In this document: positions 1-64,000 of the stretch, one piece after another
Layout: the number at the start of each line of letters is the position of its first letter
Position numbering within the stretch: the first letter of the stretch is position 1
Source of the DNA: Bacteroidales bacterium
GTDB taxonomy: Bacteria > Bacteroidota > Bacteroidia > Bacteroidales > Bacteroidaceae
Direction: 5' to 3'
Length of the DNA: 64,000 bases
Assembly: GCA_015060865.1 (NCBI GenBank)
Contig: SUXS01000002.1
Location: forward strand, 39,882-103,881
Program-made: the position numbers and the translations under genes
The notes under the pieces: generated by a model
Databases searched by the model: none
Told to the model about the DNA's origin: nothing
Seen by the model: only the letters and a program-made list of their open reading frames with translations

Positions 1-211
1 ATTGCATGTAAACTTGCATTTTCGCTCGCCTTGCACTAATTTTATCTTTGCAGGCAAAGAAGAAATTAGGCTGCGGCTCGGAAAATTGCATGTAAACTTG
101 CATTTTCGCTCGCCTTGCACTAATTTTATCTTTGCAGGCAAAGAAGAAATTAGGCTGCGGCTCGGAAAATTGCATGTAAACTTGCATTTTCGCTCGCCTT
201 GCACTAATTTT
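1..211 (+). repeat. 84-bp direct tandem repeat, 2.5 copies, each full copy carrying a promoter-like box
   Basis: Copies start at 1, 85 and 169 (period exactly 84) and look identical until copy 3 breaks off at 211. The array probably continues upstream of the window. Each full copy contains TATCTTTG (43-50 and 127-134), matching the Bacteroidota -7 consensus TAnnTTTG; the third copy ends just before this box. Because 84 is a multiple of three, one frame stays open through the array, but this is a by-product and not a gene. A diverged inverted copy lies upstream of pnp near 25716-25790. Confidence 0.93.
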
Positions 212-244
212 GTCACCGATAATCTAACACTTGGAAAAAACAAG

Positions 245-1837
245 ATGAAAAACAACACAAGCAACAGAAATCTGCCCGCACTGGGAACACTGGCTCTCGC
301 CAGCCTCACCGCCTGTGCCGGAGCCGACAAGAAGGCCGAGGCTACCGCACCCGAGAAGCCGATGAACATCCTCTTCATCATGTGCGACGACCACTCGTAC
401 CAAACCATCAGTGCCTACGACCAGCGTTACATTGAAACGCCCAACATTGACCGCATAGCCAATGAGGGCGTACGCTTCACCAACAGCTTCGTAGCCAACT
501 CCATCAGTGGCCCGAGCCGCGCCTGCATGCTCACGGGCAAGCATAGCCATGCCAATGGCTTCATCAACAACAGCACCCGCTTCGACGGTTCGCAGCTCAC
601 CTTTCCCAAACTGCTGCAACAAGCCGGGTATCAAACTGCAGTTGTGGGCAAATGGCACTTGGCCTCGAACCCCACGGGCTTCGACTACTGGGACATCCTC
701 ATCGGACAAGGAGAATACTACGACCCCTACTTTATTCGCAACGGCGAGCGCATCCAGCGCGAGGGTTATGCCACCAATATCACGACCGACGTAGCCATCA
801 ACTGGCTCGACAGCCTGCGCAACCCCGAAAAGCCCTTCTGTCTGCTGCTGCACCATAAGGCGCCGCACCGTACCTGGATGCCCGACACCTGTGACCTCCA
901 CCTCTTCAGCGACAGCAACTTCCCCGTACCCGAGACCTTCTACGACAACTACGAAGGCCGCACCGCTGCCCAGCAACAGCAGATGAGCATCGCCAAGGAC
1001 ATGAGCATCGTATATGACCTCAAGATGGCCGACCGCGAGAACGAGCTCCACAGCGCTTACGAAGGCTGGGGACGCGAGATGTACCGCCAGCGCATGCGCC
1101 CCGAGGTGCAAGCCGCTTGGGACCGCCACTACGATCCCGTGATTGCCGACTTCAAGGCCCGTAACCTCTCGGGCAAAGAGTTGGCCGAATGGAAATTCCA
1201 GCAATACATGCGCGACTATCTGCGTGTCATCACCTCTGTAGACCGCAATATAGGCATCGTGCTCGACTACCTCGAGAAGGAGGGTTTGCTGGAGAACACA
1301 ATGATTGTATACACCTCTGACCAAGGCTTCTATATGGGCGAGCACGGATGGTTTGACAAGCGCTTCATGTACGAAGAGTCGTTCCGCACACCCCTCCTCG
1401 TTCGTCTCCCCGGTGGCAAGAAGGGTGATATACCCCAACTCGTGCAGAACATCGACTACGGCCCCACCTTCCTTGACCTGGCTGGCATTGAGGTGCCCGA
1501 AGAGATGCACGGCGAGTCGTTCCTGCCTCTGCTCGAAGGCAAGCGCACCGACTGGCGCGATGCCCTCTACTACCACTTCTACGAGTACCCCGCCGAACAT
1601 GCCGTGAAGCGCCACTATGGTGTACGCGATGAACGCTACAAGCTCATCCACTTCTACAACGACATCGACACATGGGAACTCTACGACCTCAAGAACGACC
1701 CCAACGAGCTCAACAACCTCTACGGACAGCCCGGTACCGAGCGCATCACCAAGCGCATGATGAAGAAGCTCGCCGCCCTGCAAGAGCTGTACGACGACCC
1801 CATACGTCACCAGGACACCCAAATAGACAAGCTATAA
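245..1837 (+). CDS. Sulfatase, serine type, predicted lipoprotein
   Basis: This is a 530-aa family S1 sulfatase that hydrolyses sulfate esters, probably on glycosaminoglycan or mucin sugars (the substrate is inferred). The N-terminus has a hydrophobic stretch and a lipobox with Cys at residue 24, so it is likely anchored to a membrane facing the periplasm or surface. The sulfatase signature S-G-P-S-R lies at residues 88-92, followed by LTG; the Ser at 88 is the residue converted to formylglycine. Metal-binding Asp pair is at 48-49. The ATG at 245 is chosen because the frame upstream only runs through the tandem repeat. The matching maturase is encoded in this window at 16230. The family is certain; the specificity is not. 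Confidence 0.93.
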   Translation: MKNNTSNRNLPALGTLALASLTACAGADKKAEATAPEKPMNILFIMCDDHSYQTISAYDQRYIETPNIDRIANEGVRFTNSFVANSISGPSRACMLTGKHSHANGFINNSTRFDGSQLTFPKLLQQAGYQTAVVGKWHLASNPTGFDYWDILIGQGEYYDPYFIRNGERIQREGYATNITTDVAINWLDSLRNPEKPFCLLLHHKAPHRTWMPDTCDLHLFSDSNFPVPETFYDNYEGRTAAQQQQMSIAKDMSIVYDLKMADRENELHSAYEGWGREMYRQRMRPEVQAAWDRHYDPVIADFKARNLSGKELAEWKFQQYMRDYLRVITSVDRNIGIVLDYLEKEGLLENTMIVYTSDQGFYMGEHGWFDKRFMYEESFRTPLLVRLPGGKKGDIPQLVQNIDYGPTFLDLAGIEVPEEMHGESFLPLLEGKRTDWRDALYYHFYEYPAEHAVKRHYGVRDERYKLIHFYNDIDTWELYDLKNDPNELNNLYGQPGTERITKRMMKKLAALQELYDDPIRHQDTQIDKL

Positions 1838-1955
1838 GAAAAAACAAAAACCTAAATTCACTCCTCCAATAATCTGCTTGAAAACACGCTACCCGACCTA
1901 ATGCAGCCAGCATCCGTTAAGTAAACATTCATCATAGCATATCAACATTTAACGC

Positions 1956-1992
1956 CATTCACCCCTCGCGATGAGAGGGTGAATGTTTTTTG
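1956..1992 (+). terminator. Rho-independent terminator after the sulfatase
   Basis: CATTCACCCCTC pairs with GAGGGTGAATG with a single bulge and a short loop, followed directly by a run of six T. Confidence 0.85.
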
Positions 1993-2003
1993 TCCCTACC
2001 ACA

Positions 2004-2297
2004 CCCAAAAAGCAAGGCCGAAGATGGGACTTAGTCTACGGAAAAGACATGGAAACGATTTGCTATAAGTATTCGTCAAACTCGGGAAGTGGAGATGGCT
2101 CGTTTAATGTAATACGAGATTTAGTATAGCAAGCCAAAGGCCAGAGGTATGGTTACATTCTTAAGAATATAATACAGGTGGAGCCAACGCAGATGCTTGC
2201 GACATCGTATCCCTCAATAGGAATTGCAAACGGGAAAGTGGACAACGAAGAGGAAGCACTGGTAAGAAAACGCCGAGGTAACTATCGCGATCTCTAG
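2004..2297 (+). pseudogene. Possible decayed coding fragment with one in-frame TAG
   Basis: One forward frame runs about 97 codons to a TAG at 2295-2297 and is interrupted only by a TAG at 2127-2129. After an ATG at 2049 it reads METICYKYSSNSG, and later KNIIQVEPTQML and KRRGNYRDL. I do not recognise the family. With only about 97 codons, chance openness cannot be excluded. Confidence 0.22.
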
Positions 2298-2329
2298 CCG
2301 ATGAATAATACCAACATAAACGAACAACC

Positions 2330-2361
2330 ATAATCCCCCTTACTTCGGCAAGGGAGATTAT
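2330..2361 (+). terminator. Hairpin upstream of GH20
   Basis: ATAATCCCCCTT pairs with AAGGGAGATTAT around a short loop, followed by a weakly T-rich stretch. It may terminate read-through or be a remnant. Confidence 0.5.
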
Positions 2362-2400
2362 CTTATAGTATAATTATTTCCTTACGAAAAGGAAATGCCT

Positions 2401-2408
2401 TATCTTTG
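2401..2408 (+). promoter_or_regulatory. Promoter -7 box for GH20
   Basis: TATCTTTG matches TAnnTTTG and sits 23 bp before the ATG at 2432, giving a very short leader. Confidence 0.65.
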
Positions 2409-2431
2409 CGGATGTAAAAAAGAGACTGTTT

Positions 2432-4039
2432 ATGAAAAGAATCATCATCGCACTGGCCCTGATACTGGGCACACTCGCCACAAAGGCACAAACCCGGCAA
2501 ACGGCATCACCCGACAACCTCGCGGCACTGATGCCTATGCCCAATCGGGTGGAGCAGCAGAAGGGGCGTCCGTTTCGCCTCATCGAGGGGCGCACCGCCA
2601 TCAGCTACGCGGGCGACTCACTGGAGTTTGTAGCTCATACGTTGGCTGGCATCATTGAGCGACGCACCGGCGTAAGAGTGAGCACCGAGGCACAGGGCAA
2701 GCGAGCAGCCATCACCCTATCCATAGACTCCTCGCTACCGGGAGACGAGCACTACCGCATCGAGGTGACGCACCGCGGCATCGCACTGAGCGGAAGCACC
2801 GCCGCGGCACTCTTCCGGGGAGCGATGACCATCGACCAGCTCCTCATGGGCGACATCGTGGCAACGGCACGCGATGAGGTGAGCCCCATCGTCATCGACG
2901 ACGCACCCCGCTTCGGGCACCGCGCCATCATGCTCGACCCGGCACGCCACTTCCTGCCCGTGGAGGATGTCAAGTTCTTCATCGACCAGATGGCCAAGTA
3001 CAAGTACAACGTGCTGCAACTGCACCTCACCGACGACCAAGGATGGCGCGTGGCAATACATAGCCATCCCCGACTGGCAAGCCACCAGCACTACACGCAA
3101 GAGGAGCTGCGCGACATCGTAGCCTATGCAGCCCAGCGACATATAGAGATAATCCCCGAAGTGGACATACCGGGACACACGGTGGCCATACTGGCTGCTT
3201 ACCCCGAGCTAAGCTGTGCGCACCTGACGAGCGACACGGTCATCGTGGGCAAGACAACCAACCGCATGGTATGCGCCGCCAATGCCAAGAGCTATGAGGT
3301 GCTGACCGATGTGATAGGCGAACTGGCCGCCCTGTTCCCCTCGCCATACATACACCTCGGAGGCGACGAAGCCGCCGTACCGGCCAACTGGGCACAATGT
3401 GAACGGTGCCAGGCGATGATGCGCGAGCGAGGCTATACGAAGGCCACGGAGCTGATGACACCCTTCTTCGACCGCATACTGCAGGCCGTACGCGAGCAGG
3501 GCAAGAAGGCTATCCTCTGGTGCGAGCTCGACAACATTTACCCACCTGCCAACGATTACCTCTTCCCCTACCCCAAGGATGTGACGCTCGTCACCTGGCG
3601 CTATGGACTTACACCCACGTGCCAAAGGCTGACTCATGAGCATGGGCATCCGCTCATCATGGCACCGGGCGAACATGCCTACCTCGACTACCCCCAATGG
3701 AGGGGCGACCTCCCTGAGTTCAACAACTGGGGCATGCCACTCTCCACACTGGAGAACTGCTATAAGCTCGACCCGGGCTATGGCCGCCCTGCTGACGAGC
3801 AGAGCCACATACTGGGAGTGATGGGTACGCTATGGGGCGAGGCCATCAAGGACATCAACAGAGCCACCTACATGGCTTTTCCTCGTGCCCTTGCCTTGGC
3901 CGAAGCGGGATGGACGGAGATGCCGCAACGCGATTGGCCATCGTTCAAGGAGCGTATGTACCCCAACCTCACCGACCTGATGAAGTGCGGCGTATCGGTG
4001 CGTGTGCCCTTCGAAGTTGGAGAAAGGAGGAGGCCTTAA
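2432..4039 (+). CDS. Beta-N-acetylhexosaminidase, GH20
   Basis: This 535-aa secreted enzyme removes terminal GlcNAc or GalNAc from glycans by substrate-assisted catalysis. A signal peptide occupies residues 1-20. A GH20b-type N-terminal alpha/beta domain precedes the TIM barrel. The barrel shows HLTDDQGWR near 197-205 and the catalytic pair D312-E313 within HLGGDEAA, so the active site looks intact. The length is typical of compact Bacteroidales GH20 enzymes without extra binding modules. It has its own promoter and is not co-transcribed with the sulfatase, but it shares the theme of amino-sugar glycan breakdown. The exact substrate cannot be read from the sequence. Confidence 0.95.
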   Translation: MKRIIIALALILGTLATKAQTRQTASPDNLAALMPMPNRVEQQKGRPFRLIEGRTAISYAGDSLEFVAHTLAGIIERRTGVRVSTEAQGKRAAITLSIDSSLPGDEHYRIEVTHRGIALSGSTAAALFRGAMTIDQLLMGDIVATARDEVSPIVIDDAPRFGHRAIMLDPARHFLPVEDVKFFIDQMAKYKYNVLQLHLTDDQGWRVAIHSHPRLASHQHYTQEELRDIVAYAAQRHIEIIPEVDIPGHTVAILAAYPELSCAHLTSDTVIVGKTTNRMVCAANAKSYEVLTDVIGELAALFPSPYIHLGGDEAAVPANWAQCERCQAMMRERGYTKATELMTPFFDRILQAVREQGKKAILWCELDNIYPPANDYLFPYPKDVTLVTWRYGLTPTCQRLTHEHGHPLIMAPGEHAYLDYPQWRGDLPEFNNWGMPLSTLENCYKLDPGYGRPADEQSHILGVMGTLWGEAIKDINRATYMAFPRALALAEAGWTEMPQRDWPSFKERMYPNLTDLMKCGVSVRVPFEVGERRRP

Positions 4040-4127
4040 TTTTTTTTGAAAAAAAATCGCCACATTTGCAACCTGAGACGAGTTTGTTACGTCTAATAGA
4101 CAGAGAAACCAAAAAACATTAAACAAT

Positions 4128-4748
4128 ATGAAGACAAAGAACATCTTTTTGGCCATGATTGTGGCCTTGATGAGTACAGCTATCTGCCCTGCACAGGAGG
4201 GCGAATCTACCAAAGAAGGCATTGCCGCAGTGGAGGAGATTGTATCGGACAGCAGTACCGGCAATAGCGTCAGCAGCAACCCAACAACGACACAGCACAG
4301 AAGCGGTTCGTGGACAGTAACCTATACGAATGACACGCTGGATACCGATGAGGCGGTAGAACTATTGGAGGAAATCTTCGACGAAGAATTTCCCGAAGGC
4401 ATAGAAGGGCTGATGAAAACAGCAATGGGTACCGTGCTGATTGCCGCACTCGTGCTATTCTGCATATTTGGCCTACCTATCCTTGGTATTATCCTTATTA
4501 TATGGCTTATCGTCAGAGCCTCAAGGAGAAGTAGCAACAATGCCGGACAAGCAGTTGTGCAAAACGAGGTAGACGCGACAGGAAGAGACCGTGCCCTTTT
4601 CAACAAAGGCGTAAGAAACGTATGCCTTGGCATAGGACTCGCCATCTTCCTTGGGATATGGATGGGTGACTTTGGCGTAGGTATCGGCGTATTAGTCGTA
4701 TGCATAGGTATCGGCGAACTGCTTGTTGACTATTTTACCAAGAAATAA
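4128..4748 (+). CDS. Small membrane protein, DUF6249-like
   Basis: This 206-aa protein has a signal peptide (about 1-24), a polar stretch rich in Ser, Thr, Glu and Asp (25-100), and two hydrophobic segments (about 106-130 and 165-195). The C-terminal part, with KGVRNVCLGIGLAIF and ending in DYFTKK, resembles Bacteroidota proteins annotated as DUF6249; I make this match from memory. It lies 36 bp upstream of the ECF sigma factor and reads the same way, so it may be a cell-envelope partner of that regulatory module. Its function is unknown. Confidence 0.72.
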   Translation: MKTKNIFLAMIVALMSTAICPAQEGESTKEGIAAVEEIVSDSSTGNSVSSNPTTTQHRSGSWTVTYTNDTLDTDEAVELLEEIFDEEFPEGIEGLMKTAMGTVLIAALVLFCIFGLPILGIILIIWLIVRASRRSSNNAGQAVVQNEVDATGRDRALFNKGVRNVCLGIGLAIFLGIWMGDFGVGIGVLVVCIGIGELLVDYFTKK

Positions 4749-4784
4749 GCGAAGCAACAACCAGGCACACCTTAAGGAGCCACC

Positions 4785-5339
4785 TTGAGCGCAAACACTA
4801 TGCACGACATCGCACTCATCAGCCAAGTTCTGATATTCGGAAACCGACGAGCCTTCGACTCGCTGGTGAAGAAATATCAGGGTGCGGTGCGTAGATTCCT
4901 GCTGAGCCTCACGGCAGGAGACAGGGCCTTGAGCGACGACCTTGCACAAGAGACTTTCATCAAGGCATATACGTCGCTGGAGACATTTAAAAAACGCTCA
5001 AACTTCTTAACTTGGCTCTATAGAATTGCATATAACGTTTTTTATGACTATATTCGCAGTCGGAAAGAGATGCTCTCGATGGACGATGACGACTGCGAGC
5101 TGGAGTCACAGCACCAGGAAGCCCCTTCGGAAAGCTACGTGAAGGCCGACATCAATGAGGCACTAAAACAGCTGAAGCCCAATGAGCGGACGTGCGTGAC
5201 ACTGCACCTGATGGATGACCTCCCAATCGACGAGATAGTAGCGATTACGAATCTGCCCGAAGGAACCGTCAAGTCGCACATCGCCCGAGGTAAAGAAAAA
5301 TTAGCAACCTTTCTAAGAAAAAATGGATATGACAGATGA
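4785..5339 (+). CDS. ECF-family RNA polymerase sigma factor
   Basis: This 184-aa sigma-70 family regulator shows a region 2 (DDLAQETFIKAYTSL, then FLTWLYRIAYNVFYDYIR) and a region 4 helix-turn-helix (IDEIVAITNLPEGTVKSHIARGKEKL). The start is uncertain. AAGGAG at 4774-4779 is ideally spaced for a TTG at 4785, while an ATG at 4800 would give 179 aa; I take 4785 for the ribosome-binding site. The 3' end overlaps the next gene by 17 bp, and that gene is likely its regulator. The target regulon cannot be read here. Confidence 0.92.
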   Translation: MSANTMHDIALISQVLIFGNRRAFDSLVKKYQGAVRRFLLSLTAGDRALSDDLAQETFIKAYTSLETFKKRSNFLTWLYRIAYNVFYDYIRSRKEMLSMDDDDCELESQHQEAPSESYVKADINEALKQLKPNERTCVTLHLMDDLPIDEIVAITNLPEGTVKSHIARGKEKLATFLRKNGYDR

Positions 5340-5664
5340 CCAACTGATACGGCAATTCATGCAGGACAACATCCGCGTGCCCGAAGACAATGGCTTCAGC
5401 GAGCGAGTGATGCGACGTTTGCCACGCCGCCCCATCAACACCGCGTGGACAACCGTGTTTGAGGTGGTGGTACTGACCGTGGGATGCCTACTCCTGCTCA
5501 GCCAAGTAGACTTGACAGAGGTGTTCTGTGACCTTTCACTACGCGCCCTGCAATTTATCACCTATCTGCGCTATGCCGACTTCACCTTCAATCCCCTATA
5601 CCTGGTAGCTATACTCATCTTATTGGCAGTATGGGGAGGAAACAGAATAAAAGCACTGACATGA
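5323..5664 (+). CDS. Membrane protein, DUF5056-like, putative anti-sigma partner
   Basis: This 113-aa protein has a soluble N-terminus (about 1-45, with the family-like [12 protein letters not shown]), then two hydrophobic segments near 46-62 and 88-105. Cytosolic head plus membrane anchor, and a 17-bp overlap with the sigma gene, fit an anti-sigma-like role; that role is inferred. No zinc-binding HxxxCxxC motif is present, so it is not a classic ZAS anti-sigma factor. Its TGA overlaps the thyA start as ATGA (5661-5664), implying translational coupling to thymidylate synthase. The DUF5056 match is from memory. Confidence 0.75.
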
Positions 5665-6455
5665 AACAATATTTAGACTTGCTCAACCGTATCCTCACGG
5701 AGGGCGTAGAAAAAGGTGACCGTACAGGTACCGGCACCATCAGCGTATTCGGACATCAGATGCGCTTCAACCTCGAAGATGGGTTCCCCTGCCTGACCAC
5801 CAAGAAGCTCCACCTGAAATCCATTATCCACGAGCTGCTATGGTTCCTCAATGGTGATACCAACGTGAAGTACCTACAAGACAATGGTGTGCGCATCTGG
5901 AACGAGTGGGCCGACGAGAATGGCGACCTTGGACACATCTACGGCTATCAGTGGCGCTCATGGCCCGACTACAAGGGCGGACACATCGACCAGATAAAAG
6001 AGGTAATCGACACCATCAGGAACAACCCCAATAGCCGTCGTATGATTGTGTCGGCATGGAACGTGGCCGATATCGACAATATGAACCTGCCTCCCTGTCA
6101 CGCCTTCTTCCAGTTCTATGTGGCTAACGGCAAGCTAAGCCTGCAGCTATACCAACGCAGCGCCGACACCTTCCTTGGGGTGCCCTTCAACATCGCCTCG
6201 TATGCCCTGCTGCTCATGATGGTGGCGCAAGTGACAGGCCTCAAGCCGGGTGAGTTTGTACACACCCTTGGCGACACACATATCTACAGCAACCATATAG
6301 AACAGGTAAAGCTCCAGCTGACACGCGAGCCGCGTCCGCTCCCCAAGATGAAAATCAACCCCGACGTGAAGGATATCTTCAGCTTCAAGTTCGAGGATTT
6401 CGAGCTCGTAGACTATGACCCACATCCACATATCAAGGGGGTTGTGGCAGTATAA
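5661..6455 (+). CDS. thyA: Thymidylate synthase
   Basis: ThyA methylates dUMP to dTMP using methylenetetrahydrofolate. The 264-aa length equals the E. coli enzyme when started at the ATG at 5661; a longer frame from 5631 has no support. The catalytic Cys is residue 146 in [11 protein letters not shown]. Other conserved blocks are [32 protein letters not shown] and HIYSNH. It is coupled by ATGA to the preceding membrane protein and followed 74 bp later by folA, which recycles the dihydrofolate it makes. Confidence 0.98.
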
Positions 6456-6462
6456 TAAGGAA

Positions 6463-6500
6463 GCCTCCCCCTATCTCCCTCCCGAAGAGGGGGGGACTTG
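6463..6500. repeat. C/G-rich intergenic hairpin between thyA and folA
   Basis: CCTCCCCCTATCTCCCTCCC faces GAGGGGGGGA across a short loop. There is no T-run, so it is probably an mRNA hairpin or intergenic repeat and not a strong terminator. Confidence 0.45.
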
Positions 6501-6529
6501 CAAACTGGAATAATAAAGAATCTACAACA

Positions 6530-7096
6530 ATGAACAACTCATTCCCATTCTTAGGAACTGAAGCTCACCCGCAATCGGGAGAGTCAGCGAAGAGTACAGC
6601 CCTCGACAATGTATCCATCATCGTAGCTGTAGCCAAGAACGGAGCCATTGGACGTGACAACCAATTGCTATATCACCTACCCAATGACCTCAAGCACTTC
6701 AAGACACTTACTACCGGACACACGATTGTCATGGGACGCAAGACCTTCGAGTCGCTCCCCAAAGGAGCACTCCCTAACCGTCGCAATATCGTGCTGAGCC
6801 GTCAGGAAGACCTGCATTACGAGAATGCCGAATGCTACCGTAGCCTCGAAGACGCACTGATGCAGTGCGATTACTGGGAAGATGTATACATTATCGGTGG
6901 TGCAGAGCTATACAAACAGACTATCGAACTAGCCTCACGCATCCACCTCACACTCATAGAGGATGCACCAGCCGATGCCGATGCGTTCTTCCCTGCCCTT
7001 GACCCCAACCAATGGAAAGAGACTAGCCGAGAGGAGCACCCTGCCGATGAGAAGCATGCACATGCTTACACCTTTATCGACTATGCTAGGAGATAA
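6530..7096 (+). CDS. folA: Dihydrofolate reductase
   Basis: FolA reduces dihydrofolate to tetrahydrofolate and pairs with the adjacent thyA. The catalytic core begins near residue 28 (VSIIVAVAKNGAIGRDNQLLYHLP) and includes HLPNDLKHFK, IVMGRKTFESLPKGALPNRRNIVLSR and VYIIGGAELYKQ. The 188-aa product carries about 27 residues before the core that most bacterial DHFRs lack (Ser, Asn and Gly rich). No ATG or GTG closer to the core is in frame, so the extension looks genuine. The reading frame ends about 190 bp before a strong bidirectional terminator. Confidence 0.95.
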   Translation: MNNSFPFLGTEAHPQSGESAKSTALDNVSIIVAVAKNGAIGRDNQLLYHLPNDLKHFKTLTTGHTIVMGRKTFESLPKGALPNRRNIVLSRQEDLHYENAECYRSLEDALMQCDYWEDVYIIGGAELYKQTIELASRIHLTLIEDAPADADAFFPALDPNQWKETSREEHPADEKHAHAYTFIDYARR

Positions 7097-7282
7097 CAGA
7101 TAGACCATTCATATAAACAACTCAACTTTCGCAAGTGCGAAAGCAAGGTAGATAAAAGTCTTAACTGAAGTTATCGGCTCTTCGAGCCTAAGAAGATAAA
7201 GGCCGAATGACAGAACGCGCGTACCAGACTATCGGCATTTAACTCCCTTACTTCCTGAGAGTTGAGCTTACGAAACTTAAGC

Positions 7283-7320
7283 AAACAAGAGAGGCGCCCC
7301 GTGGGGCGCCTCTCTTGTTT
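7283..7320. terminator. Bidirectional terminator between folA and rny
   Basis: A perfect 38-bp palindrome (AAACAAGAGAGGCGCCCC and its exact complement around the centre) with A/T tails on both sides lies between two converging genes. Confidence 0.92.
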
Positions 7321-7334
7321 ATATGTACCAATGC

Positions 7335-8873
7335 TCAACGAGCATAACTTACCGCACGAGTTTCTCGAATGACTGTAATCTTTACTTGACCCGGATAGGT
7401 CATCTCATCCTGAATCTTCTTTGCAATTTCGGTAGAGAGCGTTTCGGTAGTCTTATCGTCAATCTTATCAGCACCCACAATAACACGTAGTTCACGCCCT
7501 GCTTGGATAGCATAGGTCTTAACCACACCTGGATATGACATGGCCAGCTGTTCGAGGTCGTTGAGGCGCTTGATGTATGCCTCCACGATTTCTCGACGTG
7601 CGCCAGGACGAGCTCCTGAGATGGCGTCGCAGACTTGAACGATGGGTGCAAGAAGGCTGTTCATCTCTACTTCGTCATGGTGTGCACCGATGGCATTGCA
7701 GATGTCTGGCTTCTCCTTGTACTTCTCGGCAAGTTTCATTCCATAGAGTGCGTGAGGCAACTCGTTCTCCTCATCGGGAACCTTACCTATATCGTGAAGC
7801 AATCCAGCACGCTTGGCCTTCTTGGGATTGAGGCCGAGTTCTGAGGCCATTACGGCACAGAGGTTGGCGGTTTCGCGTGCATGTTGCAACAGGTTTTGGC
7901 CATACGAAGAGCGGTATTTCATCTTACCGATGATACGGATGAGCTCAGGGTGCAGACCATGGATGCCCAAGTCTATCGTAGTGCGCTTGCCGGTCTCGAT
8001 AATCTCCTCCTCGACCTGCTTCTTTACTTTGGCTACAACCTCTTCGATACGTGCGGGGTGGATACGTCCGTCTGTCACCAATTGATGGAGAGCTAAGCGG
8101 GCGATTTCGCGGCGTACGGGGTCGAATGCAGAAAGTACGATAGCTTCTGGAGTGTCATCAACAACGATTTCAACACCTGTGGCAGCCTCGAGGGCACGGA
8201 TGTTGCGGCCTTCACGACCGATGATGCGTCCCTTCATCTCGTCAGAATCGATGTGGAATACAGTAACAGAGTTTTCGATAGCTGTTTCTGTAGCTACTCG
8301 TTGGATAGACTGGATAACGATACGCTTGGCCTCTTTGTTGGCTGTCATCTTGGCATCATCCATAATCTCATTGATGTATGATGCGGCTTGTGTCTTAGCC
8401 TCTTCTTTCAGTGATTCGACCAATTGGTCGCGTGCGGTCTCTGCAGACAGGCCACTGATGGCTTCAAGGCGTTCGCGCTCTTGCTTTTGCAGTGAATCGA
8501 GTTCGTCCTGTTTTTGGCTGATAATCTGTAACTGTTCGTCGAGGTTGGCCTTAATGGCGTCAATTTCGTTGCGCTTGCGCTGGTTCTCGCTTTGCTGCTG
8601 ATTGAGCTGTATCTCGCGCTGCTTGATGCGGCTTTCTGATTGTTGTAGCTTTTGGCTGCGTGCAGCAACCTCTTTTTCCAGCTCAGCTTTCTTGTTCAAG
8701 AACTTTTCCTTCACTTCGAGGAGTTTGTTTTTCTTCATTACCTCGCCTTGCGCTTCTGCCTCAGCAATTATGCGTTTGGCCTTTGATTTGGCTCCAGAGA
8801 AGGCAATGAGGTAGGTAATCAAACCTCCTACGGTAAGGCCTATAACTCCGGCAACTACTGGTATTAACGTCAT
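7335..8873 (-). CDS. rny: Ribonuclease Y
   Basis: This 512-aa membrane-anchored endoribonuclease starts mRNA decay. Residues 4-24 form one transmembrane segment, and a long charged coiled coil spans about 28-200. A KH RNA-binding domain has [10 protein letters not shown] at 215-224. The HD catalytic domain has H360-D361 in LLHDIGK and a further AHHD near 397-400. The domain order and length match the family. It is the last gene of the leftward set with zapA and a ZapB-like gene, separated from zapA by a terminator-like hairpin. Confidence 0.97.
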
Positions 8874-8897
8874 AATTTATTACTTATAATTATTAAT

Positions 8898-8949
8898 AAA
8901 AAACACTACTTTGCAACGTAAGGGGAGGACCCTTGACGTTCAAGTAGTG
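8898..8949 (-). terminator. Hairpin with T-run between zapA and rny
   Basis: Read leftward, CACTACTT (8949-8942) pairs with AAGTAGTG (8911-8904), with further pairing inside (ACGT/ACGT, AAGGG/CCCTT-like), and then six T at 8903-8898. It can act as a terminator or attenuator after zapA. Its position beside zapA recalls 6S RNA in Enterobacteria, but only about 100 bp is available. Confidence 0.7.
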
Positions 8950-8977
8950 CGTGATTATACCTTATTATATAAATAGG

Positions 8978-9286
8978 TTAAGCGTTGATTCCGTTCTCTG
9001 CCAGATATTCGTCGAGCATAATACTAAGCTCTTCGAATTTCTCTTGGTATGGACGGGTATCGGTACGCATCTTTTCCTGTTGGTACATAACACCTATATG
9101 GAGAGCTACCATAGCAAGGTATTTCTCGGTGGTCTGTCCTGGAAAGTGCTCGCGGTACACGTTTAACTTATCGTCAATATGCCTTATCGCCTTGCGGATA
9201 GCCTCTTCCTCTTTGGGGTCAATGTGGAGGAAAAAGGTGAATCCGGCAATAATCACCTTTATTCTTAGTCGGTTGGTCGGTGTCAT
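8978..9286 (-). CDS. zapA: Cell division protein ZapA
   Basis: This 102-aa ZapA-family protein promotes FtsZ ring assembly. It has the expected short N-terminal beta sheet (RLRIKVIIAGFTFFLHIDP) followed by charged helices (EEEAIRKAIRHIDDKLNVYREHF, then the C-terminal coiled coil). The ATG at 9286 is chosen because it overlaps the upstream stop as ATGA (9283-9286). That overlap means coupled translation with the coiled-coil gene before it. A longer frame upstream is only read-through of that gene. Confidence 0.92.
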   Translation of the reverse strand: MTPTNRLRIKVIIAGFTFFLHIDPKEEEAIRKAIRHIDDKLNVYREHFPGQTTEKYLAMVALHIGVMYQQEKMRTDTRPYQEKFEELSIMLDEYLAENGINA

Positions 9287-9600
9287 AGCTCGTCTTCTTT
9301 TTGCTCTGATGCATTGAGTAGTGCTATGCACTTGTCCACTTCACGCACTAACTTTGATAACCGTTTCTGCGTATTGCCAAATTCTCCTTCGTCAATACTG
9401 ATTATCTTGGCCAGCTTGAGGTCTGAATAGGATTTCTCGAGTAGGGAGTATTGCTCACGTGCTTTTTCTAACTCAACGGATTGTGTGGATAACTGCTCAC
9501 GCAATGCTGTATTCTCGTCGGAGAGCAAGGTGTAGGCTTCCATCAACCTGCTTAGCTTTGATTCAAAGTTTTCGATTACAAATTCATCTACTTCCGTCAT
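9283..9600 (-). CDS. Small coiled-coil protein, ZapB-like
   Basis: This 105-aa protein is almost wholly helical. It has a heptad-like stretch about residues 10-65 (ENFESKLSRLMEAYTLLSDE, then LREQLSTQSVELEKAREQ) and an acidic tail. Overlap with zapA and the coiled-coil form suggest a divisome accessory protein like ZapB; the sequence itself does not prove it. An ATG at 9600 is preferred to a TTG at 9609. The promoter box is 19 bp upstream. Confidence 0.82.
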   Translation of the reverse strand: MTEVDEFVIENFESKLSRLMEAYTLLSDENTALREQLSTQSVELEKAREQYSLLEKSYSDLKLAKIISIDEGEFGNTQKRLSKLVREVDKCIALLNASEQKEDEL

Positions 9601-9618
9601 CTTAATCAAACTTCGTCA

Positions 9619-9626
9619 CAAATTTA
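9619..9626 (-). promoter_or_regulatory. Promoter -7 box for the zapB-like/zapA genes
   Basis: Read leftward it is TAAATTTG, a TAnnTTTG match, 19 bp before the ATG at 9600. Confidence 0.6.
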
Positions 9627-9723
9627 GTCTTTTTTTTGAAGAAAAGAAAGGATCGGACGGAAAAATGTGTAAAAATGCCTTCTTGGGGCCTCTTTTTTGG
9701 GGTAAACATGTTGCAAGTGATGA

Positions 9724-10305
9724 TTATGGCAGCATTTTCAGATCGTGAAACATGGTGTAGTAATACGCAGCTTTCTTCTCGATGCTGAGCGGGTAGGCCC
9801 TGGAGGTGGAGGGCATTCGATAGAGTGGCAGGTTGCGTGTACCGATCTGTAGGGTGGTGGCTTCTCCTATCTTGGGCTTGGGTGCAGGGTACTGCGATAT
9901 GAGTTCGTTAGTGGCTTTTTCGCCCGTGGTTGCTATGGCAAGGCACTGTGGAAGTTGTGCCAATAGGGCTTCGACGTTGGTAGGGCATACGACTTCGAGG
10001 TGGTTGTCTGAAGCGTTGTCCTTGAGACGGCGTACGGTTTCGGCGGTGTCGTACATCGCAATGCCCATTTCTTCTGCAAACTGAACGATGGCTTCCTTGC
10101 GGAAGCATTTGGTTGAGCTGTCTACGAAGGCGTTTTTGTCAGCGAAGAAAATCACCCCCATGATGCGCCACATGTCGTTCTGAAAATTTGGATAGAAAAA
10201 ATCCATGCTCCAGCGTTTCTGTTGGGGAGGAAAACTGCCTAATAGCAGCACTTTGGCGTTATTAGGCAGGAATGGTTTCAGAGGGTGATTCTCCAAAGAG
10301 GGCAT
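9724..10305 (-). CDS. Uracil-DNA-glycosylase-fold protein
   Basis: This 193-aa protein looks like a member of the UDG superfamily often annotated as DNA glycosylase or uracil-DNA glycosylase family protein in Bacteroidota. Visible features are VLLLGSFPP near residue 20 (the position of the water-activating loop), FFYPNFQNDMWRI, and MPSTSRAY near the C-terminus (the DNA-intercalation-loop position, replacing the usual HPS). The ATG at 10305 is used because earlier starts lie inside the upstream gene, which ends at 10317. The substrate is uncertain: the altered motifs leave room for another base specificity. Confidence 0.75.
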   Translation of the reverse strand: MPSLENHPLKPFLPNNAKVLLLGSFPPQQKRWSMDFFYPNFQNDMWRIMGVIFFADKNAFVDSSTKCFRKEAIVQFAEEMGIAMYDTAETVRRLKDNASDNHLEVVCPTNVEALLAQLPQCLAIATTGEKATNELISQYPAPKPKIGEATTLQIGTRNLPLYRMPSTSRAYPLSIEKKAAYYYTMFHDLKMLP

Positions 10306-10316
10306 GGGATAAATGC

Positions 10317-10934
10317 TTATGCCTCTTTCTTCTTTGGTTCCTTCTTGGCTAGACGTATCACGTTGAATACGAAGTCCGTCATCCACGCACTTGAGTAGCC
10401 CAATGCTTGCTGCAGCTGGCGTACGGCACCTACGGTCTTGAACATGGCTTCATCCTTCCAGTTGTTCTTGGTGAGGATGTTGCTGATAGCTGCCTCGGTC
10501 TGCGTGTAAAGCTTTTTCTTAAAGGGGATGCGCATAGTGAGCTTCATCTCGTTGCTGACAGCCATCATCAGGCTCTCGTTGAAACGCTGGAACTGGAAGA
10601 AGTAGCTATTTACCATGTTCACATTGCGACAATTCTTCTTGATGGACGCGTCAATCTCCTTGAAGAAGTTCTCATTGAGATTATAGATCTGCATAAGCAT
10701 CTTCTTGCAGCGCGACTTCTCGGCAACGCCTAGCTTGTTGTTTTGAGTAGCCACCTTCAGAGTGCGCTTGAACATGGCGAGATCCGGGAGCATGTTGATG
10801 TTGCTGATGCCGAGATTACTTGCCATTACGGCTTGATAGTATACACGAATGAGGGTCATGAAGTCTTCAATGCCGCCCACTTTTCCTTCTTCGTTTGCTG
10901 TCTTCTTGCGAAATAAATTTCCTAAAAATCCCAT
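10317..10934 (-). CDS. Conserved hypothetical cytosolic protein
   Basis: I do not recognise this 205-aa protein. It is helical and Lys rich, with no signal peptide and no membrane segment, and ends in KKEPKKKEA. The ATG at 10934 (MGFLGNLFRKK) is chosen because a good promoter lies just upstream at 10952-10983; the frame continues further upstream only by chance. It sits 11 bp before the UDG-fold gene, so the two are likely co-transcribed. Confidence 0.8.
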   Translation of the reverse strand: MGFLGNLFRKKTANEEGKVGGIEDFMTLIRVYYQAVMASNLGISNINMLPDLAMFKRTLKVATQNNKLGVAEKSRCKKMLMQIYNLNENFFKEIDASIKKNCRNVNMVNSYFFQFQRFNESLMMAVSNEMKLTMRIPFKKKLYTQTEAAISNILTKNNWKDEAMFKTVGAVRQLQQALGYSSAWMTDFVFNVIRLAKKEPKKKEA

Positions 10935-10951
10935 ATCTGCAAAATTTTCCG

Positions 10952-10983
10952 CAAAAGTACGCAAAAAAACAAAGCAGAACAAA
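10952..10983 (-). promoter_or_regulatory. Canonical Bacteroidota promoter
   Basis: Read leftward: TTTG (10983-10980), a 20-bp spacer, then TACTTTTG (10959-10952). This is a full match to the -33/-7 pattern and supports the start at 10934. Confidence 0.8.
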
Positions 10984-11088
10984 CAAAAAAAGAGGTTATT
11001 TACACTCAAGGGAACCTCCTTCACCTCCCCAAAAATGCTTTTTTGTTTTTTTCGGGCATAAATTAGGCGTATTATCAAAAGAAAATTG

Positions 11089-11096
11089 TAACTTTG
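11089..11096 (+). promoter_or_regulatory. Promoter -7 box for the export pair
   Basis: TAACTTTG matches TAnnTTTG, 41 bp before the ATG at 11138. Confidence 0.6.
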
Positions 11097-11137
11097 CGAA
11101 CGTTACAAAGAATACACACAAAGATTTTACTGCAATT

Positions 11138-11935
11138 ATGAAGAACTTAAAGCTTTTATTTGTTCTTGGAACACTCATTGTCGCATCTTCTTGTACTTCA
11201 TACAAGCGGGTTCCCTACATCCAGAATAGCGAATCCTTAGATACCACAAGAGCTACAGAACTTTACGACGCCAGAATCCAACCCAAGGATATGCTGACAA
11301 TCACCGTTAGCTGTAAAGACATCAATGCTGCTATTCCTTTCAACTTAACCATACAAACCACACAATCAGCCAGTGTTACCACACGCACAACAACAACACA
11401 ACCCGCGTTGCAAACATATATCGTTGACAACAATGGGGGGATAAGCTTCCCCACCTTAGGCTACATAATTGTTGGAGGAATGACGAGAGGCGAATTGGAA
11501 AATTACATCAAAGAGAGCATATCTCCACACTTCACATCCGAAGAGCCCATTGTCACTGTTCGTTTTATCAACTACAAGATTTCGGTGTTAGGAGAAGTTT
11601 CCAAACCCAACTCTTATACCATTTCAAACGAAAGGGTTAACATATTCGAGGCTTTGGCACTTGCAGGAGACTTAACCATTTACGGAAAACGAGACGGAGT
11701 TAAATTGCTCAGAGAAGATGCTCAAGGGAAAAAGAAAGTTGTAACACTCGATTTAAATGACGCCAATATTATTTACTCCCCATATTATCATTTACAGCAG
11801 AACGACATTATTTATGTAGAGCCCAACAAGGCTAAAGCTCAAAGTTCTGAAATTGGCAGTGCCACCTCTTTATGGTTCTCTGCTATATCTATCATGATAT
11901 CAGTTGTTAACCTGTTTGCAAACTTACTTAGATAA
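11138..11935 (+). CDS. Polysaccharide export lipoprotein, Wza-like
   Basis: This 265-aa outer-membrane export protein forms the channel for capsule or exopolysaccharide. The signal peptide ends in a lipobox (VASSC, about residue 20). A poly-export (PES) domain follows (IQPKDMLTITVSCK), then SLBB-type repeats (YKISVLGEVSKPNSYTI and NIFEALALAGDLTIYG). The C-terminal hydrophobic stretch (about 240-262) is an outer-membrane helix. It is separated by 10 bp from the Wzc-like kinase. No glycosyltransferases, flippase or polymerase lie nearby, so the pair probably serves a polysaccharide made elsewhere. Confidence 0.93.
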   Translation: MKNLKLLFVLGTLIVASSCTSYKRVPYIQNSESLDTTRATELYDARIQPKDMLTITVSCKDINAAIPFNLTIQTTQSASVTTRTTTTQPALQTYIVDNNGGISFPTLGYIIVGGMTRGELENYIKESISPHFTSEEPIVTVRFINYKISVLGEVSKPNSYTISNERVNIFEALALAGDLTIYGKRDGVKLLREDAQGKKKVVTLDLNDANIIYSPYYHLQQNDIIYVEPNKAKAQSSEIGSATSLWFSAISIMISVVNLFANLLR

Positions 11936-11945
11936 AAGAACCTTT

Positions 11946-14423
11946 ATGAACGACGGAAAATACAATTTAAACACTTTTGAAGAAGAGGAAAGTGGTTTTG
12001 ACTTCAAATCTTTAATCATCAAACTTTTTATTCATTGGAAGTGGATTGCAATATCCATCCTCTTATGCTTGGTTTGTGCCTATTTTTACATACGCGTCCA
12101 AACGCCTGTATATAGGATACAAGCAACCATTATGATCAATGATGAGCAGAAAGGCACATTCCAGAACCAGATGATGACATTGCAACAAGATTTTGGAATC
12201 ATGAGCACTAGCGTAGGTATTGACAATGAAATTGAGATTCTACGTTCAAAGTCCATTATCAAGCAAGCCGTAATAGACCTTAAGTTATATACAAATTATT
12301 CTATAGATGGCGGCTTTGCCAGTCCTGCACAAGTACTATACGGTTCATACCCCATCAATGTAGATATCAACCGCGAGGATTTGGACGTACTCACTTCTGG
12401 AATTGCATTAAACATCACCCAACCCAATCCAGACACCTATATAGTCAAATATCAAGACTACGACGCCACGCAAGATAAATATATAGACATAAAGAAGGAG
12501 ATAAAAAATCTCCCCTGCACTATACAAACATCTATCGGGACACTCACCCTAACCAAAGGCACATCTGCCCCCTTGAATCCTGATCAGGAGCTAACCGTTT
12601 CGATAGTATCACCGATCAGAATGGCTCGTGCCTGCTTGGGAGCTTTATCTATTGAGCCAACATCCAAAACCACAGCCGTAGCTTACATTTCCTACTTAGA
12701 TGTCAATAAACGTCGAGGTGTCGACTTCGTAAACCAACTTGTTGTTGCTTACAACAGAGAAAACAACAATGACAAGAATCAAGTAGCTATCAAAACGGAA
12801 GAGTTTATTAAAAGGAGATTGGACATCGTTGCCGCTGAACTCGACGGAACGGAAGAACAAATGGCACAATTCAAGCGTTCTTCAGGTTTGACCAATGTTA
12901 CAGGCGATGCACAACGCATACTCACAGGAAGTACGGAATATGAAAAACAAAGTGTAGAGATTGCCACACAACTCAACTTGCTATCCTACCTACGCGAATA
13001 TGTCAACAATCCCGAGAACGAGTTAATGGCCATTCCTGCTAATGTAGGCCTTTCCGACGCCTCGCTGTCCTCAGGCATTGTAAAATACAATGAGGGAGTT
13101 ATTGAGCGCAATCGCATGCTACGAAGTGTAAACGAAAGCCACCCTACCATTATAGACCTCACGACAGACCTCAAGTCAATGGCAAACACCATTAAACTAT
13201 CTATCGAGGCAGCCTATGACGCACTAGAAATCAAACAAAAAGATATTGAACGCCAATCTGTAAAGTTCACTTCAAAACTCGGCGATGCTCCCTCACAAGA
13301 AAAGGTCATAGAAGGATACAAGCGTCAACAAGAAGTTAAATCAGGACTATATTTAATGCTTCTACAGAAACGCGAAGAAAACTCTATAGCGTTAGCTGCA
13401 ACTGCAGACAATGCCAAGCTTATTGATGCCGCTTTAGCAAACGATGCGCCTGTATCTCCAAGAAGTAAAATGATTTGGCTTGTTGCATTAGCGATTGGAG
13501 TTGCAATCCCCATTGGTCTTATATACTTAATGGAATTGTTACGATATAAAATTGAAGGGCGTAATGATTTGGAAAAACTCACAAAAATCCCCATCTTAGG
13601 AGACGTAGCCATAGCACATAATCTCAAAAATGGCGAACGCGCAATTGTCGTAAAGGAAAACTCCAATAGCATGATGGATGAAACATTTAGATCCATCCGC
13701 ACCAACCTACAATTCACGCTTGACGGTCCAGACAAGAAAGTTATCCAGTTCACCTCATCAAGTTCTGGTGAAGGAAAGACATTCGTATCATCAAATATAG
13801 CAATGAGTCTTGCACTTCTAGGCAAAAAAGTGATTTTGGTCGGCCTTGATATTAGAAAGCCTCGTTTAGCAAACATTTTCGACCTCAATGATCAGAAAAG
13901 AGGACTGACTACATTCTTGTCAAGTAACCCTAACGACAAAGAGTTGCTTTTCCAACAGATTATGCCATCAGGAGTCAATGCCAACCTAGACATACTCCCC
14001 GCAGGAATCGTACCTCCCAATCCTGCAGAGCTATTATCAAGAGTAAATCTTGACAATGCTATTGCATTCCTAAAAGAGAAATATGACTATATCATACTGG
14101 ACACTGCCCCTGTAGGATTAGTGTCAGACACCTTAATTATTGCTCGTGTTGCTGACGCTACAGTTTACATCTGTCGTGCCGACTATACTCCAAAGAATGA
14201 TCTCAATCTACTTAACTCCTTATACGCAGAGAGCAAGTTGAAAAACATGAGCATTGTTCTCAATGGGGTAGACATGACCAAGCGAAAATATGGTTATTAC
14301 TATGGATATGGTAATTATGGGCGCTATGGGCGTTACGGTTACGGCAAATATGGATATGGGCGCTATGGTCAATATGGATATGGGCGCTATGGTCAATATG
14401 GATATGGCAATGAGAAGAAATAA
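11946..14423 (+). CDS. Wzc-like polysaccharide co-polymerase and BY-type tyrosine kinase
   Basis: This 825-aa inner-membrane protein controls polysaccharide chain length and export through autophosphorylation. It has an N-terminal membrane segment (about 28-50) with a Wzz domain, a periplasmic helical and GNVR region, and a second membrane segment near 510-530. The cytosolic kinase has a Walker A at G608-E-G-K-T612 within SSSGEGKT, a Walker A' VILVGLDIRKPR and a Walker B YIILDTAP. The C-terminal tail of about 45 residues holds 17 tyrosines in YG-x repeats, an unusually rich phospho-acceptor cluster. The ATG at 11946 follows the upstream stop by 10 bp. Confidence 0.95.
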   Translation: MNDGKYNLNTFEEEESGFDFKSLIIKLFIHWKWIAISILLCLVCAYFYIRVQTPVYRIQATIMINDEQKGTFQNQMMTLQQDFGIMSTSVGIDNEIEILRSKSIIKQAVIDLKLYTNYSIDGGFASPAQVLYGSYPINVDINREDLDVLTSGIALNITQPNPDTYIVKYQDYDATQDKYIDIKKEIKNLPCTIQTSIGTLTLTKGTSAPLNPDQELTVSIVSPIRMARACLGALSIEPTSKTTAVAYISYLDVNKRRGVDFVNQLVVAYNRENNNDKNQVAIKTEEFIKRRLDIVAAELDGTEEQMAQFKRSSGLTNVTGDAQRILTGSTEYEKQSVEIATQLNLLSYLREYVNNPENELMAIPANVGLSDASLSSGIVKYNEGVIERNRMLRSVNESHPTIIDLTTDLKSMANTIKLSIEAAYDALEIKQKDIERQSVKFTSKLGDAPSQEKVIEGYKRQQEVKSGLYLMLLQKREENSIALAATADNAKLIDAALANDAPVSPRSKMIWLVALAIGVAIPIGLIYLMELLRYKIEGRNDLEKLTKIPILGDVAIAHNLKNGERAIVVKENSNSMMDETFRSIRTNLQFTLDGPDKKVIQFTSSSSGEGKTFVSSNIAMSLALLGKKVILVGLDIRKPRLANIFDLNDQKRGLTTFLSSNPNDKELLFQQIMPSGVNANLDILPAGIVPPNPAELLSRVNLDNAIAFLKEKYDYIILDTAPVGLVSDTLIIARVADATVYICRADYTPKNDLNLLNSLYAESKLKNMSIVLNGVDMTKRKYGYYYGYGNYGRYGRYGYGKYGYGRYGQYGYGRYGQYGYGNEKK
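14349..14410 (+). repeat. 24-bp tandem repeat encoding the tyrosine tail
   Basis: Two exact 24-bp units (14349-14372 and 14373-14396) and a partial third encode YGYGRYGQ. They lie at the end of the kinase gene and could vary in number by slippage without breaking the frame. Confidence 0.85.
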
Positions 14424-14434
14424 ATGTAATAAGT

Positions 14435-14474
14435 ATGCAAATAAAGGTTCATCATGATGAACCTTTATTTGCAT
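14435..14474 (+). terminator. Perfect 40-bp palindrome after the kinase gene
   Basis: ATGCAAATAAAGGTTCATCA is followed by its exact reverse complement. It sits 11 bp after the kinase stop. The right arm is T rich (ACCTTTATTTGC), fitting a terminator. Confidence 0.8.
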
Positions 14475-14503
14475 ATAGGTTATTATTGCAACAAGAATAT
14501 ACT

Positions 14504-14511
14504 TATTTTTG
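14504..14511 (+). promoter_or_regulatory. Possible promoter -7 box before the PanE-like gene
   Basis: TATTTTTG matches TAnnTTTG, but the ATG is 175 bp downstream, so the leader would be long. I see nothing else in the leader. Confidence 0.4.
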
Positions 14512-14685
14512 CACTTATAACTACGAGAAATCAATACCAAAAGACACAAACAGCAAAGAGTACGCCCACAGATAGTCCAATACGATATTGACTTGAGTTA
14601 TATTTACGAAAGCGCCATGGCAATTCAGAACAAGAGAGAGCTGCATAGAAACAAAAACAAACAACGAACATAAAAAGACAAGCAC

Positions 14686-15687
14686 ATGCGCTTAGCAATA
14701 TATGGAGCCGGTTCCTTAGGAACAATCCTCGGAGCATTCATCAGCAAGGCTGGTATAGATATTGAGTTAATAAACCACAACAAAGCACATGTAAAGGCTT
14801 TAAAGGAACAAGGAGCACTGGTAATAGGTACCATACAGTTTTGCCACCCTGTTATTGCGTATACTCCTGACGAGATGAACGGATTATACGACATTCTGTT
14901 TCTCATGACCAAACAGCAACACAATGCCGAGGTAGTTCATATGCTCAAAAGTCACCTTGCCTCTAATGGTGCACTTGTAACATTCCAAAATGGTCTCCCA
15001 GAGATGCAAATCGCAGAGATTTTAGGCGAAGAACGTGTATTAGGATGCACCGTAGCCTGGGGCGCTACCATGCAGTCACCTGGCATATGCGAACTCACTA
15101 GCGAACCAGATGCACTATCATTTTCCTTAGGAACTATCTCCGCACAACCAAACAAGCATCTCAACAAAGTAAAAGAATTGCTCGAACTGATGGGCACGGT
15201 CGATATAGAAGAGAACTTCATTGGTACTCGTTGGAGCAAACTACTTATCAATGCCTCCTTCTCAGGAATGAGTGCCGTGCTGGGATGCACATTCGGAGAA
15301 GCCGCTAAATCACGAGCTTCACGTCGCATAGTGCAGGCATTGATAAAAGAATGTATTGACGTCTGTCAGGCAGGAGGTATCCGTATCGAGCCCGTACAAG
15401 GCAAAGACATTGTAAAATTACTCAATTACAACAATTCTATAAAAAGAGCCTTTTCATACTTCATCATACCCATTGCTATCCGTAAGCATGCAAGACTTAA
15501 AGCTAGCATGCTGCAAGATTTAGAGAGGGGCAGACTCACCGAAGTGGATGCCATTAATGGGGCTGTATCGGATTACGGAAGAAGAGTTGGATGCCCAACA
15601 CCTATGAATGACCGCGTCGTAGAGATTATCCATAAAATCGAACAAGGAGTTTTGCGACCTGGATTCGATAATCTGAACTTATTCTAA
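14686..15687 (+). CDS. Ketopantoate reductase family protein (PanE/ApbA-like)
   Basis: This 333-aa NADP-dependent reductase is likely to convert 2-dehydropantoate to pantoate in coenzyme A synthesis, though family members also act on other 2-oxo acids. The Rossmann fold starts with GAGSLGT near residues 7-13. TFQNGLPE is the conserved NG segment, and RWSKLLINASFSGMSA carries the catalytic Lys. The protein is somewhat longer than E. coli PanE (303 aa). It stands alone, with no panB, panC or panD nearby, so the substrate remains open. Confidence 0.85.
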   Translation: MRLAIYGAGSLGTILGAFISKAGIDIELINHNKAHVKALKEQGALVIGTIQFCHPVIAYTPDEMNGLYDILFLMTKQQHNAEVVHMLKSHLASNGALVTFQNGLPEMQIAEILGEERVLGCTVAWGATMQSPGICELTSEPDALSFSLGTISAQPNKHLNKVKELLELMGTVDIEENFIGTRWSKLLINASFSGMSAVLGCTFGEAAKSRASRRIVQALIKECIDVCQAGGIRIEPVQGKDIVKLLNYNNSIKRAFSYFIIPIAIRKHARLKASMLQDLERGRLTEVDAINGAVSDYGRRVGCPTPMNDRVVEIIHKIEQGVLRPGFDNLNLF

Positions 15688-15793
15688 AGATATACGATAG
15701 AAGATGCGATAAAGTATCAGAGTATCATATCCCAATATAACTTTACCCCAAAAAAGTTTTTCCAATAAGGCACATCATAGTCACAAATATTCC

Positions 15794-16207
15794 ATGATTA
15801 AACAGATTTCCTTCAGCTTAACAGCCAAACACCGAGGTTGCCATTTAATAACTCGCGAAGTATTGGGACATTTGCCGCAACCTCTACCCAAAATCGGGTT
15901 ACTGAACCTTTTCGTACAGCACACTTCGTGCGCGCTCACAATTAACGAGAACTCAGATCCCAATGTGAGAAATGATTTAAGCAACACCATGGATTATCTT
16001 ATAAAGGAGAATGAGCCCTACTACTCTCACATCATGGAAGGGGAAGATGATATGCCAGCTCATGCCAAGACCTCTCTAATCGGAATGAGTATCACCATTC
16101 CAATCACCGAAGGACATCTCAACCTAGGCACATGGCAAGGAATCTACCTCTGCGAATTTCGGAACTATGGCGGTGAACGACAGATAGTAGCCACTATCTA
16201 CGAGTAA
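15794..16207 (+). CDS. YjbQ family protein (UPF0047)
   Basis: This 137-aa protein matches the YjbQ family, also annotated as secondary thiamine-phosphate synthase enzyme. The family signature appears as LFVQHTSCALTINENSDPNVRNDL near residues 40-63, then GTWQGIYLCEFRN, and it ends in IVATIYE. The length is exactly typical. The in vivo role of the family is unsettled. It ends 22 bp before the maturase gene and probably shares its transcript. Confidence 0.92.
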   Translation: MIKQISFSLTAKHRGCHLITREVLGHLPQPLPKIGLLNLFVQHTSCALTINENSDPNVRNDLSNTMDYLIKENEPYYSHIMEGEDDMPAHAKTSLIGMSITIPITEGHLNLGTWQGIYLCEFRNYGGERQIVATIYE

Positions 16208-16229
16208 ATTTTAAGGAAGACTTGCTGAG

Positions 16230-17516
16230 ATGAGCCAACAAACGATACACTTTACCGATGCTCAAAAGCTGATGCGCCCTACAGCATTTACAACGATGAT
16301 AAAGCCTGTAGGGTCGTTATGTAATCTCGACTGCGACTACTGCTACTACTTAGGCAAGGCCAACCTCTACGGAGGATGCCAACCCAAAATGAGCGAAGAG
16401 TTGTTGGAGCGATACATCAGCCAATACATAGAGGCTGTGCAGGTGCCTGTGGTGACCTTCTGCTGGCATGGTGGAGAGCCTCTGCTGGCGGGACTCGACT
16501 TCTACGAGAAGGCCGTAGCGCTGCAAAATAAGTATAAAGGGAACAAGCAGATAGAGAACTCGCTGCAGACCAATGGACTATTGGTGAATACCGAGTGGTG
16601 CGATTTCTTCCGCCACAACAACTTCCTCATAGGCCTATCGCTCGACGGCCCGAGGGACATACACGATGCCTATCGCCACGACCGCGGAGGGCATCCTACC
16701 TTTGACCGCGTGATGCGAGCTCTGGAGATGATGGCCGTCAATGGCGTGGAGTACAACACGCTAAGCACCATCAATAACCGCTGTGCCGGACGTGGCCGCG
16801 AGGTGTATGAATTCATGCGCTCGGTGAGCCGATACATGCAGTTCCTCCCTGTAGTGGAAATGACAGCCGATAGCTTAAATGGTTCCATCGACCATCATCC
16901 TTCGACCATTAACCGTCCCGCCATCGTGCCTCCCGGTACGTCTGGTTCCAAACTGGCCCCCTGGAGCATCACGCCAAAGGCTTTTGGGCGCTTCATGTGC
17001 GACATCTTCGACGAGTGGGTCATCAGCGATGTGGGCGAACGCTTCGTACAACTTTTCGACATCACTCTGGCACAGTGGTGCGGCGTGCAACCCTCGCTGT
17101 GCTCATTCTGCCCTACATGTGGCGACGGACTGGTAGTGGAGCATAATGGCGACGTGTATATGTGCGACCACTTCGTATACCCCGAATACCGTCTCGGGAA
17201 TATCAGAGATGAGCATCTGAGCGACCTACAGCGCAAGCCTGAACTCTTCCGTTTCGGTGTAGAGAAGCGCAACTCGCTGCCCTCAGACTGCCGCCAGTGC
17301 GAATACCTCTTCGCTTGCCGTGGCGAATGTCCCAAGCATCGCTTCGCTACTACGCGAAGAGGCGAGAAGGGGCTCAATACGTTATGCGAAGGGTACAAAC
17401 ACTTTTTTGAATATACCGCCCCCTACATGCAACAGATGCGCACACTGCTCGAACAGGGGCTCGAAGCATCACATATCATACCTTGGGCACGACAAAAGCG
17501 CGGATTCGCAGGCTGA
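16230..17516 (+). CDS. Anaerobic sulfatase-maturating enzyme (radical SAM/SPASM)
   Basis: This 428-aa enzyme oxidises the active-site Ser or Cys of sulfatases to formylglycine. The radical SAM motif is C31-x3-C35-x2-C38, followed by the GGEP block (CWHGGEPLL). The C-terminal SPASM region has two cysteine clusters (CGVQPSLCSFCPTCGD to MCDHFVYPE, and CRQCEYLFACRGECPKHRF). It is the natural partner of the Ser-type sulfatase at 245. An in-frame insert of about 25-30 residues (near 212-244) interrupts the usual sequence between PVVE and LAPWSITP; it is Pro/Ser/His rich and built on a repetitive DNA motif. Confidence 0.95.
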   Translation: MSQQTIHFTDAQKLMRPTAFTTMIKPVGSLCNLDCDYCYYLGKANLYGGCQPKMSEELLERYISQYIEAVQVPVVTFCWHGGEPLLAGLDFYEKAVALQNKYKGNKQIENSLQTNGLLVNTEWCDFFRHNNFLIGLSLDGPRDIHDAYRHDRGGHPTFDRVMRALEMMAVNGVEYNTLSTINNRCAGRGREVYEFMRSVSRYMQFLPVVEMTADSLNGSIDHHPSTINRPAIVPPGTSGSKLAPWSITPKAFGRFMCDIFDEWVISDVGERFVQLFDITLAQWCGVQPSLCSFCPTCGDGLVVEHNGDVYMCDHFVYPEYRLGNIRDEHLSDLQRKPELFRFGVEKRNSLPSDCRQCEYLFACRGECPKHRFATTRRGEKGLNTLCEGYKHFFEYTAPYMQQMRTLLEQGLEASHIIPWARQKRGFAG

Positions 17517-17638
17517 TTTGCAAAGATTACATACCAAAACCGCAAGTCTGCAAAGGTAAAAAACCTACGCTACAGCAAAAAAAAATGTTTTTCACAAAAA
17601 AACGCAATGAGCTAAGACATTATCTCCATATATTTTCC

Positions 17639-17646
17639 TACCTTTG
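17639..17646 (+). promoter_or_regulatory. Promoter -7 box for the NagB-like fusion
   Basis: TACCTTTG matches TAnnTTTG, 38 bp before the ATG at 17685. Confidence 0.6.
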
Positions 17647-17684
17647 AAGTTCAGAGAAACAACCTTTAAAGATTAATACACATT

Positions 17685-19607
17685 ATGAAAAGTAAGTACA
17701 CATTGCCCAAAGACGGTGGACTCATCACCGCAGGTGTTCCCCGCGACATCTATTGCCGCTACGAGAAAGTACCCACAGAAATTTTCGAAACAGAGTATGC
17801 AGGTGTGCAGCACGTGACCGACCAGATTGTGGCAGCCATCAATGCACACAGTGAAGCACGTCCGTTCCTGCTGGGCCTAACCACAGGCAAAACTCCACTC
17901 GGCCTCTATCGCGAATTGGTAGAACGTCACAAAGCTGGTAAGGTAAGTTTCAAGAACGTGGCCGTAGTGAGTCTCGATGAGTTCTACCCCATCGCTCCCG
18001 AGCATAAGCAGAGCCGCAACTATCGCATACACGAGGAATTCCTCAATCATATCGACATTGACAAGAGCAATGTACATATTCCCGATGCTACCGTACCCGT
18101 AAGCGAGATTTCAGACTACTGCAAGAAGTACGACGATATTGCCAGCAAGGTAGACTTCATGATCATCGGCATGGGTGAGCAGGGACAGCTCGGCTTCAAC
18201 GAGCCCGGTTCATACGAAAAATCACGTACACGCCTCGTGCAGCTTAGTCTCAACTCACGCAAGGTGCAGTCAAAGTTCTTCTCACAAGAGAAGGAAGTAC
18301 CCACCATGGCCATCACCATGGGCATAGGCACCATACTCAAAGCCAAGAAGATCGTACTCATGGCATGGGGCGAGAACAAGGCAGAGGCTATACAGAGAGT
18401 TGTTGAGGGCGAAGATACCGAGATGATTCCCGCTAGCCTGCTGCAGTCGCACCCCGACATTGAGGTGGTAATTGACGAGATTGCCGGTGAGAAACTCACC
18501 CGAGTACAAGCCCCCTGGGTAGTAGGTTCTTGCGAATGGACCAAGAAACTGGTACGCAAGGCTGTTATCTGGCTTTGCAACAAAGTAGAGAAGCCTATCC
18601 TCAAGCTCACCTACCAGGATTATATGAAGAACTCACTGTCAGAGATGCTCGATAGTCTGGGCAAGACCTATGACAAGGTAAACATCGAGGTCTTCAACGA
18701 CCTGCAACACACCATCTCCGGATGGCCCGGTGGCAAGCCCAATGCCGACGACACCACACGTCCCGTACCCTCCACCCCCTTCCCCAAGCGCGTGCTCATC
18801 TTCTCTCCGCACCCCGATGACGATGTCATCTCAATGGGTGGTACCTTCATCCGCCTCGTAGAACAGGGTCACGATGTACACGTAGCCTATGAGACTTCCG
18901 GTAACGTAGCCGTATATGACGACGTGGTAGTGCAACATATGGACACTGCACGCGAGATTGGCTTTGCCGACCGCTACGATGAGGTGCGCCAAATCATTGC
19001 CAACAAGGTAGAGGGCGAACCCGAGCCCCGTGCACTGCTCAACCTCAAGGGAGCCATCCGCCGTGCCGAAGCCAAGGCTGCCGTGCGCTCATTCGGGCTC
19101 AACGACGAGACCAACGCACACTTCCTCAACCTCCCGTTCTATGAGACTGGTGGTATCAAGAAGGGCGAACTCGGCGAAGCTGACATCGAGATTGTGGTGA
19201 AGCTGCTCCGCGAGATAAAGCCTCATCAGATCTATGCTGCAGGTGACCTCACCGACCCCCACGGCACACACCGCGTATGTATAGAGGCAGTGCTCGGTGC
19301 TTGGGAAATTGTGCAGAACGATGATTGGGCCAAGGAGTGCCACATATGGCTCTATCGCGGTGCATGGCAGGAGTGGGACCTCGGCATGGTAGACATGGCC
19401 GTACCCCTCAGTCCCGACGAGCTCATCAAGAAGCGTCACGCCATCTTCCGCCACCTCTCACAGAAGGACATCGTCCCCTTCCCCGGTGAAGACCACCGCG
19501 AGTTCTGGCAGCGTGCCGAAGACCGTACACAAAACACCGCACGCCAATACGATAAGCTGGGCATGGCCGAGTATCAGGCCATCGAGGTGTTTGTACAAAT
19601 GAAATAA
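17685..19607 (+). CDS. NagB-like / PIG-L deacetylase fusion protein
   Basis: The 640-aa protein joins a glucosamine-6-phosphate deaminase-like domain (about 30-275) to a PIG-L/LmbE domain (about 360-600). In the NagB half the phosphate loop (LTTGKTPLGLYREL) and SLDEF are kept. The catalytic block usually reading GxGxDGHIAFNEP reads GMGEQGQLGFNEP, so the Asp and His corresponding to D141 and H143 of E. coli NagB are both Gln. Deaminase activity is therefore doubtful. The PIG-L half keeps zinc-ligand motifs SPHPDDD and DPHGTHR, so N-deacetylation of an amino-sugar substrate is plausible. It sits between the sulfatase maturase and a GH2 glycosidase. Confidence 0.9.
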   Translation: MKSKYTLPKDGGLITAGVPRDIYCRYEKVPTEIFETEYAGVQHVTDQIVAAINAHSEARPFLLGLTTGKTPLGLYRELVERHKAGKVSFKNVAVVSLDEFYPIAPEHKQSRNYRIHEEFLNHIDIDKSNVHIPDATVPVSEISDYCKKYDDIASKVDFMIIGMGEQGQLGFNEPGSYEKSRTRLVQLSLNSRKVQSKFFSQEKEVPTMAITMGIGTILKAKKIVLMAWGENKAEAIQRVVEGEDTEMIPASLLQSHPDIEVVIDEIAGEKLTRVQAPWVVGSCEWTKKLVRKAVIWLCNKVEKPILKLTYQDYMKNSLSEMLDSLGKTYDKVNIEVFNDLQHTISGWPGGKPNADDTTRPVPSTPFPKRVLIFSPHPDDDVISMGGTFIRLVEQGHDVHVAYETSGNVAVYDDVVVQHMDTAREIGFADRYDEVRQIIANKVEGEPEPRALLNLKGAIRRAEAKAAVRSFGLNDETNAHFLNLPFYETGGIKKGELGEADIEIVVKLLREIKPHQIYAAGDLTDPHGTHRVCIEAVLGAWEIVQNDDWAKECHIWLYRGAWQEWDLGMVDMAVPLSPDELIKKRHAIFRHLSQKDIVPFPGEDHREFWQRAEDRTQNTARQYDKLGMAEYQAIEVFVQMK

Positions 19608-19630
19608 AACAAACACATAAAATAACAAGA

Positions 19631-19680
19631 CGAAGAAATAGGGCTGAATCCATATGGAGCAGCCCTATTTTTTCTTCGTT
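19631..19680. terminator. Bidirectional terminator between the NagB-like and GH2 genes
   Basis: CGAAGAAATAGGGCTG pairs with CAGCCCTATTTTTTCTTCG around a short loop; A-runs and T-runs flank it on either side of two converging genes. Confidence 0.88.
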
Positions 19681-19731
19681 ATAAATTTTATAGACACCTA
19701 GATTATCTTCATCCTTCAGAATCTCCTCATT

Positions 19732-22149
19732 TTATTTTTTCGTCAAAACAATTCGGTTCCTCATACCATTACTTGCAGCAACTGTTAAAATTACTTTACC
19801 TGGAGTCTGACCTGCACGAAGAATTACAAGCGCCGAACCATTGTAGAGGCGACGGGTATTGCCTGTGTGAAGCTCGTCGCTGAGGATGTTACCATTGTCT
19901 ACAGCTACGATGCGGGCATCGCCCTCCACAGAGAAGGTAAGCTGCTCTTGTGCAGCCCATACGCGGCGGCCCTTGCGGTCAACGGCATGTACGCGTACGT
20001 GCATGAGGTCGGTACCGTCGGCTTGCCACTCGATGGCATCGGGGATGAGTGCCAACTTCTTGGCCTCACCAGTAGTCTCGATACGGTGGCGGGCTACCGC
20101 CTTGCCATTGCGGTAGGCCACGGCTTCGAGGTAGCCGGGAGCGTAGGCAATATTGTCGAACTTAATCTTGTTGCGCGAGCGGGGATTCATGGTGTTCTCA
20201 TTGGAGGCTACCACACGTCCATTGAGAACAAGGTCAACACGCTCACAGTTGGTATATACATTCATCGAAACCTTAGAGCCCTCTTCACGGTTCCAGCTCT
20301 CGCCAGTGACGCCAGTACCTACCTGCACATCGTTCCACATCACCTCTTTGGCAGCCTTATCAATGATGGCCATGCGCACTACAGGCTCGTCAACAAACAT
20401 CGACTTGAGGAAGTAGGCGGTGCCCTTAGGCTGCAGGGAGAGGTCGAACGAGCCGTTCACCCAACCCTTGGCGGGCCAACCGTTTGACTCGCCCAGGTAG
20501 TCGATCTGTCCCCAGTAGGCAAGGCCAAGCACGCGATCGAGGTCCATCTCAAAGTAGTTGGGACCCATCATGCTGGTGTTGGCTTCACTCTGATAGAACA
20601 TCAGGTTGGGGAAGCGGCGGCTATCGCCAGGGAAGTACATATAACGGTAGTTGTAGGAAGCAATGTCGGTCTCATGAACCAGCGGTGCGGGCAGAGAATC
20701 CGTGTCAAGATGACGTCCACGGGGATGCATAGCCACCGTGATGTGGCGTGTATCATCATAGCGCAGGAGCACAGGCTTCATCATACGATAGGCAGTAACA
20801 CCCCAGTCATTGAAGGGGAGCGAGTTGTAGGTCTGAAGCTCATTACCCAGGCTCCACATCACCACACAGGGATGGTTACGGTCACGCTTCACCCATTCCG
20901 GGAGGTCACGAGGCCAAAGGCTCATCCAGTCGGCACGGCCACCGCAGAACGAAGTGAGCCACTTGTCGTAAAGTTCATCGACTACAAGGAAGCCATACTC
21001 ATCGCACAGCTGCATGAACGACTTGCTGTAGGGGTTGTGCGAAGTGCGGATATGATTGAAACCATACTCCTTGAGCAACTGAAGGCGTTTCTCAATAGCA
21101 CGCGGATAGGCTGCTGCACCGAGGGCGCCCAAAGTGTGATGGTTGGCAATACCCTTGAGGATGACCTTCTCGCCATTGAGTTTCATTCCAAACTCGGGAG
21201 AGAACTCGATGGTACGGATACCGAAGGTGTGGGCCACGCTATCCATCACAGCACCCTCGGCATCAAGGATAGCTACCGAGGCAGTGTAGAGATGGGGCGT
21301 CTCGCAACTCCACAGACGGGGATTCTCCACTACGAAAGAGTCGGTCTTGAGCTCCATGGTGCGCCATTTGCGGTTGATGGGCACGTTCTTGGTGCTTGTA
21401 TATACGACTGTGCCATCGGCATCGCGAACAACGGTGCGCATGGGTACCTCATTGATGCGGGCACGAGTAGCGATCTCGGCCTGAATCTCCACGATGCGAT
21501 TGTCGGTAGTAGTGATGTAGAGCGGATGGCGCTCAAACCATGTGGTGGGGTTGGTAGCCACAAGAGTGACATCGCGGAAGAGTCCGCCACCAGTGTACCA
21601 ACGGGAGTTGAGCGGTTCGGCTGTATGGGCACGCACTGCAATGATGTTGGGCGCATCGAAGCTGAGCTTCTTGGTGACATCAATCTCAAAGCCCACATAA
21701 CCATAGTCGGTGCCGCCAATACGCTCGCCGTTGAGGTATACATCACCAACGTACATGATGCCCTCGAAGTCGAGCAAGAGGCGCTGTCCCTTGAGCGAAG
21801 CATCGGGAGTGTAGTTCTTGACATACCATCCGGCTCCCATTTCCTTGAATGCACGGGCCGAAAGACGGCTCTTGAAGTTGGCTGCTCCATCACCATTGTC
21901 GGGGCGCTCTTCGGGTGAAGGCTCTACCCAGGGCTGAGCAATCTGATAGTCGTGAGGAACATCGATGCTCTCCCACCCTGCAGCATCTGCTGCGGGAAGT
22001 GCGGTAGGCACGGCATCGAGGTCGCCCAAATGAAAATACCAGTTAAAATTAAGGTTCACCACCTCACGTCCCTGAGCTGTAATACAGAGAGGGCATGCCA
22101 ATATGAGCAACAGCAACACTTGGCGAAGAGTAGAAAAAAAAATCCTCAT
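19732..22149 (-). CDS. Secreted GH2 glycosidase, beta-galactosidase-like
   Basis: This 805-aa glycoside hydrolase family 2 enzyme is probably periplasmic. The signal peptide spans 1-25. The sugar-binding jelly-roll domain has the usual GAGWYVKNY and FEGIMYVGDVYLNGERIG, followed by an immunoglobulin-like domain and a TIM barrel. The acid/base is E437 in VMWSLGNE and the nucleophile E522 in FYQSEANTS. AYWGQIDYLGESNGWP is a block common in Bacteroidales exo-beta-galactosidases. A C-terminal GH2 domain 4/5 type region follows. Beta-galactosidase is the best guess; other beta-glycosides are possible. Confidence 0.93.
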   Translation of the reverse strand: MRIFFSTLRQVLLLLILACPLCITAQGREVVNLNFNWYFHLGDLDAVPTALPAADAAGWESIDVPHDYQIAQPWVEPSPEERPDNGDGAANFKSRLSARAFKEMGAGWYVKNYTPDASLKGQRLLLDFEGIMYVGDVYLNGERIGGTDYGYVGFEIDVTKKLSFDAPNIIAVRAHTAEPLNSRWYTGGGLFRDVTLVATNPTTWFERHPLYITTTDNRIVEIQAEIATRARINEVPMRTVVRDADGTVVYTSTKNVPINRKWRTMELKTDSFVVENPRLWSCETPHLYTASVAILDAEGAVMDSVAHTFGIRTIEFSPEFGMKLNGEKVILKGIANHHTLGALGAAAYPRAIEKRLQLLKEYGFNHIRTSHNPYSKSFMQLCDEYGFLVVDELYDKWLTSFCGGRADWMSLWPRDLPEWVKRDRNHPCVVMWSLGNELQTYNSLPFNDWGVTAYRMMKPVLLRYDDTRHITVAMHPRGRHLDTDSLPAPLVHETDIASYNYRYMYFPGDSRRFPNLMFYQSEANTSMMGPNYFEMDLDRVLGLAYWGQIDYLGESNGWPAKGWVNGSFDLSLQPKGTAYFLKSMFVDEPVVRMAIIDKAAKEVMWNDVQVGTGVTGESWNREEGSKVSMNVYTNCERVDLVLNGRVVASNENTMNPRSRNKIKFDNIAYAPGYLEAVAYRNGKAVARHRIETTGEAKKLALIPDAIEWQADGTDLMHVRVHAVDRKGRRVWAAQEQLTFSVEGDARIVAVDNGNILSDELHTGNTRRLYNGSALVILRAGQTPGKVILTVAASNGMRNRIVLTKK

Positions 22150-22284
22150 TTTTATCGATTTTTATGAACAATTGCTTTTTTACAAAGATATATAGATATA
22201 TGAAATATACCAAAGCAATCAATCAAAAAACCTTGTTTAACAAAATTTTCCGCATTTTGTAACACTACTTTGAAAAAAGATTCC

Positions 22285-22292
22285 TACCTTTG
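22285..22292 (+). promoter_or_regulatory. Promoter -7 box for greA
   Basis: TACCTTTG matches TAnnTTTG, but no TTTG lies at the ideal 19-20 bp upstream (the nearest is 25 bp). Transcription would start near 22298, giving a leader of about 130 nt. Confidence 0.5.
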
Positions 22293-22315
22293 CAATACGT
22301 AAAAACGGAAGGGTT

Positions 22316-22347
22316 CCGACATCTAAATAATGTCGGGATTCTTTTTT
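22316..22347 (+). terminator. Terminator-like hairpin in the greA leader
   Basis: CCGACAT (22316-22322) pairs with ATGTCGG (22330-22336) across a 7-nt loop, and six T follow at 22342-22347. It lies between the promoter box and greA, so it could attenuate greA transcription. Confidence 0.65.
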
Positions 22348-22430
22348 GTTTCGTTCAAGCCGAACGTGGAAAGCATTATAACATTATAATAGAAATTCAT
22401 AAAAACAAAGAACTATAATCAAAAAGAACT

Positions 22431-22898
22431 ATGGCTTACATGTCACAAGAAGGTTACGACCAATTAGTAGCCGAACTCAGAGAATTAGAAAGCGTAAAAC
22501 GTCCAGAAATTTCCCGTCAGATAGCAGAAGCACGTGATAAAGGAGACCTATCCGAGAATGCTGAGTACGATGCAGCCAAAGAGGCACAAGGTATGCTGGA
22601 GATGAAAATCAACCAATTAAAGCTAGTCATCAGCGAGGCAAGGATTATCGATACCAGCAAGCTCAAGACAGACACAGTACAGGTACTCACTAAGGTAGAA
22701 TTGAGAAACACTAAGACTGGCATGAAAATGTGTTATGCCATTGTTCCAGAAAGCGAAGCAAACCTCAAGGCAGGTAAGATTTCTGTAAACACTCCTATAG
22801 CACAAGGATTGCTCGGTAAAAAGCCTGGCGATATTGCAGATATCAAGACACCAGGAGGCATGATCAGCCTTGAAATCCTCAACATAAGTATCGCTTAA
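22431..22898 (+). CDS. greA: Transcription elongation factor GreA
   Basis: GreA (155 aa) rescues backtracked RNA polymerase by stimulating transcript cleavage. The N-terminal coiled coil carries the acidic tip in ISRQIAEARDKGDLSENAEYDAAKE (the D/E pair lies in GDLSENAEYDAA). The C-terminal FKBP-like domain ends in GDIADIKTPGGMISLEILNI. The length is normal. A possible attenuator lies in its leader. The HIT-protein gene begins 4 bp after its stop, so they form an operon. Confidence 0.96.
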   Translation: MAYMSQEGYDQLVAELRELESVKRPEISRQIAEARDKGDLSENAEYDAAKEAQGMLEMKINQLKLVISEARIIDTSKLKTDTVQVLTKVELRNTKTGMKMCYAIVPESEANLKAGKISVNTPIAQGLLGKKPGDIADIKTPGGMISLEILNISIA

Positions 22899-22902
22899 GA
22901 TT

Positions 22903-23295
22903 ATGGCAAGTATATTCAGCAGAATCGCAACTGGTGAAATTCCATGCTATAAAGTAGCTGAGAACGATCAGTACTTAGCCTTCCTTGACATCAATCCCAT
23001 AGCAAAGGGACATACACTTGTCATCCCCAAACATGAAGTTGACTACATCTTTGACCTTGATGATAAAGAATTGGCAGGATTGCATCTTTTTGCTAAGAAG
23101 ATTGCCCAAGCACAAAAAAAGGCTTTCCCATGCCAGCGTATAGGCATGGCCGTACTCGGGATGGAAGTTCCCCACGCACACATACACTTGATTCCTATGC
23201 AAAAAGAGAGCGACATGTTATTCAGCAATCCCAAGTTATCACTCACTCCTGAGGAATTCACCGAGACAGCCAATAAAATACGCGAACAATTATAA
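22903..23295 (+). CDS. HIT-family nucleotide hydrolase/transferase
   Basis: This 130-aa histidine-triad protein has the motif H91-A-H93-I-H95 within VPHAHIHLIPM and FLDINPIAKGHTLVIPKHE near residue 30. HIT proteins cleave adenosine 5'-phosphoramidates or related nucleotides in the cytosol; the exact substrate is not visible. It is co-transcribed with greA and closes the rightward operon before a bidirectional terminator. Confidence 0.95.
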   Translation: MASIFSRIATGEIPCYKVAENDQYLAFLDINPIAKGHTLVIPKHEVDYIFDLDDKELAGLHLFAKKIAQAQKKAFPCQRIGMAVLGMEVPHAHIHLIPMQKESDMLFSNPKLSLTPEEFTETANKIREQL

Positions 23296-23325
23296 CCTCT
23301 ACTCGAATTACACATAAATTATTAT

Positions 23326-23369
23326 AAAAAGAAATAGAGTCTCGCTCGTGGGAGACTCTATTTCTTTTT
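23326..23369. terminator. Bidirectional terminator between the HIT gene and pnp
   Basis: AAAAAGAAATAGAGTCTC and its exact complement surround an 8-nt loop, with A-run and T-run ends. It sits between converging genes. Confidence 0.92.
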
Positions 23370-23460
23370 ATACGAGATGATTGTTACAAAAAAAGATGGG
23401 TGCGATGCACCCATCCTACTTATAAAGAGGCACTTAGTTACTAGCCATTTCTACAGCCAA

Positions 23461-25680
23461 TTACTCCTCACGATGGGGACGAGGACGACGGTCACCACGC
23501 TCGGGACGCTCGCGACGAGGACGTGCGGGACGCTCCTCATAGCCTTCGGGCTTCTCGATGAGCACGCGGTGTGAGAGCTTGAACTTACCGGTCTTGGGGT
23601 CGATGTCGAGCAACTTCACGTCAATCTCGTCGCCCTCCTGGATACCGGTCTCCTCCATGGTCTCGAAACGCTTCCAGTCGATCTCAGAGATGTGGAGCAA
23701 GCCGTCGCGGCCAGGCATGAACTCTACGAATGCGCCGTAGGGCATCACGCTGCGTACCTTACCGGTGTATACCTCACCTACCTCGGGAACAGCTACGATA
23801 GCGCGAATCTTAGAGAGGGCACTGTCGATAGCCTCCTTGCAGGTGCCGGCGATTTCTACCTTGCCTACGCCGTCAACCTCGTCGATAGCGATAGTAGCAC
23901 CAGTCTCTTCCTGAATACCCTGGATAATCTTTCCGCCCGGGCCAATAACGGCACCGATGAACTCCTTGGGTATGGTGATGGATACGATGCGGGGTGCGTG
24001 GGGCTTGAGGTCGGCACGGGGCTCGGCGATGCACTCGGTAATCTTGCCGAGGATGTGGAGGCGTGCGTCACGTGCCTGGTAGAGTGCCTTCTCGAGGATC
24101 TCGTAAGAGAGACCGTCACACTTGATGTCCATCTGTGTAGCGGTCAAACCGTCGGCCGTACCGGTGGTCTTGAAGTCCATGTCGCCCAAGTGGTCCTCAT
24201 CGCCGAGGATATCGCTCAGTACGGCATACTTCTCTTCGCCAGCGTTCTTGATAAGACCCATGGCGATACCTGAAACCGGCTTGCGGATGGGCACACCAGC
24301 GTCCATCAATGCGAGGGTACCGGCACATACGGTAGCCATAGATGATGAGCCGTTTGACTCGAGGATATCAGATACTACGCGTACGCAGTAGGGATAGTCT
24401 ACAGGGAGAACCTCCTTCAGGGCACGCCATGCGAGGTGTCCGTGACCAATCTCACGACGGCCTACGCCGCGCTGTGCCTTAGCCTCACCGGTAGAGAAGG
24501 GGGGAAAGTTGTAGTGGAGGAGGAAACGCTCCTTTGACTGGTTGAGCACGTCGTCGATGAGCTTCTCGTCAGACTTGGTACCCAGAGTCACAGAGGTGAG
24601 CGACTGGGTCTCGCCACGGGTGAACACAGCAGAACCGTGAGGACCGGGCAGATAGCCAACCTCGCACCAGATGGGACGGATATCGGTAGTAGAGCGGCCG
24701 TCGAGACGCTTGCCCTCGTCGAGGATGCAGCGACGCATGGCGTCCTTCTCTACATCGTGGTAGTAGCGGTTGATGAGCGAGAGCTTCTCGGCGAGCTCGT
24801 CGGCATCCATCTCGGCGTGAGCCTCGGTGTATGCAGCCTTGTACTCTTCGCGTACGAGCTCGAAGGCCTCGGCACGAGCGTGCTTGTCGCGGTTGCCCTC
24901 AGCAGCGATGGCGTATGCCTTGTCGTAGCAGGCAGCCTTCACCTCGGCGCGGAGCTCCTCGTCGTTCACCTCGTGGCAGTACTCGCGCTTCACGGTAGAG
25001 CCTACCTCTTCCATGAGCTCGAGCTGAGCCTGGCACTGTACCTTGATGGCCTCGTGGGCAGCCTTCATGGCCTCGAGCAGGTCGAGCTCCGATACCTCCT
25101 TCATCTCACCCTCTACCATCATGATGTTGTCGATGGTGGCGCCTACCATGAGGTCCATGTCGGCACGTTCGAGCTGTGCGAAGGTGGGGTTGATCACGAA
25201 CTCGCCATCTACGCGGGCTACGCGCACCTCAGAGATGGGGCCGTTGAAGGGAATGTCAGAAACAGCCAATGCGGCAGAAGCAGCGAAGCCAGCCAATGCA
25301 TCGGGCATATCTACACCATCAGCAGAGAAGAGGATGATGTTTACATACACCTCTGCGTGATAGTTGTCGGGGAAGAGGGGACGCAATGCGCGGTCCACCA
25401 AGCGACAAGTCAGAATCTCATTGTCTGAAGCCTTACCCTCACGTTTGGTGAAGCCACCGGGGTAACGGCCGAATGAAGCATATTTCTCTCTGTACTCAAC
25501 CTGTAAAGGCATGAAATCGGTGCCGGGAACTGCATCTTTGGCGGCACATACTGTAGCCAGCAACATGGTGTTGCCCATGCGCAGCATCACTGAGCCGTCG
25601 GCCTGCTTGGCCAATTTCCCGGTTTCCAGCGTGATGACTCTTCCGTCGGGGAGAGTCACTGATTTTGTAATCGGATTCAT
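23461..25680 (-). CDS. pnp: Polyribonucleotide nucleotidyltransferase (PNPase)
   Basis: PNPase (739 aa) degrades RNA 3' to 5' using phosphate. Two RNase PH domains are visible ([24 protein letters not shown], and [16 protein letters not shown] with the helical region between them). Then come a KH domain ([16 protein letters not shown]) and an S1 domain ([27 protein letters not shown]). The last 30 residues are very rich in Arg, Pro and Glu, and may bind RNA. It is a single-gene unit with a canonical promoter embedded in a diverged copy of the window-start repeat. Confidence 0.97.
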
Positions 25681-25715
25681 CTTAACTTATTTATATATTA
25701 CGTCTAAAATTCGGG

Positions 25716-25747
25716 CAAAGATAGTGCAAGCCGAACGAAAAAGCAAA
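25716..25747 (-). promoter_or_regulatory. Canonical pnp promoter
   Basis: Read leftward: TTTG (25747-25744), a 20-bp spacer, then TATCTTTG (25723-25716), 36 bp before the pnp ATG. Confidence 0.82.
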
Positions 25748-25790
25748 TTTATTTGCAATTTTCCGAGGTTCCGCCTAATTTCTGCTTATA
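25716..25790 (-). repeat. Diverged inverted copy of the window-start 84-bp repeat
   Basis: Read leftward this stretch has GAAATTAGGC, then CTCGGAAAATTGCA, then TTTGC and CTTGCACTATCTTTGC. It follows the order and sequence of the repeat unit at 1-84 with a deletion before the TATCTTTG box and scattered changes. Confidence 0.75.
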
Positions 25791-25967
25791 AAACAAGCTA
25801 AAGTGAGCACTAGTGATGATTGAGCTAGAGCAAAGGTGCTTGCATGGGCTCTACTGAACGAAGAAGAAAAGCGGAGCTAAGCCGAACGAAACACAAAATC
25901 TATTGGGATATTTCTGAAGCAAGAGTTGTTAATTGTAATAATGATTGGAAAAGAATGAGCACATAAG

Positions 25968-26016
25968 CTATTGTAGCAAGGGGAGAGAAAATTTTTCTCT
26001 CCCCTTGCTACAATAG
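25968..26016 (-). terminator. Terminator of alaS
   Basis: A 49-bp inverted repeat with a single central base: CTATTGTAGCAAGGGGAGAG and its complement flank an A/T-rich core. It lies just after the alaS stop. Confidence 0.88.
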
Positions 26017-26027
26017 TTAGCCTAATA

Positions 26028-28646
26028 TTATGCTGTGGCGAGCTCTACTACCTTGTCGACAGCGCTGATGATGCCGTCGGGGTTCTTGCCACCTGCGGTG
26101 GCGAAGTGTGCCTGTCCGCCGCCGCCGCCCTGGATGAGCTTGGCTGCCTCGCGCACGAGCTGTCCGGCATTGATGCCCTTGGCGGTGAGGTCTTCGCTGG
26201 CCGATACGGTGAGCAGGGGCTTGTCGCTATCGACGCTGCCGATGACTACGAGCAGGTTCTCGGGCTTCTCGCCACGGAGCTGGAACACGATGTTCTTCAC
26301 GGCATCGGCAGGCATGGGCACTACGGCCTTGATGACGTTGATGCCATTTACGCAAGCCATCTTCTCCACGAGGTCGGCCTTGAGCGATGCGGCCTTCTCC
26401 TTCATGAACTCCTCGATCTGTCGCTTGAGGTCGTCGTGCTCGGCGATGAACTTCACGAGGGTGCCCTTGAGGTCGGGAGCGTTGTGGAAGAGCTGGCGTA
26501 TCTCGCCCATGCCATCCTGCAGGCGGTCGAGCATCTCCTCTACCTTGGCTCCGGTGATGGCCTCGATACGGCGCACGCCGGCAGCGATGCTGCTCTCGCT
26601 GATGATCTTGACCATACCGATCTTGCCGGTGGCGCTCACGTGGGTACCGCCACAGAACTCGATGGAGTTGCCGAACTGCACTACGCGTACGTGGTCGCCG
26701 TACTTCTCGCCGAAGAGGGCGATGGCGCCCAGCTCACGGGCTTTCTCGATGGGGAGGTTGCGGTATTCGTTGAGCTCGACGTTGGCGCGTATCTTGGCGT
26801 TGACGAGGTGCTCTACCTGGCGCAGCTCCTCATCGGTGACCTTCTGGAAGTGTGAGAAGTCGAAACGCAGTGAGTCGGGAGTCACGAGCGAACCCTTCTG
26901 CTCCACGTGGGTGCCGAGGACTTCGCGCAGGGCCTCGTCGATGAGGTGGGTGCACGAGTGGTTGGCGGCACAGGCGGCACGCTTGTCGGTGTCAACGCAG
27001 GCCATAAACTCGGCCTCGGGATGCTGGGGCAGGCGGGTGGCGATATGTACGGAGAGTCCGTTCTCCTTCTTGGTATCGATGATGTCGATGGTCTCGTATT
27101 CGCTCACGATGGCTCCGGTGTCGCCCACCTGACCACCGCTCTCGGCATAGAAGGGGGTCTTGTCGAGGACAATCTGATAGAGCTCCTGCTTCTTCTGTGT
27201 CACCTTACGGTAGCGCAGGATGCGGGCATCGTGCTCGGTGAAGTCGTAGCCTACAAACTCGCTCTCGCCCTCGGTGAGCACTACCCAGTCGCCCAGGTCG
27301 ACGGCAGCGGCGTTGCGGGCACGGGCCTTCTGCTTGTCCATCTCGGCGGTGAACTCGGCGAGGCACACGGTCATGCCGTTCTCGCGGAGGATGAGCTCGG
27401 TGAGGTCGAGCGGGAAGCCGTAGGTATCGTACAGGGTGAAGGCATCTACGCCGCTGATCTCCTGCTTGCCGGCTGTGCGGGCATCGGCAATGACCTTGTC
27501 GAGCAGGCGGATACCGGTCTCCAATGTGCGCAGGAACGACTCTTCCTCCTCCTTGATGACCTTCTCGATGAGGGTCTGCTGTGCCTTGAGCTCGGGGTAG
27601 GCGTCGCCCATGCTCTCGATGAGTACGGGGAGCAGGCGGTACATGAAGGCTTGCTTCTGTCCGAGGAAGGTGTAGGCGTAGCGTACGGCACGGCGCAGGA
27701 TGCGGCGGATGACGTAGCCGGCCTTGGCATTGGAGGGGAGCTGACCGTCGGTGATGGAGAAGGCGATGGTGCGGATGTGGTCGGCGATGACGCGCATGGC
27801 AACATCGTTCTTGGCATCGTCGCCATACACCTTGCCGGACATGGCTGCGATGACCTTGATGATGGGCTGGAACACGTCGGTGTCGTAGTTTGAGGTCTTG
27901 CCCTGCAGCGCCATGCAGAGGCGCTCGAAGCCCATACCGGTGTCGATAACCTTGGCGGGGAGTCCTTCGAGACTACCGTCGGCCTTGCGGTTGTATTGCA
28001 TGAACACGAGGTTCCATATCTCGATTACTTGCGGGTGGTCGTGGTTGACGAGCTGCACACCAGGCACGGCAGCCTTCTCCTCCTCGGAGCGGAGGTCGAT
28101 GTGGATCTCTGAGCAGGGACCGCAGGGACCTGTGTCGCCCATCTCCCAGAAGTTGTCCTTCTTGTTGCCGTTGATGATGTGGTCCTTGGGCAGATGGCGC
28201 TCCCAGATGGCTGCAGCCTCATCGTCGCGGCTCAGACCCTCCTCCTTGCTGCCCTCGAAGACGGTGGCGTAGAGATTCTTGGGGTCGAGCTTGAGCACAT
28301 CAACGAGGTACTCCCATGCCCAGTCGATGGCCTCTTGCTTGAAGTAGTCGCCAAACGACCAGTTGCCCAACATCTCAAACATGGTGTGGTGATAGGTGTC
28401 GTGACCCACCTCCTCGAGGTCGTTGTGCTTGCCGCTCACACGGAGGCACTTCTGCGAGTCGGCCACACGCTTATACTTGGCTGCGGCATTGCCCAGGATG
28501 ATGTCCTTGAACTGGTTCATGCCGGCGTTGGTAAACATCAGTGTGGGGTCGTCCTTGACCACCATAGGAGCCGAGGGTACAATCTGATGACCCTTGCTCT
28601 CGAAAAAGGATTTGAATGATTCTCTGATTTCCTTTGCTGTCAACAT
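26028..28646 (-). CDS. alaS: Alanyl-tRNA synthetase
   Basis: AlaRS (872 aa) charges tRNA-Ala. The catalytic domain has [15 protein letters not shown] and [13 protein letters not shown]. The editing domain has [14 protein letters not shown] (HxxxH-type zinc site) and [12 protein letters not shown] (the CxxxH part). The C-terminal region ends with [20 protein letters not shown]. The length is standard. It is transcribed alone, from a promoter that overlaps the divergent peptidase promoter. Confidence 0.98.
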
Positions 28647-28688
28647 AGCTGTGTAATATCTAATTATTTATAATATTCTGCCAAATAG

Positions 28689-28720
28689 TTTGCAAAGATA
28701 CGCACGTTTTCGTACTTTTG
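28689..28720 (+). promoter_or_regulatory. M23 peptidase promoter, overlapping the alaS promoter
   Basis: Rightward: TTTG (28689-28692), a 20-bp spacer, TACTTTTG (28713-28720). On the other strand TATCTTTG for alaS occupies 28700-28693, immediately beside the rightward -33 box. The two promoters therefore face across the same 32 bp. Confidence 0.78.
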
Positions 28721-28785
28721 CCCTAAACTATAGGTAAAAAATCGTTTTATGGACAATAAAATGTCAATAGCCGAATAAAAGCACT

Positions 28786-29757
28786 ATGCGTAGAGTATAT
28801 TACGAGTATAATCCTAAGACTAAAAGTTATCATCGCATATATCCTAATTTGCGAAAAAGGCTACTGATTTATACTTGGAGATTCTTCATGTGTGTGCTAT
28901 TCGGTGCTTTAGCTTTTGGCATTTTCTATTTGGTACTCGACAGGCCTGAATCGTCAAAGGAATTAAGAGCTGAAAACGCACGACTTTTGGCACAATATGA
29001 AGTATTATCAAATAGGTTGAATGAAGCATTGGAAGTGATGGGAGATATCCAGCAAAGAGATGACAATTTGTATCGTGTGATGTTTATGGCAGAACCTGTA
29101 TCTCCTTCAATTCGCAATTCAACCTATAAGAGCACAAATCGTTATGAAGAATTAGAAGGTCTTGCTGATGCCGAGTTGGTAATAAACACAACCCAGAAGA
29201 TGGATTTATTAGCTAAGCAGCTCTATATACAATCCAAATCTTTTGATGAAGTGGTAGAATTTTACAAAAACCACGAAGATATGCTTAGGCATCTTCCAGC
29301 CATCCAACCCGTTTCGAATAAAGATCTTAAACGCACAGCTTCCGGTTATGGCTATCGCATACACCCAATCTACCAAACAAGAATTTTTCATGACGGGATG
29401 GACTTCTCTTGCGATATTGGCACCCCTGTTTATGCTACAGCCGATGGTGTGATTAAATCGGCAAAATGGGAACGTGGGTATGGTTATACCGTACGCATAG
29501 ATCATGGGTATGGATATGTAACAGTATATGCACATCTAAAAAAATGTGAGGCAAAACGAGGCCAAAAAGTTATGAGAGGTGAGACGATAGCGCAATCGGG
29601 CAATAGCGGGAGAAGTACTGGACCACATTTGCACTATGAAGTTCTTCAGCGTGGACGCCCAGTGAATCCTGCAAATTATTATTTCATGGATCTCGATGCG
29701 GAACAATATGACGAGATGATACGTCTAGCCGAAAATCACGGCAAGGTATTGGATTAG
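28786..29757 (+). CDS. M23 family (LytM-type) metallopeptidase
   Basis: This 323-aa murein endopeptidase-like protein is anchored by one membrane segment (about 31-51) with a coiled coil after it (55-80). The LytM domain begins near 188 and shows H202-x3-D206 (HDGMD) and H281-L-H283 (GPHLHYE), the zinc ligands. All ligands are present, so it is probably active on peptidoglycan crosslinks in the periplasm. The MerR gene follows 14 bp later on the same strand. Confidence 0.93.
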   Translation: MRRVYYEYNPKTKSYHRIYPNLRKRLLIYTWRFFMCVLFGALAFGIFYLVLDRPESSKELRAENARLLAQYEVLSNRLNEALEVMGDIQQRDDNLYRVMFMAEPVSPSIRNSTYKSTNRYEELEGLADAELVINTTQKMDLLAKQLYIQSKSFDEVVEFYKNHEDMLRHLPAIQPVSNKDLKRTASGYGYRIHPIYQTRIFHDGMDFSCDIGTPVYATADGVIKSAKWERGYGYTVRIDHGYGYVTVYAHLKKCEAKRGQKVMRGETIAQSGNSGRSTGPHLHYEVLQRGRPVNPANYYFMDLDAEQYDEMIRLAENHGKVLD

Positions 29758-29771
29758 TTTTTCATTATTTC

Positions 29772-30125
29772 ATGGAAAAGGATAGAGAGTTGAAGATGTA
29801 TTACAGCATACGTGAAGTTGCTGAGAGAATCGGTATACCAGAACATACTTTACGCTTTTGGGAAAAGGAGATACCCTCTCTTAATCCCAAGAAGACCCAC
29901 ACTGGGATACGTCAATACACAGAGGATGACATAGAGTTGATTCGTCTCATCCATCACTTGGTAAAAGAGCAAGGATTGACTGTTAAAGCTGCCAACAAAC
30001 GATTAAAGATTAGTAAGCGGAAGGTGATGGATAATCAAGAGATTATAGACCGACTCAAAACAATCCGCGACGAACTTGCTAAGATAAAGAGCAAATTGGA
30101 CGAGATGGCTCCTTTTCTTGATTAA
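29772..30125 (+). CDS. MerR-family transcriptional regulator
   Basis: This 117-aa protein has a winged HTH at the N-terminus (YYSIREVAERIGIPEHTLRFWEKE, residues 10-33) followed by RQYTEDDIELIRLIHHL and a C-terminal dimer coiled coil. It lacks an effector-binding domain and cysteines typical of metal sensors, so the signal is unknown. It resembles the short MerR proteins common in Bacteroidota. It is likely co-transcribed with the M23 peptidase. Confidence 0.93.
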   Translation: MEKDRELKMYYSIREVAERIGIPEHTLRFWEKEIPSLNPKKTHTGIRQYTEDDIELIRLIHHLVKEQGLTVKAANKRLKISKRKVMDNQEIIDRLKTIRDELAKIKSKLDEMAPFLD

Positions 30126-30146
30126 CAAAGTGTTCTCTATTGATAT

Positions 30147-31043
30147 CTACTTCTTTTCTTTACGGCCAAAAACAGATATATTGATATATCGTGAAGGATT
30201 CTGCTTGACATCTTCTATGAGAGCATTAGCGTTATTGCAAATTCCATTAAGATTACTATAGAATGTACTATCTGTAAGTAGTAATCCCAAACTACTTTCG
30301 TTGCTGGACAGCTTTTCTGAAAGCATCTGCAGATTCTGAATGGTTGTATCTACTCTTGCCAAAGTAAGTTGTAAGTCTGCCTCACGTAGTTCTCCTGTAA
30401 TATGGTAAAGGTTCTCACTTGTTCCTTGAAGGTTAGTGACTAACAATGGCAGTTCTTTGTGAAAGAAAGCATTCAGTTGGCCTGCCGTGTGGTTTAGTTT
30501 TTGGCTGAGAGACTCCACATTGGTCAATGACTGTGATATAGATGGGTTACCCACAATAGCACCAAGAGAGCTAATCAGTGTATCAATTTTGGGCATTATT
30601 GCTGTAATCTGTGGAAGCATGACCTCCTCAATCTGGCCAGTTAAGCCTAATGCATTCATTGCTGCGATTGTATCGCCCTCCATATAATAGTTATTGGAGC
30701 GGCTCATGCGCAAATCTATACTTGCCCCATCAAGCAAGCCATTGACCAAACAAGCCTGACTTCCTAGGGGTATACGTAAATTTTTATCAATATTTAAGGC
30801 TACAACAATCCGGTCAGGTGTATTAAAATCATAAGTTATATCACTTACGTTACCGATGTGATATCCATTGGTAGTAATACTGGCAGATGCGCTAAGTCCA
30901 CTGATACTATTGTATACAGCATAGTAGGTGTTACTATTAGAAAAAACATTTCTCCCCTTGAGGAAGTTTACTCCTATATATACGAGTAGGACAGCTATAA
31001 TAAAAGACGCTCCTATTCGGGCTTCTCTTGAAAACTTCTTCAT
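30147..31043 (-). CDS. MCE/MlaD-family protein
   Basis: This 298-aa protein has one N-terminal membrane segment (about 9-29) followed by an MCE domain (YYAVYNSISGLSASASITTNGYHIGNVSDI, about 40-110). A helical region from 130 on contains repeated hydrophobic patterns. MCE proteins carry lipids between membranes with an ABC transporter (MlaEF) that is not in this window. It starts 4 bp after the amidase stop, so they share a transcript. Confidence 0.92.
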   Translation of the reverse strand: MKKFSREARIGASFIIAVLLVYIGVNFLKGRNVFSNSNTYYAVYNSISGLSASASITTNGYHIGNVSDITYDFNTPDRIVVALNIDKNLRIPLGSQACLVNGLLDGASIDLRMSRSNNYYMEGDTIAAMNALGLTGQIEEVMLPQITAIMPKIDTLISSLGAIVGNPSISQSLTNVESLSQKLNHTAGQLNAFFHKELPLLVTNLQGTSENLYHITGELREADLQLTLARVDTTIQNLQMLSEKLSSNESSLGLLLTDSTFYSNLNGICNNANALIEDVKQNPSRYINISVFGRKEKK

Positions 31044-31047
31044 TTGG

Positions 31048-32208
31048 TTATCGTTTAGGTTTGTTGGAAGTAGACATGCTTATTGCCTGTTTGGTATCAA
31101 TACGCTTTTCATTGATAAAAGCAACAATGAAAGCATCTTTAAATTTTTCATTGACTTTCCTTTTCAGTTGAAGAACTTCATTATAATCCGTTGTTGCCCC
31201 ATAGGTATATTTATAGAGGCCTTTATCAAAATAGTAGCTTACAGGAGTTAGTCCCCTAAAAGCCTTTTTATCTTGAATGAGGGATGTGGATGATAGGAAT
31301 TGAACTTTGAATAAGGGTTTGCTGATATCCAATTGGTTCTCTTCCTGCACCTCTAAATCACCTTCACCGTCAGAGATTACTGAGGCCTCGGCATGGGTAG
31401 TCTCCAGGCCACCTTCTTCTATAACCGTTGTGGTGTTATTGGCCTGTCGGAGCATGTCCATGTAATATTTGTCGAAAGCCTTTCCAATGCATGCACTCAA
31501 GCGTTTCTGTCCTGCAGACGATGCCAGATATTTAGCCTCTTCGTTATTGCTGATATACCCTAATTCGACCAAGATGCTTGGCATTGATGTAGCATGCAGA
31601 ACCCAGAAACCCGCTTGGCGTACCCCTCGGTCTTGCCGATTGGCATCAGAGGAAAGGTTCTCTTGTACATACTGAGCGATATGAATGCTCTCTTTTACAA
31701 ATTCGCTTTGCATGAATTCAAAGATGATATAGCTCTCGGGGGAATTGGGATTAAAATCATATTCTTTCTCATGATTGTCTTCTAGAAGAATAACACTGTT
31801 CTCCCTTTTGGCAATATCTAGATTCCGTGCTGTACGATCGTCCTCTATGCCTAAAGTGTAAGTTTCGGCCCCTTTTGCTGAACGATTTGTTGCAGCATTT
31901 ACATGGATGGAAATGAAAAGGTCTGCATTGGCTTTGTTGGCTATACGAGCACGGTCGTTGAGTTGAACAAACTTATCCGTACTACGTGTATATATCACCT
32001 TAATTTCAGGATACTTATCTTTGATATAGTTGCCTACCATAAGTGCTACATTGAGCGTGATATCTTTTTCGCGTATCTTTTTGTTAGCACTTACTGCTCC
32101 AGGATCCTTTCCTCCATGCCCAGCATCAATGACCACAGTATAATCCTTGGCAATCGTTGATGATAAGTTGGCAACGAATAGCAGAAGGTATAGGATGATA
32201 CGTCTCAT
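31048..32208 (-). CDS. N-acetylmuramoyl-L-alanine amidase with C-terminal SPOR-like domain
   Basis: This 386-aa secreted Amidase_3 family enzyme cleaves the MurNAc-L-Ala bond during cell separation. The signal peptide spans 1-20. Zinc ligands are H31 (IDAGHGGKDPG), E47 (REKD) and H102 (SIHVNA); the catalytic Glu is E215 (SILVELGYIS). After a linker, residues about 290-375 (KPLFKVQFLSS to AFIVAFINEKR) resemble a SPOR-type peptidoglycan-binding domain. It precedes the MCE gene by 4 bp. Confidence 0.93.
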   Translation of the reverse strand: MRRIILYLLLFVANLSSTIAKDYTVVIDAGHGGKDPGAVSANKKIREKDITLNVALMVGNYIKDKYPEIKVIYTRSTDKFVQLNDRARIANKANADLFISIHVNAATNRSAKGAETYTLGIEDDRTARNLDIAKRENSVILLEDNHEKEYDFNPNSPESYIIFEFMQSEFVKESIHIAQYVQENLSSDANRQDRGVRQAGFWVLHATSMPSILVELGYISNNEEAKYLASSAGQKRLSACIGKAFDKYYMDMLRQANNTTTVIEEGGLETTHAEASVISDGEGDLEVQEENQLDISKPLFKVQFLSSTSLIQDKKAFRGLTPVSYYFDKGLYKYTYGATTDYNEVLQLKRKVNEKFKDAFIVAFINEKRIDTKQAISMSTSNKPKR

Positions 32209-32231
32209 GAGAAGTATATGCTTTTATATAA

Positions 32232-32263
32232 AGGCTGCTCCAAGTTGGAGCCTGGAGCAGCCT
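32232..32263 (-). terminator. Terminator after the distal susD
   Basis: AGGCTGCTCCA and TGGAGCAGCCT form an 11-bp stem around a 10-nt loop, with a T-rich tail on the leftward strand. It closes the long leftward PUL transcript. Confidence 0.8.
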
Positions 32264-32287
32264 ATTGTTATTATTATAAGAAATGTA

Positions 32288-34072
32288 TTACTTCAAAGGC
32301 AAGTACCAATTACTCTTGTCTTGCAACTTCGCAGCTAATTCCGGATCGTATTCGCCACTTCTGTTTGCTACACGATCAATGAGGAATTCGGGTTCGTTCC
32401 GACGTTCGGCAAAGCGGATGAGGTCGGTAAAGCGATTACCTTCAAAGGCTGCTTCCAATGCCAACTCATCGATAATACGCTGCTCGATATATTCAATAGT
32501 ATCATTGAACGTGATACCATCTTGGGGGATTTGGAGATAGGCCGCAATGGCTGATGGCTTCAGACTATAAGTAGTGTCAAGATGAGCATCGCCACATCCT
32601 CTTGCATGTACACCTTGCAAAGCTATAGATTTAAATATCTTCTCCACCTCAATGGGGACATCAAACATAGAACTGTTTCCTGTAATCTTACTTATGCCCT
32701 TAAAAGCCTCAAAAGCGTCTCTTAGTAGGTCATAGGCTATTATAGCATACTCTCTATCCTCTGTCTTTCGAGCATAACAATTAAATGCCTCTGCAGCGCG
32801 TAAATAACTTATGGGGCCGCGATAGATATTGATGAAAGTATGTTCGCTGTTCTGATATTTATCTACTCCACTATTAGTCAATTTGTTAAATTTCTTCATG
32901 GGAGCATAAACAATATCATTTAAGGTATATTCATCATTGGGATTGTGGTAATATGCACTGCGGCCGTCTGTATTTTTGGGGAAATATTCAACTATGGGAT
33001 CCACTTCATTTAACAAGTCGGTAGCCATACAATATGTTTGTGCATCACTAAGATTCTTCCAATAGAGTGAAGGGGCAAGCTGATGACTACCATCTTCTGA
33101 ATAGAACAACTTGTGTACTTCTGTTGTAGTCCCATATTCAGTCGATATAGCTAGTGGTATAACACATCTATTATCGGTTAATACACCATAGCCAATATAA
33201 TCAGTCCAACCTACAGAGGAATAAACAGATACCAAGTTTCCTATACTAAGAGGATTTTTGTATACGTACGCACCATTATTGGTTACAAGCCCTGTTAGTC
33301 TATAGCTAATATTGTTCTGGGTAACGACATGTGTGATTACCCCTTCTTCTGTGAGGAAATCCAATAAAACCTCAGTAGCCTTATCATACATTTCACTCCA
33401 TAAGTACAAGTCAGCTAAAACTAATGAGATTGAAGGTATCATTAATTTAGTTCCTACAGTCAGACCACCCCAAACGGGGGTTTCATACTCTTTGAAAGGA
33501 AGAAGTTCCTCAGCAAGTATTGGAGCCAGTTCTTTAATTCCATATAGAGGATAATCCTTTTCGGAATCAGGGATAGAGGTGATAGGCTCAGTATAGAAGG
33601 GTACTTTCCCATAATTGATGGCCAGTTGCATATAGGTCCATGCACGGATAGTCAATGCTGTTACGTACTCGTCTACCATCACACGCCCATTATTTTGGGC
33701 GATTGTCGTATCGATGTGGGCGATTAGATAATTACAGTTATTGATCACTGCATAATAATCTTTCACATCCAAGTATTCATTCTCAGCATCGAATTCAAAG
33801 TTAGCAAGGTTGCGCAGTGATGTCTTGGTAACATCGTTAATGGTCACCAAATCACCACGTACCTCACCTAAGATAACATAGCGGTCTGCTATTTGCTGCA
33901 AACTTTGCAAGATACCTAAGGTTGAGTATACAGAGTCGGCCGTACTATTTAGATGATGATCCTTCTCATATACGACACGGTTAGAATCGATGTCGAGCAT
34001 ATCTGCGCATGAAGTCGTCAATACTATCGTAAAGAATATGGTCAGGACTCCTATGATTGATTTACTTTTCAT
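32288..34072 (-). CDS. SusD/RagB-like outer-membrane lipoprotein (distal pair)
   Basis: This 594-aa lipoprotein has a lipobox TTSC with Cys near residue 22. SusD features are helical TPR-like repeats in the N-terminal half (YYAVINNCNYLIAHID; ALTIRAWTYMQLAINYGKVPFY), and a C-terminal IDELALEAAFEGNRFTDLIRF block. It binds glycan at the cell surface and forms the lid on the SusC channel encoded 34 bp upstream (37382-34107). The specificity is not visible. It is the last gene of the operon. Confidence 0.94.
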   Translation of the reverse strand: MKSKSIIGVLTIFFTIVLTTSCADMLDIDSNRVVYEKDHHLNSTADSVYSTLGILQSLQQIADRYVILGEVRGDLVTINDVTKTSLRNLANFEFDAENEYLDVKDYYAVINNCNYLIAHIDTTIAQNNGRVMVDEYVTALTIRAWTYMQLAINYGKVPFYTEPITSIPDSEKDYPLYGIKELAPILAEELLPFKEYETPVWGGLTVGTKLMIPSISLVLADLYLWSEMYDKATEVLLDFLTEEGVITHVVTQNNISYRLTGLVTNNGAYVYKNPLSIGNLVSVYSSVGWTDYIGYGVLTDNRCVIPLAISTEYGTTTEVHKLFYSEDGSHQLAPSLYWKNLSDAQTYCMATDLLNEVDPIVEYFPKNTDGRSAYYHNPNDEYTLNDIVYAPMKKFNKLTNSGVDKYQNSEHTFINIYRGPISYLRAAEAFNCYARKTEDREYAIIAYDLLRDAFEAFKGISKITGNSSMFDVPIEVEKIFKSIALQGVHARGCGDAHLDTTYSLKPSAIAAYLQIPQDGITFNDTIEYIEQRIIDELALEAAFEGNRFTDLIRFAERRNEPEFLIDRVANRSGEYDPELAAKLQDKSNWYLPLK

Positions 34073-34106
34073 GTCTTTTGCGTTTTTATAGTGGTTGTTC
34101 TATTTA

Positions 34107-37100
34107 TTAGAGATTTACTTTAACACCTACATGGAAGCTACGGCTTTGTCCGAGTAACCCAGCATCAATTCCCTGATAGAGCACATTGTTGCTGAATGAG
34201 AACTCAGGGTCACTACCCAAATAATTGGTTAGCGTCAGTAGATTGCTTCCTGCGCACCATACGGTAAGTCCTTGTAGCCATGAGGCCGAAACGGGAATCC
34301 GGTACGAGAGTTTCACGTCTTTCAATCGGATATACGACCCGTCTTCAATCCAACGGTCTGAAAAGCGGTTGTTCCCCTTAGGGTCTCCATAGGTAGCACG
34401 CGGCATATCAGTAATATCACCTTCGGTCTTCCAACGGTTACAAACTGCCAAGGTCTGATTGTAAAAACTGCTACCGCTTTCAATGAGTGAACGTTGATAG
34501 TTATACACATCATTACCCCAAGAGTAGTTGAGTGTAGCACTCAAGGTAAAGTTCTTGTAGGTCAGATTGCTATAGATGTTTCCATAGAGGTCAGGATTGG
34601 GATTACCGATGATTACGCGGTCGTGATCATTGATAATGTTGTCTCCGTTTTGATCTATGAAACGAACGTCTCCAGCCTCAAAAGCCTGTTTCACACCTGT
34701 TACCATGTTTTCTGTCTGCATGGGTACTCCATCCACTACGGGGACATCAGCAGCAGTGGCATATACTCCATCGGTTTCAAATCCAAAGAACACACCTGCT
34801 GATTGACCAACAGCCGTTAAAATTGTGGCATCATAGATTGAGGTAGTATGTCCATATAAGGCTCCATCCTTTACGCTATTAAATGTTTTCCCTTCTGGAA
34901 GTTGGGTAATCTTATTGGTATAATGCGCATAACTTTGACCAACTTCCCATTTCCAGTTCTTGGTATTGATAACCTTAACCGTGAGGTCCACCGATGCGCC
35001 ATTGTTGGTCATTGTTCCTCCATTGCTCCAATAATAGTCTAAGCCCGAAAGATATCCAAGTTTCTTTAGTGTCAGCAGGTTGCTGGTTTTATTATTGAAT
35101 ACATTCGCCCGTAATCTGAAACGATTATTACCACCTATCAAGTCTACCTCAAAGTTAAGCCTACGGGTCGTTTCCCACTGAACAGAAGGGTTACCAATGT
35201 TGGTCATCTTTAGTCCCATAGCATTACCCATATATTGGGTGGTGCTGAAGTAAGTATAGGCGGCATTTCCCGGGATGTTGTCATTTCCCGAGATGTCGAA
35301 TCCTCCTGAGATTTTTAGATAGTTAATATACTCTGTGTTGAAGAACGGTTCGGAAGACACCAACCATCCAGCTTGAACCGATGGGAATATACCCCAACAT
35401 ACGCCTCCCAGCTTAACGGCACTCTCTATTTCCTTACCAAATCGCGATGAGGCTTCAGCAGCTATGCTACCCTGCAGGAAATACTTATTTCGGAAACTAT
35501 AATCCACATTGGCGTACCAAGCCATATTGCGTGCTACATTATCCTCTCCACCCTCATCAATAAAATCGTAATCTTGGCTAATGTCTGGAAGTTTGTCATT
35601 ACCGGTATTGTGGCATGCCTGGTAACTGGAGTCAAATGCAAAGTTTGAGAAACGGAAACCTCCGAAGGCACTAAAGTAGTGGCCTGCAAATTTCTGTTCC
35701 CAGCTCAAACGAGTGTCACTATACACAGAAGTCTCTTTCGAGAAGATTGACCGCACTTCATTTTCAGATTCGCCCAAACCTACAATATGGAACATGGGGG
35801 TTCCCGTCATGGGGCGGAAATACTTTTCATTTGTACGATGAATCTTGTAGTTAAACAACGAATAGGCTTTCAGCGTTTTCCCTATTTTTGCTTCTGGAGC
35901 CACTGTCACGTCAAATACAGTATATTCTTGTACATTCTTATTGTCACCCGCTCCATGTTCGAAGATAGCCAAAGGATTCGCCAAACTATTCGTCTTTTCG
36001 TCGTTCTTCTCTATATCAAAGAATGTGTCGGCGCCAGCCAATGCAGAGGTCAACTGGCCACTATTGTTGTGTCTGTAAGGGCTTAAGAAAGGAGACTTGA
36101 CTAAAGCCAAGAATCCTGGCGCAGCAATGGGGCCACTTTTGAGATCTGGAATAATTCCATCATCACGCAAGTCACGCTTGATACGGCTATAAGATATGTC
36201 GAAACGTGTGTCAAGGAACTTTGCGAGACTGATATCTGTATTAAAACGGATATTCAATCGATTGAAATCATTACATTTAATGGTACTTGCTCCATCGGAG
36301 AATCCTACGGCAAAGTTGTACATCGCAACGTCATCACCACCTTGAACATTTACATGGTAGTTCTGTGCCCAAGCTTCGTTATAAATGTAATCGGCCCAAT
36401 TTGTTTCATTATGGTACATTGGGTAATAGTAGTTATCATGTTCCCAAAGGAAAGGGAATCGGGTTTGATCTGTTGTAACCCCACCCAACAATTCATTAGC
36501 GTACGTACGATATTGGTCTGCCCCCATCATCTGAGGTAGTTTAGGGGTCATGGTAAAACTGCCATACGCAGAAGCATCAATTCGAGTGGCCTGGCTATGC
36601 CCACGCTTCGTATCGATTAGGATAACGCCATTACCTCCTTTTGCTCCATAGAGTGCAGTAGCGTTCTTGATTACCTTGATTTGCTCAATATCATTAACAT
36701 CAATGCCAGCCAACACATTGTTGAAGAAACCATTGTGGATAGAGGTGTAACTTTCCTGCAGATCTTGAATCACTCCATCTAAAATGATGAGGGGTTGTGA
36801 CGAAGTGTTTAGTGAATTGATTCCTTGAATCAACATAAGGCCGCCCATTCCGATTGTCCCAGAGCGATTAATGACACGCACATCAGCCCCCAAGTTATTC
36901 TGTATTTCTGTCTCAACACTTGTTGCAGTTGTGATTCCCATTTCAAGTTCGCTCATAGCGCTAACCTCTATACTGTTCTTTGAAAAAGTGCTGAAAAGTT
37001 CATCATAGATAAGAATGGAAAGTTCGTTCTTCCTATCGGCTTTTACAATCAGAGGTTCATAGCCGGGTGTAGAAACATAGAGTGATGCCACATGCTTAGG

Positions 37101-37382
37101 TATACGTATGGTAAAGGAGCCATCTGCCTTAGTCATGGCCGTGTAATGGTTATCACCTAAGGCTTCTAAACGCACACCTGGCAGGACTTCCTTGGTCGCG
37201 GCATCATAGACTATACCCTTTACTTCAAAGAATCCATCTTGAAGCACAACCACAGAATCTTGCGACACATTCTCTTCTATTACATCAGTGGTTTGTGCCA
37301 TCATAGATGATGTTCCTATAACAGCTCCCATGATGATCGCTGCAAACCGAATGGAGGAATATTTATAGTTCTTCATTGTCAT
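34107..37382 (-). CDS. SusC/RagA-like TonB-dependent transporter (distal pair)
   Basis: This protein of about 1091 aa imports oligosaccharides across the outer membrane using TonB energy. A signal peptide is followed by a carboxypeptidase-regulatory-like domain (VKGIVYDAATKEVLPGVRL) and the plug (GLMLIQGINSL; ALYGAKGGNGVILIDTKRG). The barrel ends in SFHVGVKVNL. The start is between ATGs at 37382 and 37376. It is less conserved in the plug than the proximal copy (IKVIKNATA in place of IDVLKDASA), so the two transporters probably differ in substrate. Confidence 0.94.
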   Translation of the reverse strand: MTMKNYKYSSIRFAAIIMGAVIGTSSMMAQTTDVIEENVSQDSVVVLQDGFFEVKGIVYDAATKEVLPGVRLEALGDNHYTAMTKADGSFTIRIPKHVASLYVSTPGYEPLIVKADRKNELSILIYDELFSTFSKNSIEVSAMSELEMGITTATSVETEIQNNLGADVRVINRSGTIGMGGLMLIQGINSLNTSSQPLIILDGVIQDLQESYTSIHNGFFNNVLAGIDVNDIEQIKVIKNATALYGAKGGNGVILIDTKRGHSQATRIDASAYGSFTMTPKLPQMMGADQYRTYANELLGGVTTDQTRFPFLWEHDNYYYPMYHNETNWADYIYNEAWAQNYHVNVQGGDDVAMYNFAVGFSDGASTIKCNDFNRLNIRFNTDISLAKFLDTRFDISYSRIKRDLRDDGIIPDLKSGPIAAPGFLALVKSPFLSPYRHNNSGQLTSALAGADTFFDIEKNDEKTNSLANPLAIFEHGAGDNKNVQEYTVFDVTVAPEAKIGKTLKAYSLFNYKIHRTNEKYFRPMTGTPMFHIVGLGESENEVRSIFSKETSVYSDTRLSWEQKFAGHYFSAFGGFRFSNFAFDSSYQACHNTGNDKLPDISQDYDFIDEGGEDNVARNMAWYANVDYSFRNKYFLQGSIAAEASSRFGKEIESAVKLGGVCWGIFPSVQAGWLVSSEPFFNTEYINYLKISGGFDISGNDNIPGNAAYTYFSTTQYMGNAMGLKMTNIGNPSVQWETTRRLNFEVDLIGGNNRFRLRANVFNNKTSNLLTLKKLGYLSGLDYYWSNGGTMTNNGASVDLTVKVINTKNWKWEVGQSYAHYTNKITQLPEGKTFNSVKDGALYGHTTSIYDATILTAVGQSAGVFFGFETDGVYATAADVPVVDGVPMQTENMVTGVKQAFEAGDVRFIDQNGDNIINDHDRVIIGNPNPDLYGNIYSNLTYKNFTLSATLNYSWGNDVYNYQRSLIESGSSFYNQTLAVCNRWKTEGDITDMPRATYGDPKGNNRFSDRWIEDGSYIRLKDVKLSYRIPVSASWLQGLTVWCAGSNLLTLTNYLGSDPEFSFSNNVLYQGIDAGLLGQSRSFHVGVKVNL

Positions 37383-37404
37383 ATTCTTTTGTGTCAATAT
37401 TTGA

Positions 37405-39099
37405 TTACTCTACAGGTTCCAAAATGATACAATCAATTCTAAGGGTGCGGTCATAGTCTTTTCTCTGTGAACTGCTGACGTCCGAACTGATTTTTAATTT
37501 AGTCATCGTCTCAAGCTCCGCGCTGATCTTAGCCTCGTTACTTTTGAATGTGAAAGTATAATCCTCATCTGAGAATTTTCCCTTAAACTCATCCACATCC
37601 GGATTGAGAATTATGGTATCTAACGCATAAGGAGACAGGCGGTTGTAGCCTCCTCTAACATAGGTTCCCAATTTAGTATTCTTGGACTTGCCTTTTTCAT
37701 CAGGATAATAAAGGGTCGCTTTCAGCTTGGTCGGTTTTAATAGGGTGGTATCGCCATATACCAAGCTGGTATTTTGAACTGCTGCAGGCGCAAGGACTAC
37801 CTTAATCCGATATTTGGCAGAAAGAGTACTTGGAATAAGGTAGGTGGCATCAATATTACCACTTGAGCGCAGAGGTATGAAAGCTGCATAAGCATTGTTC
37901 GACAGCCTTATACTATCGCTCTTGCTTAGATAATGGGTCTGTATGCGGGTAGAGGCGTTATTATCATCGTTGTATTCTTCATTGTATCCCAACGATTCTC
38001 CTTGTACCTTAATGGTATCATGCCAGCATTTGATGGGAGAATAATTCAATTTGTCTACAATATGTACAGAACCATTACTTAATTCTTCCTTATCTACTTC
38101 GTCGGCGAATAGGGCATTCATTTCATCGTAGCGGAATACGGTAGGTAATACGGATAGTCTACTACCAATATAGTTAGAAATCAGGGAGTCTTCCCGGTTC
38201 TTTTGTATCGTATTACTAAACACCAAGTGACGACACATATATTCCTTTGCCCACATATCCTGTAGCGAGTCGGCCTCTTCGGTCTCTGTACGTGCATCAA
38301 AAACGAAGTAGGATTTTGCCATCTCATACATCTCATTCCATGCCTTATTGGTAGGGATAATCATAGTGTACGAACTATCCTCGTTGTTCAGTTCACCAAT
38401 CGCACTCCACCATGGGTTGCTTTCCTGCCACACGATGTCCAAATAGGTGACCTTACCGTTCACCATTGGTCCCTGCACACTTAACACCGGATCGATTTCT
38501 CTCTTGGTGTATGATTTGATGAAATCCCTAAAAATGGAAATGGTTGTATCTTTATCCAGATATTCCCAAATGTTGGGCGTGAATTGGGCGTATTCGCCAT
38601 TTCTTCCAATGTGGTGTATAATACCATTCTTAGCGGGAACATTGGCTTTGGTAACAGCTACATTCTTGAAGGTATAGTTCCCTGTGGTACCGACAAAATC
38701 AATAAGCTTCTCGTTGTGCATCTTGACCTTGTTCTGCATTAAGGTACCTGTACCTAAATGACTGTAGTCTGCTATGTGGTTCTGAATAAACTCATAAACT
38801 ACAGTACTATCGGTCAATACTCCATCATTCTCTGCTTGAGATAAGAAGCCATTGGTAGGTGCCCAAACAGTATAGTATCGGCTTCCGTTCAGGATAGTGT
38901 CATACCCAGCCTCTTTCAGCACTCCTGCAAATTCAGTCAGTGAAGTATCCGAAGAAATAATATCCCATAGTGTTTCATTGGTATTACTTCCCATATTAGT
39001 ATCTACTGAATAGTGGCTATCCCAAGTGTCGGAGCATGCTATAAATGCCAATGCCACAGCACCACTCAATAGTGTCTTCTTTATAATACGATTTTTCAT
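37405..39099 (-). CDS. Fasciclin (FAS1) domain lipoprotein, 564 aa
   Basis: The lipobox Cys lies near residue 22 (FIACSDT). At least two FAS1 repeats are visible: one begins LWDIISSDTSLTEFAGVLKEAG and includes YTVWAPTNGFL and KNGIIHHIG; the second includes YTMIIPTNKAWNEM and GSVHIVDKL. The C-terminal 200 residues are beta-rich with no family I recognise. FAS1 domains mediate adhesion or binding. Being surface-anchored between SusCD pairs, it may bind glycan; that is inference. It ends 8 bp before the frame of the distal susC. Confidence 0.88.
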   Translation of the reverse strand: MKNRIIKKTLLSGAVALAFIACSDTWDSHYSVDTNMGSNTNETLWDIISSDTSLTEFAGVLKEAGYDTILNGSRYYTVWAPTNGFLSQAENDGVLTDSTVVYEFIQNHIADYSHLGTGTLMQNKVKMHNEKLIDFVGTTGNYTFKNVAVTKANVPAKNGIIHHIGRNGEYAQFTPNIWEYLDKDTTISIFRDFIKSYTKREIDPVLSVQGPMVNGKVTYLDIVWQESNPWWSAIGELNNEDSSYTMIIPTNKAWNEMYEMAKSYFVFDARTETEEADSLQDMWAKEYMCRHLVFSNTIQKNREDSLISNYIGSRLSVLPTVFRYDEMNALFADEVDKEELSNGSVHIVDKLNYSPIKCWHDTIKVQGESLGYNEEYNDDNNASTRIQTHYLSKSDSIRLSNNAYAAFIPLRSSGNIDATYLIPSTLSAKYRIKVVLAPAAVQNTSLVYGDTTLLKPTKLKATLYYPDEKGKSKNTKLGTYVRGGYNRLSPYALDTIILNPDVDEFKGKFSDEDYTFTFKSNEAKISAELETMTKLKISSDVSSSQRKDYDRTLRIDCIILEPVE

Positions 39100-39125
39100 A
39101 TGGTGTATATATTTTACTTACAATA

Positions 39126-41225
39126 TTATTTGCGTTTTTCTAGGAAGGAGATTTCGGGATTACGTATGTATCCTAAAGGTACGATTTCGATATAATCGTG
39201 CATCATTTGTGCCGTTCCGTCATCGTTCTGTGTCACATTCTTGAAACGAATCCAATGCTCACCTTCAGACAGATATTTGGTCGTAATCACTCTACGTAAT
39301 GATTGAATGTCATCGCGTACATTTAACGAACCGCCTTGATAGTAGGTGTTAGGACCTTTCAGGTAACCACGGTTCTTCATTTCCTTGTCATTGATGAGAC
39401 CACCATACTCAACCCCATTGACTACTGTTACGTCTCCATTGGCTTTAGCATCAGCATCAGATACCCAGCCAACAATGGCATGACCACCATTCTTGCGCAG
39501 ATCGATAGGGATACCGGTAACTTCGAAAGGTATCTTATTCACATCGCTTCCGCTCCCGATGTAGAATTGCACCACACCACGTTTACCAGACATAGAGTAT
39601 CCCATACGGATTTCGTAAGTTCCAGCTGGTACTGGGGGAAGTTTGTAGGCAAAGTCGTATGCGCCCAATGCCATCATCTCATCGCCTTGGTAGTTTCTCC
39701 AACTCATAGTAGGGCAAAGGTAATAAAGACGTGTTTCATTGGTGAATCGTTTGAAGTGCCTTGACTTTTCTAAATAATTACCCGTTTCGTTCACCAGCAC
39801 AAATTCATTCTTCGAGAAGTGAGGAGTTCCAGCTTTGCCATTGCTACACCAGCGAACCTCGTTAGTTACAAGTTCTGGCACTATAGCAGAGAAATCAAAA
39901 CGCATGATGCAATTAAGCACGCTACCTCTCATTTCGGTCTCATCGTATAAAAGGATTCCGTCAATTACATGAACAATACCGTTGAGTGCTATTTGATCAA
40001 AGTCTGGATAACTACTCTTTACATCTACAGGATCCTTTACCAAAACATTGACATGTTTTTCCAAATCCTTATTGATTACCTCTGGAGTATAGTTGATTAA
40101 TCTTCTGCTGTCGGTTCTGTTCGTACCTCTGGGGGTAGTAATCTTCATTAGACGACGATTGTACGTCTCGTAATACTCGGTACGATCAGACATCTTTACT
40201 AAGTTCTTCTCCGAATCAAAGCCATCAGACAATGTAAGATCTGTACATGTCAAATAGGAGTATATCACCTTACGAGGAACAATGTGGTAAGCAATAAATT
40301 GGTACAGAGAATTTTCCGGGCTCTTGAAGTCTGGGTCTTGCGCTTCAGGATACCATTCTTTACAACGATCAACCAAATCTTCAAAACTATTGATTCCATT
40401 CAGTGCGAATATGCTATCTGGCTCTACAAATGCAGTGAATCCCCAGTAACGAGAGAGTGGTCGGGTGGTGGTATTTCCCTTGTCAAAATGATCCTGGGGA
40501 GTCAAGTCGTAGTTGTATTCAAAGTCTTTATAGGCCTGCATGGAATCTGCAATTCCAGTCTTTTCAAGAGCCTCCGAGAAGATACTGAAGTAGTCAAATT
40601 TTCCAATTTGGGTAGGTACGGTATTGGATGAAGGAGCCAACACACCTGAAAGAGCGTGTACGACACCATTCTCCACCTCTTCATCTCGTTGGATAATCTC
40701 CGCAGATCCGTTTACAACCATGATGGTACGACCTTTTTCTGCCAAATAGTTTACACTGAGATAGCGGTCGTTCAAATTCATAGTTGGGATGATATCTCCT
40801 TCCATGTCAGTGGTTAAGTAAATCTCAGGCAAGAGGTGGGTTTGTGCGATTACTTTGCACATAGAGTCTGACAACTCACTTAGGTATGGTGAATAGATAC
40901 CATTATCGATAGGCTTTTCCGTATCTTTGGTCGCCTGATAAATAGAGTCCTGCACAAAAAGATACCTGTCAATAGCTTCATTGGTTGGCGCAAAGCATGT
41001 ATAGGTTCCGTAAGCTTTCATCAAGCTAAAACGTCCACCCCGTTTAAGAATCTCAATAAAACTACTGAAATACTCTGAATTCTTCTCCAAATAGCTTGCT
41101 ACCGTATTTCCTGTAAAGGTATAGCGAGCCTCTTCTGCAATCTCATCCTTACAGCTGCTAAGACCCAATACAGTCACAGTAGCCAATAACAAGGAGCAAA
41201 TGGTGTTTTTATAATTCATTCTCAT
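39126..41225 (-). CDS. Fasciclin (FAS1) domain lipoprotein, 703-aa frame
   Basis: The protein is about 699 aa from the ATG at 41225 (a TTG at 41237 overlaps the susD stop). The lipobox Cys is in GLSSCKD. FAS1 features: YTCFAPTNEAIDRYLF, NGVVHALSGVL, then a second repeat with NLYQ-type LYQFIAYHIVPRKV and NGIVHVIDGILLY. The region after 450 is beta-rich (RLYYLCPTMSW, GTYEIRMGYSM, HWIRFKN) and may be a carbohydrate-binding-like sandwich; its family is not recognised. It lies directly between the proximal susD and the 564-aa FAS1 gene. Confidence 0.87.
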   Translation of the reverse strand: MRMNYKNTICSLLLATVTVLGLSSCKDEIAEEARYTFTGNTVASYLEKNSEYFSSFIEILKRGGRFSLMKAYGTYTCFAPTNEAIDRYLFVQDSIYQATKDTEKPIDNGIYSPYLSELSDSMCKVIAQTHLLPEIYLTTDMEGDIIPTMNLNDRYLSVNYLAEKGRTIMVVNGSAEIIQRDEEVENGVVHALSGVLAPSSNTVPTQIGKFDYFSIFSEALEKTGIADSMQAYKDFEYNYDLTPQDHFDKGNTTTRPLSRYWGFTAFVEPDSIFALNGINSFEDLVDRCKEWYPEAQDPDFKSPENSLYQFIAYHIVPRKVIYSYLTCTDLTLSDGFDSEKNLVKMSDRTEYYETYNRRLMKITTPRGTNRTDSRRLINYTPEVINKDLEKHVNVLVKDPVDVKSSYPDFDQIALNGIVHVIDGILLYDETEMRGSVLNCIMRFDFSAIVPELVTNEVRWCSNGKAGTPHFSKNEFVLVNETGNYLEKSRHFKRFTNETRLYYLCPTMSWRNYQGDEMMALGAYDFAYKLPPVPAGTYEIRMGYSMSGKRGVVQFYIGSGSDVNKIPFEVTGIPIDLRKNGGHAIVGWVSDADAKANGDVTVVNGVEYGGLINDKEMKNRGYLKGPNTYYQGGSLNVRDDIQSLRRVITTKYLSEGEHWIRFKNVTQNDDGTAQMMHDYIEIVPLGYIRNPEISFLEKRK

Positions 41226-41233
41226 AGCTGGTA

Positions 41234-43051
41234 TCAATTTTTGTCAAACATGTCCAAAGTCTCGTATGCGGGGTTCTGCTTCAACAGAGGATTGGTATTA
41301 ATTTCTCTCTCCGCAATAGGGAAGAATAGATAATCAATCGTAGGCATCTTATTAATATACGACTTATGATTTGAGGTATATTTGTTCTTCACGAATTCTT
41401 CTACAGTTGCAGTAGAACTGCCATCTCTCAATGCCTTTCGAACGAGATCAAACCAACGCTTACCTTCAAAAGCAAACTCTCGTTGACGCTCCTTCAGTAT
41501 CAAATCTTGCATGGAATTCGCATCGCCTTTTGTGTAAGTCAAGGTATCGGCATCTGCAATGCTTCTTCGATTGTTGGAACGGTAGTATACGGCCTGTACC
41601 AAAGGGAACGCCTTGTCTAAATCCATTTGGGTAGAATCGTTTCGGTGAGCCAATGCTTCGGCCTTCATAAGCATAACATCGGTGATTCGATATATAATCC
41701 AGTTACACTGGGTCATATAATACTGTTCATGATACCCCTTCGTGTTATCGTTCTGCTGCTGGATGCTCCGATATACGGGAATGCCAATAGAACTATTTGT
41801 GCCGGTTGGGCTGAATACGCCAACGAAGTTAGTAGAAAGGTATTTGCTGATCAGTGCGGGTTCCTCTTCTCCATCGGTAAGATCCATAAAACTTACTCGG
41901 CGAATGTCTGTTTTGGGATATAAACTACCGTCAGCGCTATTGGATAGGTAGGCAGTCGCTACAAAACCGGCGACGGATATATTAGTTCCCCTTCCAAAGT
42001 TCTTGGTTATAAAATAATTGTTTTCTTCCACATTACCACTACGTCCAATCTGAAGCTCAAAGATACTTTCTGCTACACTATTCTGGATACCAAATATCTC
42101 TTGGTAGGCAGGATTACCAGAATATTGTGCTGAAGCTGATGCGGATGCTGAGAAACTAGGAACAATAGGGTATTCTTGCTCTTCCAAATCATCATATCCC
42201 AGTTTATCCTTATTCGTGGTAAGGTATTCTTTCCGGGCATTGATAATTGCATCGCAATATTCAATACATTCAGTATAGTATTGGTCGCATCCTTCGTCAT
42301 TGCCATTCGCCGCGTATTGAGTAAATGCAGCTTTCCACAATAGGACATCGGCTATGGTTGCTCGTACGGCATCACGGGTAATACGCCCCTTGTTCTCCGC
42401 TACAGAAATGTAGCTACCTGATTCCATCACCAACTCTTCTGCCTCATACAAATCTGCCAGAATTTGGTCCAAAGCTTCAATTGGTGAGACCTGAGGCTGA
42501 TAGAGTTCCTGGCTGTCATCAATTATAGCCTCCACCTGTAGAGGAATGTCACGAAAAGCACGCACCAAGTAGAAATGGCATAAGGCGCGTAAGGCCAACA
42601 TCTCTCCTTTGTGCACCAAATAGTCCCCCTCAGTATAGTCTGGATCAAGTTCCATCACCTCAGGCGCAAATTTCAATACAATATTACAGTTGTTGATAAT
42701 ACCATAGAAATCCCCCCATTGAGCAAAGCCATTGGTCGGCAATAGATTAGCCTCGTTAATGTTACGATAATTGCCTGCATCCAATGTGCCTTCTGTAACA
42801 TTGTCAGAACGCAGTTCACCCCAAACGAGCATATACTCTGCTACAGATGATTGGGCCATTGTCCGATAGCAATTAGCGACCATGGCCTCCACATCGGCTT
42901 TCTCTTTCCAATAGTTCTCCATCACGACAGCATTTGTAGGATAAATGGTCAGATAGTCGCTACATGCGGTGAAACTCAGTAGAAGAAAGCCTCCAAAAAA
43001 CGCTTTAATCCATCGATTAAGGTGAGTTGATCTTGTGCTATATTTTTTCAT
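41234..43051 (-). CDS. SusD/RagB-like outer-membrane lipoprotein (proximal pair)
   Basis: This 605-aa lipoprotein has its lipobox Cys near residue 30 (SFTACSDYL). Typical SusD blocks are MVANCYRTM, YGIINNCNIVLKFAPEV, MLALRALCHFYLVRAFRDIPLQ and the C-terminal RQREFAFEGKRWFDLVRKAL. It forms the surface lid of the adjacent SusC transporter (17 bp upstream). The two SusD proteins of this locus are clearly different in sequence, so this is not a recent tandem duplication. Confidence 0.95.
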   Translation of the reverse strand: MKKYSTRSTHLNRWIKAFFGGFLLLSFTACSDYLTIYPTNAVVMENYWKEKADVEAMVANCYRTMAQSSVAEYMLVWGELRSDNVTEGTLDAGNYRNINEANLLPTNGFAQWGDFYGIINNCNIVLKFAPEVMELDPDYTEGDYLVHKGEMLALRALCHFYLVRAFRDIPLQVEAIIDDSQELYQPQVSPIEALDQILADLYEAEELVMESGSYISVAENKGRITRDAVRATIADVLLWKAAFTQYAANGNDEGCDQYYTECIEYCDAIINARKEYLTTNKDKLGYDDLEEQEYPIVPSFSASASASAQYSGNPAYQEIFGIQNSVAESIFELQIGRSGNVEENNYFITKNFGRGTNISVAGFVATAYLSNSADGSLYPKTDIRRVSFMDLTDGEEEPALISKYLSTNFVGVFSPTGTNSSIGIPVYRSIQQQNDNTKGYHEQYYMTQCNWIIYRITDVMLMKAEALAHRNDSTQMDLDKAFPLVQAVYYRSNNRRSIADADTLTYTKGDANSMQDLILKERQREFAFEGKRWFDLVRKALRDGSSTATVEEFVKNKYTSNHKSYINKMPTIDYLFFPIAEREINTNPLLKQNPAYETLDMFDKN

Positions 43052-43068
43052 ATCATTAAATTTTCAAA

Positions 43069-46000
43069 TTAGAATCCAATAGTCATTGCCAATGTGAAAG
43101 AACGTGGACGTGGGGTTTTGGCATTGTCGGTAGCACGCCCCCATGAGCCAGGACCAATTTCCGGATCCAAGCCAGTATATTTGGACAAGACAAAGAGATT
43201 ATTGATAGAAGCATTGAAACGTAGATTGGTAAGCCCATACTTTTTGATGAATTGAGGATCTACGGTGTATGAAAGGTTCATATACGAAAGACGCAAGAAT
43301 GACGCATCTTCTACATAGCGGTCACTACCCAACCAGTTGTATCCGTATTGGTAGAGCGCACGTGGCATCTCAGTAATATCCCCTTCTTTTCTCCAACGCC
43401 AATTAGTCGCAGCGCTCTGGTTGTAGTTGGTGTTCATGTTCTCAATGTTCATTCGTGCAGAGTTGATAACGTCCACTCCATAGCGATAGTTAAAGTTGGT
43501 ACGGAGCGACCAACGCCCATAATTGAACGTGAGTCCAAAACCACCTTGCGCCTTAGGATTTGAATTGCCTAAGTAAACAATGTCCAATTGGTTGATATTA
43601 CCATCATGGTTGATGTCCTCATAAATGGCGTCACCACCCTTAAAACGATAGTTCGTCCCTCCGTAATCAAAGAAGACAGGGAGCGGTTTTCCATCAGCAC
43701 CAATGATAATGTTTCCACTTTCATCGGATGCTATGGGACAGATGTCCGAGGCACTGATGCCCTCTTCCGCAGCTGTCTGAATGGCTTTTTCGTAGTTCTT
43801 ATAGCTATATCGGTATACCCCCTTGAAACGGAAGCCATAAATGGATCCCAAGGGGTTGCCTATCTGTATACGACCCATATAGGAGCCATTTTTGAAATCG
43901 TATTCACCATTCGCATTGTTCAATACCGATTCTTCCATGGACTCAACACTATTGAAGTTCTGTCCTATGTTGAAATAGGCATTCATTGAGAATTTACCAA
44001 TCTTGATGAATTTATTACCATTGACATTCAACTCCCAACCACGGTTACGGACACTTCCTGAGTTCTTGTATGCCAATGAATAATACCCTGTTGATGAAGG
44101 TATGGCATAACCGCCCATAAGCTGATCTGTGGTCAGGCTGTTATAATAGTTGAAGCTAAACGTTAAGGCTTCACTCTCAAAGAAATGGAGGTCACCACCA
44201 ATATTGTACTCATTTTTGGTCTCCCACATTAGGTCTGTCAATCTTAATCCATTCTGAGTAATGGTGTTTATTCCAAGATAAGAACCATTAGGGCTATACG
44301 TTGTATAATGGAGATACTCTCTACCAGGCTGACGTCCTGTCATACCCCAACCGGCACGAACCGAGAGCATACTGATTTTTGGGGTTTCCTTTGCCCATTC
44401 CATCCATGGCTCGTCAATGATGTTCCAACGTCCTGATATACCGGGGAAATTACCCCAACGGCGTTTTTGCCCAAACTGGGTACTACCATCGCGACGTACT
44501 GTAGCAGTGGCGCTATATTTACCTTCTTTGTATGAGTAGACAGCTGAATATAACATGCTGACGGATCGCCATTGCCCTGTGCCAGTACTTGAAGAACTTA
44601 ATATAGAACCTGTGGTTGGACTTGTAATACCAGTAGGAATACCGTATGAGGCAGAATATGCACTGCTTGAGCTACCCTGTCGCACTTCAAACTGTGCAAA
44701 CATGGTCAAGTAGTGGTCAGTGTTGTTAAATGCAGGAGTATACATCAGTTTATGGCGAGTATAGAACTCCAAACGTTTGTCGTCGCTGGTAGAACTCACA
44801 TTCTTGTCATTTGCATACCATGCTTGTGTTGACAAGCTACTCGGGCGATATTGGCTATCACTATTGGTGTTTGCACTCATCTTTACCAAACCCTGGTAAC
44901 GAAGTTGGTGCTCTCCCTGATCAAGTCCCAATAATTGGTAGTCAATAGATATCTGGGGGGATATGTTGTAGCTACGGGTGTTTTTCCATGCCAGATTTCC
45001 AGAGGCAACAGGATTGAGAATATTCTTCTGATTCTTATCGAAAATACCACTAGCATCTTGACGCATGAGGTAGTAGTCCTCTGTATCATTGCCCAACGGG
45101 TCTTGAGTATGAATACTCATATTGGGCATGATTATCTGCGCATCGGATAGTAGACTAGTATAGTTCTTGTCATTGTCAGTGTATACCAACTCAAAGTCCG
45201 ACACCACTTTGATGCGATCTGACACGAAATAATCTAATGCCATACGGGTGGTAAAACGGTCAAGTTTCTGCTTAATCACCGAACCACTTTCGTGCTGATA
45301 ACTTCCAGAGATACGGAACGAAGCACGATCACCACCTCCAGAGAGTGAGATGTCGTGCTGATGCTTATGACCATGTTGCGAGATGGCTTTTACCCAATCA
45401 GTATTGTTGTTGTAGTTCTCATATTCCGAGAAAGAGGGGTCATAATTCAACTCTTCTGCATCCGAAGCCGTACTATTCTGTTTGGGATTAAAATGCTCTT
45501 CCTTCAACAGCATGGTGTAGTCATCACCATTCAGAAGATTTAAGCCCTTCGGCAACCATGAGTTCTGGTATTTATACGAATAGGTAACTTTGGTCTTACC
45601 TCTTGAACCGCGCTTGGTCTTAATCATGATAACACCATTCGAACCTCTTGATCCCCAAATAGCTGATGCCGATGCATCTTTTAGGACATCAATGCTCTCT
45701 ATGTCTTCAGGGTTGATAGTAAGCAATGTAGCAAACTTCTCCTCATTGGCAGTGCTAAAGTCAAAGTCCTCGCCTTCGGGCATCTCAAAAATAATATCAT
45801 TTACCACAATGAGGGGTTCAGCGTTACCATTGATGGTAGATACACCACGAAGACGCATGGTAGAACCTGCACCCAGGTCTCCAGAACCGAATACGATGTC
45901 AAGACCTGCAATCTGGCCTTGCAAAGCCTCATCCACTGAGGTAAATGAAAGACCTTCAACTTCGCTCATTTTGAAAGTCTGCTTGGCCACAGAGACTTCG

Positions 46001-46371
46001 CGTTCCAAGATGTTGAGACCACCCGTATTGGTGCGAGGCTTGGCTTGTATCACCACCTCTTCGAGAGCATTGTCTTCAGACATGGTGATATTGAAAATTG
46101 TCCTAGTGCCAATTTCCAAAATCTGCTCTTTATAACCTACATACGTGAATTTCAACTTGTTCTTGTTGTTCTTGACAATCATCGTAAAATTACCATCAAA
46201 GTCGGTAGTCGCATGTTCCACGATACGGTTATCTTTGTCAATTTCCACGACATTGGCCATCATCAATGGCCCCATGGCATCGCTTACCTGACCAGAGATA
46301 CGCTGCTGCGCATTTGCTTGTGTGGCAAACAGACAGATGATAGATAGTAAGATATATTTGTAAACTTTCAT
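43069..46371 (-). CDS. SusC/RagA-like TonB-dependent transporter (proximal pair)
   Basis: The protein is 1100 aa. The signal peptide spans 1-21, and a carboxypeptidase-regulatory-like domain (RISGQVSDAMGPLMMANVVEI, about 24-105) precedes the plug. The classical SusC plug motifs are present: LRGVSTINGNAEPLIVVND and IESIDVLKDASASAIWGSRG. The barrel runs to ARSFTLAMTIGF-like final residues with a terminal Phe. It imports glycan oligomers across the outer membrane. It lies 11 bp after the 1024-aa FAS1 gene. Confidence 0.96.
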   Translation of the reverse strand: MKVYKYILLSIICLFATQANAQQRISGQVSDAMGPLMMANVVEIDKDNRIVEHATTDFDGNFTMIVKNNKNKLKFTYVGYKEQILEIGTRTIFNITMSEDNALEEVVIQAKPRTNTGGLNILEREVSVAKQTFKMSEVEGLSFTSVDEALQGQIAGLDIVFGSGDLGAGSTMRLRGVSTINGNAEPLIVVNDIIFEMPEGEDFDFSTANEEKFATLLTINPEDIESIDVLKDASASAIWGSRGSNGVIMIKTKRGSRGKTKVTYSYKYQNSWLPKGLNLLNGDDYTMLLKEEHFNPKQNSTASDAEELNYDPSFSEYENYNNNTDWVKAISQHGHKHQHDISLSGGGDRASFRISGSYQHESGSVIKQKLDRFTTRMALDYFVSDRIKVVSDFELVYTDNDKNYTSLLSDAQIIMPNMSIHTQDPLGNDTEDYYLMRQDASGIFDKNQKNILNPVASGNLAWKNTRSYNISPQISIDYQLLGLDQGEHQLRYQGLVKMSANTNSDSQYRPSSLSTQAWYANDKNVSSTSDDKRLEFYTRHKLMYTPAFNNTDHYLTMFAQFEVRQGSSSSAYSASYGIPTGITSPTTGSILSSSSTGTGQWRSVSMLYSAVYSYKEGKYSATATVRRDGSTQFGQKRRWGNFPGISGRWNIIDEPWMEWAKETPKISMLSVRAGWGMTGRQPGREYLHYTTYSPNGSYLGINTITQNGLRLTDLMWETKNEYNIGGDLHFFESEALTFSFNYYNSLTTDQLMGGYAIPSSTGYYSLAYKNSGSVRNRGWELNVNGNKFIKIGKFSMNAYFNIGQNFNSVESMEESVLNNANGEYDFKNGSYMGRIQIGNPLGSIYGFRFKGVYRYSYKNYEKAIQTAAEEGISASDICPIASDESGNIIIGADGKPLPVFFDYGGTNYRFKGGDAIYEDINHDGNINQLDIVYLGNSNPKAQGGFGLTFNYGRWSLRTNFNYRYGVDVINSARMNIENMNTNYNQSAATNWRWRKEGDITEMPRALYQYGYNWLGSDRYVEDASFLRLSYMNLSYTVDPQFIKKYGLTNLRFNASINNLFVLSKYTGLDPEIGPGSWGRATDNAKTPRPRSFTLAMTIGF

Positions 46372-46382
46372 GGTGCAATGTA

Positions 46383-49300
46383 TTATTTGGTTATTTCAAA
46401 TCTGTCAGTTTCGGGATTATAGAAACGTTGGTTGAGCAGACAACCGTCAATCTGATGAACAACGGCAAATGAAGAAGTCTTCATCTGATATGCAGCTGCT
46501 GTACCTTCTCTTTCTATATCTCTTGTCATAATATTATACAATTTATTTTCATTCTCTGGTGTATTGATAACGTGGCAGATATTGTCATATTGCTGAACAT
46601 TCTCTTTGTTTCTGAAGTCACCTCTTACGCTAATGGTATTCCTACCATTGTGCTCTACAGTTTCAACAGTAACTTTGCTGAACAGATTGGTAACATCATC
46701 AATGGCTGAAGTCTCGTAATCTACTACAAAAATCTCTTTATTACCTTCAATGATGGAATGGGGCTTATTATCAACATATACAGAGTTGTCTTGCACATGA
46801 TACTTAGTAAAACTGGAGATGATGGAAGCCTGCTCTTTAATGTCGGCAATAGTACCCTTATTCCATTCTTGCAGTTTGGCTATTGCAGCCTTCAATGTAT
46901 CAATTTGGGCTTGTATCTGCTCCATTTGTGCAGAATCGACAGCATTAGCCTTTGAGTCCTCAAGATCTTCTATCTCAGCATTATAGGATATAATAGCAGT
47001 CTCGTTATCTGTGATTTCCTGAGCAAGTCCTTTGAGAGGCTCCCAACTAGGCAACCCCTTCTGTTGTGCCTCACGGATGGCCTCGTTCGTCGGGACATAT
47101 ACGGTATAATGATAAGTGTTAAACGAGCGAACATTTTGGTCAAGACCTCCATAGTTGTTTTGCGCCGTGTTATAAGGGTTGTAGAATACATAATAACGGG
47201 CAACGGAGTCTTCTGCGCCATCTTTAAGCTTGCCATTCTTGTCACGTGGCTTTAGATGATCGATTACCTCGGCGGGAACATCACAAAGTTCAAAGAACTC
47301 GGAGAATTCTCCATCAGGTGAATCTTTCAGGACATTGTATACCGAACGCGTTGCGGGATGTATCATACCTTCGTCCAGACGATAGGTCTTTCCGTTCTTT
47401 TGGTTAAAGGTCTCACCAATAGCAATACCATAATGGTCTCTACCGTGCATTCTTTCTTTGATTTGGTCTTCCAACTCTCGACCTCCCCATACGCGTACCA
47501 AACTGTCGTTAACGCCGTCACCATCCGTATCAATAGCATCAACTTTAATAGTACCATACCCTTTCGACATGTAGTATTTATTACCATCCAACACATCGCC
47601 TACGATAATATTGTATTCCAACAATTCAAGCAATGCATCGTTGACAATTGCGCTGGCAGTGGTGGTACCATATGTGACATTCTCTGGAGTTTGTGGTTCA
47701 TAGGTACCTCGGTAATAGGTAACTGTACCATTAGCTCCCTTTGTGGGATCCCAAAGCATCTTGTAAGCATAATGCTCCGTATTGATGTCGCCTTCGTTTG
47801 GAGTAGATGTATAAGAGGTGCATGGATCATAATATACCATAGCCTCATTGGAAGGTATAAACAAACTGAAAGTACTTTGCATAGCCAAAAGGTAGCTCTT
47901 ATACTCGTTAGTCAATATAGCGTAGTTTGCTATAGCCATATTGTCTCTAAGCATGACGGGGGCTGATACGGCAACATAATCAGCAGGGCTATATACCGTT
48001 TTGGTTAGATATACAACTCCATTGTTGGCGATGATACATGGAGTGGTTTCATCCAAGTCCCCTTCTCTTGCTCCTAAATCGTCCTGGGCATCATTCTTTA
48101 GGGACATGAATTTTGACGGTACAGCTCCGTTAAATGAAGGTTTCATTAAATTTCGCACCAATGATTGGATAATCTTGGTAGGAATACTATCAATAGCCCC
48201 AGGAAGAGGAGCGCCATTCGCATAACGTTGGATAAGCGGCTTGCCCTCGCCTGATTCGAAGTAGGTCCATAATGTTTCATCGGTAGGAGCAAATATTACT
48301 CCCATGTCGACCTCAGGACTTACAGCATTTCCTGATTGGAAGTAGTTCCATCCCGGAGAGAATTTAAGAGAGCCATCCGCTGTAAATGAGCTATCGGGGG
48401 CATACACCTCATCGCGGAATGTCAAGAAACCTGCCGACTCCTTCTCGTCATAATAGGTACTTCGGTTTGAACCTGCCGTAAAATAGCGTTTTTCATATAC
48501 GCGTTCAGCATTGGCATCATCGTTCAAATGAAAGATTCGATTGTATTCTCTAGTAAGTGCCTCATTGTAAACTGGAACTGCAAATCGATCCAACATGTGG
48601 CTGAAAAGGTTGGTTTTTCCATTGGTTCTAATCTCCTCAGCCATATTGCTGGGAGGAATCAATAACCCATCCAGCAAGTGAATGTATCCATTTTTACATG
48701 TAACATCTTTTTTGCGAACCTTTTTATCGAAGATGTAAGCATCAGCTGTCGATGCGTCCGGACGATTCACCAAATACTTGAGGTCATTATCCGTAATACC
48801 CTTTCCGACCAATTGCGAGGTCAAAAAGTGCACCATCATCGTGGAGGTAGCATCAGTAGCCAATCTGATGCCTCCTTCGTTTTGAATTTTACCCGCTAAA
48901 TGTTCCCAATATCGATTGAATTGAGGGATCATAGTTCCATCAAAAAACGGGATTGAATCCGTAACGTTGGAAGAGGTGACCTGGCGCAGGCACTGCCCCT
49001 CGTTCGGATCGGCATCATTTCCTGTAGCTGCAGTGCTTGACATCATCTCCAACAAATACGCATTGTCAAGCATAGCATTATAAAGGATGATACGTTTGTG
49101 AGCTGGTGTCAATTGGTTGTACACTTCCTCATCGCTTCCCACCAGTTGCCATTCGTCCCTGACAGCCTTCATAAAAGCCTCATCGTTGGCGACGAATAGC
49201 GTCTTGCTACCGGTTTTGGATAGGACCTCTTTATAATTAAGATCGTCAATGACTCTGAGAAAATAAGAGAACGATTCGCCATTCAGATTTTCTGCAGATT

Positions 49301-49457
49301 GTAGTTCCTCATAAATGCTCTCGCCCAACCATGGCGGAGTGTTGCCGAAATCGTCGTAGACGTACTCGTCCCGGCATGATTGCGTGATTGCGCAAACAAA
49401 TAGAAAACAAGCAATTAGCAAGCTGTTACCTGCTTTACGTGTGTTTTTTGGGCTCAT
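46383..49457 (-). CDS. Large fasciclin (FAS1) domain lipoprotein, 1024 aa
   Basis: This is the first gene of the FAS1/SusCD operon. The lipobox Cys is near residue 28 (ITQSCRDE). Several FAS1 repeats are visible, including KTLFVANDEAFMKAV, NGYIHLLDGLLIPPS, FSLFIPSNEAMVYY and YTVYVPTNEAIREAQ; I estimate four. Within the last repeat, residues about 815-878 are a heptad-rich coiled coil (EIEDLEDSKANAVDSAQ, then QIDTLKAAIAKLQEW) not normally part of FAS1. It is predicted to be surface anchored. The binding partner is unknown. Confidence 0.88.
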   Translation of the reverse strand: MSPKNTRKAGNSLLIACFLFVCAITQSCRDEYVYDDFGNTPPWLGESIYEELQSAENLNGESFSYFLRVIDDLNYKEVLSKTGSKTLFVANDEAFMKAVRDEWQLVGSDEEVYNQLTPAHKRIILYNAMLDNAYLLEMMSSTAATGNDADPNEGQCLRQVTSSNVTDSIPFFDGTMIPQFNRYWEHLAGKIQNEGGIRLATDATSTMMVHFLTSQLVGKGITDNDLKYLVNRPDASTADAYIFDKKVRKKDVTCKNGYIHLLDGLLIPPSNMAEEIRTNGKTNLFSHMLDRFAVPVYNEALTREYNRIFHLNDDANAERVYEKRYFTAGSNRSTYYDEKESAGFLTFRDEVYAPDSSFTADGSLKFSPGWNYFQSGNAVSPEVDMGVIFAPTDETLWTYFESGEGKPLIQRYANGAPLPGAIDSIPTKIIQSLVRNLMKPSFNGAVPSKFMSLKNDAQDDLGAREGDLDETTPCIIANNGVVYLTKTVYSPADYVAVSAPVMLRDNMAIANYAILTNEYKSYLLAMQSTFSLFIPSNEAMVYYDPCTSYTSTPNEGDINTEHYAYKMLWDPTKGANGTVTYYRGTYEPQTPENVTYGTTTASAIVNDALLELLEYNIIVGDVLDGNKYYMSKGYGTIKVDAIDTDGDGVNDSLVRVWGGRELEDQIKERMHGRDHYGIAIGETFNQKNGKTYRLDEGMIHPATRSVYNVLKDSPDGEFSEFFELCDVPAEVIDHLKPRDKNGKLKDGAEDSVARYYVFYNPYNTAQNNYGGLDQNVRSFNTYHYTVYVPTNEAIREAQQKGLPSWEPLKGLAQEITDNETAIISYNAEIEDLEDSKANAVDSAQMEQIQAQIDTLKAAIAKLQEWNKGTIADIKEQASIISSFTKYHVQDNSVYVDNKPHSIIEGNKEIFVVDYETSAIDDVTNLFSKVTVETVEHNGRNTISVRGDFRNKENVQQYDNICHVINTPENENKLYNIMTRDIEREGTAAAYQMKTSSFAVVHQIDGCLLNQRFYNPETDRFEITK

Positions 49458-49498
49458 ATTTCAACTTAGATTTAATGTTATTTCTCCTTAATAAGAGA

Positions 49499-49506
49499 CA
49501 AAAATA
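49499..49506 (-). promoter_or_regulatory. Promoter -7 box of the FAS1/SusCD operon
   Basis: Read leftward TATTTTTG, a TAnnTTTG match, 42 bp before the 1024-aa FAS1 start. No clear -33 TTTG is present, which may mean an activator is needed. Confidence 0.6.
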
Positions 49507-49577
49507 GCGAATATTAGTGATTCTTTCTAATTTGTCCTCTTTTTTTTTGTCGTTTTTAACGTTTTAATTTTTTTTAA

Positions 49578-51086
49578 CTATCCTTTCATGCTTCTAAACT
49601 TGGCCTGTTTGATTGGTTTGTCAATATGCCGTGCAAATTCTTGCGGCGTGATGGTTACAGGTTCAACCATATATTCGGGTACATTATAGCTTTTATAATA
49701 GTTGTCGTAGAAGAACGGATCTTCTTGTGGTAGAATGAATGGAGTATGCGCTTTACCATTCTTGTCAAAATAGGCTATATATAGACGGGTATATCCACCA
49801 TCATCACGACGGCTTGTAAAAAGGATCCAACGGCCATTGCTTGACCAAGAATGGTAACTTTCCACATCGTTACTGTTAATTTCTTTTATCTTGTGCAGCT
49901 CTTCATTGACCAAGTCCATTAAATATAGATCGGCATCCTTATGCCAAATGTGGAAACAGCCATACTCGGCCATACCGAACAACAAGTAACGCCCGTCAGG
50001 AGAAATGCGTGGGAGAGTAGCACTCATATTAAGACTATCCGCATTTAGTACCAATTCTTTGGGACCAAAGGTCTTCGTGATTGGGTCAAATGACTTTCGA
50101 TAGATGTTGTAATGGAAATCACGATATCGGTCAATGATTTCACGCTCGCGAGATTCATAATTCTGTATCTCGAAATGAGCTGAGCTATAGTAAAGCGTTT
50201 TACCATCGGGAGCCCAAGCAGGAAACACTTCCCATTCCAAAGTATCATGCTCTATGAAACTCACTTCGTTGTTGTCTATATCATAGAGAATAAGGTCGCT
50301 CTTGAGATCCTGTACCTCAATTTTATTGTTGTTCTTTGTATGGAATGATTGTCCAGTGTCGTTAATGGAGTAAGCAATGAAGTTGTGTGTAGGATGCCAT
50401 GCAGGATATACACCTGCCGAGATGGTAGAGTCGGTCTTGAGGTTTACCTTCTGCACTTCACCATTTGTGACAAGTATGGTGCCTCCTTTATGCTGACGAA
50501 CGTGAAATTGCATATTGTCGGTCTTGTAGTTCTTATAATGGTGACAGTTGATACATTGACCATTGACGTCATCGCTGAGGAGCATGTTATTGTAGATGAC
50601 CTTCTCTTCAAAGTTAGTCATATTTCTCTGCCGGATAGTGAGTTCCTCATAAGTAACATACGAAGGAGCAATGATTCGGTACGATATATAGGAGTCAATA
50701 GGTTCCTCCGCTACGCGCCAAATAAGGGAACGGAATTTTTGCCATCCCCCCTCTTCCTTGATATAGGTATTAACCTTTATATCTTTACCTTTGTTGGCCT
50801 CAAGTAGGCGGTGCCATTCCTTGATATTCCAGTCCGTCATTTCGCCTTTGCTTATGAGGCTGCCGTTTTCTCCGCTCAATACAGTTACATAATCGTCGCC
50901 TTCCATTGTATAAGCGAAATTGAGCGGTGCTATATTGTAGGGTATTGTTATGTCGCCGTATTTGGGATATATTTCTGCGATTTGATTCACTTCGCGGAAG
51001 TCCTTTGGCGCATCTGCAGAGCATCCAGTTAGAATAGCTGTGATGAATAGGATAATGTATAGGGTATACTTGGGTAAGTGTAGCAT
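49578..51086 (-). CDS. Lipoprotein with CxxCH haem-type motif and PD40-like propeller
   Basis: This 502-aa lipoprotein has its lipobox Cys at residue 22 (LTGCSAD). C178-I-N-C181-H182 is a c-type haem attachment motif followed by HYKNYKTDNMQ. Later repeats such as YPAWHPTHNFIAYSIND, VFPAWAPDGKTLYYSSAHFE, LPRISPDGRYLLF and YHSWSSNGRWILFTSRRDD are PD40/TolB-like blades. Similar Bacteroidota proteins are annotated as cytochrome c biosynthesis or TolB-like proteins. The distal haem ligand is not evident. It lies downstream of the DUF6057-like gene, separated by 94 bp with an inverted repeat. Confidence 0.83.
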   Translation of the reverse strand: MLHLPKYTLYIILFITAILTGCSADAPKDFREVNQIAEIYPKYGDITIPYNIAPLNFAYTMEGDDYVTVLSGENGSLISKGEMTDWNIKEWHRLLEANKGKDIKVNTYIKEEGGWQKFRSLIWRVAEEPIDSYISYRIIAPSYVTYEELTIRQRNMTNFEEKVIYNNMLLSDDVNGQCINCHHYKNYKTDNMQFHVRQHKGGTILVTNGEVQKVNLKTDSTISAGVYPAWHPTHNFIAYSINDTGQSFHTKNNNKIEVQDLKSDLILYDIDNNEVSFIEHDTLEWEVFPAWAPDGKTLYYSSAHFEIQNYESREREIIDRYRDFHYNIYRKSFDPITKTFGPKELVLNADSLNMSATLPRISPDGRYLLFGMAEYGCFHIWHKDADLYLMDLVNEELHKIKEINSNDVESYHSWSSNGRWILFTSRRDDGGYTRLYIAYFDKNGKAHTPFILPQEDPFFYDNYYKSYNVPEYMVEPVTITPQEFARHIDKPIKQAKFRSMKG

Positions 51087-51120
51087 AGTTGTTTGTTTTT
51101 TTTGTGTGTGATATTATTTA

Positions 51121-51162
51121 GATTTCCTATATTTCCAGACTACCTAGAAAGTCTAGGAAATC
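51121..51162. repeat. Inverted repeat with CTAGGAAA upstream of the CxxCH lipoprotein
   Basis: GATTTCC and AGACT (left) mirror AGTCT and GGAAATC (right) around an ACCTAGAA centre. A related CTAGGAATTCCTAG palindrome precedes the 1358-aa glycosidase. Confidence 0.65.
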
Positions 51163-51180
51163 CAGCAAAAAACTCTAGAA

Positions 51181-53058
51181 TCAATATGATTTGACGTCGC
51201 GTATAAAGAAATAGAAATACCAGAATGTATCACCATATCGTTCGTAGAAAAGCTTTTTAGCTTCGGGGTCTCGTTCAACATCTTTAACCGCGTGTTTTTG
51301 AGCAAATCTCATAAAGTCCTGGAAACGTAGTTTTATAGATTTGTCAAACGGCATCTTACTAATGTCTACCGTCTTCTCTAGATTTCCATAGAGTAGAGCT
51401 GCCTCTTGGTAGTGAGTGGGCATACGGTTAGTCTTGTGGCTGTTGGCATAACGGAAGAAGCAGTTCCAGAAGGTGGGGATATCTTTCAAGGTCATTGCAC
51501 ACATGAGTCCAGCTTCGTCGAACATGGGAGTATTAAGGTCATTATATGTATGGGCGAAGTAATTGAGCAGATATATTTCCACTAAAGTATTGTCGCCATC
51601 CAATTGGTCCTCAAATTGATACAAAGGGAGTATTCCGGCATATTCCCGATCTTTCGCAATAAGTGTTGGGTCTTGGATGAACTTTTCGTACTTTTCGGCC
51701 CAATTGCGGTAGAATATGGTTTTCTTCAATGTATTGATGTATTTCTGTGCCAAAGCATACTCTCCTGACACGATGGAGGTTTTTACCATATATTTGAGAT
51801 AATCAACTTTCCAACCATATTCTACAGCATCTTCCAAACACCAACGATAGCAGAAGTTCATGCGAGCATAATGGTAATAGAGCATTTTCCCTCCTACCTG
51901 CATTAGACGGATTTCGAATGGGGAATCGGGAGCCTCACCTCCGTCAAGATAGTGGAACATCTCGTCACCAGCTTTACCTAATTTGAGCAAAGCCAAATTC
52001 TTGTTGAGCACTATTAGGCGAGTAGGAGTCTGCTTTTGCGCTTTAGCGATGTCTAGTGCCTTGCGCCATTCCAATCGTTCCATTGCATGGTTCATCTTTA
52101 TCTCAGCGCGGAAATTGGGGTCACGGAACCAGAACAGTTGTGCAATGAATACCAACAGGGCAGCCGTCCCTATCCCTTCCTGCAGGAAGAATTTTCGACT
52201 AACCATGGCATTTCTTTGCTTGAACACAATGAACGGCATTACCAATGGGTATAAATAAAGCAATATATAGGGAATCCATGTAAACAGGTCGCGCGACTTG
52301 AACTCAAATGCAGGCATACCTGCTGTAAACATGCGTACAAACCGTGTCTGATTATACACATTATAGTACAATATGGGAGTTGCTATGGTGGCTACTATGC
52401 ATAGTAGCACAGCTATGGCTTTCCCTTTCCTGCTATTGCGCAGTTCAAATAGTGCAATGCTCAGGAGTGCCAGCAAGGCATAGAATCCAAACAACGGATA
52501 TCCTATAGCGGCTATGGTTATGACAGTAAGATGCCTCCACCAACTCTTGCAAACCTGATACAGTCTTATGCCTGATAACGTGAACAAGAAACCCACTAGC
52601 ATGGAGTAGAAGTAGCCTTGTGTCTTAATTTGGAATATCCAATAACCAGCCTCCATAGCGCAACACAGAATAAGTACGCTGGGGATGATAGTCAACAATG
52701 CGTGCCGTGCGGGAATATTGAAAACTTTGATCGTCATCCATTGTACAGCGAGCAATAAGGCCACATAGATGAGCGAGCCAAGCATTGGATAGTAAAAGAA
52801 CTGAGTGAGAAAAGTAGCGATGTAAGCCATCATTCCTCCTGGAACCAACATCCGCTCGTCAAAGAAGACTTGAGTCGGAAGCCACAATGACAATTCTTGT
52901 ACACGGAACAAGTACTCGTGTTCAAATATATTCAGTAAAATCCAAACAACGGCAGCAAATGAAAGGCCAACGATGGCAGAAAAGTGTTTCAACTTGCAAT
53001 CCGTTTCTTGGGTTATTTTAGCAGTTGGGCGGGATTTCATGTCTTTAACTGAAGGCAT
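51181..53058 (-). CDS. Polytopic membrane protein, DUF6057-like
   Basis: The 625-aa protein has a cytosolic N-terminus and about ten hydrophobic segments between residues 28 and 310. A soluble helical C-terminal half (about 320-625) follows, with repeat-like pairs (LALLKLGKAGDEMFHYLDG; YALAQKYINTLKKTIFYRNW) suggestive of TPR. It resembles Bacteroidota proteins called DUF6057; I judge this from memory. It lies 24 bp after the 1358-aa glycosidase and is probably co-transcribed. Its function is unknown; envelope-located assembly or transport of glycan is speculation. An ATG at 53040 is an alternative start. Confidence 0.78.
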   Translation of the reverse strand: MPSVKDMKSRPTAKITQETDCKLKHFSAIVGLSFAAVVWILLNIFEHEYLFRVQELSLWLPTQVFFDERMLVPGGMMAYIATFLTQFFYYPMLGSLIYVALLLAVQWMTIKVFNIPARHALLTIIPSVLILCCAMEAGYWIFQIKTQGYFYSMLVGFLFTLSGIRLYQVCKSWWRHLTVITIAAIGYPLFGFYALLALLSIALFELRNSRKGKAIAVLLCIVATIATPILYYNVYNQTRFVRMFTAGMPAFEFKSRDLFTWIPYILLYLYPLVMPFIVFKQRNAMVSRKFFLQEGIGTAALLVFIAQLFWFRDPNFRAEIKMNHAMERLEWRKALDIAKAQKQTPTRLIVLNKNLALLKLGKAGDEMFHYLDGGEAPDSPFEIRLMQVGGKMLYYHYARMNFCYRWCLEDAVEYGWKVDYLKYMVKTSIVSGEYALAQKYINTLKKTIFYRNWAEKYEKFIQDPTLIAKDREYAGILPLYQFEDQLDGDNTLVEIYLLNYFAHTYNDLNTPMFDEAGLMCAMTLKDIPTFWNCFFRYANSHKTNRMPTHYQEAALLYGNLEKTVDISKMPFDKSIKLRFQDFMRFAQKHAVKDVERDPEAKKLFYERYGDTFWYFYFFIRDVKSY

Positions 53059-53082
53059 TAAGAATTACTGATAAGGTTACTA

Positions 53083-56000
53083 TTACTTGACTTGATACTT
53101 TTTTCCTGATATAATATATACTCCTTGTGGAAGAGCGATGCGTTGTCTTCCTTTTTTCAAATTGTAACAAATCAAATTTCCTGTGGTAGTATATATACGC
53201 ATGATTTGTGGGGCAACTGCTGATACTTCCAGGTAGCCATTACCACATTGTATCTGTATACCATCTTGTGTGGTGAACGCTATGCTTGATGTATCAAGCG
53301 TGAAGCTCTGTATGTCGCTGTACGTGTTGCCTCCGATAAGTGTGGTTACATGCAGACGGAAATGGATGGTCCCGTCTTCAAAGACGCCGGCATTGACAGA
53401 TGCGACATAGCCCGTCTGATCAAACCTGTAGCGCTCAGTTTCTTCGTAAGCAGTTTCCCAATTAACATTATCGTAACTGTATTCGATGGTTAGTGCATCG
53501 GTAACGTCGGCATTGGGATTATTGACAGCAAACTGCAGCTCATTGTTCGCCTCATTATAGCTAACCATTATGGCCACATTCTGTATCGATGGTTTCCACC
53601 AATCAGGGATATATTGTTGCTCTGCTTTATAGGCAAAGGATGAAGGATAGTCGCGGAATATAGCTCCTGCGGGGGTGGGCCATCCGTCATCGTAAAGCAT
53701 CTTGTTGTACCATAAATCGTCATTGTAGGGAACATATCGCTCTACGTAGTCGAGACTTTCCAGCAAATCGAATATCTTCTGATATTTCTTGGCAGCATCG
53801 TTGACATTGGTCTCACTGGGGACATCCCATGAGGCACCATTTTCCATCTCGGTAATCCATATGGGACGTCCTGTGGCGTTATGAATCTCTTCCAGTTTGC
53901 TCCTCCATGTATTGATATCATCTTTCCAGTAAGCATGCGTTACCACAAAGTCGCAGCGGTAAGCGTAATTGTGGCAATATTGCACATAATTCTTGAGCCA
54001 TCCGGCATCAGTTGGTGAGGGAGAGCCTATACGCATTCCACTCTCAAAGAATTCTGTATGATGTGTGAATGCTTTCCATTCATTGATAGCACCACCGCAC
54101 GAGCATTGTGCAGATCCATGCTGTTCTGAATGTTCCGGTTCATTATATCCTAATACGTGCGTGCAGTTCTCCAATGCGTTGATCTGTGCCCACCCTGGCC
54201 ACCATAGATGCTGCTTAATGGGGACATATTCAAGATCCGTGGTATTGTTACGGTCTGCGCTCCAGGTATAGAACCAATTGGCACGTATCGTTTCGGTATG
54301 AGTATTGATGGTGCTGTTGCCTTTGGTGCTCCCCCACCCTTTCTTCGACACATACTGCCAAGGTTTAACGATGATGCTTGATACACGGCGGTTCAGTGCT
54401 TCGGGGACTACGGGGACTAGCAGGTCTTCATGGTCAGCTACGAATACTCTGCTGTAGCCACTGCCATCGCTGTTGGCGGCGAGGGTGACCATGTATCCTC
54501 GTTTCAAGATAAAGCTCCGCATCGTGTTGGCCCTAGTGCCCAGGTTACTGTGCCTTCCTTTCCCGTACTGCGTTTCTTCTCCTGAATAAAGTTCTCCAGT
54601 ATAAGCTGTAAAAGGCTGTATCGATGAAGAATGAGGGATGATGGCTGCCCCATCGAGATAGATGGCTGCACGGTAGTTGGAATTCTGCTTCGCTCTAGCG
54701 CCATTCAGACGAATGTATGGAGCTATCTTACTGTTGGCTACTGACGGACGGCTATGTGGTGCTATCAACCAGCTGTTCTCGTTAATAAGATTGATGGTAG
54801 AGCCTTCCAATGTAGCCGCTTCATTGAGCAGGAAAAAGTCGGCTGCCTGATCAATAACGAGTTTCAAATTATATACACAAGCCAACTGCCGTTTTATCTT
54901 GTTGTATTTATTGCCATCATACTCACCTACGCCCAACGCTTTGGACGGACTTACAATCTCTGCAACATAGCTATCCAAATGCTGTGTTCCCAGTCCTGTA
55001 AATTCAGATTTTGTCCCACCTGTGGTGAGTGAGGGCATGGCATAGGTAGCGACAGTGCCTAGTGCCTGCCCGTTACGGCAGATGGTCATGGCACCATTGT
55101 CAACGACAAATCGGTAGCTATAGATTGTAGCGGTAGTGTCCAGCCCTTGTGCAATGAACTTTCCTGCAACACCGACTGTTGATGGACTGATGCCCACAAG
55201 AGCACCTTTCCCGTCCCTATTTCGGATGAGGAGGTAAGCGGTAGAGTCGTTGGCAAACCGAACGCTGTCGAGCGCGAGTGTATAGCTGTTGTCCAAACTG
55301 ACGCCATTGCTGTCATAGGTAGCCCATATACGGATATTTCTTGAATCTTCCGGTGTGCTTTCTTTGCAAGAGTCTATAGCTTGCTCTACCTCAGCTGTAG
55401 TTTCGACAATAACAGCGATATCCTCTATGGTAGCATTGGCTGCAATTTCTTTAGCCTTGTCTATACATGTCTTGAGATTGGTGGTTGCAGCCAAACCATA
55501 GATGCCGCTACTAATAATCTGTTCACCCAGTGTGATGGTCTCCTGCAACTTGTTGACATAGAGTGCCAAGCGGCTCTCGCTGAGTGCGAACTGTGCTTCT
55601 ACCAATTGCCAAGTGCTCAGTTCGCCTTTGCTCTTGTCGTAGTATACCCCGATGTATTCATTGGCTTCCTGGTCCTTGTCGGTGCCCAGCACCTTGCCGT
55701 TGTAGAGTGAGGTGATGGTGCCTTCTAATCCTTCAGTGATGGCCCATAGGTCGGTGTTGTTGGTGGCCTGGGCATCATTGAGTACCATGCTCCATGTGTT
55801 GGCTGTGCTGGCAGCAAGGTACTTGCCTGTCGCTTTGTGGCGGAGGCGATAGTAACCCTCTTTGTTGCTGCTCTCTGCACACCAGGTGTATGCCGCATTG
55901 CTAGCTTCTGCGTCAGAGGCTGCCAAGGCAGGGATGTTGCTGGCATTAAGTCCTAACAAACGGCTGTAGTAGGTGTTGTAGAGGTAGTATTCGCCACCAT

Positions 56001-57159
56001 TATACAATGTGTTGGTGATTCGCTTGACGGGTGAGAAGGCGCCGTCGCTGTAGCTGATGCCGAGGATGTCGAGGTCTACGGTACCATCTGTGCTGATGCT
56101 GAAAAGGTTGTAGTCGCCTGGGATTTCTCTAAGGGCAACGCGGTCGAGGTGAACGATTCCGCTGCCACCATAGCATACGAATGCGACGTAGCTTTCGCTC
56201 TGTTCGGTAGCCGTAAATTCATAGTAATAGGTCTGTAGGGTCTGCTTGGCCGAGGGGGCTGTCCATGTTTCGCACAGGTTGTCCCATGTTCCCTTGGCTG
56301 AGCCTACGGCCACGGCATAGGTCTTGCCCAGATCGTTGGTGTGGCTGAGGACTTGGAATGAGAGCTCATACTTTCGTCCAGCTTTCAAGGGACTGCTCAA
56401 CTGCTGGTAGATGTAGCTGCCGTTGGCTGCAGTGAATCCTCCAGAACCATCTTGGCGGAACATGAGTGCCGAACTTCCTTCGCGTCCATTGGCATAGGTG
56501 GCGTTGTCTTTGTTGCAGCGTACACCGTTTGCTTGCTCGCTCGTGGCATTGGCATTGGTGATTTCCCACTCTGCGGGCCAGAAACGATAGTCACTTGCGT
56601 CGTTCTTTACAACGACTCCTTCAGTCTCGAACCCTGGATTACGGATGAGGTTGCGTTTGTCGTAGATACCGGTTTGCTGTGCGATGTTGTCTTCGTCGCC
56701 GTAGAATCCTGCGTCGGGGAGAAGAGGAAAGACTGCTGCAGCCTGTGTTCCCAATAGTGTTGTGTCAGAATATATGGAGAGTTTGCTGCCATTGAGTGCA
56801 ATGCGATAGGTGTGTGCTCTCTCTGAATCGGTTATGGGGTATGATGCAGCCGTCTCTTCTTCCGGTTGAGTGAAATGGATTTCGTTGTTGGTGAAATTGG
56901 CTGAAAATCCGAGGCCCTTACTGTTGATGGCTGTAGCTTGCATAGTGCCGCTACGCATGAGCAGACCCAGGTCGAGAGTGAAGTCTCCCTCGGGCATAAA
57001 GCGGGTGTCATAGGTGCTGATGTCGCCAGCTTGAGTGATTGTCTGCAGCTCGCTCAACGTAATGTCTGTAGCGCCTTTGTAGGGGAGCGATTGCGCTGTT
57101 GATTGCAGGGTTAGAACTGCGAGTACAGTCAGTAGCAGTGGCTTGAGAATCTTGCTCAT
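53083..57159 (-). CDS. Large secreted multidomain glycosidase, GH128-like
   Basis: The protein is 1358 aa. The signal peptide spans 1-22. Next come a LamG-like domain (about 30-160), a CBM-like jelly roll starting RNPGFETEG (about 172-345) and a ricin-like region (about 380-520). A linker region follows, and then a catalytic domain (about 890-1180) with acid/base E1007 in GYNEPEH and likely nucleophile E1104 in WITEMENG. This layout matches the glycosyl hydrolase catalytic core family (GH128; known members cut beta-1,3-glucan). A FN3-like domain and a C-terminal IYTTTGNLICYNL to GVYIISGKKYQVK sorting-type tail end the protein. The substrate is inferred. Confidence 0.85.
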   Translation of the reverse strand: MSKILKPLLLTVLAVLTLQSTAQSLPYKGATDITLSELQTITQAGDISTYDTRFMPEGDFTLDLGLLMRSGTMQATAINSKGLGFSANFTNNEIHFTQPEEETAASYPITDSERAHTYRIALNGSKLSIYSDTTLLGTQAAAVFPLLPDAGFYGDEDNIAQQTGIYDKRNLIRNPGFETEGVVVKNDASDYRFWPAEWEITNANATSEQANGVRCNKDNATYANGREGSSALMFRQDGSGGFTAANGSYIYQQLSSPLKAGRKYELSFQVLSHTNDLGKTYAVAVGSAKGTWDNLCETWTAPSAKQTLQTYYYEFTATEQSESYVAFVCYGGSGIVHLDRVALREIPGDYNLFSISTDGTVDLDILGISYSDGAFSPVKRITNTLYNGGEYYLYNTYYSRLLGLNASNIPALAASDAEASNAAYTWCAESSNKEGYYRLRHKATGKYLAASTANTWSMVLNDAQATNNTDLWAITEGLEGTITSLYNGKVLGTDKDQEANEYIGVYYDKSKGELSTWQLVEAQFALSESRLALYVNKLQETITLGEQIISSGIYGLAATTNLKTCIDKAKEIAANATIEDIAVIVETTAEVEQAIDSCKESTPEDSRNIRIWATYDSNGVSLDNSYTLALDSVRFANDSTAYLLIRNRDGKGALVGISPSTVGVAGKFIAQGLDTTATIYSYRFVVDNGAMTICRNGQALGTVATYAMPSLTTGGTKSEFTGLGTQHLDSYVAEIVSPSKALGVGEYDGNKYNKIKRQLACVYNLKLVIDQAADFFLLNEAATLEGSTINLINENSWLIAPHSRPSVANSKIAPYIRLNGARAKQNSNYRAAIYLDGAAIIPHSSSIQPFTAYTGELYSGEETQYGKGRHSNLGTRANTMRSFILKRGYMVTLAANSDGSGYSRVFVADHEDLLVPVVPEALNRRVSSIIVKPWQYVSKKGWGSTKGNSTINTHTETIRANWFYTWSADRNNTTDLEYVPIKQHLWWPGWAQINALENCTHVLGYNEPEHSEQHGSAQCSCGGAINEWKAFTHHTEFFESGMRIGSPSPTDAGWLKNYVQYCHNYAYRCDFVVTHAYWKDDINTWRSKLEEIHNATGRPIWITEMENGASWDVPSETNVNDAAKKYQKIFDLLESLDYVERYVPYNDDLWYNKMLYDDGWPTPAGAIFRDYPSSFAYKAEQQYIPDWWKPSIQNVAIMVSYNEANNELQFAVNNPNADVTDALTIEYSYDNVNWETAYEETERYRFDQTGYVASVNAGVFEDGTIHFRLHVTTLIGGNTYSDIQSFTLDTSSIAFTTQDGIQIQCGNGYLEVSAVAPQIMRIYTTTGNLICYNLKKGRQRIALPQGVYIISGKKYQVK

Positions 57160-57207
57160 GGCGTTTGTTGTTTTTGTTTTTCTTTGTCTATGTCAATCTA
57201 GGATATA

Positions 57208-57221
57208 CTAGGAATTCCTAG
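57208..57221. repeat. CTAGGAATTCCTAG palindrome in the leader of the 1358-aa glycosidase gene
   Basis: A perfect 14-bp palindrome, flanked by further CTAGG/CCTA elements (57199-57203 and 57224-57229), lies between promoter and start. Confidence 0.6.
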
Positions 57222-57252
57222 ATACCTATATGTCATAGTTTAATTATTCTTG

Positions 57253-57283
57253 CAAAAGTAAGGATAATTCTTTGATTGGCAAA
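57253..57283 (-). promoter_or_regulatory. Canonical promoter of the 1358-aa glycosidase operon
   Basis: Read leftward TTTG (57283-57280), a 19-bp spacer, TACTTTTG (57260-57253). The leader to the ATG is about 85 nt and includes the CTAGG palindrome. Confidence 0.8.
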
Positions 57284-57313
57284 GCGCAGAGTGTAAAATA
57301 TATCAATAAGAAA

Positions 57314-57337
57314 GCGGGGCCGCATGTGCAGCCCCGC
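57314..57337 (-). terminator. Terminator after the four-CBM protein gene
   Basis: GCGGGGC and GCCCCGC form a strong stem around a 10-nt loop, followed on the leftward strand by TTTCTTATTG. Confidence 0.82.
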
Positions 57338-57363
57338 CCAATTTCAGCCAGCCTATATGATGA

Positions 57364-60300
57364 TTATTTCATCAATACCTTCTTGATTTCGATAGCACCA
57401 TTGCTATAGATCGTCTTCACAATATGGATACCCTTTCCTGGTATGGCAACCTGACGACCATCAATAGCATAGTATTGTATGCTCTTTACTTCGCTTGCTA
57501 CAGCAGAATCGATGCCGCTGATCACCCAATTGCTATTGTCACCAATTTCAGTGATAGTAAGTGACCAGTCGTCAGCAGAGAACCAGGTTCCGGTGAAGCC
57601 AACCTTCTTAGTTACAGTAGAGTCGGTAGTCACACCGATTACCATAGTGTGGTTGGTAACAACAATGTTCTCGATAGTAATCATAGACCATCCGAATCCT
57701 TTACCATCATTTGCAGAAAGAATAGGCGACATATCTACCATTGTTTGATCTACATAGTAGGCAATACTATCTGCTTCCCAAAGTTGACCATAAGTATTAC
57801 CGTATTTCGGTATCATAGCCCACTGGGTAGCTTCACTAGCTGCTACCTGCTTAAGGACGGTAGAGTCATTGATAAGAGTGTCCGTGATGGCTTCGTTGAG
57901 TGCAAAAGCATATACATTGTCACCGTCGGAACGTCCCGCAAGCTTCAAGGCATAGGTTCCGTTAGGAATGTCATTCAGAATCTGCATGGCTGCAAAGTCA
58001 AGCTTACCTACAGTTCCATTCCATGAATCCATATAGCGATTAGCATCATCTCCTCCGTAGTGAGCACCCACATTTGTAGGGTTATTGCCAGCGCCTAACT
58101 TAACAATCCATCCACTAGCGTCATTGTCAAATGTCGGGTTCTGGATAAGGGGGGTCAAATCACCGCCTACCTCAGGATTCATGTAAAGGCTCTTTTCCAA
58201 GCAGAAAACATTCTCCTCAAGCTTACGTTGCAGGTCTTGAACGTTAGCTGCAGCTTGCAATTCAGCTACAAGATCAGCCTTCTGAAGGGCAATGACAGTC
58301 TTAACTTCGTTCTTATTTGTTACCGGATAGTTTACATAAGGATCATTGAGCATCTCCTCTACGGTGATGAGGTAGTTGCTGTAGCTCACGTATGCATTGA
58401 GGCGTTCTGCGACAGATGCCAATGCTGCTGATGTAGTAGTGTCGGCAGCAGTGATGGCGTCGGCCAGTTCTATGGCAGCAGCAATAACGGCTGCAGCTTC
58501 ACTCTCTGCATCATATTCAGCTATGGCATCAATAGCAGCCTGATAAGCGCCAGTCTGGTAGTTGTCATAAACTGCAAGGGCAGCTTTAGCTACAGCGATA
58601 GGCTCTTGGAGAGATGCACTAGCCTCACCATACGATGTAGCGCTCAGTGCGATAGCCTCGTCAATCTTAGCTTGGAGTACAGCTGCATCGCCCTTCAAGA
58701 GGTTGGGAAGCAGTGTTTGTGCCTCGGCAAGTGTAGCATCGAAAGCAACTTTGAGGTCTTCATCGCTGGCTGCGCCATAGTAGAGCAACTGGAAGTTAGT
58801 AGCTTGGAACCAACCTTCTGAAGCATTACCACCTTGACTTGAAGCAGCACCAATGGTGAGTGTGCCGTCGATAACTACTACATATCCAGTGGTGAGAGTG
58901 GTCCATTGGTAAAAATCCCAACCGCCAGGAGCGGGGAGGTTCTCTGATACAGAGGTGTTGATACCTGTTACATAGAGGTGCTGATCGGTAGTGTAGTCAC
59001 CGTGGTCGGCTGTCTCGCCCTGAGTAATCATCTCAGCACTGATGCCGTAGAGTCCGTTGGGCAGACCGGTGAGTTCCTGATGCAGGTCGATAGATACGAT
59101 GTGGTGACCCCAGAGGTTTACACCGCGGCGGTTTTCGCCACCTTCCATTGTGGGACGGCAGTTACCAACCCAGAGATCTGAGCCACCACCGTTGTGGGTG
59201 AGGTTCCATACCCAGTTGCCCTTCTCTTCGAAGTTGGCGTTGGGAAGAAGGAAGGTAAAGTTAGCTGGATTCTCCTTGCTAGCCTCCTTCATCTGGCTCA
59301 AGTAAAGATCTATAATAGCCTGCTCACCCTTGGCCATCAAAGCCACGATTTCATCGTAACCGGCAGTCTCATTATAGATAAAGTTTTCAATGAACTCAGA
59401 GATTTCGTCATGTACAGCAACAGCATCCTCTATGCCTGGGTATTCTGCACATTCTCCGATTGCGTCAGTGAATGTTGTTTCCCAGAACAAAACAAGTTCC
59501 TGATACTTGGCAACAGCATCCTTGACACCAGTAAATACACCTTGTATGCGGATATACTCTGCGTCCATCATTTCCTCCTCAAGGTCTTGAGCCTCCTCAG
59601 CCTCTTCGATAGCAGTTTCCAAATCCGCTACCAACTTCGCAGAAAGGAGATCTCCGTTATCGGACATGTACTTATCCATGTCGTCAATCAAAGATTCGAG
59701 GTAAATACCTGCGTCGAAGCCGGCGTACTCGAGCTTCACGTTGTCGATAGCTACGTAGGTGAAGTTAGTATTGGGATAGCCTACGAAACCTACGATGATA
59801 GAGTCTGCAGCCACAATACCCTCAATAGTAAAGGTTTCAGGATATGAGGCTTCTTTGGTTGCACCATCAGTGGTGATTTCTGCAGTTACCATGTCCAACT
59901 CAGAACCATTACAGTAGATAGCTGCACCCGACTTGGCTTCAGGGTCTGAGGCCTTGTCAACAGTATGGTTCATTACGCACTGTACGGTAAAACGATAGTA
60001 ACCCAAAGGAAGGTTGTATACAGTCTGACTAACGTGTGTCTCCTTGCTGGGCTGACCGTTGATTTCCAGAACACGGCTATCTTCACCAAAGTATTGGAAG
60101 AAACGAATGTTGCTACCATTATTTACAGCGTCATTGGTACGAGTCCAATCAGAAAGACCATTGTCAAAATTAGGATTCTTGAGGTAACGGGCTGTCACGT
60201 CTACAGGGTATTCATCGCTGGCATTCACTACGCGATAATCGAGCAATCCCTCTTTAAGTTTGTGCACCATCTCGTTGAGGTCCGAAGCTTCATAATCACC

Positions 60301-61023
60301 TTCGAGAAGGGTATTGGCCTCGTCTACGATAGCCTGCAGAATATCCTGATCTTTCGGTTCATCATATACTTCCATCCACTCTTCGGCTTCGGCGATAAGG
60401 TCTTCCAATTCTTGCGAATTGGCTAACTCCTCTACCTCAGCGAGGATGAAGGCATCGAAGCACTTGCTGCCACCCAGCCAACGGGCGCAGAACTGCAAAT
60501 ATTTGTACTCTGCGGTAGTTACCACGATGTTCTGTGTCCATGCGCAGTTGGCATCCTCGTAGGCATACATGATGGTCTTGGTCTCGTCGCCACGGGGAGT
60601 GTTGGTCTCAGAGGTTACGATGTAACCCTCTTTGGCTACGGCGTCAGTGCTTGTGTTCTGACGGATGAAGTAGCTGAATACATAGGTCTTGCCCTTTTCG
60701 ATTTCCCATGCGGTACCGATAGAGCCGTTGCCGCCCTTACCTGCACTCTCGGTCAAGCGGAGGTATGCGCCGCCATCAATACCTCCAGAGTTATGCCAAT
60801 CGACACCAGTCAAGTTGCCGCCACCACCGCCAACCCAGCCTGTGGTGTTGTTGTCAAAACTCGGATTCTCAATCAGGTTCTCACCTACAATTTTGTACTG
60901 CTTCAGCACACCGTCAGCATTGGTATACTCGAAGGTGTCGCCGGTTGCAAGCTGTGCCTGCTGTGCATTTGCAGCGAGCAAACCTGCTGCAAACAGCATA
61001 ATTCCGGTAAATAATTTCTTCAT
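57364..61023 (-). CDS. Secreted protein with four carbohydrate-binding-like modules
   Basis: This 1219-aa protein (ATG at 61023) has a signal peptide of 21 residues. Four modules open with a similar line: LIENPSFDNNTTGW (about 48), YLKNPNFDNGLSDW (about 283), LLPNANFEEKGNWVW (about 600) and LIQNPTFDNDASGW (about 960). This is the usual start of CBM4/9/6-type galactose-binding folds. Helical FIVAR-like spacers rich in Ala and Glu separate them. The C-terminus (YYAIDGRQVAIPGKGIHIV to IKKVLMK) looks like a sorting-type tail. No catalytic domain is visible, so it is probably a scaffold or glycan-capture protein. Residue positions are estimates. Confidence 0.83.
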   Translation of the reverse strand: MKKLFTGIMLFAAGLLAANAQQAQLATGDTFEYTNADGVLKQYKIVGENLIENPSFDNNTTGWVGGGGGNLTGVDWHNSGGIDGGAYLRLTESAGKGGNGSIGTAWEIEKGKTYVFSYFIRQNTSTDAVAKEGYIVTSETNTPRGDETKTIMYAYEDANCAWTQNIVVTTAEYKYLQFCARWLGGSKCFDAFILAEVEELANSQELEDLIAEAEEWMEVYDEPKDQDILQAIVDEANTLLEGDYEASDLNEMVHKLKEGLLDYRVVNASDEYPVDVTARYLKNPNFDNGLSDWTRTNDAVNNGSNIRFFQYFGEDSRVLEINGQPSKETHVSQTVYNLPLGYYRFTVQCVMNHTVDKASDPEAKSGAAIYCNGSELDMVTAEITTDGATKEASYPETFTIEGIVAADSIIVGFVGYPNTNFTYVAIDNVKLEYAGFDAGIYLESLIDDMDKYMSDNGDLLSAKLVADLETAIEEAEEAQDLEEEMMDAEYIRIQGVFTGVKDAVAKYQELVLFWETTFTDAIGECAEYPGIEDAVAVHDEISEFIENFIYNETAGYDEIVALMAKGEQAIIDLYLSQMKEASKENPANFTFLLPNANFEEKGNWVWNLTHNGGGSDLWVGNCRPTMEGGENRRGVNLWGHHIVSIDLHQELTGLPNGLYGISAEMITQGETADHGDYTTDQHLYVTGINTSVSENLPAPGGWDFYQWTTLTTGYVVVIDGTLTIGAASSQGGNASEGWFQATNFQLLYYGAASDEDLKVAFDATLAEAQTLLPNLLKGDAAVLQAKIDEAIALSATSYGEASASLQEPIAVAKAALAVYDNYQTGAYQAAIDAIAEYDAESEAAAVIAAAIELADAITAADTTTSAALASVAERLNAYVSYSNYLITVEEMLNDPYVNYPVTNKNEVKTVIALQKADLVAELQAAANVQDLQRKLEENVFCLEKSLYMNPEVGGDLTPLIQNPTFDNDASGWIVKLGAGNNPTNVGAHYGGDDANRYMDSWNGTVGKLDFAAMQILNDIPNGTYALKLAGRSDGDNVYAFALNEAITDTLINDSTVLKQVAASEATQWAMIPKYGNTYGQLWEADSIAYYVDQTMVDMSPILSANDGKGFGWSMITIENIVVTNHTMVIGVTTDSTVTKKVGFTGTWFSADDWSLTITEIGDNSNWVISGIDSAVASEVKSIQYYAIDGRQVAIPGKGIHIVKTIYSNGAIEIKKVLMK

Positions 61024-61084
61024 GATGCTTGTTTTATAGGTTAGTAATATAAAGTTGTTCGCATTAATTAACGTAATCACTGCA

Positions 61085-61092
61085 CAAATATA
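61085..61092 (-). promoter_or_regulatory. Promoter -7 box for the four-CBM gene
   Basis: Read leftward TATATTTG, a TAnnTTTG match, 61 bp before the ATG at 61023. Confidence 0.6.
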
Positions 61093-61178
61093 ATTATTTT
61101 TTTCTTACCTATGATAATATTTTTTCTCAGGCGTGAAAAAAAATTATCACAGGCTTGAAAAAAATGTTCACATTGAGG

Positions 61179-63974
61179 CTATCTCACTATGGTCATGGTA
61201 GCGGCATTGCCTGCTCTTACAATGTATACACCTGGAGCCAGAGGGCTTTGCGCCTGACACTTGACACCATGAATGCTATATACCTCATAACAATCGACTC
61301 CATCCACGTGGATGACATTGCCCACAACATAAGGGCGAAGAGCACCAGCCGCAGCATTGTCATTGACAGCCTCAATGGCAGTAGGCAAGGTGGAGCCTTC
61401 GGTATAAGTGTATAGGGCAACCCACCCTGCTCGATCTTTCATGGAGGTAGCACTCAGTTTGGTTCCATCGGAGGCGTATTTACGTGACGAGTCAGTGACA
61501 CGTCTCAAACGGGCACCTATGGTATATGTAGTACCTTTTTCGCTCTTAGTGATGCGATTTTGCGTACGCAACATGGTAGCGGCATCATAATTGTTCGTCT
61601 GCAGGTTTGCAAAGATATAGGGATCGACGCAGCGCAAGGTATCGTCGTCCACCTTGAAGTAGATGCTCTTGAAGGTGGTACCTGAAATCAGTTCTTCTGC
61701 CACTCCTGCCGCTATCATGGTGCCGTTGTCTTCATCCAGGAAACCTACTCCAGGAGTAATGGCCATATAGGCTACGTTTTGGGTAATAGTCGCGATGCTG
61801 CCCACCTCATCTTCGTACATGATGATGCACTTGAAGCCCGTGTTGGTGACATTGCGTATCTTGATAGATATGGGATGACTCTTGAGGGTGGGATTACGAA
61901 GTTCGGTAAGTACGACTGGTGTGACACCTTCGGGGAATGGTTGGGCGAATACCACATCAGCTGTGTCCTTCATGGACACCTTAGCCACACCTACCTCACA
62001 GTCAAGGTTGCCAAACTTGTAGTTACCCGTTTCAATAGCCATGAAGGGAATCTCTTCAATGCTTTCGTAATCAGTGGATGTAGAGGTAAGCCATGCAAGC
62101 GGCTGATAGGTAAAACTGGAGGTGCGGATTTTTGTCAACAGATTGCCAAGGTGCAACTTGGTATTCTCGTTACTAATAGAACCCATAAAGATAGCTGGAG
62201 TAGAACTGAACTTCTCGGTAAACTCCATAGAGAGTGCATCGGTGGTGAGGAGCGGAAGATTGCCGTACTGGAAAGCAGAGGTACCTTGGATGCTAGCTTT
62301 GGCTGCCTTGATGCTTTGCGAAGCCCGTTGTGCCTTAGCGGGGGTGATATTTACGACGCGATAATCATATATACCCGGCTCAGTAATAGTGTCAACATAG
62401 CTGTAAGAAATCGACTTCCCTGTCATATCCTTAGGATTGACAATGCCTACGGTGGTGTAGGTGTCGTCTGATTCGGCTTTGCGCTGTATTTGAATCTCGT
62501 CAAGCATATCGCCATTAGTATCGGTCCAAGTAACTTTGTAGGCACCTTTTGCTTGATTATCCCATGCGCCGTTAATACTGGCAGGAGCCGTATATACGAC
62601 GTTAGGCACCTTCTCATAGGCTTTACGGTAGGCCATACCCGACTTCATGTCGCGGTAGTATTCGCCCGTAAGCGACATTTCAGTGCCACGAATCAATTTA
62701 GAGCAGTCAGCCTCTCCATTCCAATAAGCATAGCGTTCTACATAGGGAGAGTTATTCAATGTAGTAAGAATGTTCCTCATCTCATTGAGATTCTTCTGCT
62801 GGTTAGCTACGGAAAAACTGCGGTCGGTAGCAAAGATACCATTATTGTTCCATGAGGCTCCCCATACATATTCGGTAATCCAAATGGGACGCTTCCCATA
62901 TTTATTATAATAGTACTCCATATTACCGAATCCACTTGCCCAGTAGCAGTGGAGGTCGAGGATATCGCAACGCCATCCACGCTTGTCGACCTCGGCGATG
63001 AACTGATCGAGGTGGCTCCAGCTGCCATCATGTGAAGACTCAGAGCAGAGGCGCATACCAGTGCGCATAAGGTCTTGCCATTGGTTGAGAATAACCTCTA
63101 CGCTCTGCGGAGTATCGTCGGCACTGTTGCCCGGCTCATTGTTGGTCTGCATATGGCAAGAGAAGTTTACACTACCGCAGGCCGATGCAGATGGCCAAGC
63201 CACATAAATCTGATGAGGCACGCACTCACGGTCGGGCAAATGATTGACTCCAGTCGCCCAGTCGTAGCAATAAGTGGTACCCAGCATCACGTTGCGGTCA
63301 AATCCCGTATCACTAGCCAAGCCCTTCTTCTGGACATCGTGCCATTGGAATACACGATAAGAGGAGATACGCCCGTCAAAGACCTCGGGAAGTACAGGCA
63401 ACTCGAGATCCTCAGTGTCGGCAATAAAGCAACGGCTGTATCCCCATCCGCTCTTGCCCGTGGCAAAGGTTACCATGTAGCCACGCTTAAGTTTGAAACT
63501 GCGAATTTGATTGTTGAGCTTAGCTTCGGAAAGCGTGTTCATAAAACCTCCTGAGTGCTCTAAGCCAAAAGCGTTGACTGCCGTGCCACCATAATCCTGT
63601 TCAGAATACACTGTCAAGGGTTTGAAATCCTTCGCGTAGGGCATAATGATGGTACCGTGCGCATACATACGCACTTGGCAGTTCACACCATTGACAGCTT
63701 GTTCCCCATTGATGAACACATGACCATCGAGCAATTTCTGCTCCAACACATAGCTCGGCCGTATTTCCCGAATGATGAGTACAGCATGTTCGGTATTGGT
63801 GATGTTGATCTTGCCATTCTCCGTAAAAGGTGTAGCATTGGTAATCACGTAATCCACATCGGCGTCGATAGTAACATCAGATGACACCTGATTGACTTCT
63901 TTGAGAGTGTTGGCTGCGTGGGCGGTAAAACTCAGAGCAAGCAGCATGATACAAGAGAGTTTTCTAAAATTCAT
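61179..63974 (-). CDS. Secreted GH128-like glycosidase
   Basis: The 931-aa protein has a signal peptide (1-20). Its beta-rich N-terminal region (about 25-200) shares LKRGYMVTFA and GYSRCFIADTEDL with the 1358-aa paralogue. The catalytic domain follows with acid/base E280 in QTNNEPGN and nucleophile E368 in WITEYVWGASW. The spacing of 88 residues compares with 97 in the paralogue. A FN3-like domain (about 475-560) and a long beta-rich tail follow, ending VYSIHGVKC to GVYIVRAGNA, a sorting-type C-terminus. An endo-acting beta-1,3-glucanase-like activity is plausible but not proven. The promoter lies past the window end. Confidence 0.86.
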   Translation of the reverse strand: MNFRKLSCIMLLALSFTAHAANTLKEVNQVSSDVTIDADVDYVITNATPFTENGKINITNTEHAVLIIREIRPSYVLEQKLLDGHVFINGEQAVNGVNCQVRMYAHGTIIMPYAKDFKPLTVYSEQDYGGTAVNAFGLEHSGGFMNTLSEAKLNNQIRSFKLKRGYMVTFATGKSGWGYSRCFIADTEDLELPVLPEVFDGRISSYRVFQWHDVQKKGLASDTGFDRNVMLGTTYCYDWATGVNHLPDRECVPHQIYVAWPSASACGSVNFSCHMQTNNEPGNSADDTPQSVEVILNQWQDLMRTGMRLCSESSHDGSWSHLDQFIAEVDKRGWRCDILDLHCYWASGFGNMEYYYNKYGKRPIWITEYVWGASWNNNGIFATDRSFSVANQQKNLNEMRNILTTLNNSPYVERYAYWNGEADCSKLIRGTEMSLTGEYYRDMKSGMAYRKAYEKVPNVVYTAPASINGAWDNQAKGAYKVTWTDTNGDMLDEIQIQRKAESDDTYTTVGIVNPKDMTGKSISYSYVDTITEPGIYDYRVVNITPAKAQRASQSIKAAKASIQGTSAFQYGNLPLLTTDALSMEFTEKFSSTPAIFMGSISNENTKLHLGNLLTKIRTSSFTYQPLAWLTSTSTDYESIEEIPFMAIETGNYKFGNLDCEVGVAKVSMKDTADVVFAQPFPEGVTPVVLTELRNPTLKSHPISIKIRNVTNTGFKCIIMYEDEVGSIATITQNVAYMAITPGVGFLDEDNGTMIAAGVAEELISGTTFKSIYFKVDDDTLRCVDPYIFANLQTNNYDAATMLRTQNRITKSEKGTTYTIGARLRRVTDSSRKYASDGTKLSATSMKDRAGWVALYTYTEGSTLPTAIEAVNDNAAAGALRPYVVGNVIHVDGVDCYEVYSIHGVKCQAQSPLAPGVYIVRAGNAATMTIVR

Positions 63975-64000
63975 ATGTCGATGTTCTTATTGGTTGCTTT

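Follow-up and report, generated by a model that had tools for sequence, protein, structure and literature searches.

The locus studied here raises the question of what three fasciclin (FAS1) lipoproteins are doing among two SusC/SusD transporter pairs. In Bacteroidota, glycans are taken up mainly through SusCD systems, and the fasciclin fold is best known from animal cell-adhesion proteins. Open reading frames and family profiles of the window (the whole 64,000-nucleotide stretch of DNA analysed) placed seven genes, here called the septet, on the minus strand from 49457 to 32288 in the order FAS1(1024)-SusC-SusD-FAS1(703)-FAS1(564)-SusC-SusD. These encode the 1024-aa FAS1 lipoprotein FL (46383-49457), the TonB-dependent transporter SusC-A (43069-46371), the lipoprotein SusD-A (41234-43051), the FAS1 lipoproteins FM (39126-41237) and FS (564 aa, 37405-39099), a second TonB-dependent transporter, SusC-B (34107-37397), and the divergent SusD lipoprotein SusD-B (32288-34072). 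The longest ORFs are separated, in septet order, by 11, 17, -4, 26, 7 and 34 bp; both the gene order and the tight spacing of the original prediction were thus borne out. FM is 703 aa as the longest ORF and 699 aa from its first ATG at 41225, whilst the longest ORF of SusC-B opens with TTG and its likely start is the ATG at 37382 or 37376.

Upstream of the septet, the minus strand carries TATTTTTG (49499-49506), which we take to resemble the Bacteroidetes -7 box, and beyond its last gene a terminator-like hairpin with a perfect 10-bp stem, a loop of 10 and TTTATATA (32225-32262, minus strand). Both were read from the sequence; in simple scans of the window promoter- and terminator-like sites were no commoner than in shuffles, the hairpin with its loop of 10 was not listed by the terminator scan, and the scans were not used as evidence.

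Each transporter pair comprises a SusC/RagA-type barrel followed directly by a SusD lipoprotein. SusC-A and SusC-B scored 671 and 551 bits with TIGR04056 (cut-off 368); with the short signature TIGR04057, SusC-A (61.5) exceeded the cut-off of 46.2 and SusC-B (38.3) fell under it. SusD-A passed both Pfam SusD models (SusD_RagB 89.6, SusD-like_3 47.9), and SusD-B, which lay slightly below both cut-offs (25 against 27 and 22 against 23.1), was related to SusD-A by blast (E 2e-8). Lipobox-like N termini were found in 97 of 109 SusD-A and 83 of 87 SusD-B family members, and equally in the three FAS1 families (FL 93/100, FM 86/95, FS 95/103), as had been predicted for all three FAS1 proteins. These counts come from a stricter pattern, picked after a looser one had flagged 63 of 109 SusC-A proteins; with SusC as the negative control, the stricter pattern marked 11 of 109 SusC-A and four of 97 SusC-B members.

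FL reached 37.8 bits with Pfam Fasciclin (PF02469, cut-off 22) over the whole protein, no single stretch reaching 0.001 alone. Invariant NG pairs occur at residues 256/257, 479/480 and 688/689, together with a fourth unit, and hhalign aligned FAS1 with segments 1 and 4 but only weakly with segment 3, leaving segment 2 unjoined; FL thus probably consists of four FAS1 units. FM and FS scored higher with the same model (57.3 and 60.5 bits over the whole protein), and their AlphaFold models (AF2 pLDDT 86 and 84.3, respectively) predict two FAS1 domains followed by a C-terminal β-sandwich. Foldseek matched both models to FAS1 tandems, including FAS1 of the hyaluronan receptor stabilin-2, and also to carbohydrate-binding modules (CBMs): MiXBM, CBM6 and CBM22 for FM, and MiXBM and CBM22 for FS. 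As the Foldseek output carried no query ranges, the CBM matches were assigned to the C-terminal domain tentatively, from its strands; Cry toxins and FlaA1 fall in the same E-value range. Pfam searches of 60 FM and 60 FS members at E up to 1 showed no CBM in the C-terminal halves among the families listed (23 of 23 for FM, 25 of 30 for FS), and hhalign of FM with FS joined the first FAS1 domains only, not the two C-terminal domains.

These results bear on where glycan might be held. The original prediction placed binding in the FAS1 folds themselves, and FAS1 is indeed common to every accessory protein, with that of a hyaluronan receptor among the fold matches. We nevertheless regard this as unlikely: FM and FS have a separate β-sandwich that may be a carbohydrate-binding module, and the FAS1 tandems of periostin and TGFBIp mediate protein contacts. 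Ig-like domains act as spacers in SusE-type proteins, and since CBMs are among the fold matches of FM and FS, which end in a β-sandwich, their FAS1 units may likewise be spacers or scaffold. The accompanying suggestion that all three FAS1 genes occupy the SusE/F position held for FM and FS, surface lipoproteins by lipobox that are encoded after a SusD and so conform to surface glycan-binding proteins, but not for FL, which precedes SusC-A.

The arrangement is far from private to the window. Three septets are present in this genome (the window's and two designated C6 and C18), containing six of its 12 full-size SusCs. We compared 110 related loci outside the window, which came from the order and from elsewhere in the class: 73 were exact septets and 15 lacked only FM, the middle FAS1 gene. 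Most of the remainder either broke off at the end of a contig or of the fetched stretch, or differed in how many FAS1 genes they had or where these lay. Apparent gene losses in L055, L063, L077, L049 and L084 were rejected, true genes being hidden there by long antisense ORFs. Many families of the order carry the septet. It also occurs in other orders of the class, from which all eight fetched loci were exact septets, and in the named isolates Paraprevotella clara YIT 11840, P. xylaniphila YIT 11841 and Hallella seregens ATCC 51272. Because the gene order recurs three times within the genome and again elsewhere in the order and class, it is more than chance. A general linkage of FAS1 with SusCD was ruled out, as 19 of 20 picked lower-scoring FAS1 loci of the phylum did not lie beside SusCD. 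The same figure, with the known role of FAS1 in adhesion, would suit the idea that the FAS1 proteins are adhesins merely co-transcribed with the transporters; at the loci examined across the class, however, they keep a constant order and are inherited together with both pairs, which makes this scarcely plausible.

Across 78 loci, the distances of six septet components were correlated (0.93-0.98, against at most 0.31 in permutations), in part a reflection of species history. In the SusC tree, SusC-A and SusC-B each formed one clade, CA and CB (support 99 and 100), sister to each other and with near-mirror topologies. Together, distances and tree point to one ancient duplication followed by co-inheritance, and the original view that the copies do not reflect simple duplication stands only in so far as recent copies are meant. 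Both SusCs were present in 98 of the 110 loci, the other 12 ending before the second SusC.

Two SusCD importers might, on this background, work independently: they would share a transcript and a glycan without joint assembly, and each would have a FAS1 binder of its own (FL for the A pair, FS for the B pair). The gene order divides readily as FL-C-D, FM and FS-C-D, the sister clades look as if a FAS1-SusC-SusD unit had been duplicated, and L186, another FAS1 locus, has a single pair with one FAS1 protein (SusC-SusD-304aa-FAS1). Tandem SusC/SusD pairs are also on record, in a xylan polysaccharide utilization locus (PUL) of Segatella copri (PMC11784079). We consider independent importers a possibility of some weight, short of an even chance: none of the septet-type loci of sufficient length had only one SusCD pair, and in L131 FL has been relocated to the operon's far end yet kept inside the operon. 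Equally tentative is the more specific proposal that SusC-A and SusC-B form an obligate hetero-pair in one particle, replacing the usual SusC homodimer, with FL clamping it and FM and FS as stalks with glycan-binding tips.

Neighbouring genes indicate what may be imported. The nearest genes to the window's septet, both conserved neighbours of septets of its type by Pfam and tblastn, encode a PD40 β-propeller lipoprotein (49578-51086, minus strand) and a DUF6057 protein (51181-53058, minus strand), with glycan-active enzymes beyond these two. PD40 had a tblastn match in 24 of the 110 loci (two being fragments at a contig start) and DUF6057 in 23, of which 22 also had PD40. An M23 peptidase gene on the opposite strand to the septet (28786-29757) looks like that of a cell-wall hydrolase. 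Many septet loci are adjoined by pectin or xylan enzymes, the window's not; glycan enzymes lie directly beside susCD in C6 (PL11) and several relatives, not in C18 or the window. In one set of neighbours, 11 of 20 flanking proteins were sugar-related (PL11 at C6, rhamnogalacturonate lyase, GH115, GH67, GH43, GH88, GH31, GH2, a GH-like DUF4450 protein, an acetylesterase and a sugar kinase), and in another only two of 10. As a lyase gene adjoins C6, its substrate is probably rhamnogalacturonan I. An arabinan-type substrate for C18 was considered and dropped, its GH127, GH43 and GH97 genes lying approximately 9-17 kb away on the other strand. Each septet probably takes up plant cell-wall glycans, and these probably vary from one septet to another.

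Some SusCs carry peptides (PMC7661554), and the window-type septet has no directly adjoining glycoside hydrolase, so that RagAB-like import of peptides or glycopeptides, for example from plant glycoproteins, might be envisaged. No peptidase family was found among 40 scanned neighbours, approximately 20 of which were sugar-related, and we judge such import most improbable.

The reading we favour, at a probability of roughly 55 %, is that the septet is an outer-membrane machine for the capture and import of plant glycans in which FAS1 serves mainly as spacer or scaffold and binding falls to the C-terminal modules; gene order, co-inheritance, lipoprotein signals, predicted folds and neighbours are observed, whereas glycan binding, complex formation and substrates are inferred from them. 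FM and FS would act as surface glycan-binding proteins, each with a lipid anchor, a rigid two-FAS1 spacer and a CBM-like β-sandwich holding the polymer, whilst the SusC-A and SusC-B barrels with their SusD lids would import oligosaccharides. FL, with probably four FAS1 units and without a CBM-like module, would most likely be a scaffold, and all seven products would probably belong to one assembly. The conservation of the septet, the signals of surface lipoproteins and the presence of glycan enzymes beside many relatives lend good support to the nutrient-capture function originally proposed; the absence of FM from 15 loci counts against the favoured reading.

Like starch-utilization-like PULs, the septet has members of the SusC and SusD families, lipoprotein signals typical of the cell surface, genes for putative binding proteins downstream of SusD and, at many loci, glycan-enzyme neighbours. 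It differs in having two SusCD lineages in fixed order, FAS1-based accessory proteins where PULs use Ig-like spacers, and an additional upstream protein of probably four FAS1 units. Its FAS1 tandems are shared with periostin, TGFBIp and Fasciclin I, FL probably having four units as periostin does, whereas the septet proteins are bacterial lipoproteins in a transporter operon, two of them with a C-terminal β-sandwich. The Segatella/Prevotella xylan PUL likewise has two tandem SusC/SusD pairs, but its description includes a GH10 xylanase and HTCS and, in the available text, makes no mention of FAS1 proteins (PMC11784079). A figure legend names a FAS1 domain protein in a SusD-containing Gramella PUL (PMC4891872); among the fetched loci, L186 also has a FAS1 protein with SusC and SusD, as a single pair rather than a septet. 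No description of the septet was found among the full-text literature matches listed.

The septet is thus best read as a variant of the Sus/PUL type in gut bacteria and their relatives, and in this genome such septets account for half of the full-size SusCs. If this reading is correct, a fixed seven-gene system with two transporter lineages would represent a large unnamed branch of SusCD systems, and bacterial multi-FAS1 proteins would gain a role that can be tested, named isolates carrying the septet.

Seven genes on the minus strand, from position 49457 to 32288, encode a large FAS1 lipoprotein (FL, 1024 aa), SusC-A, SusD-A, middle and small FAS1 lipoproteins (FM, 703 or 699 aa; FS, 564 aa), SusC-B and SusD-B. 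The original prediction of a tightly spaced FAS1–SusC–SusD–FAS1–FAS1–SusC–SusD order was confirmed by the ORFs and protein families, with intergenic distances of −4 to 34 bp. A putative promoter box, TATTTTTG (49506–49499, minus strand), was read from the sequence upstream of FL and is of the Bacteroidetes −7 type, and a perfect hairpin (32262–32233, minus strand) was read downstream of SusD-B; generic promoter and terminator scans of the window performed no better than on shuffles.

The 3.03-Mb genome contained seven Fasciclin matches forming three clusters. The two other septets (C6:22402–38703 and C18:29241–45684) were identical in gene content and order to that in the window, with 28–55 % identity between same-slot proteins and 24–28 % between SusC-A and SusC-B. 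A SusC-A profile scored the three SusC-A proteins at 2140–2150 bits and the best other SusC at 188 bits. The profile-score table yielded 12 full-size SusC ORFs, of which six lay within septets and the other six were retrieved for comparison.

FAS1–SusC–SusD neighbourhoods were then sought in other Bacteroidota. Scanning genome contigs with SusC-A gave 228 relatives, of which the best 80 were kept; these were mostly from ruminant-gut Bacteroidaceae and Prevotella MAGs, named carriers including Paraprevotella clara, P. xylaniphila, Prevotella sp. P3-122 and Hallella seregens. Matches to FS profiles were obtained in 63 of the 295 order genomes (E up to 1e-3; at least 80 bits in 28), in 17 of the 19 genomes of the genus and, at phylum level, in 172 of 395, where most of the matches listed covered the first FAS1 unit alone; the order and phylum searches can miss copies, since only four or three candidates were scored in most genomes. 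Twenty order loci from 20 genomes (18 of the 27 genomes, besides the source genome, that reached 80 bits, plus two picked by FAS1-hit spacing) and eight loci representing the non-own matches listed above 200 bits in the phylum search, every one of which belongs to another order of the class, were added. With the two own septets this gave 110 loci, excluding the window copy. SusC-A or FS is present by selection, having served as query, whereas presence of the other components is independent of it.

Exact septets were found at 73 of these 110 loci, and 15 lacked FM alone. Both SusCs were present at 98, the remaining 12 stopping before the second SusC. Apart from the variants below, loci that were neither exact nor short of FM alone were ended by contig or retrieved-region limits. 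FM was present in three copies at two loci and in two copies at one (tandem multiplication at L024, L026 and L100), and L140 and L141 carried an additional FM downstream of SusD-B. SusD-A read as two pieces at L065 and L141, and a short, weak SusD-like match lay upstream of FL at L143. Absence of SusD-B from L084 was rejected, as the gene was found there. Locus L131 (4090–19986) was permuted, with all seven genes present and FL after SusD-B, whose end it overlaps by 4 bp, instead of before SusC-A. Separately, a congener genome carried four consecutive FAS1 genes (G002:C16:29614–36291).

At 19 of 20 lower-scoring FAS1 loci, hand-picked from the phylum search, there was no SusC or SusD match nearby, so FAS1 genes do not generally occur in septets of this kind. 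The remaining locus, from outside the taxonomic order (L186:8908–16117), had a single pair arranged as SusC–SusD–304 aa–FAS1 and is perhaps a simpler relative. Another recurrent neighbourhood (L171, L172, L174, L175, L178, L180 and L182) placed genes of ~1110 and ~310 aa, likened by length alone, directly before a 580–810-aa FAS1 gene, without SusCD matches.

Pairwise distances for FL, SusC-A, SusD-A, FM, FS and SusC-B were correlated at 0.93–0.98 (78 loci with all six; permutation maximum 0.31, 200 per pair), values to which species history contributes. In a tree of 25 SusC-A, 25 SusC-B and seven other SusCs, SusC-A (support 99) and SusC-B (100) each formed one clade, and the two were sisters relative to the other SusCs (98), as obtained by a quick method with midpoint rooting and seven outside SusCs, among which there was a long-branch warning. 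The two topologies were much alike (exceptions including L139 and L143/L144); both grouped the window copy with L021, C6 with L045 and C18 with Hallella. These sister clades and similar topologies are best explained by a single ancient duplication of a FAS1–SusC–SusD unit, after which whole septets were duplicated or transferred.

The strict lipobox pattern was found in FL (93/100), FM (86/95), FS (95/103), SusD-A (97/109) and SusD-B (83/87), and in 11/109 SusC-A and 4/97 SusC-B transporters. Many of the FAS1 and SusD proteins with the pattern also had an acidic residue between +2 and +4 (FL 87, FM 78, FS 85, SusD-A 89, SusD-B 73), a feature resembling the surface-export signals of Bacteroidetes lipoproteins. 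AlphaFold2 models of FM (pLDDT 86, pTM 0.84) and FS (pLDDT 84.3, pTM 0.80) each contained two FAS1 regions, followed at the C terminus by a region rich in strands, read as a predicted beta-sandwich. Foldseek ranked TGFBIp, periostin and Fasciclin I at the top; among non-FAS1 matches, MiXBM, a xanthan-binding module, ranked high for both models, CBM6 and CBM22 also appeared for FM, and CBM22 for FS, and Cry toxins and FlaA1 scored in the same range. Foldseek gave no query ranges, and we infer that the MiXBM and CBM matches fall on the C-terminal domain; the models resemble CBMs in fold, which does not assign them to a CBM family. In FL, Asn-Gly pairs, a typical FAS1 feature, are invariant at 256, 479 and 688, and there is a fourth FAS1-like unit; periostin/TGFBIp profile matches and hhalign supported units 1 and 4 and, weakly, unit 3, but gave no support to unit 2. 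No Bacteroidota FAS1 lipoprotein was found among the solved chains listed, judged by chain names.

Flanking proteins were sugar-related in 11 of 20 cases (mostly the nearest same-strand gene), in two of 10 in another sample and in six or seven of 10 in the wider neighbourhood of the own genome, counts that are not rates because the proteins were picked as representatives. A PL11 RG-I lyase lay upstream of the C6 septet, a GH115 and a rhamnogalacturonate lyase flanked L161 on either side, and a GH67, whose cluster includes four Paraprevotella loci, adjoined L046; others were GH43, GH31, GH88, GH2, a DUF4450/MGH1-like protein, an acetylesterase and an FGGY kinase. On C18, GH127, GH43 and GH97 genes lay ~9–17 kb away on the opposite strand. 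Upstream of the window septet were a PD40 lipoprotein containing a heme-like CxxCH motif (49578–51086) and a DUF6057 protein (51181–53058), both conserved neighbours of the window-type septet, then Glyco_hydro_cc proteins (53083–57159; 61179–63974, the latter with an H-type lectin match) and CBM_4_9 proteins. Of the 110 loci, 24 had PD40, 23 had DUF6057 and 22 had the two together; in L131 a DUF6057 relative with 27 % identity occurred in the absence of PD40. Two further protein clusters that recurred upstream of septets, mostly at Prevotella-type loci, were one with a DUF4859 representative (16 loci; e.g. L053:1827–4304) and one of 630–870 aa (12 loci; e.g. L053:4635–7238), the two scanned members of which had no Pfam match.

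No description of the septet was found among the matches listed from open-licence full text, a corpus that includes few subscription papers and no bioRxiv preprints; it may have been described elsewhere in print. The papers drawn on were PMC7661554, PMC10199937, PMC11784079 and PMC11107044, together with PMC4891872, where a figure legend names a FAS1 protein of a Gramella PUL, and PMC6032426, where prokaryotic FAS1 proteins are described as typically having one domain.

The septet probably encodes a machine for glycan capture and import. The protein families of the SusCD pairs imply a role in import; from the domain order, the FAS1 units may be spacers and the C-terminal modules the glycan-binding parts, and co-inheritance suggests that all seven products may assemble together.
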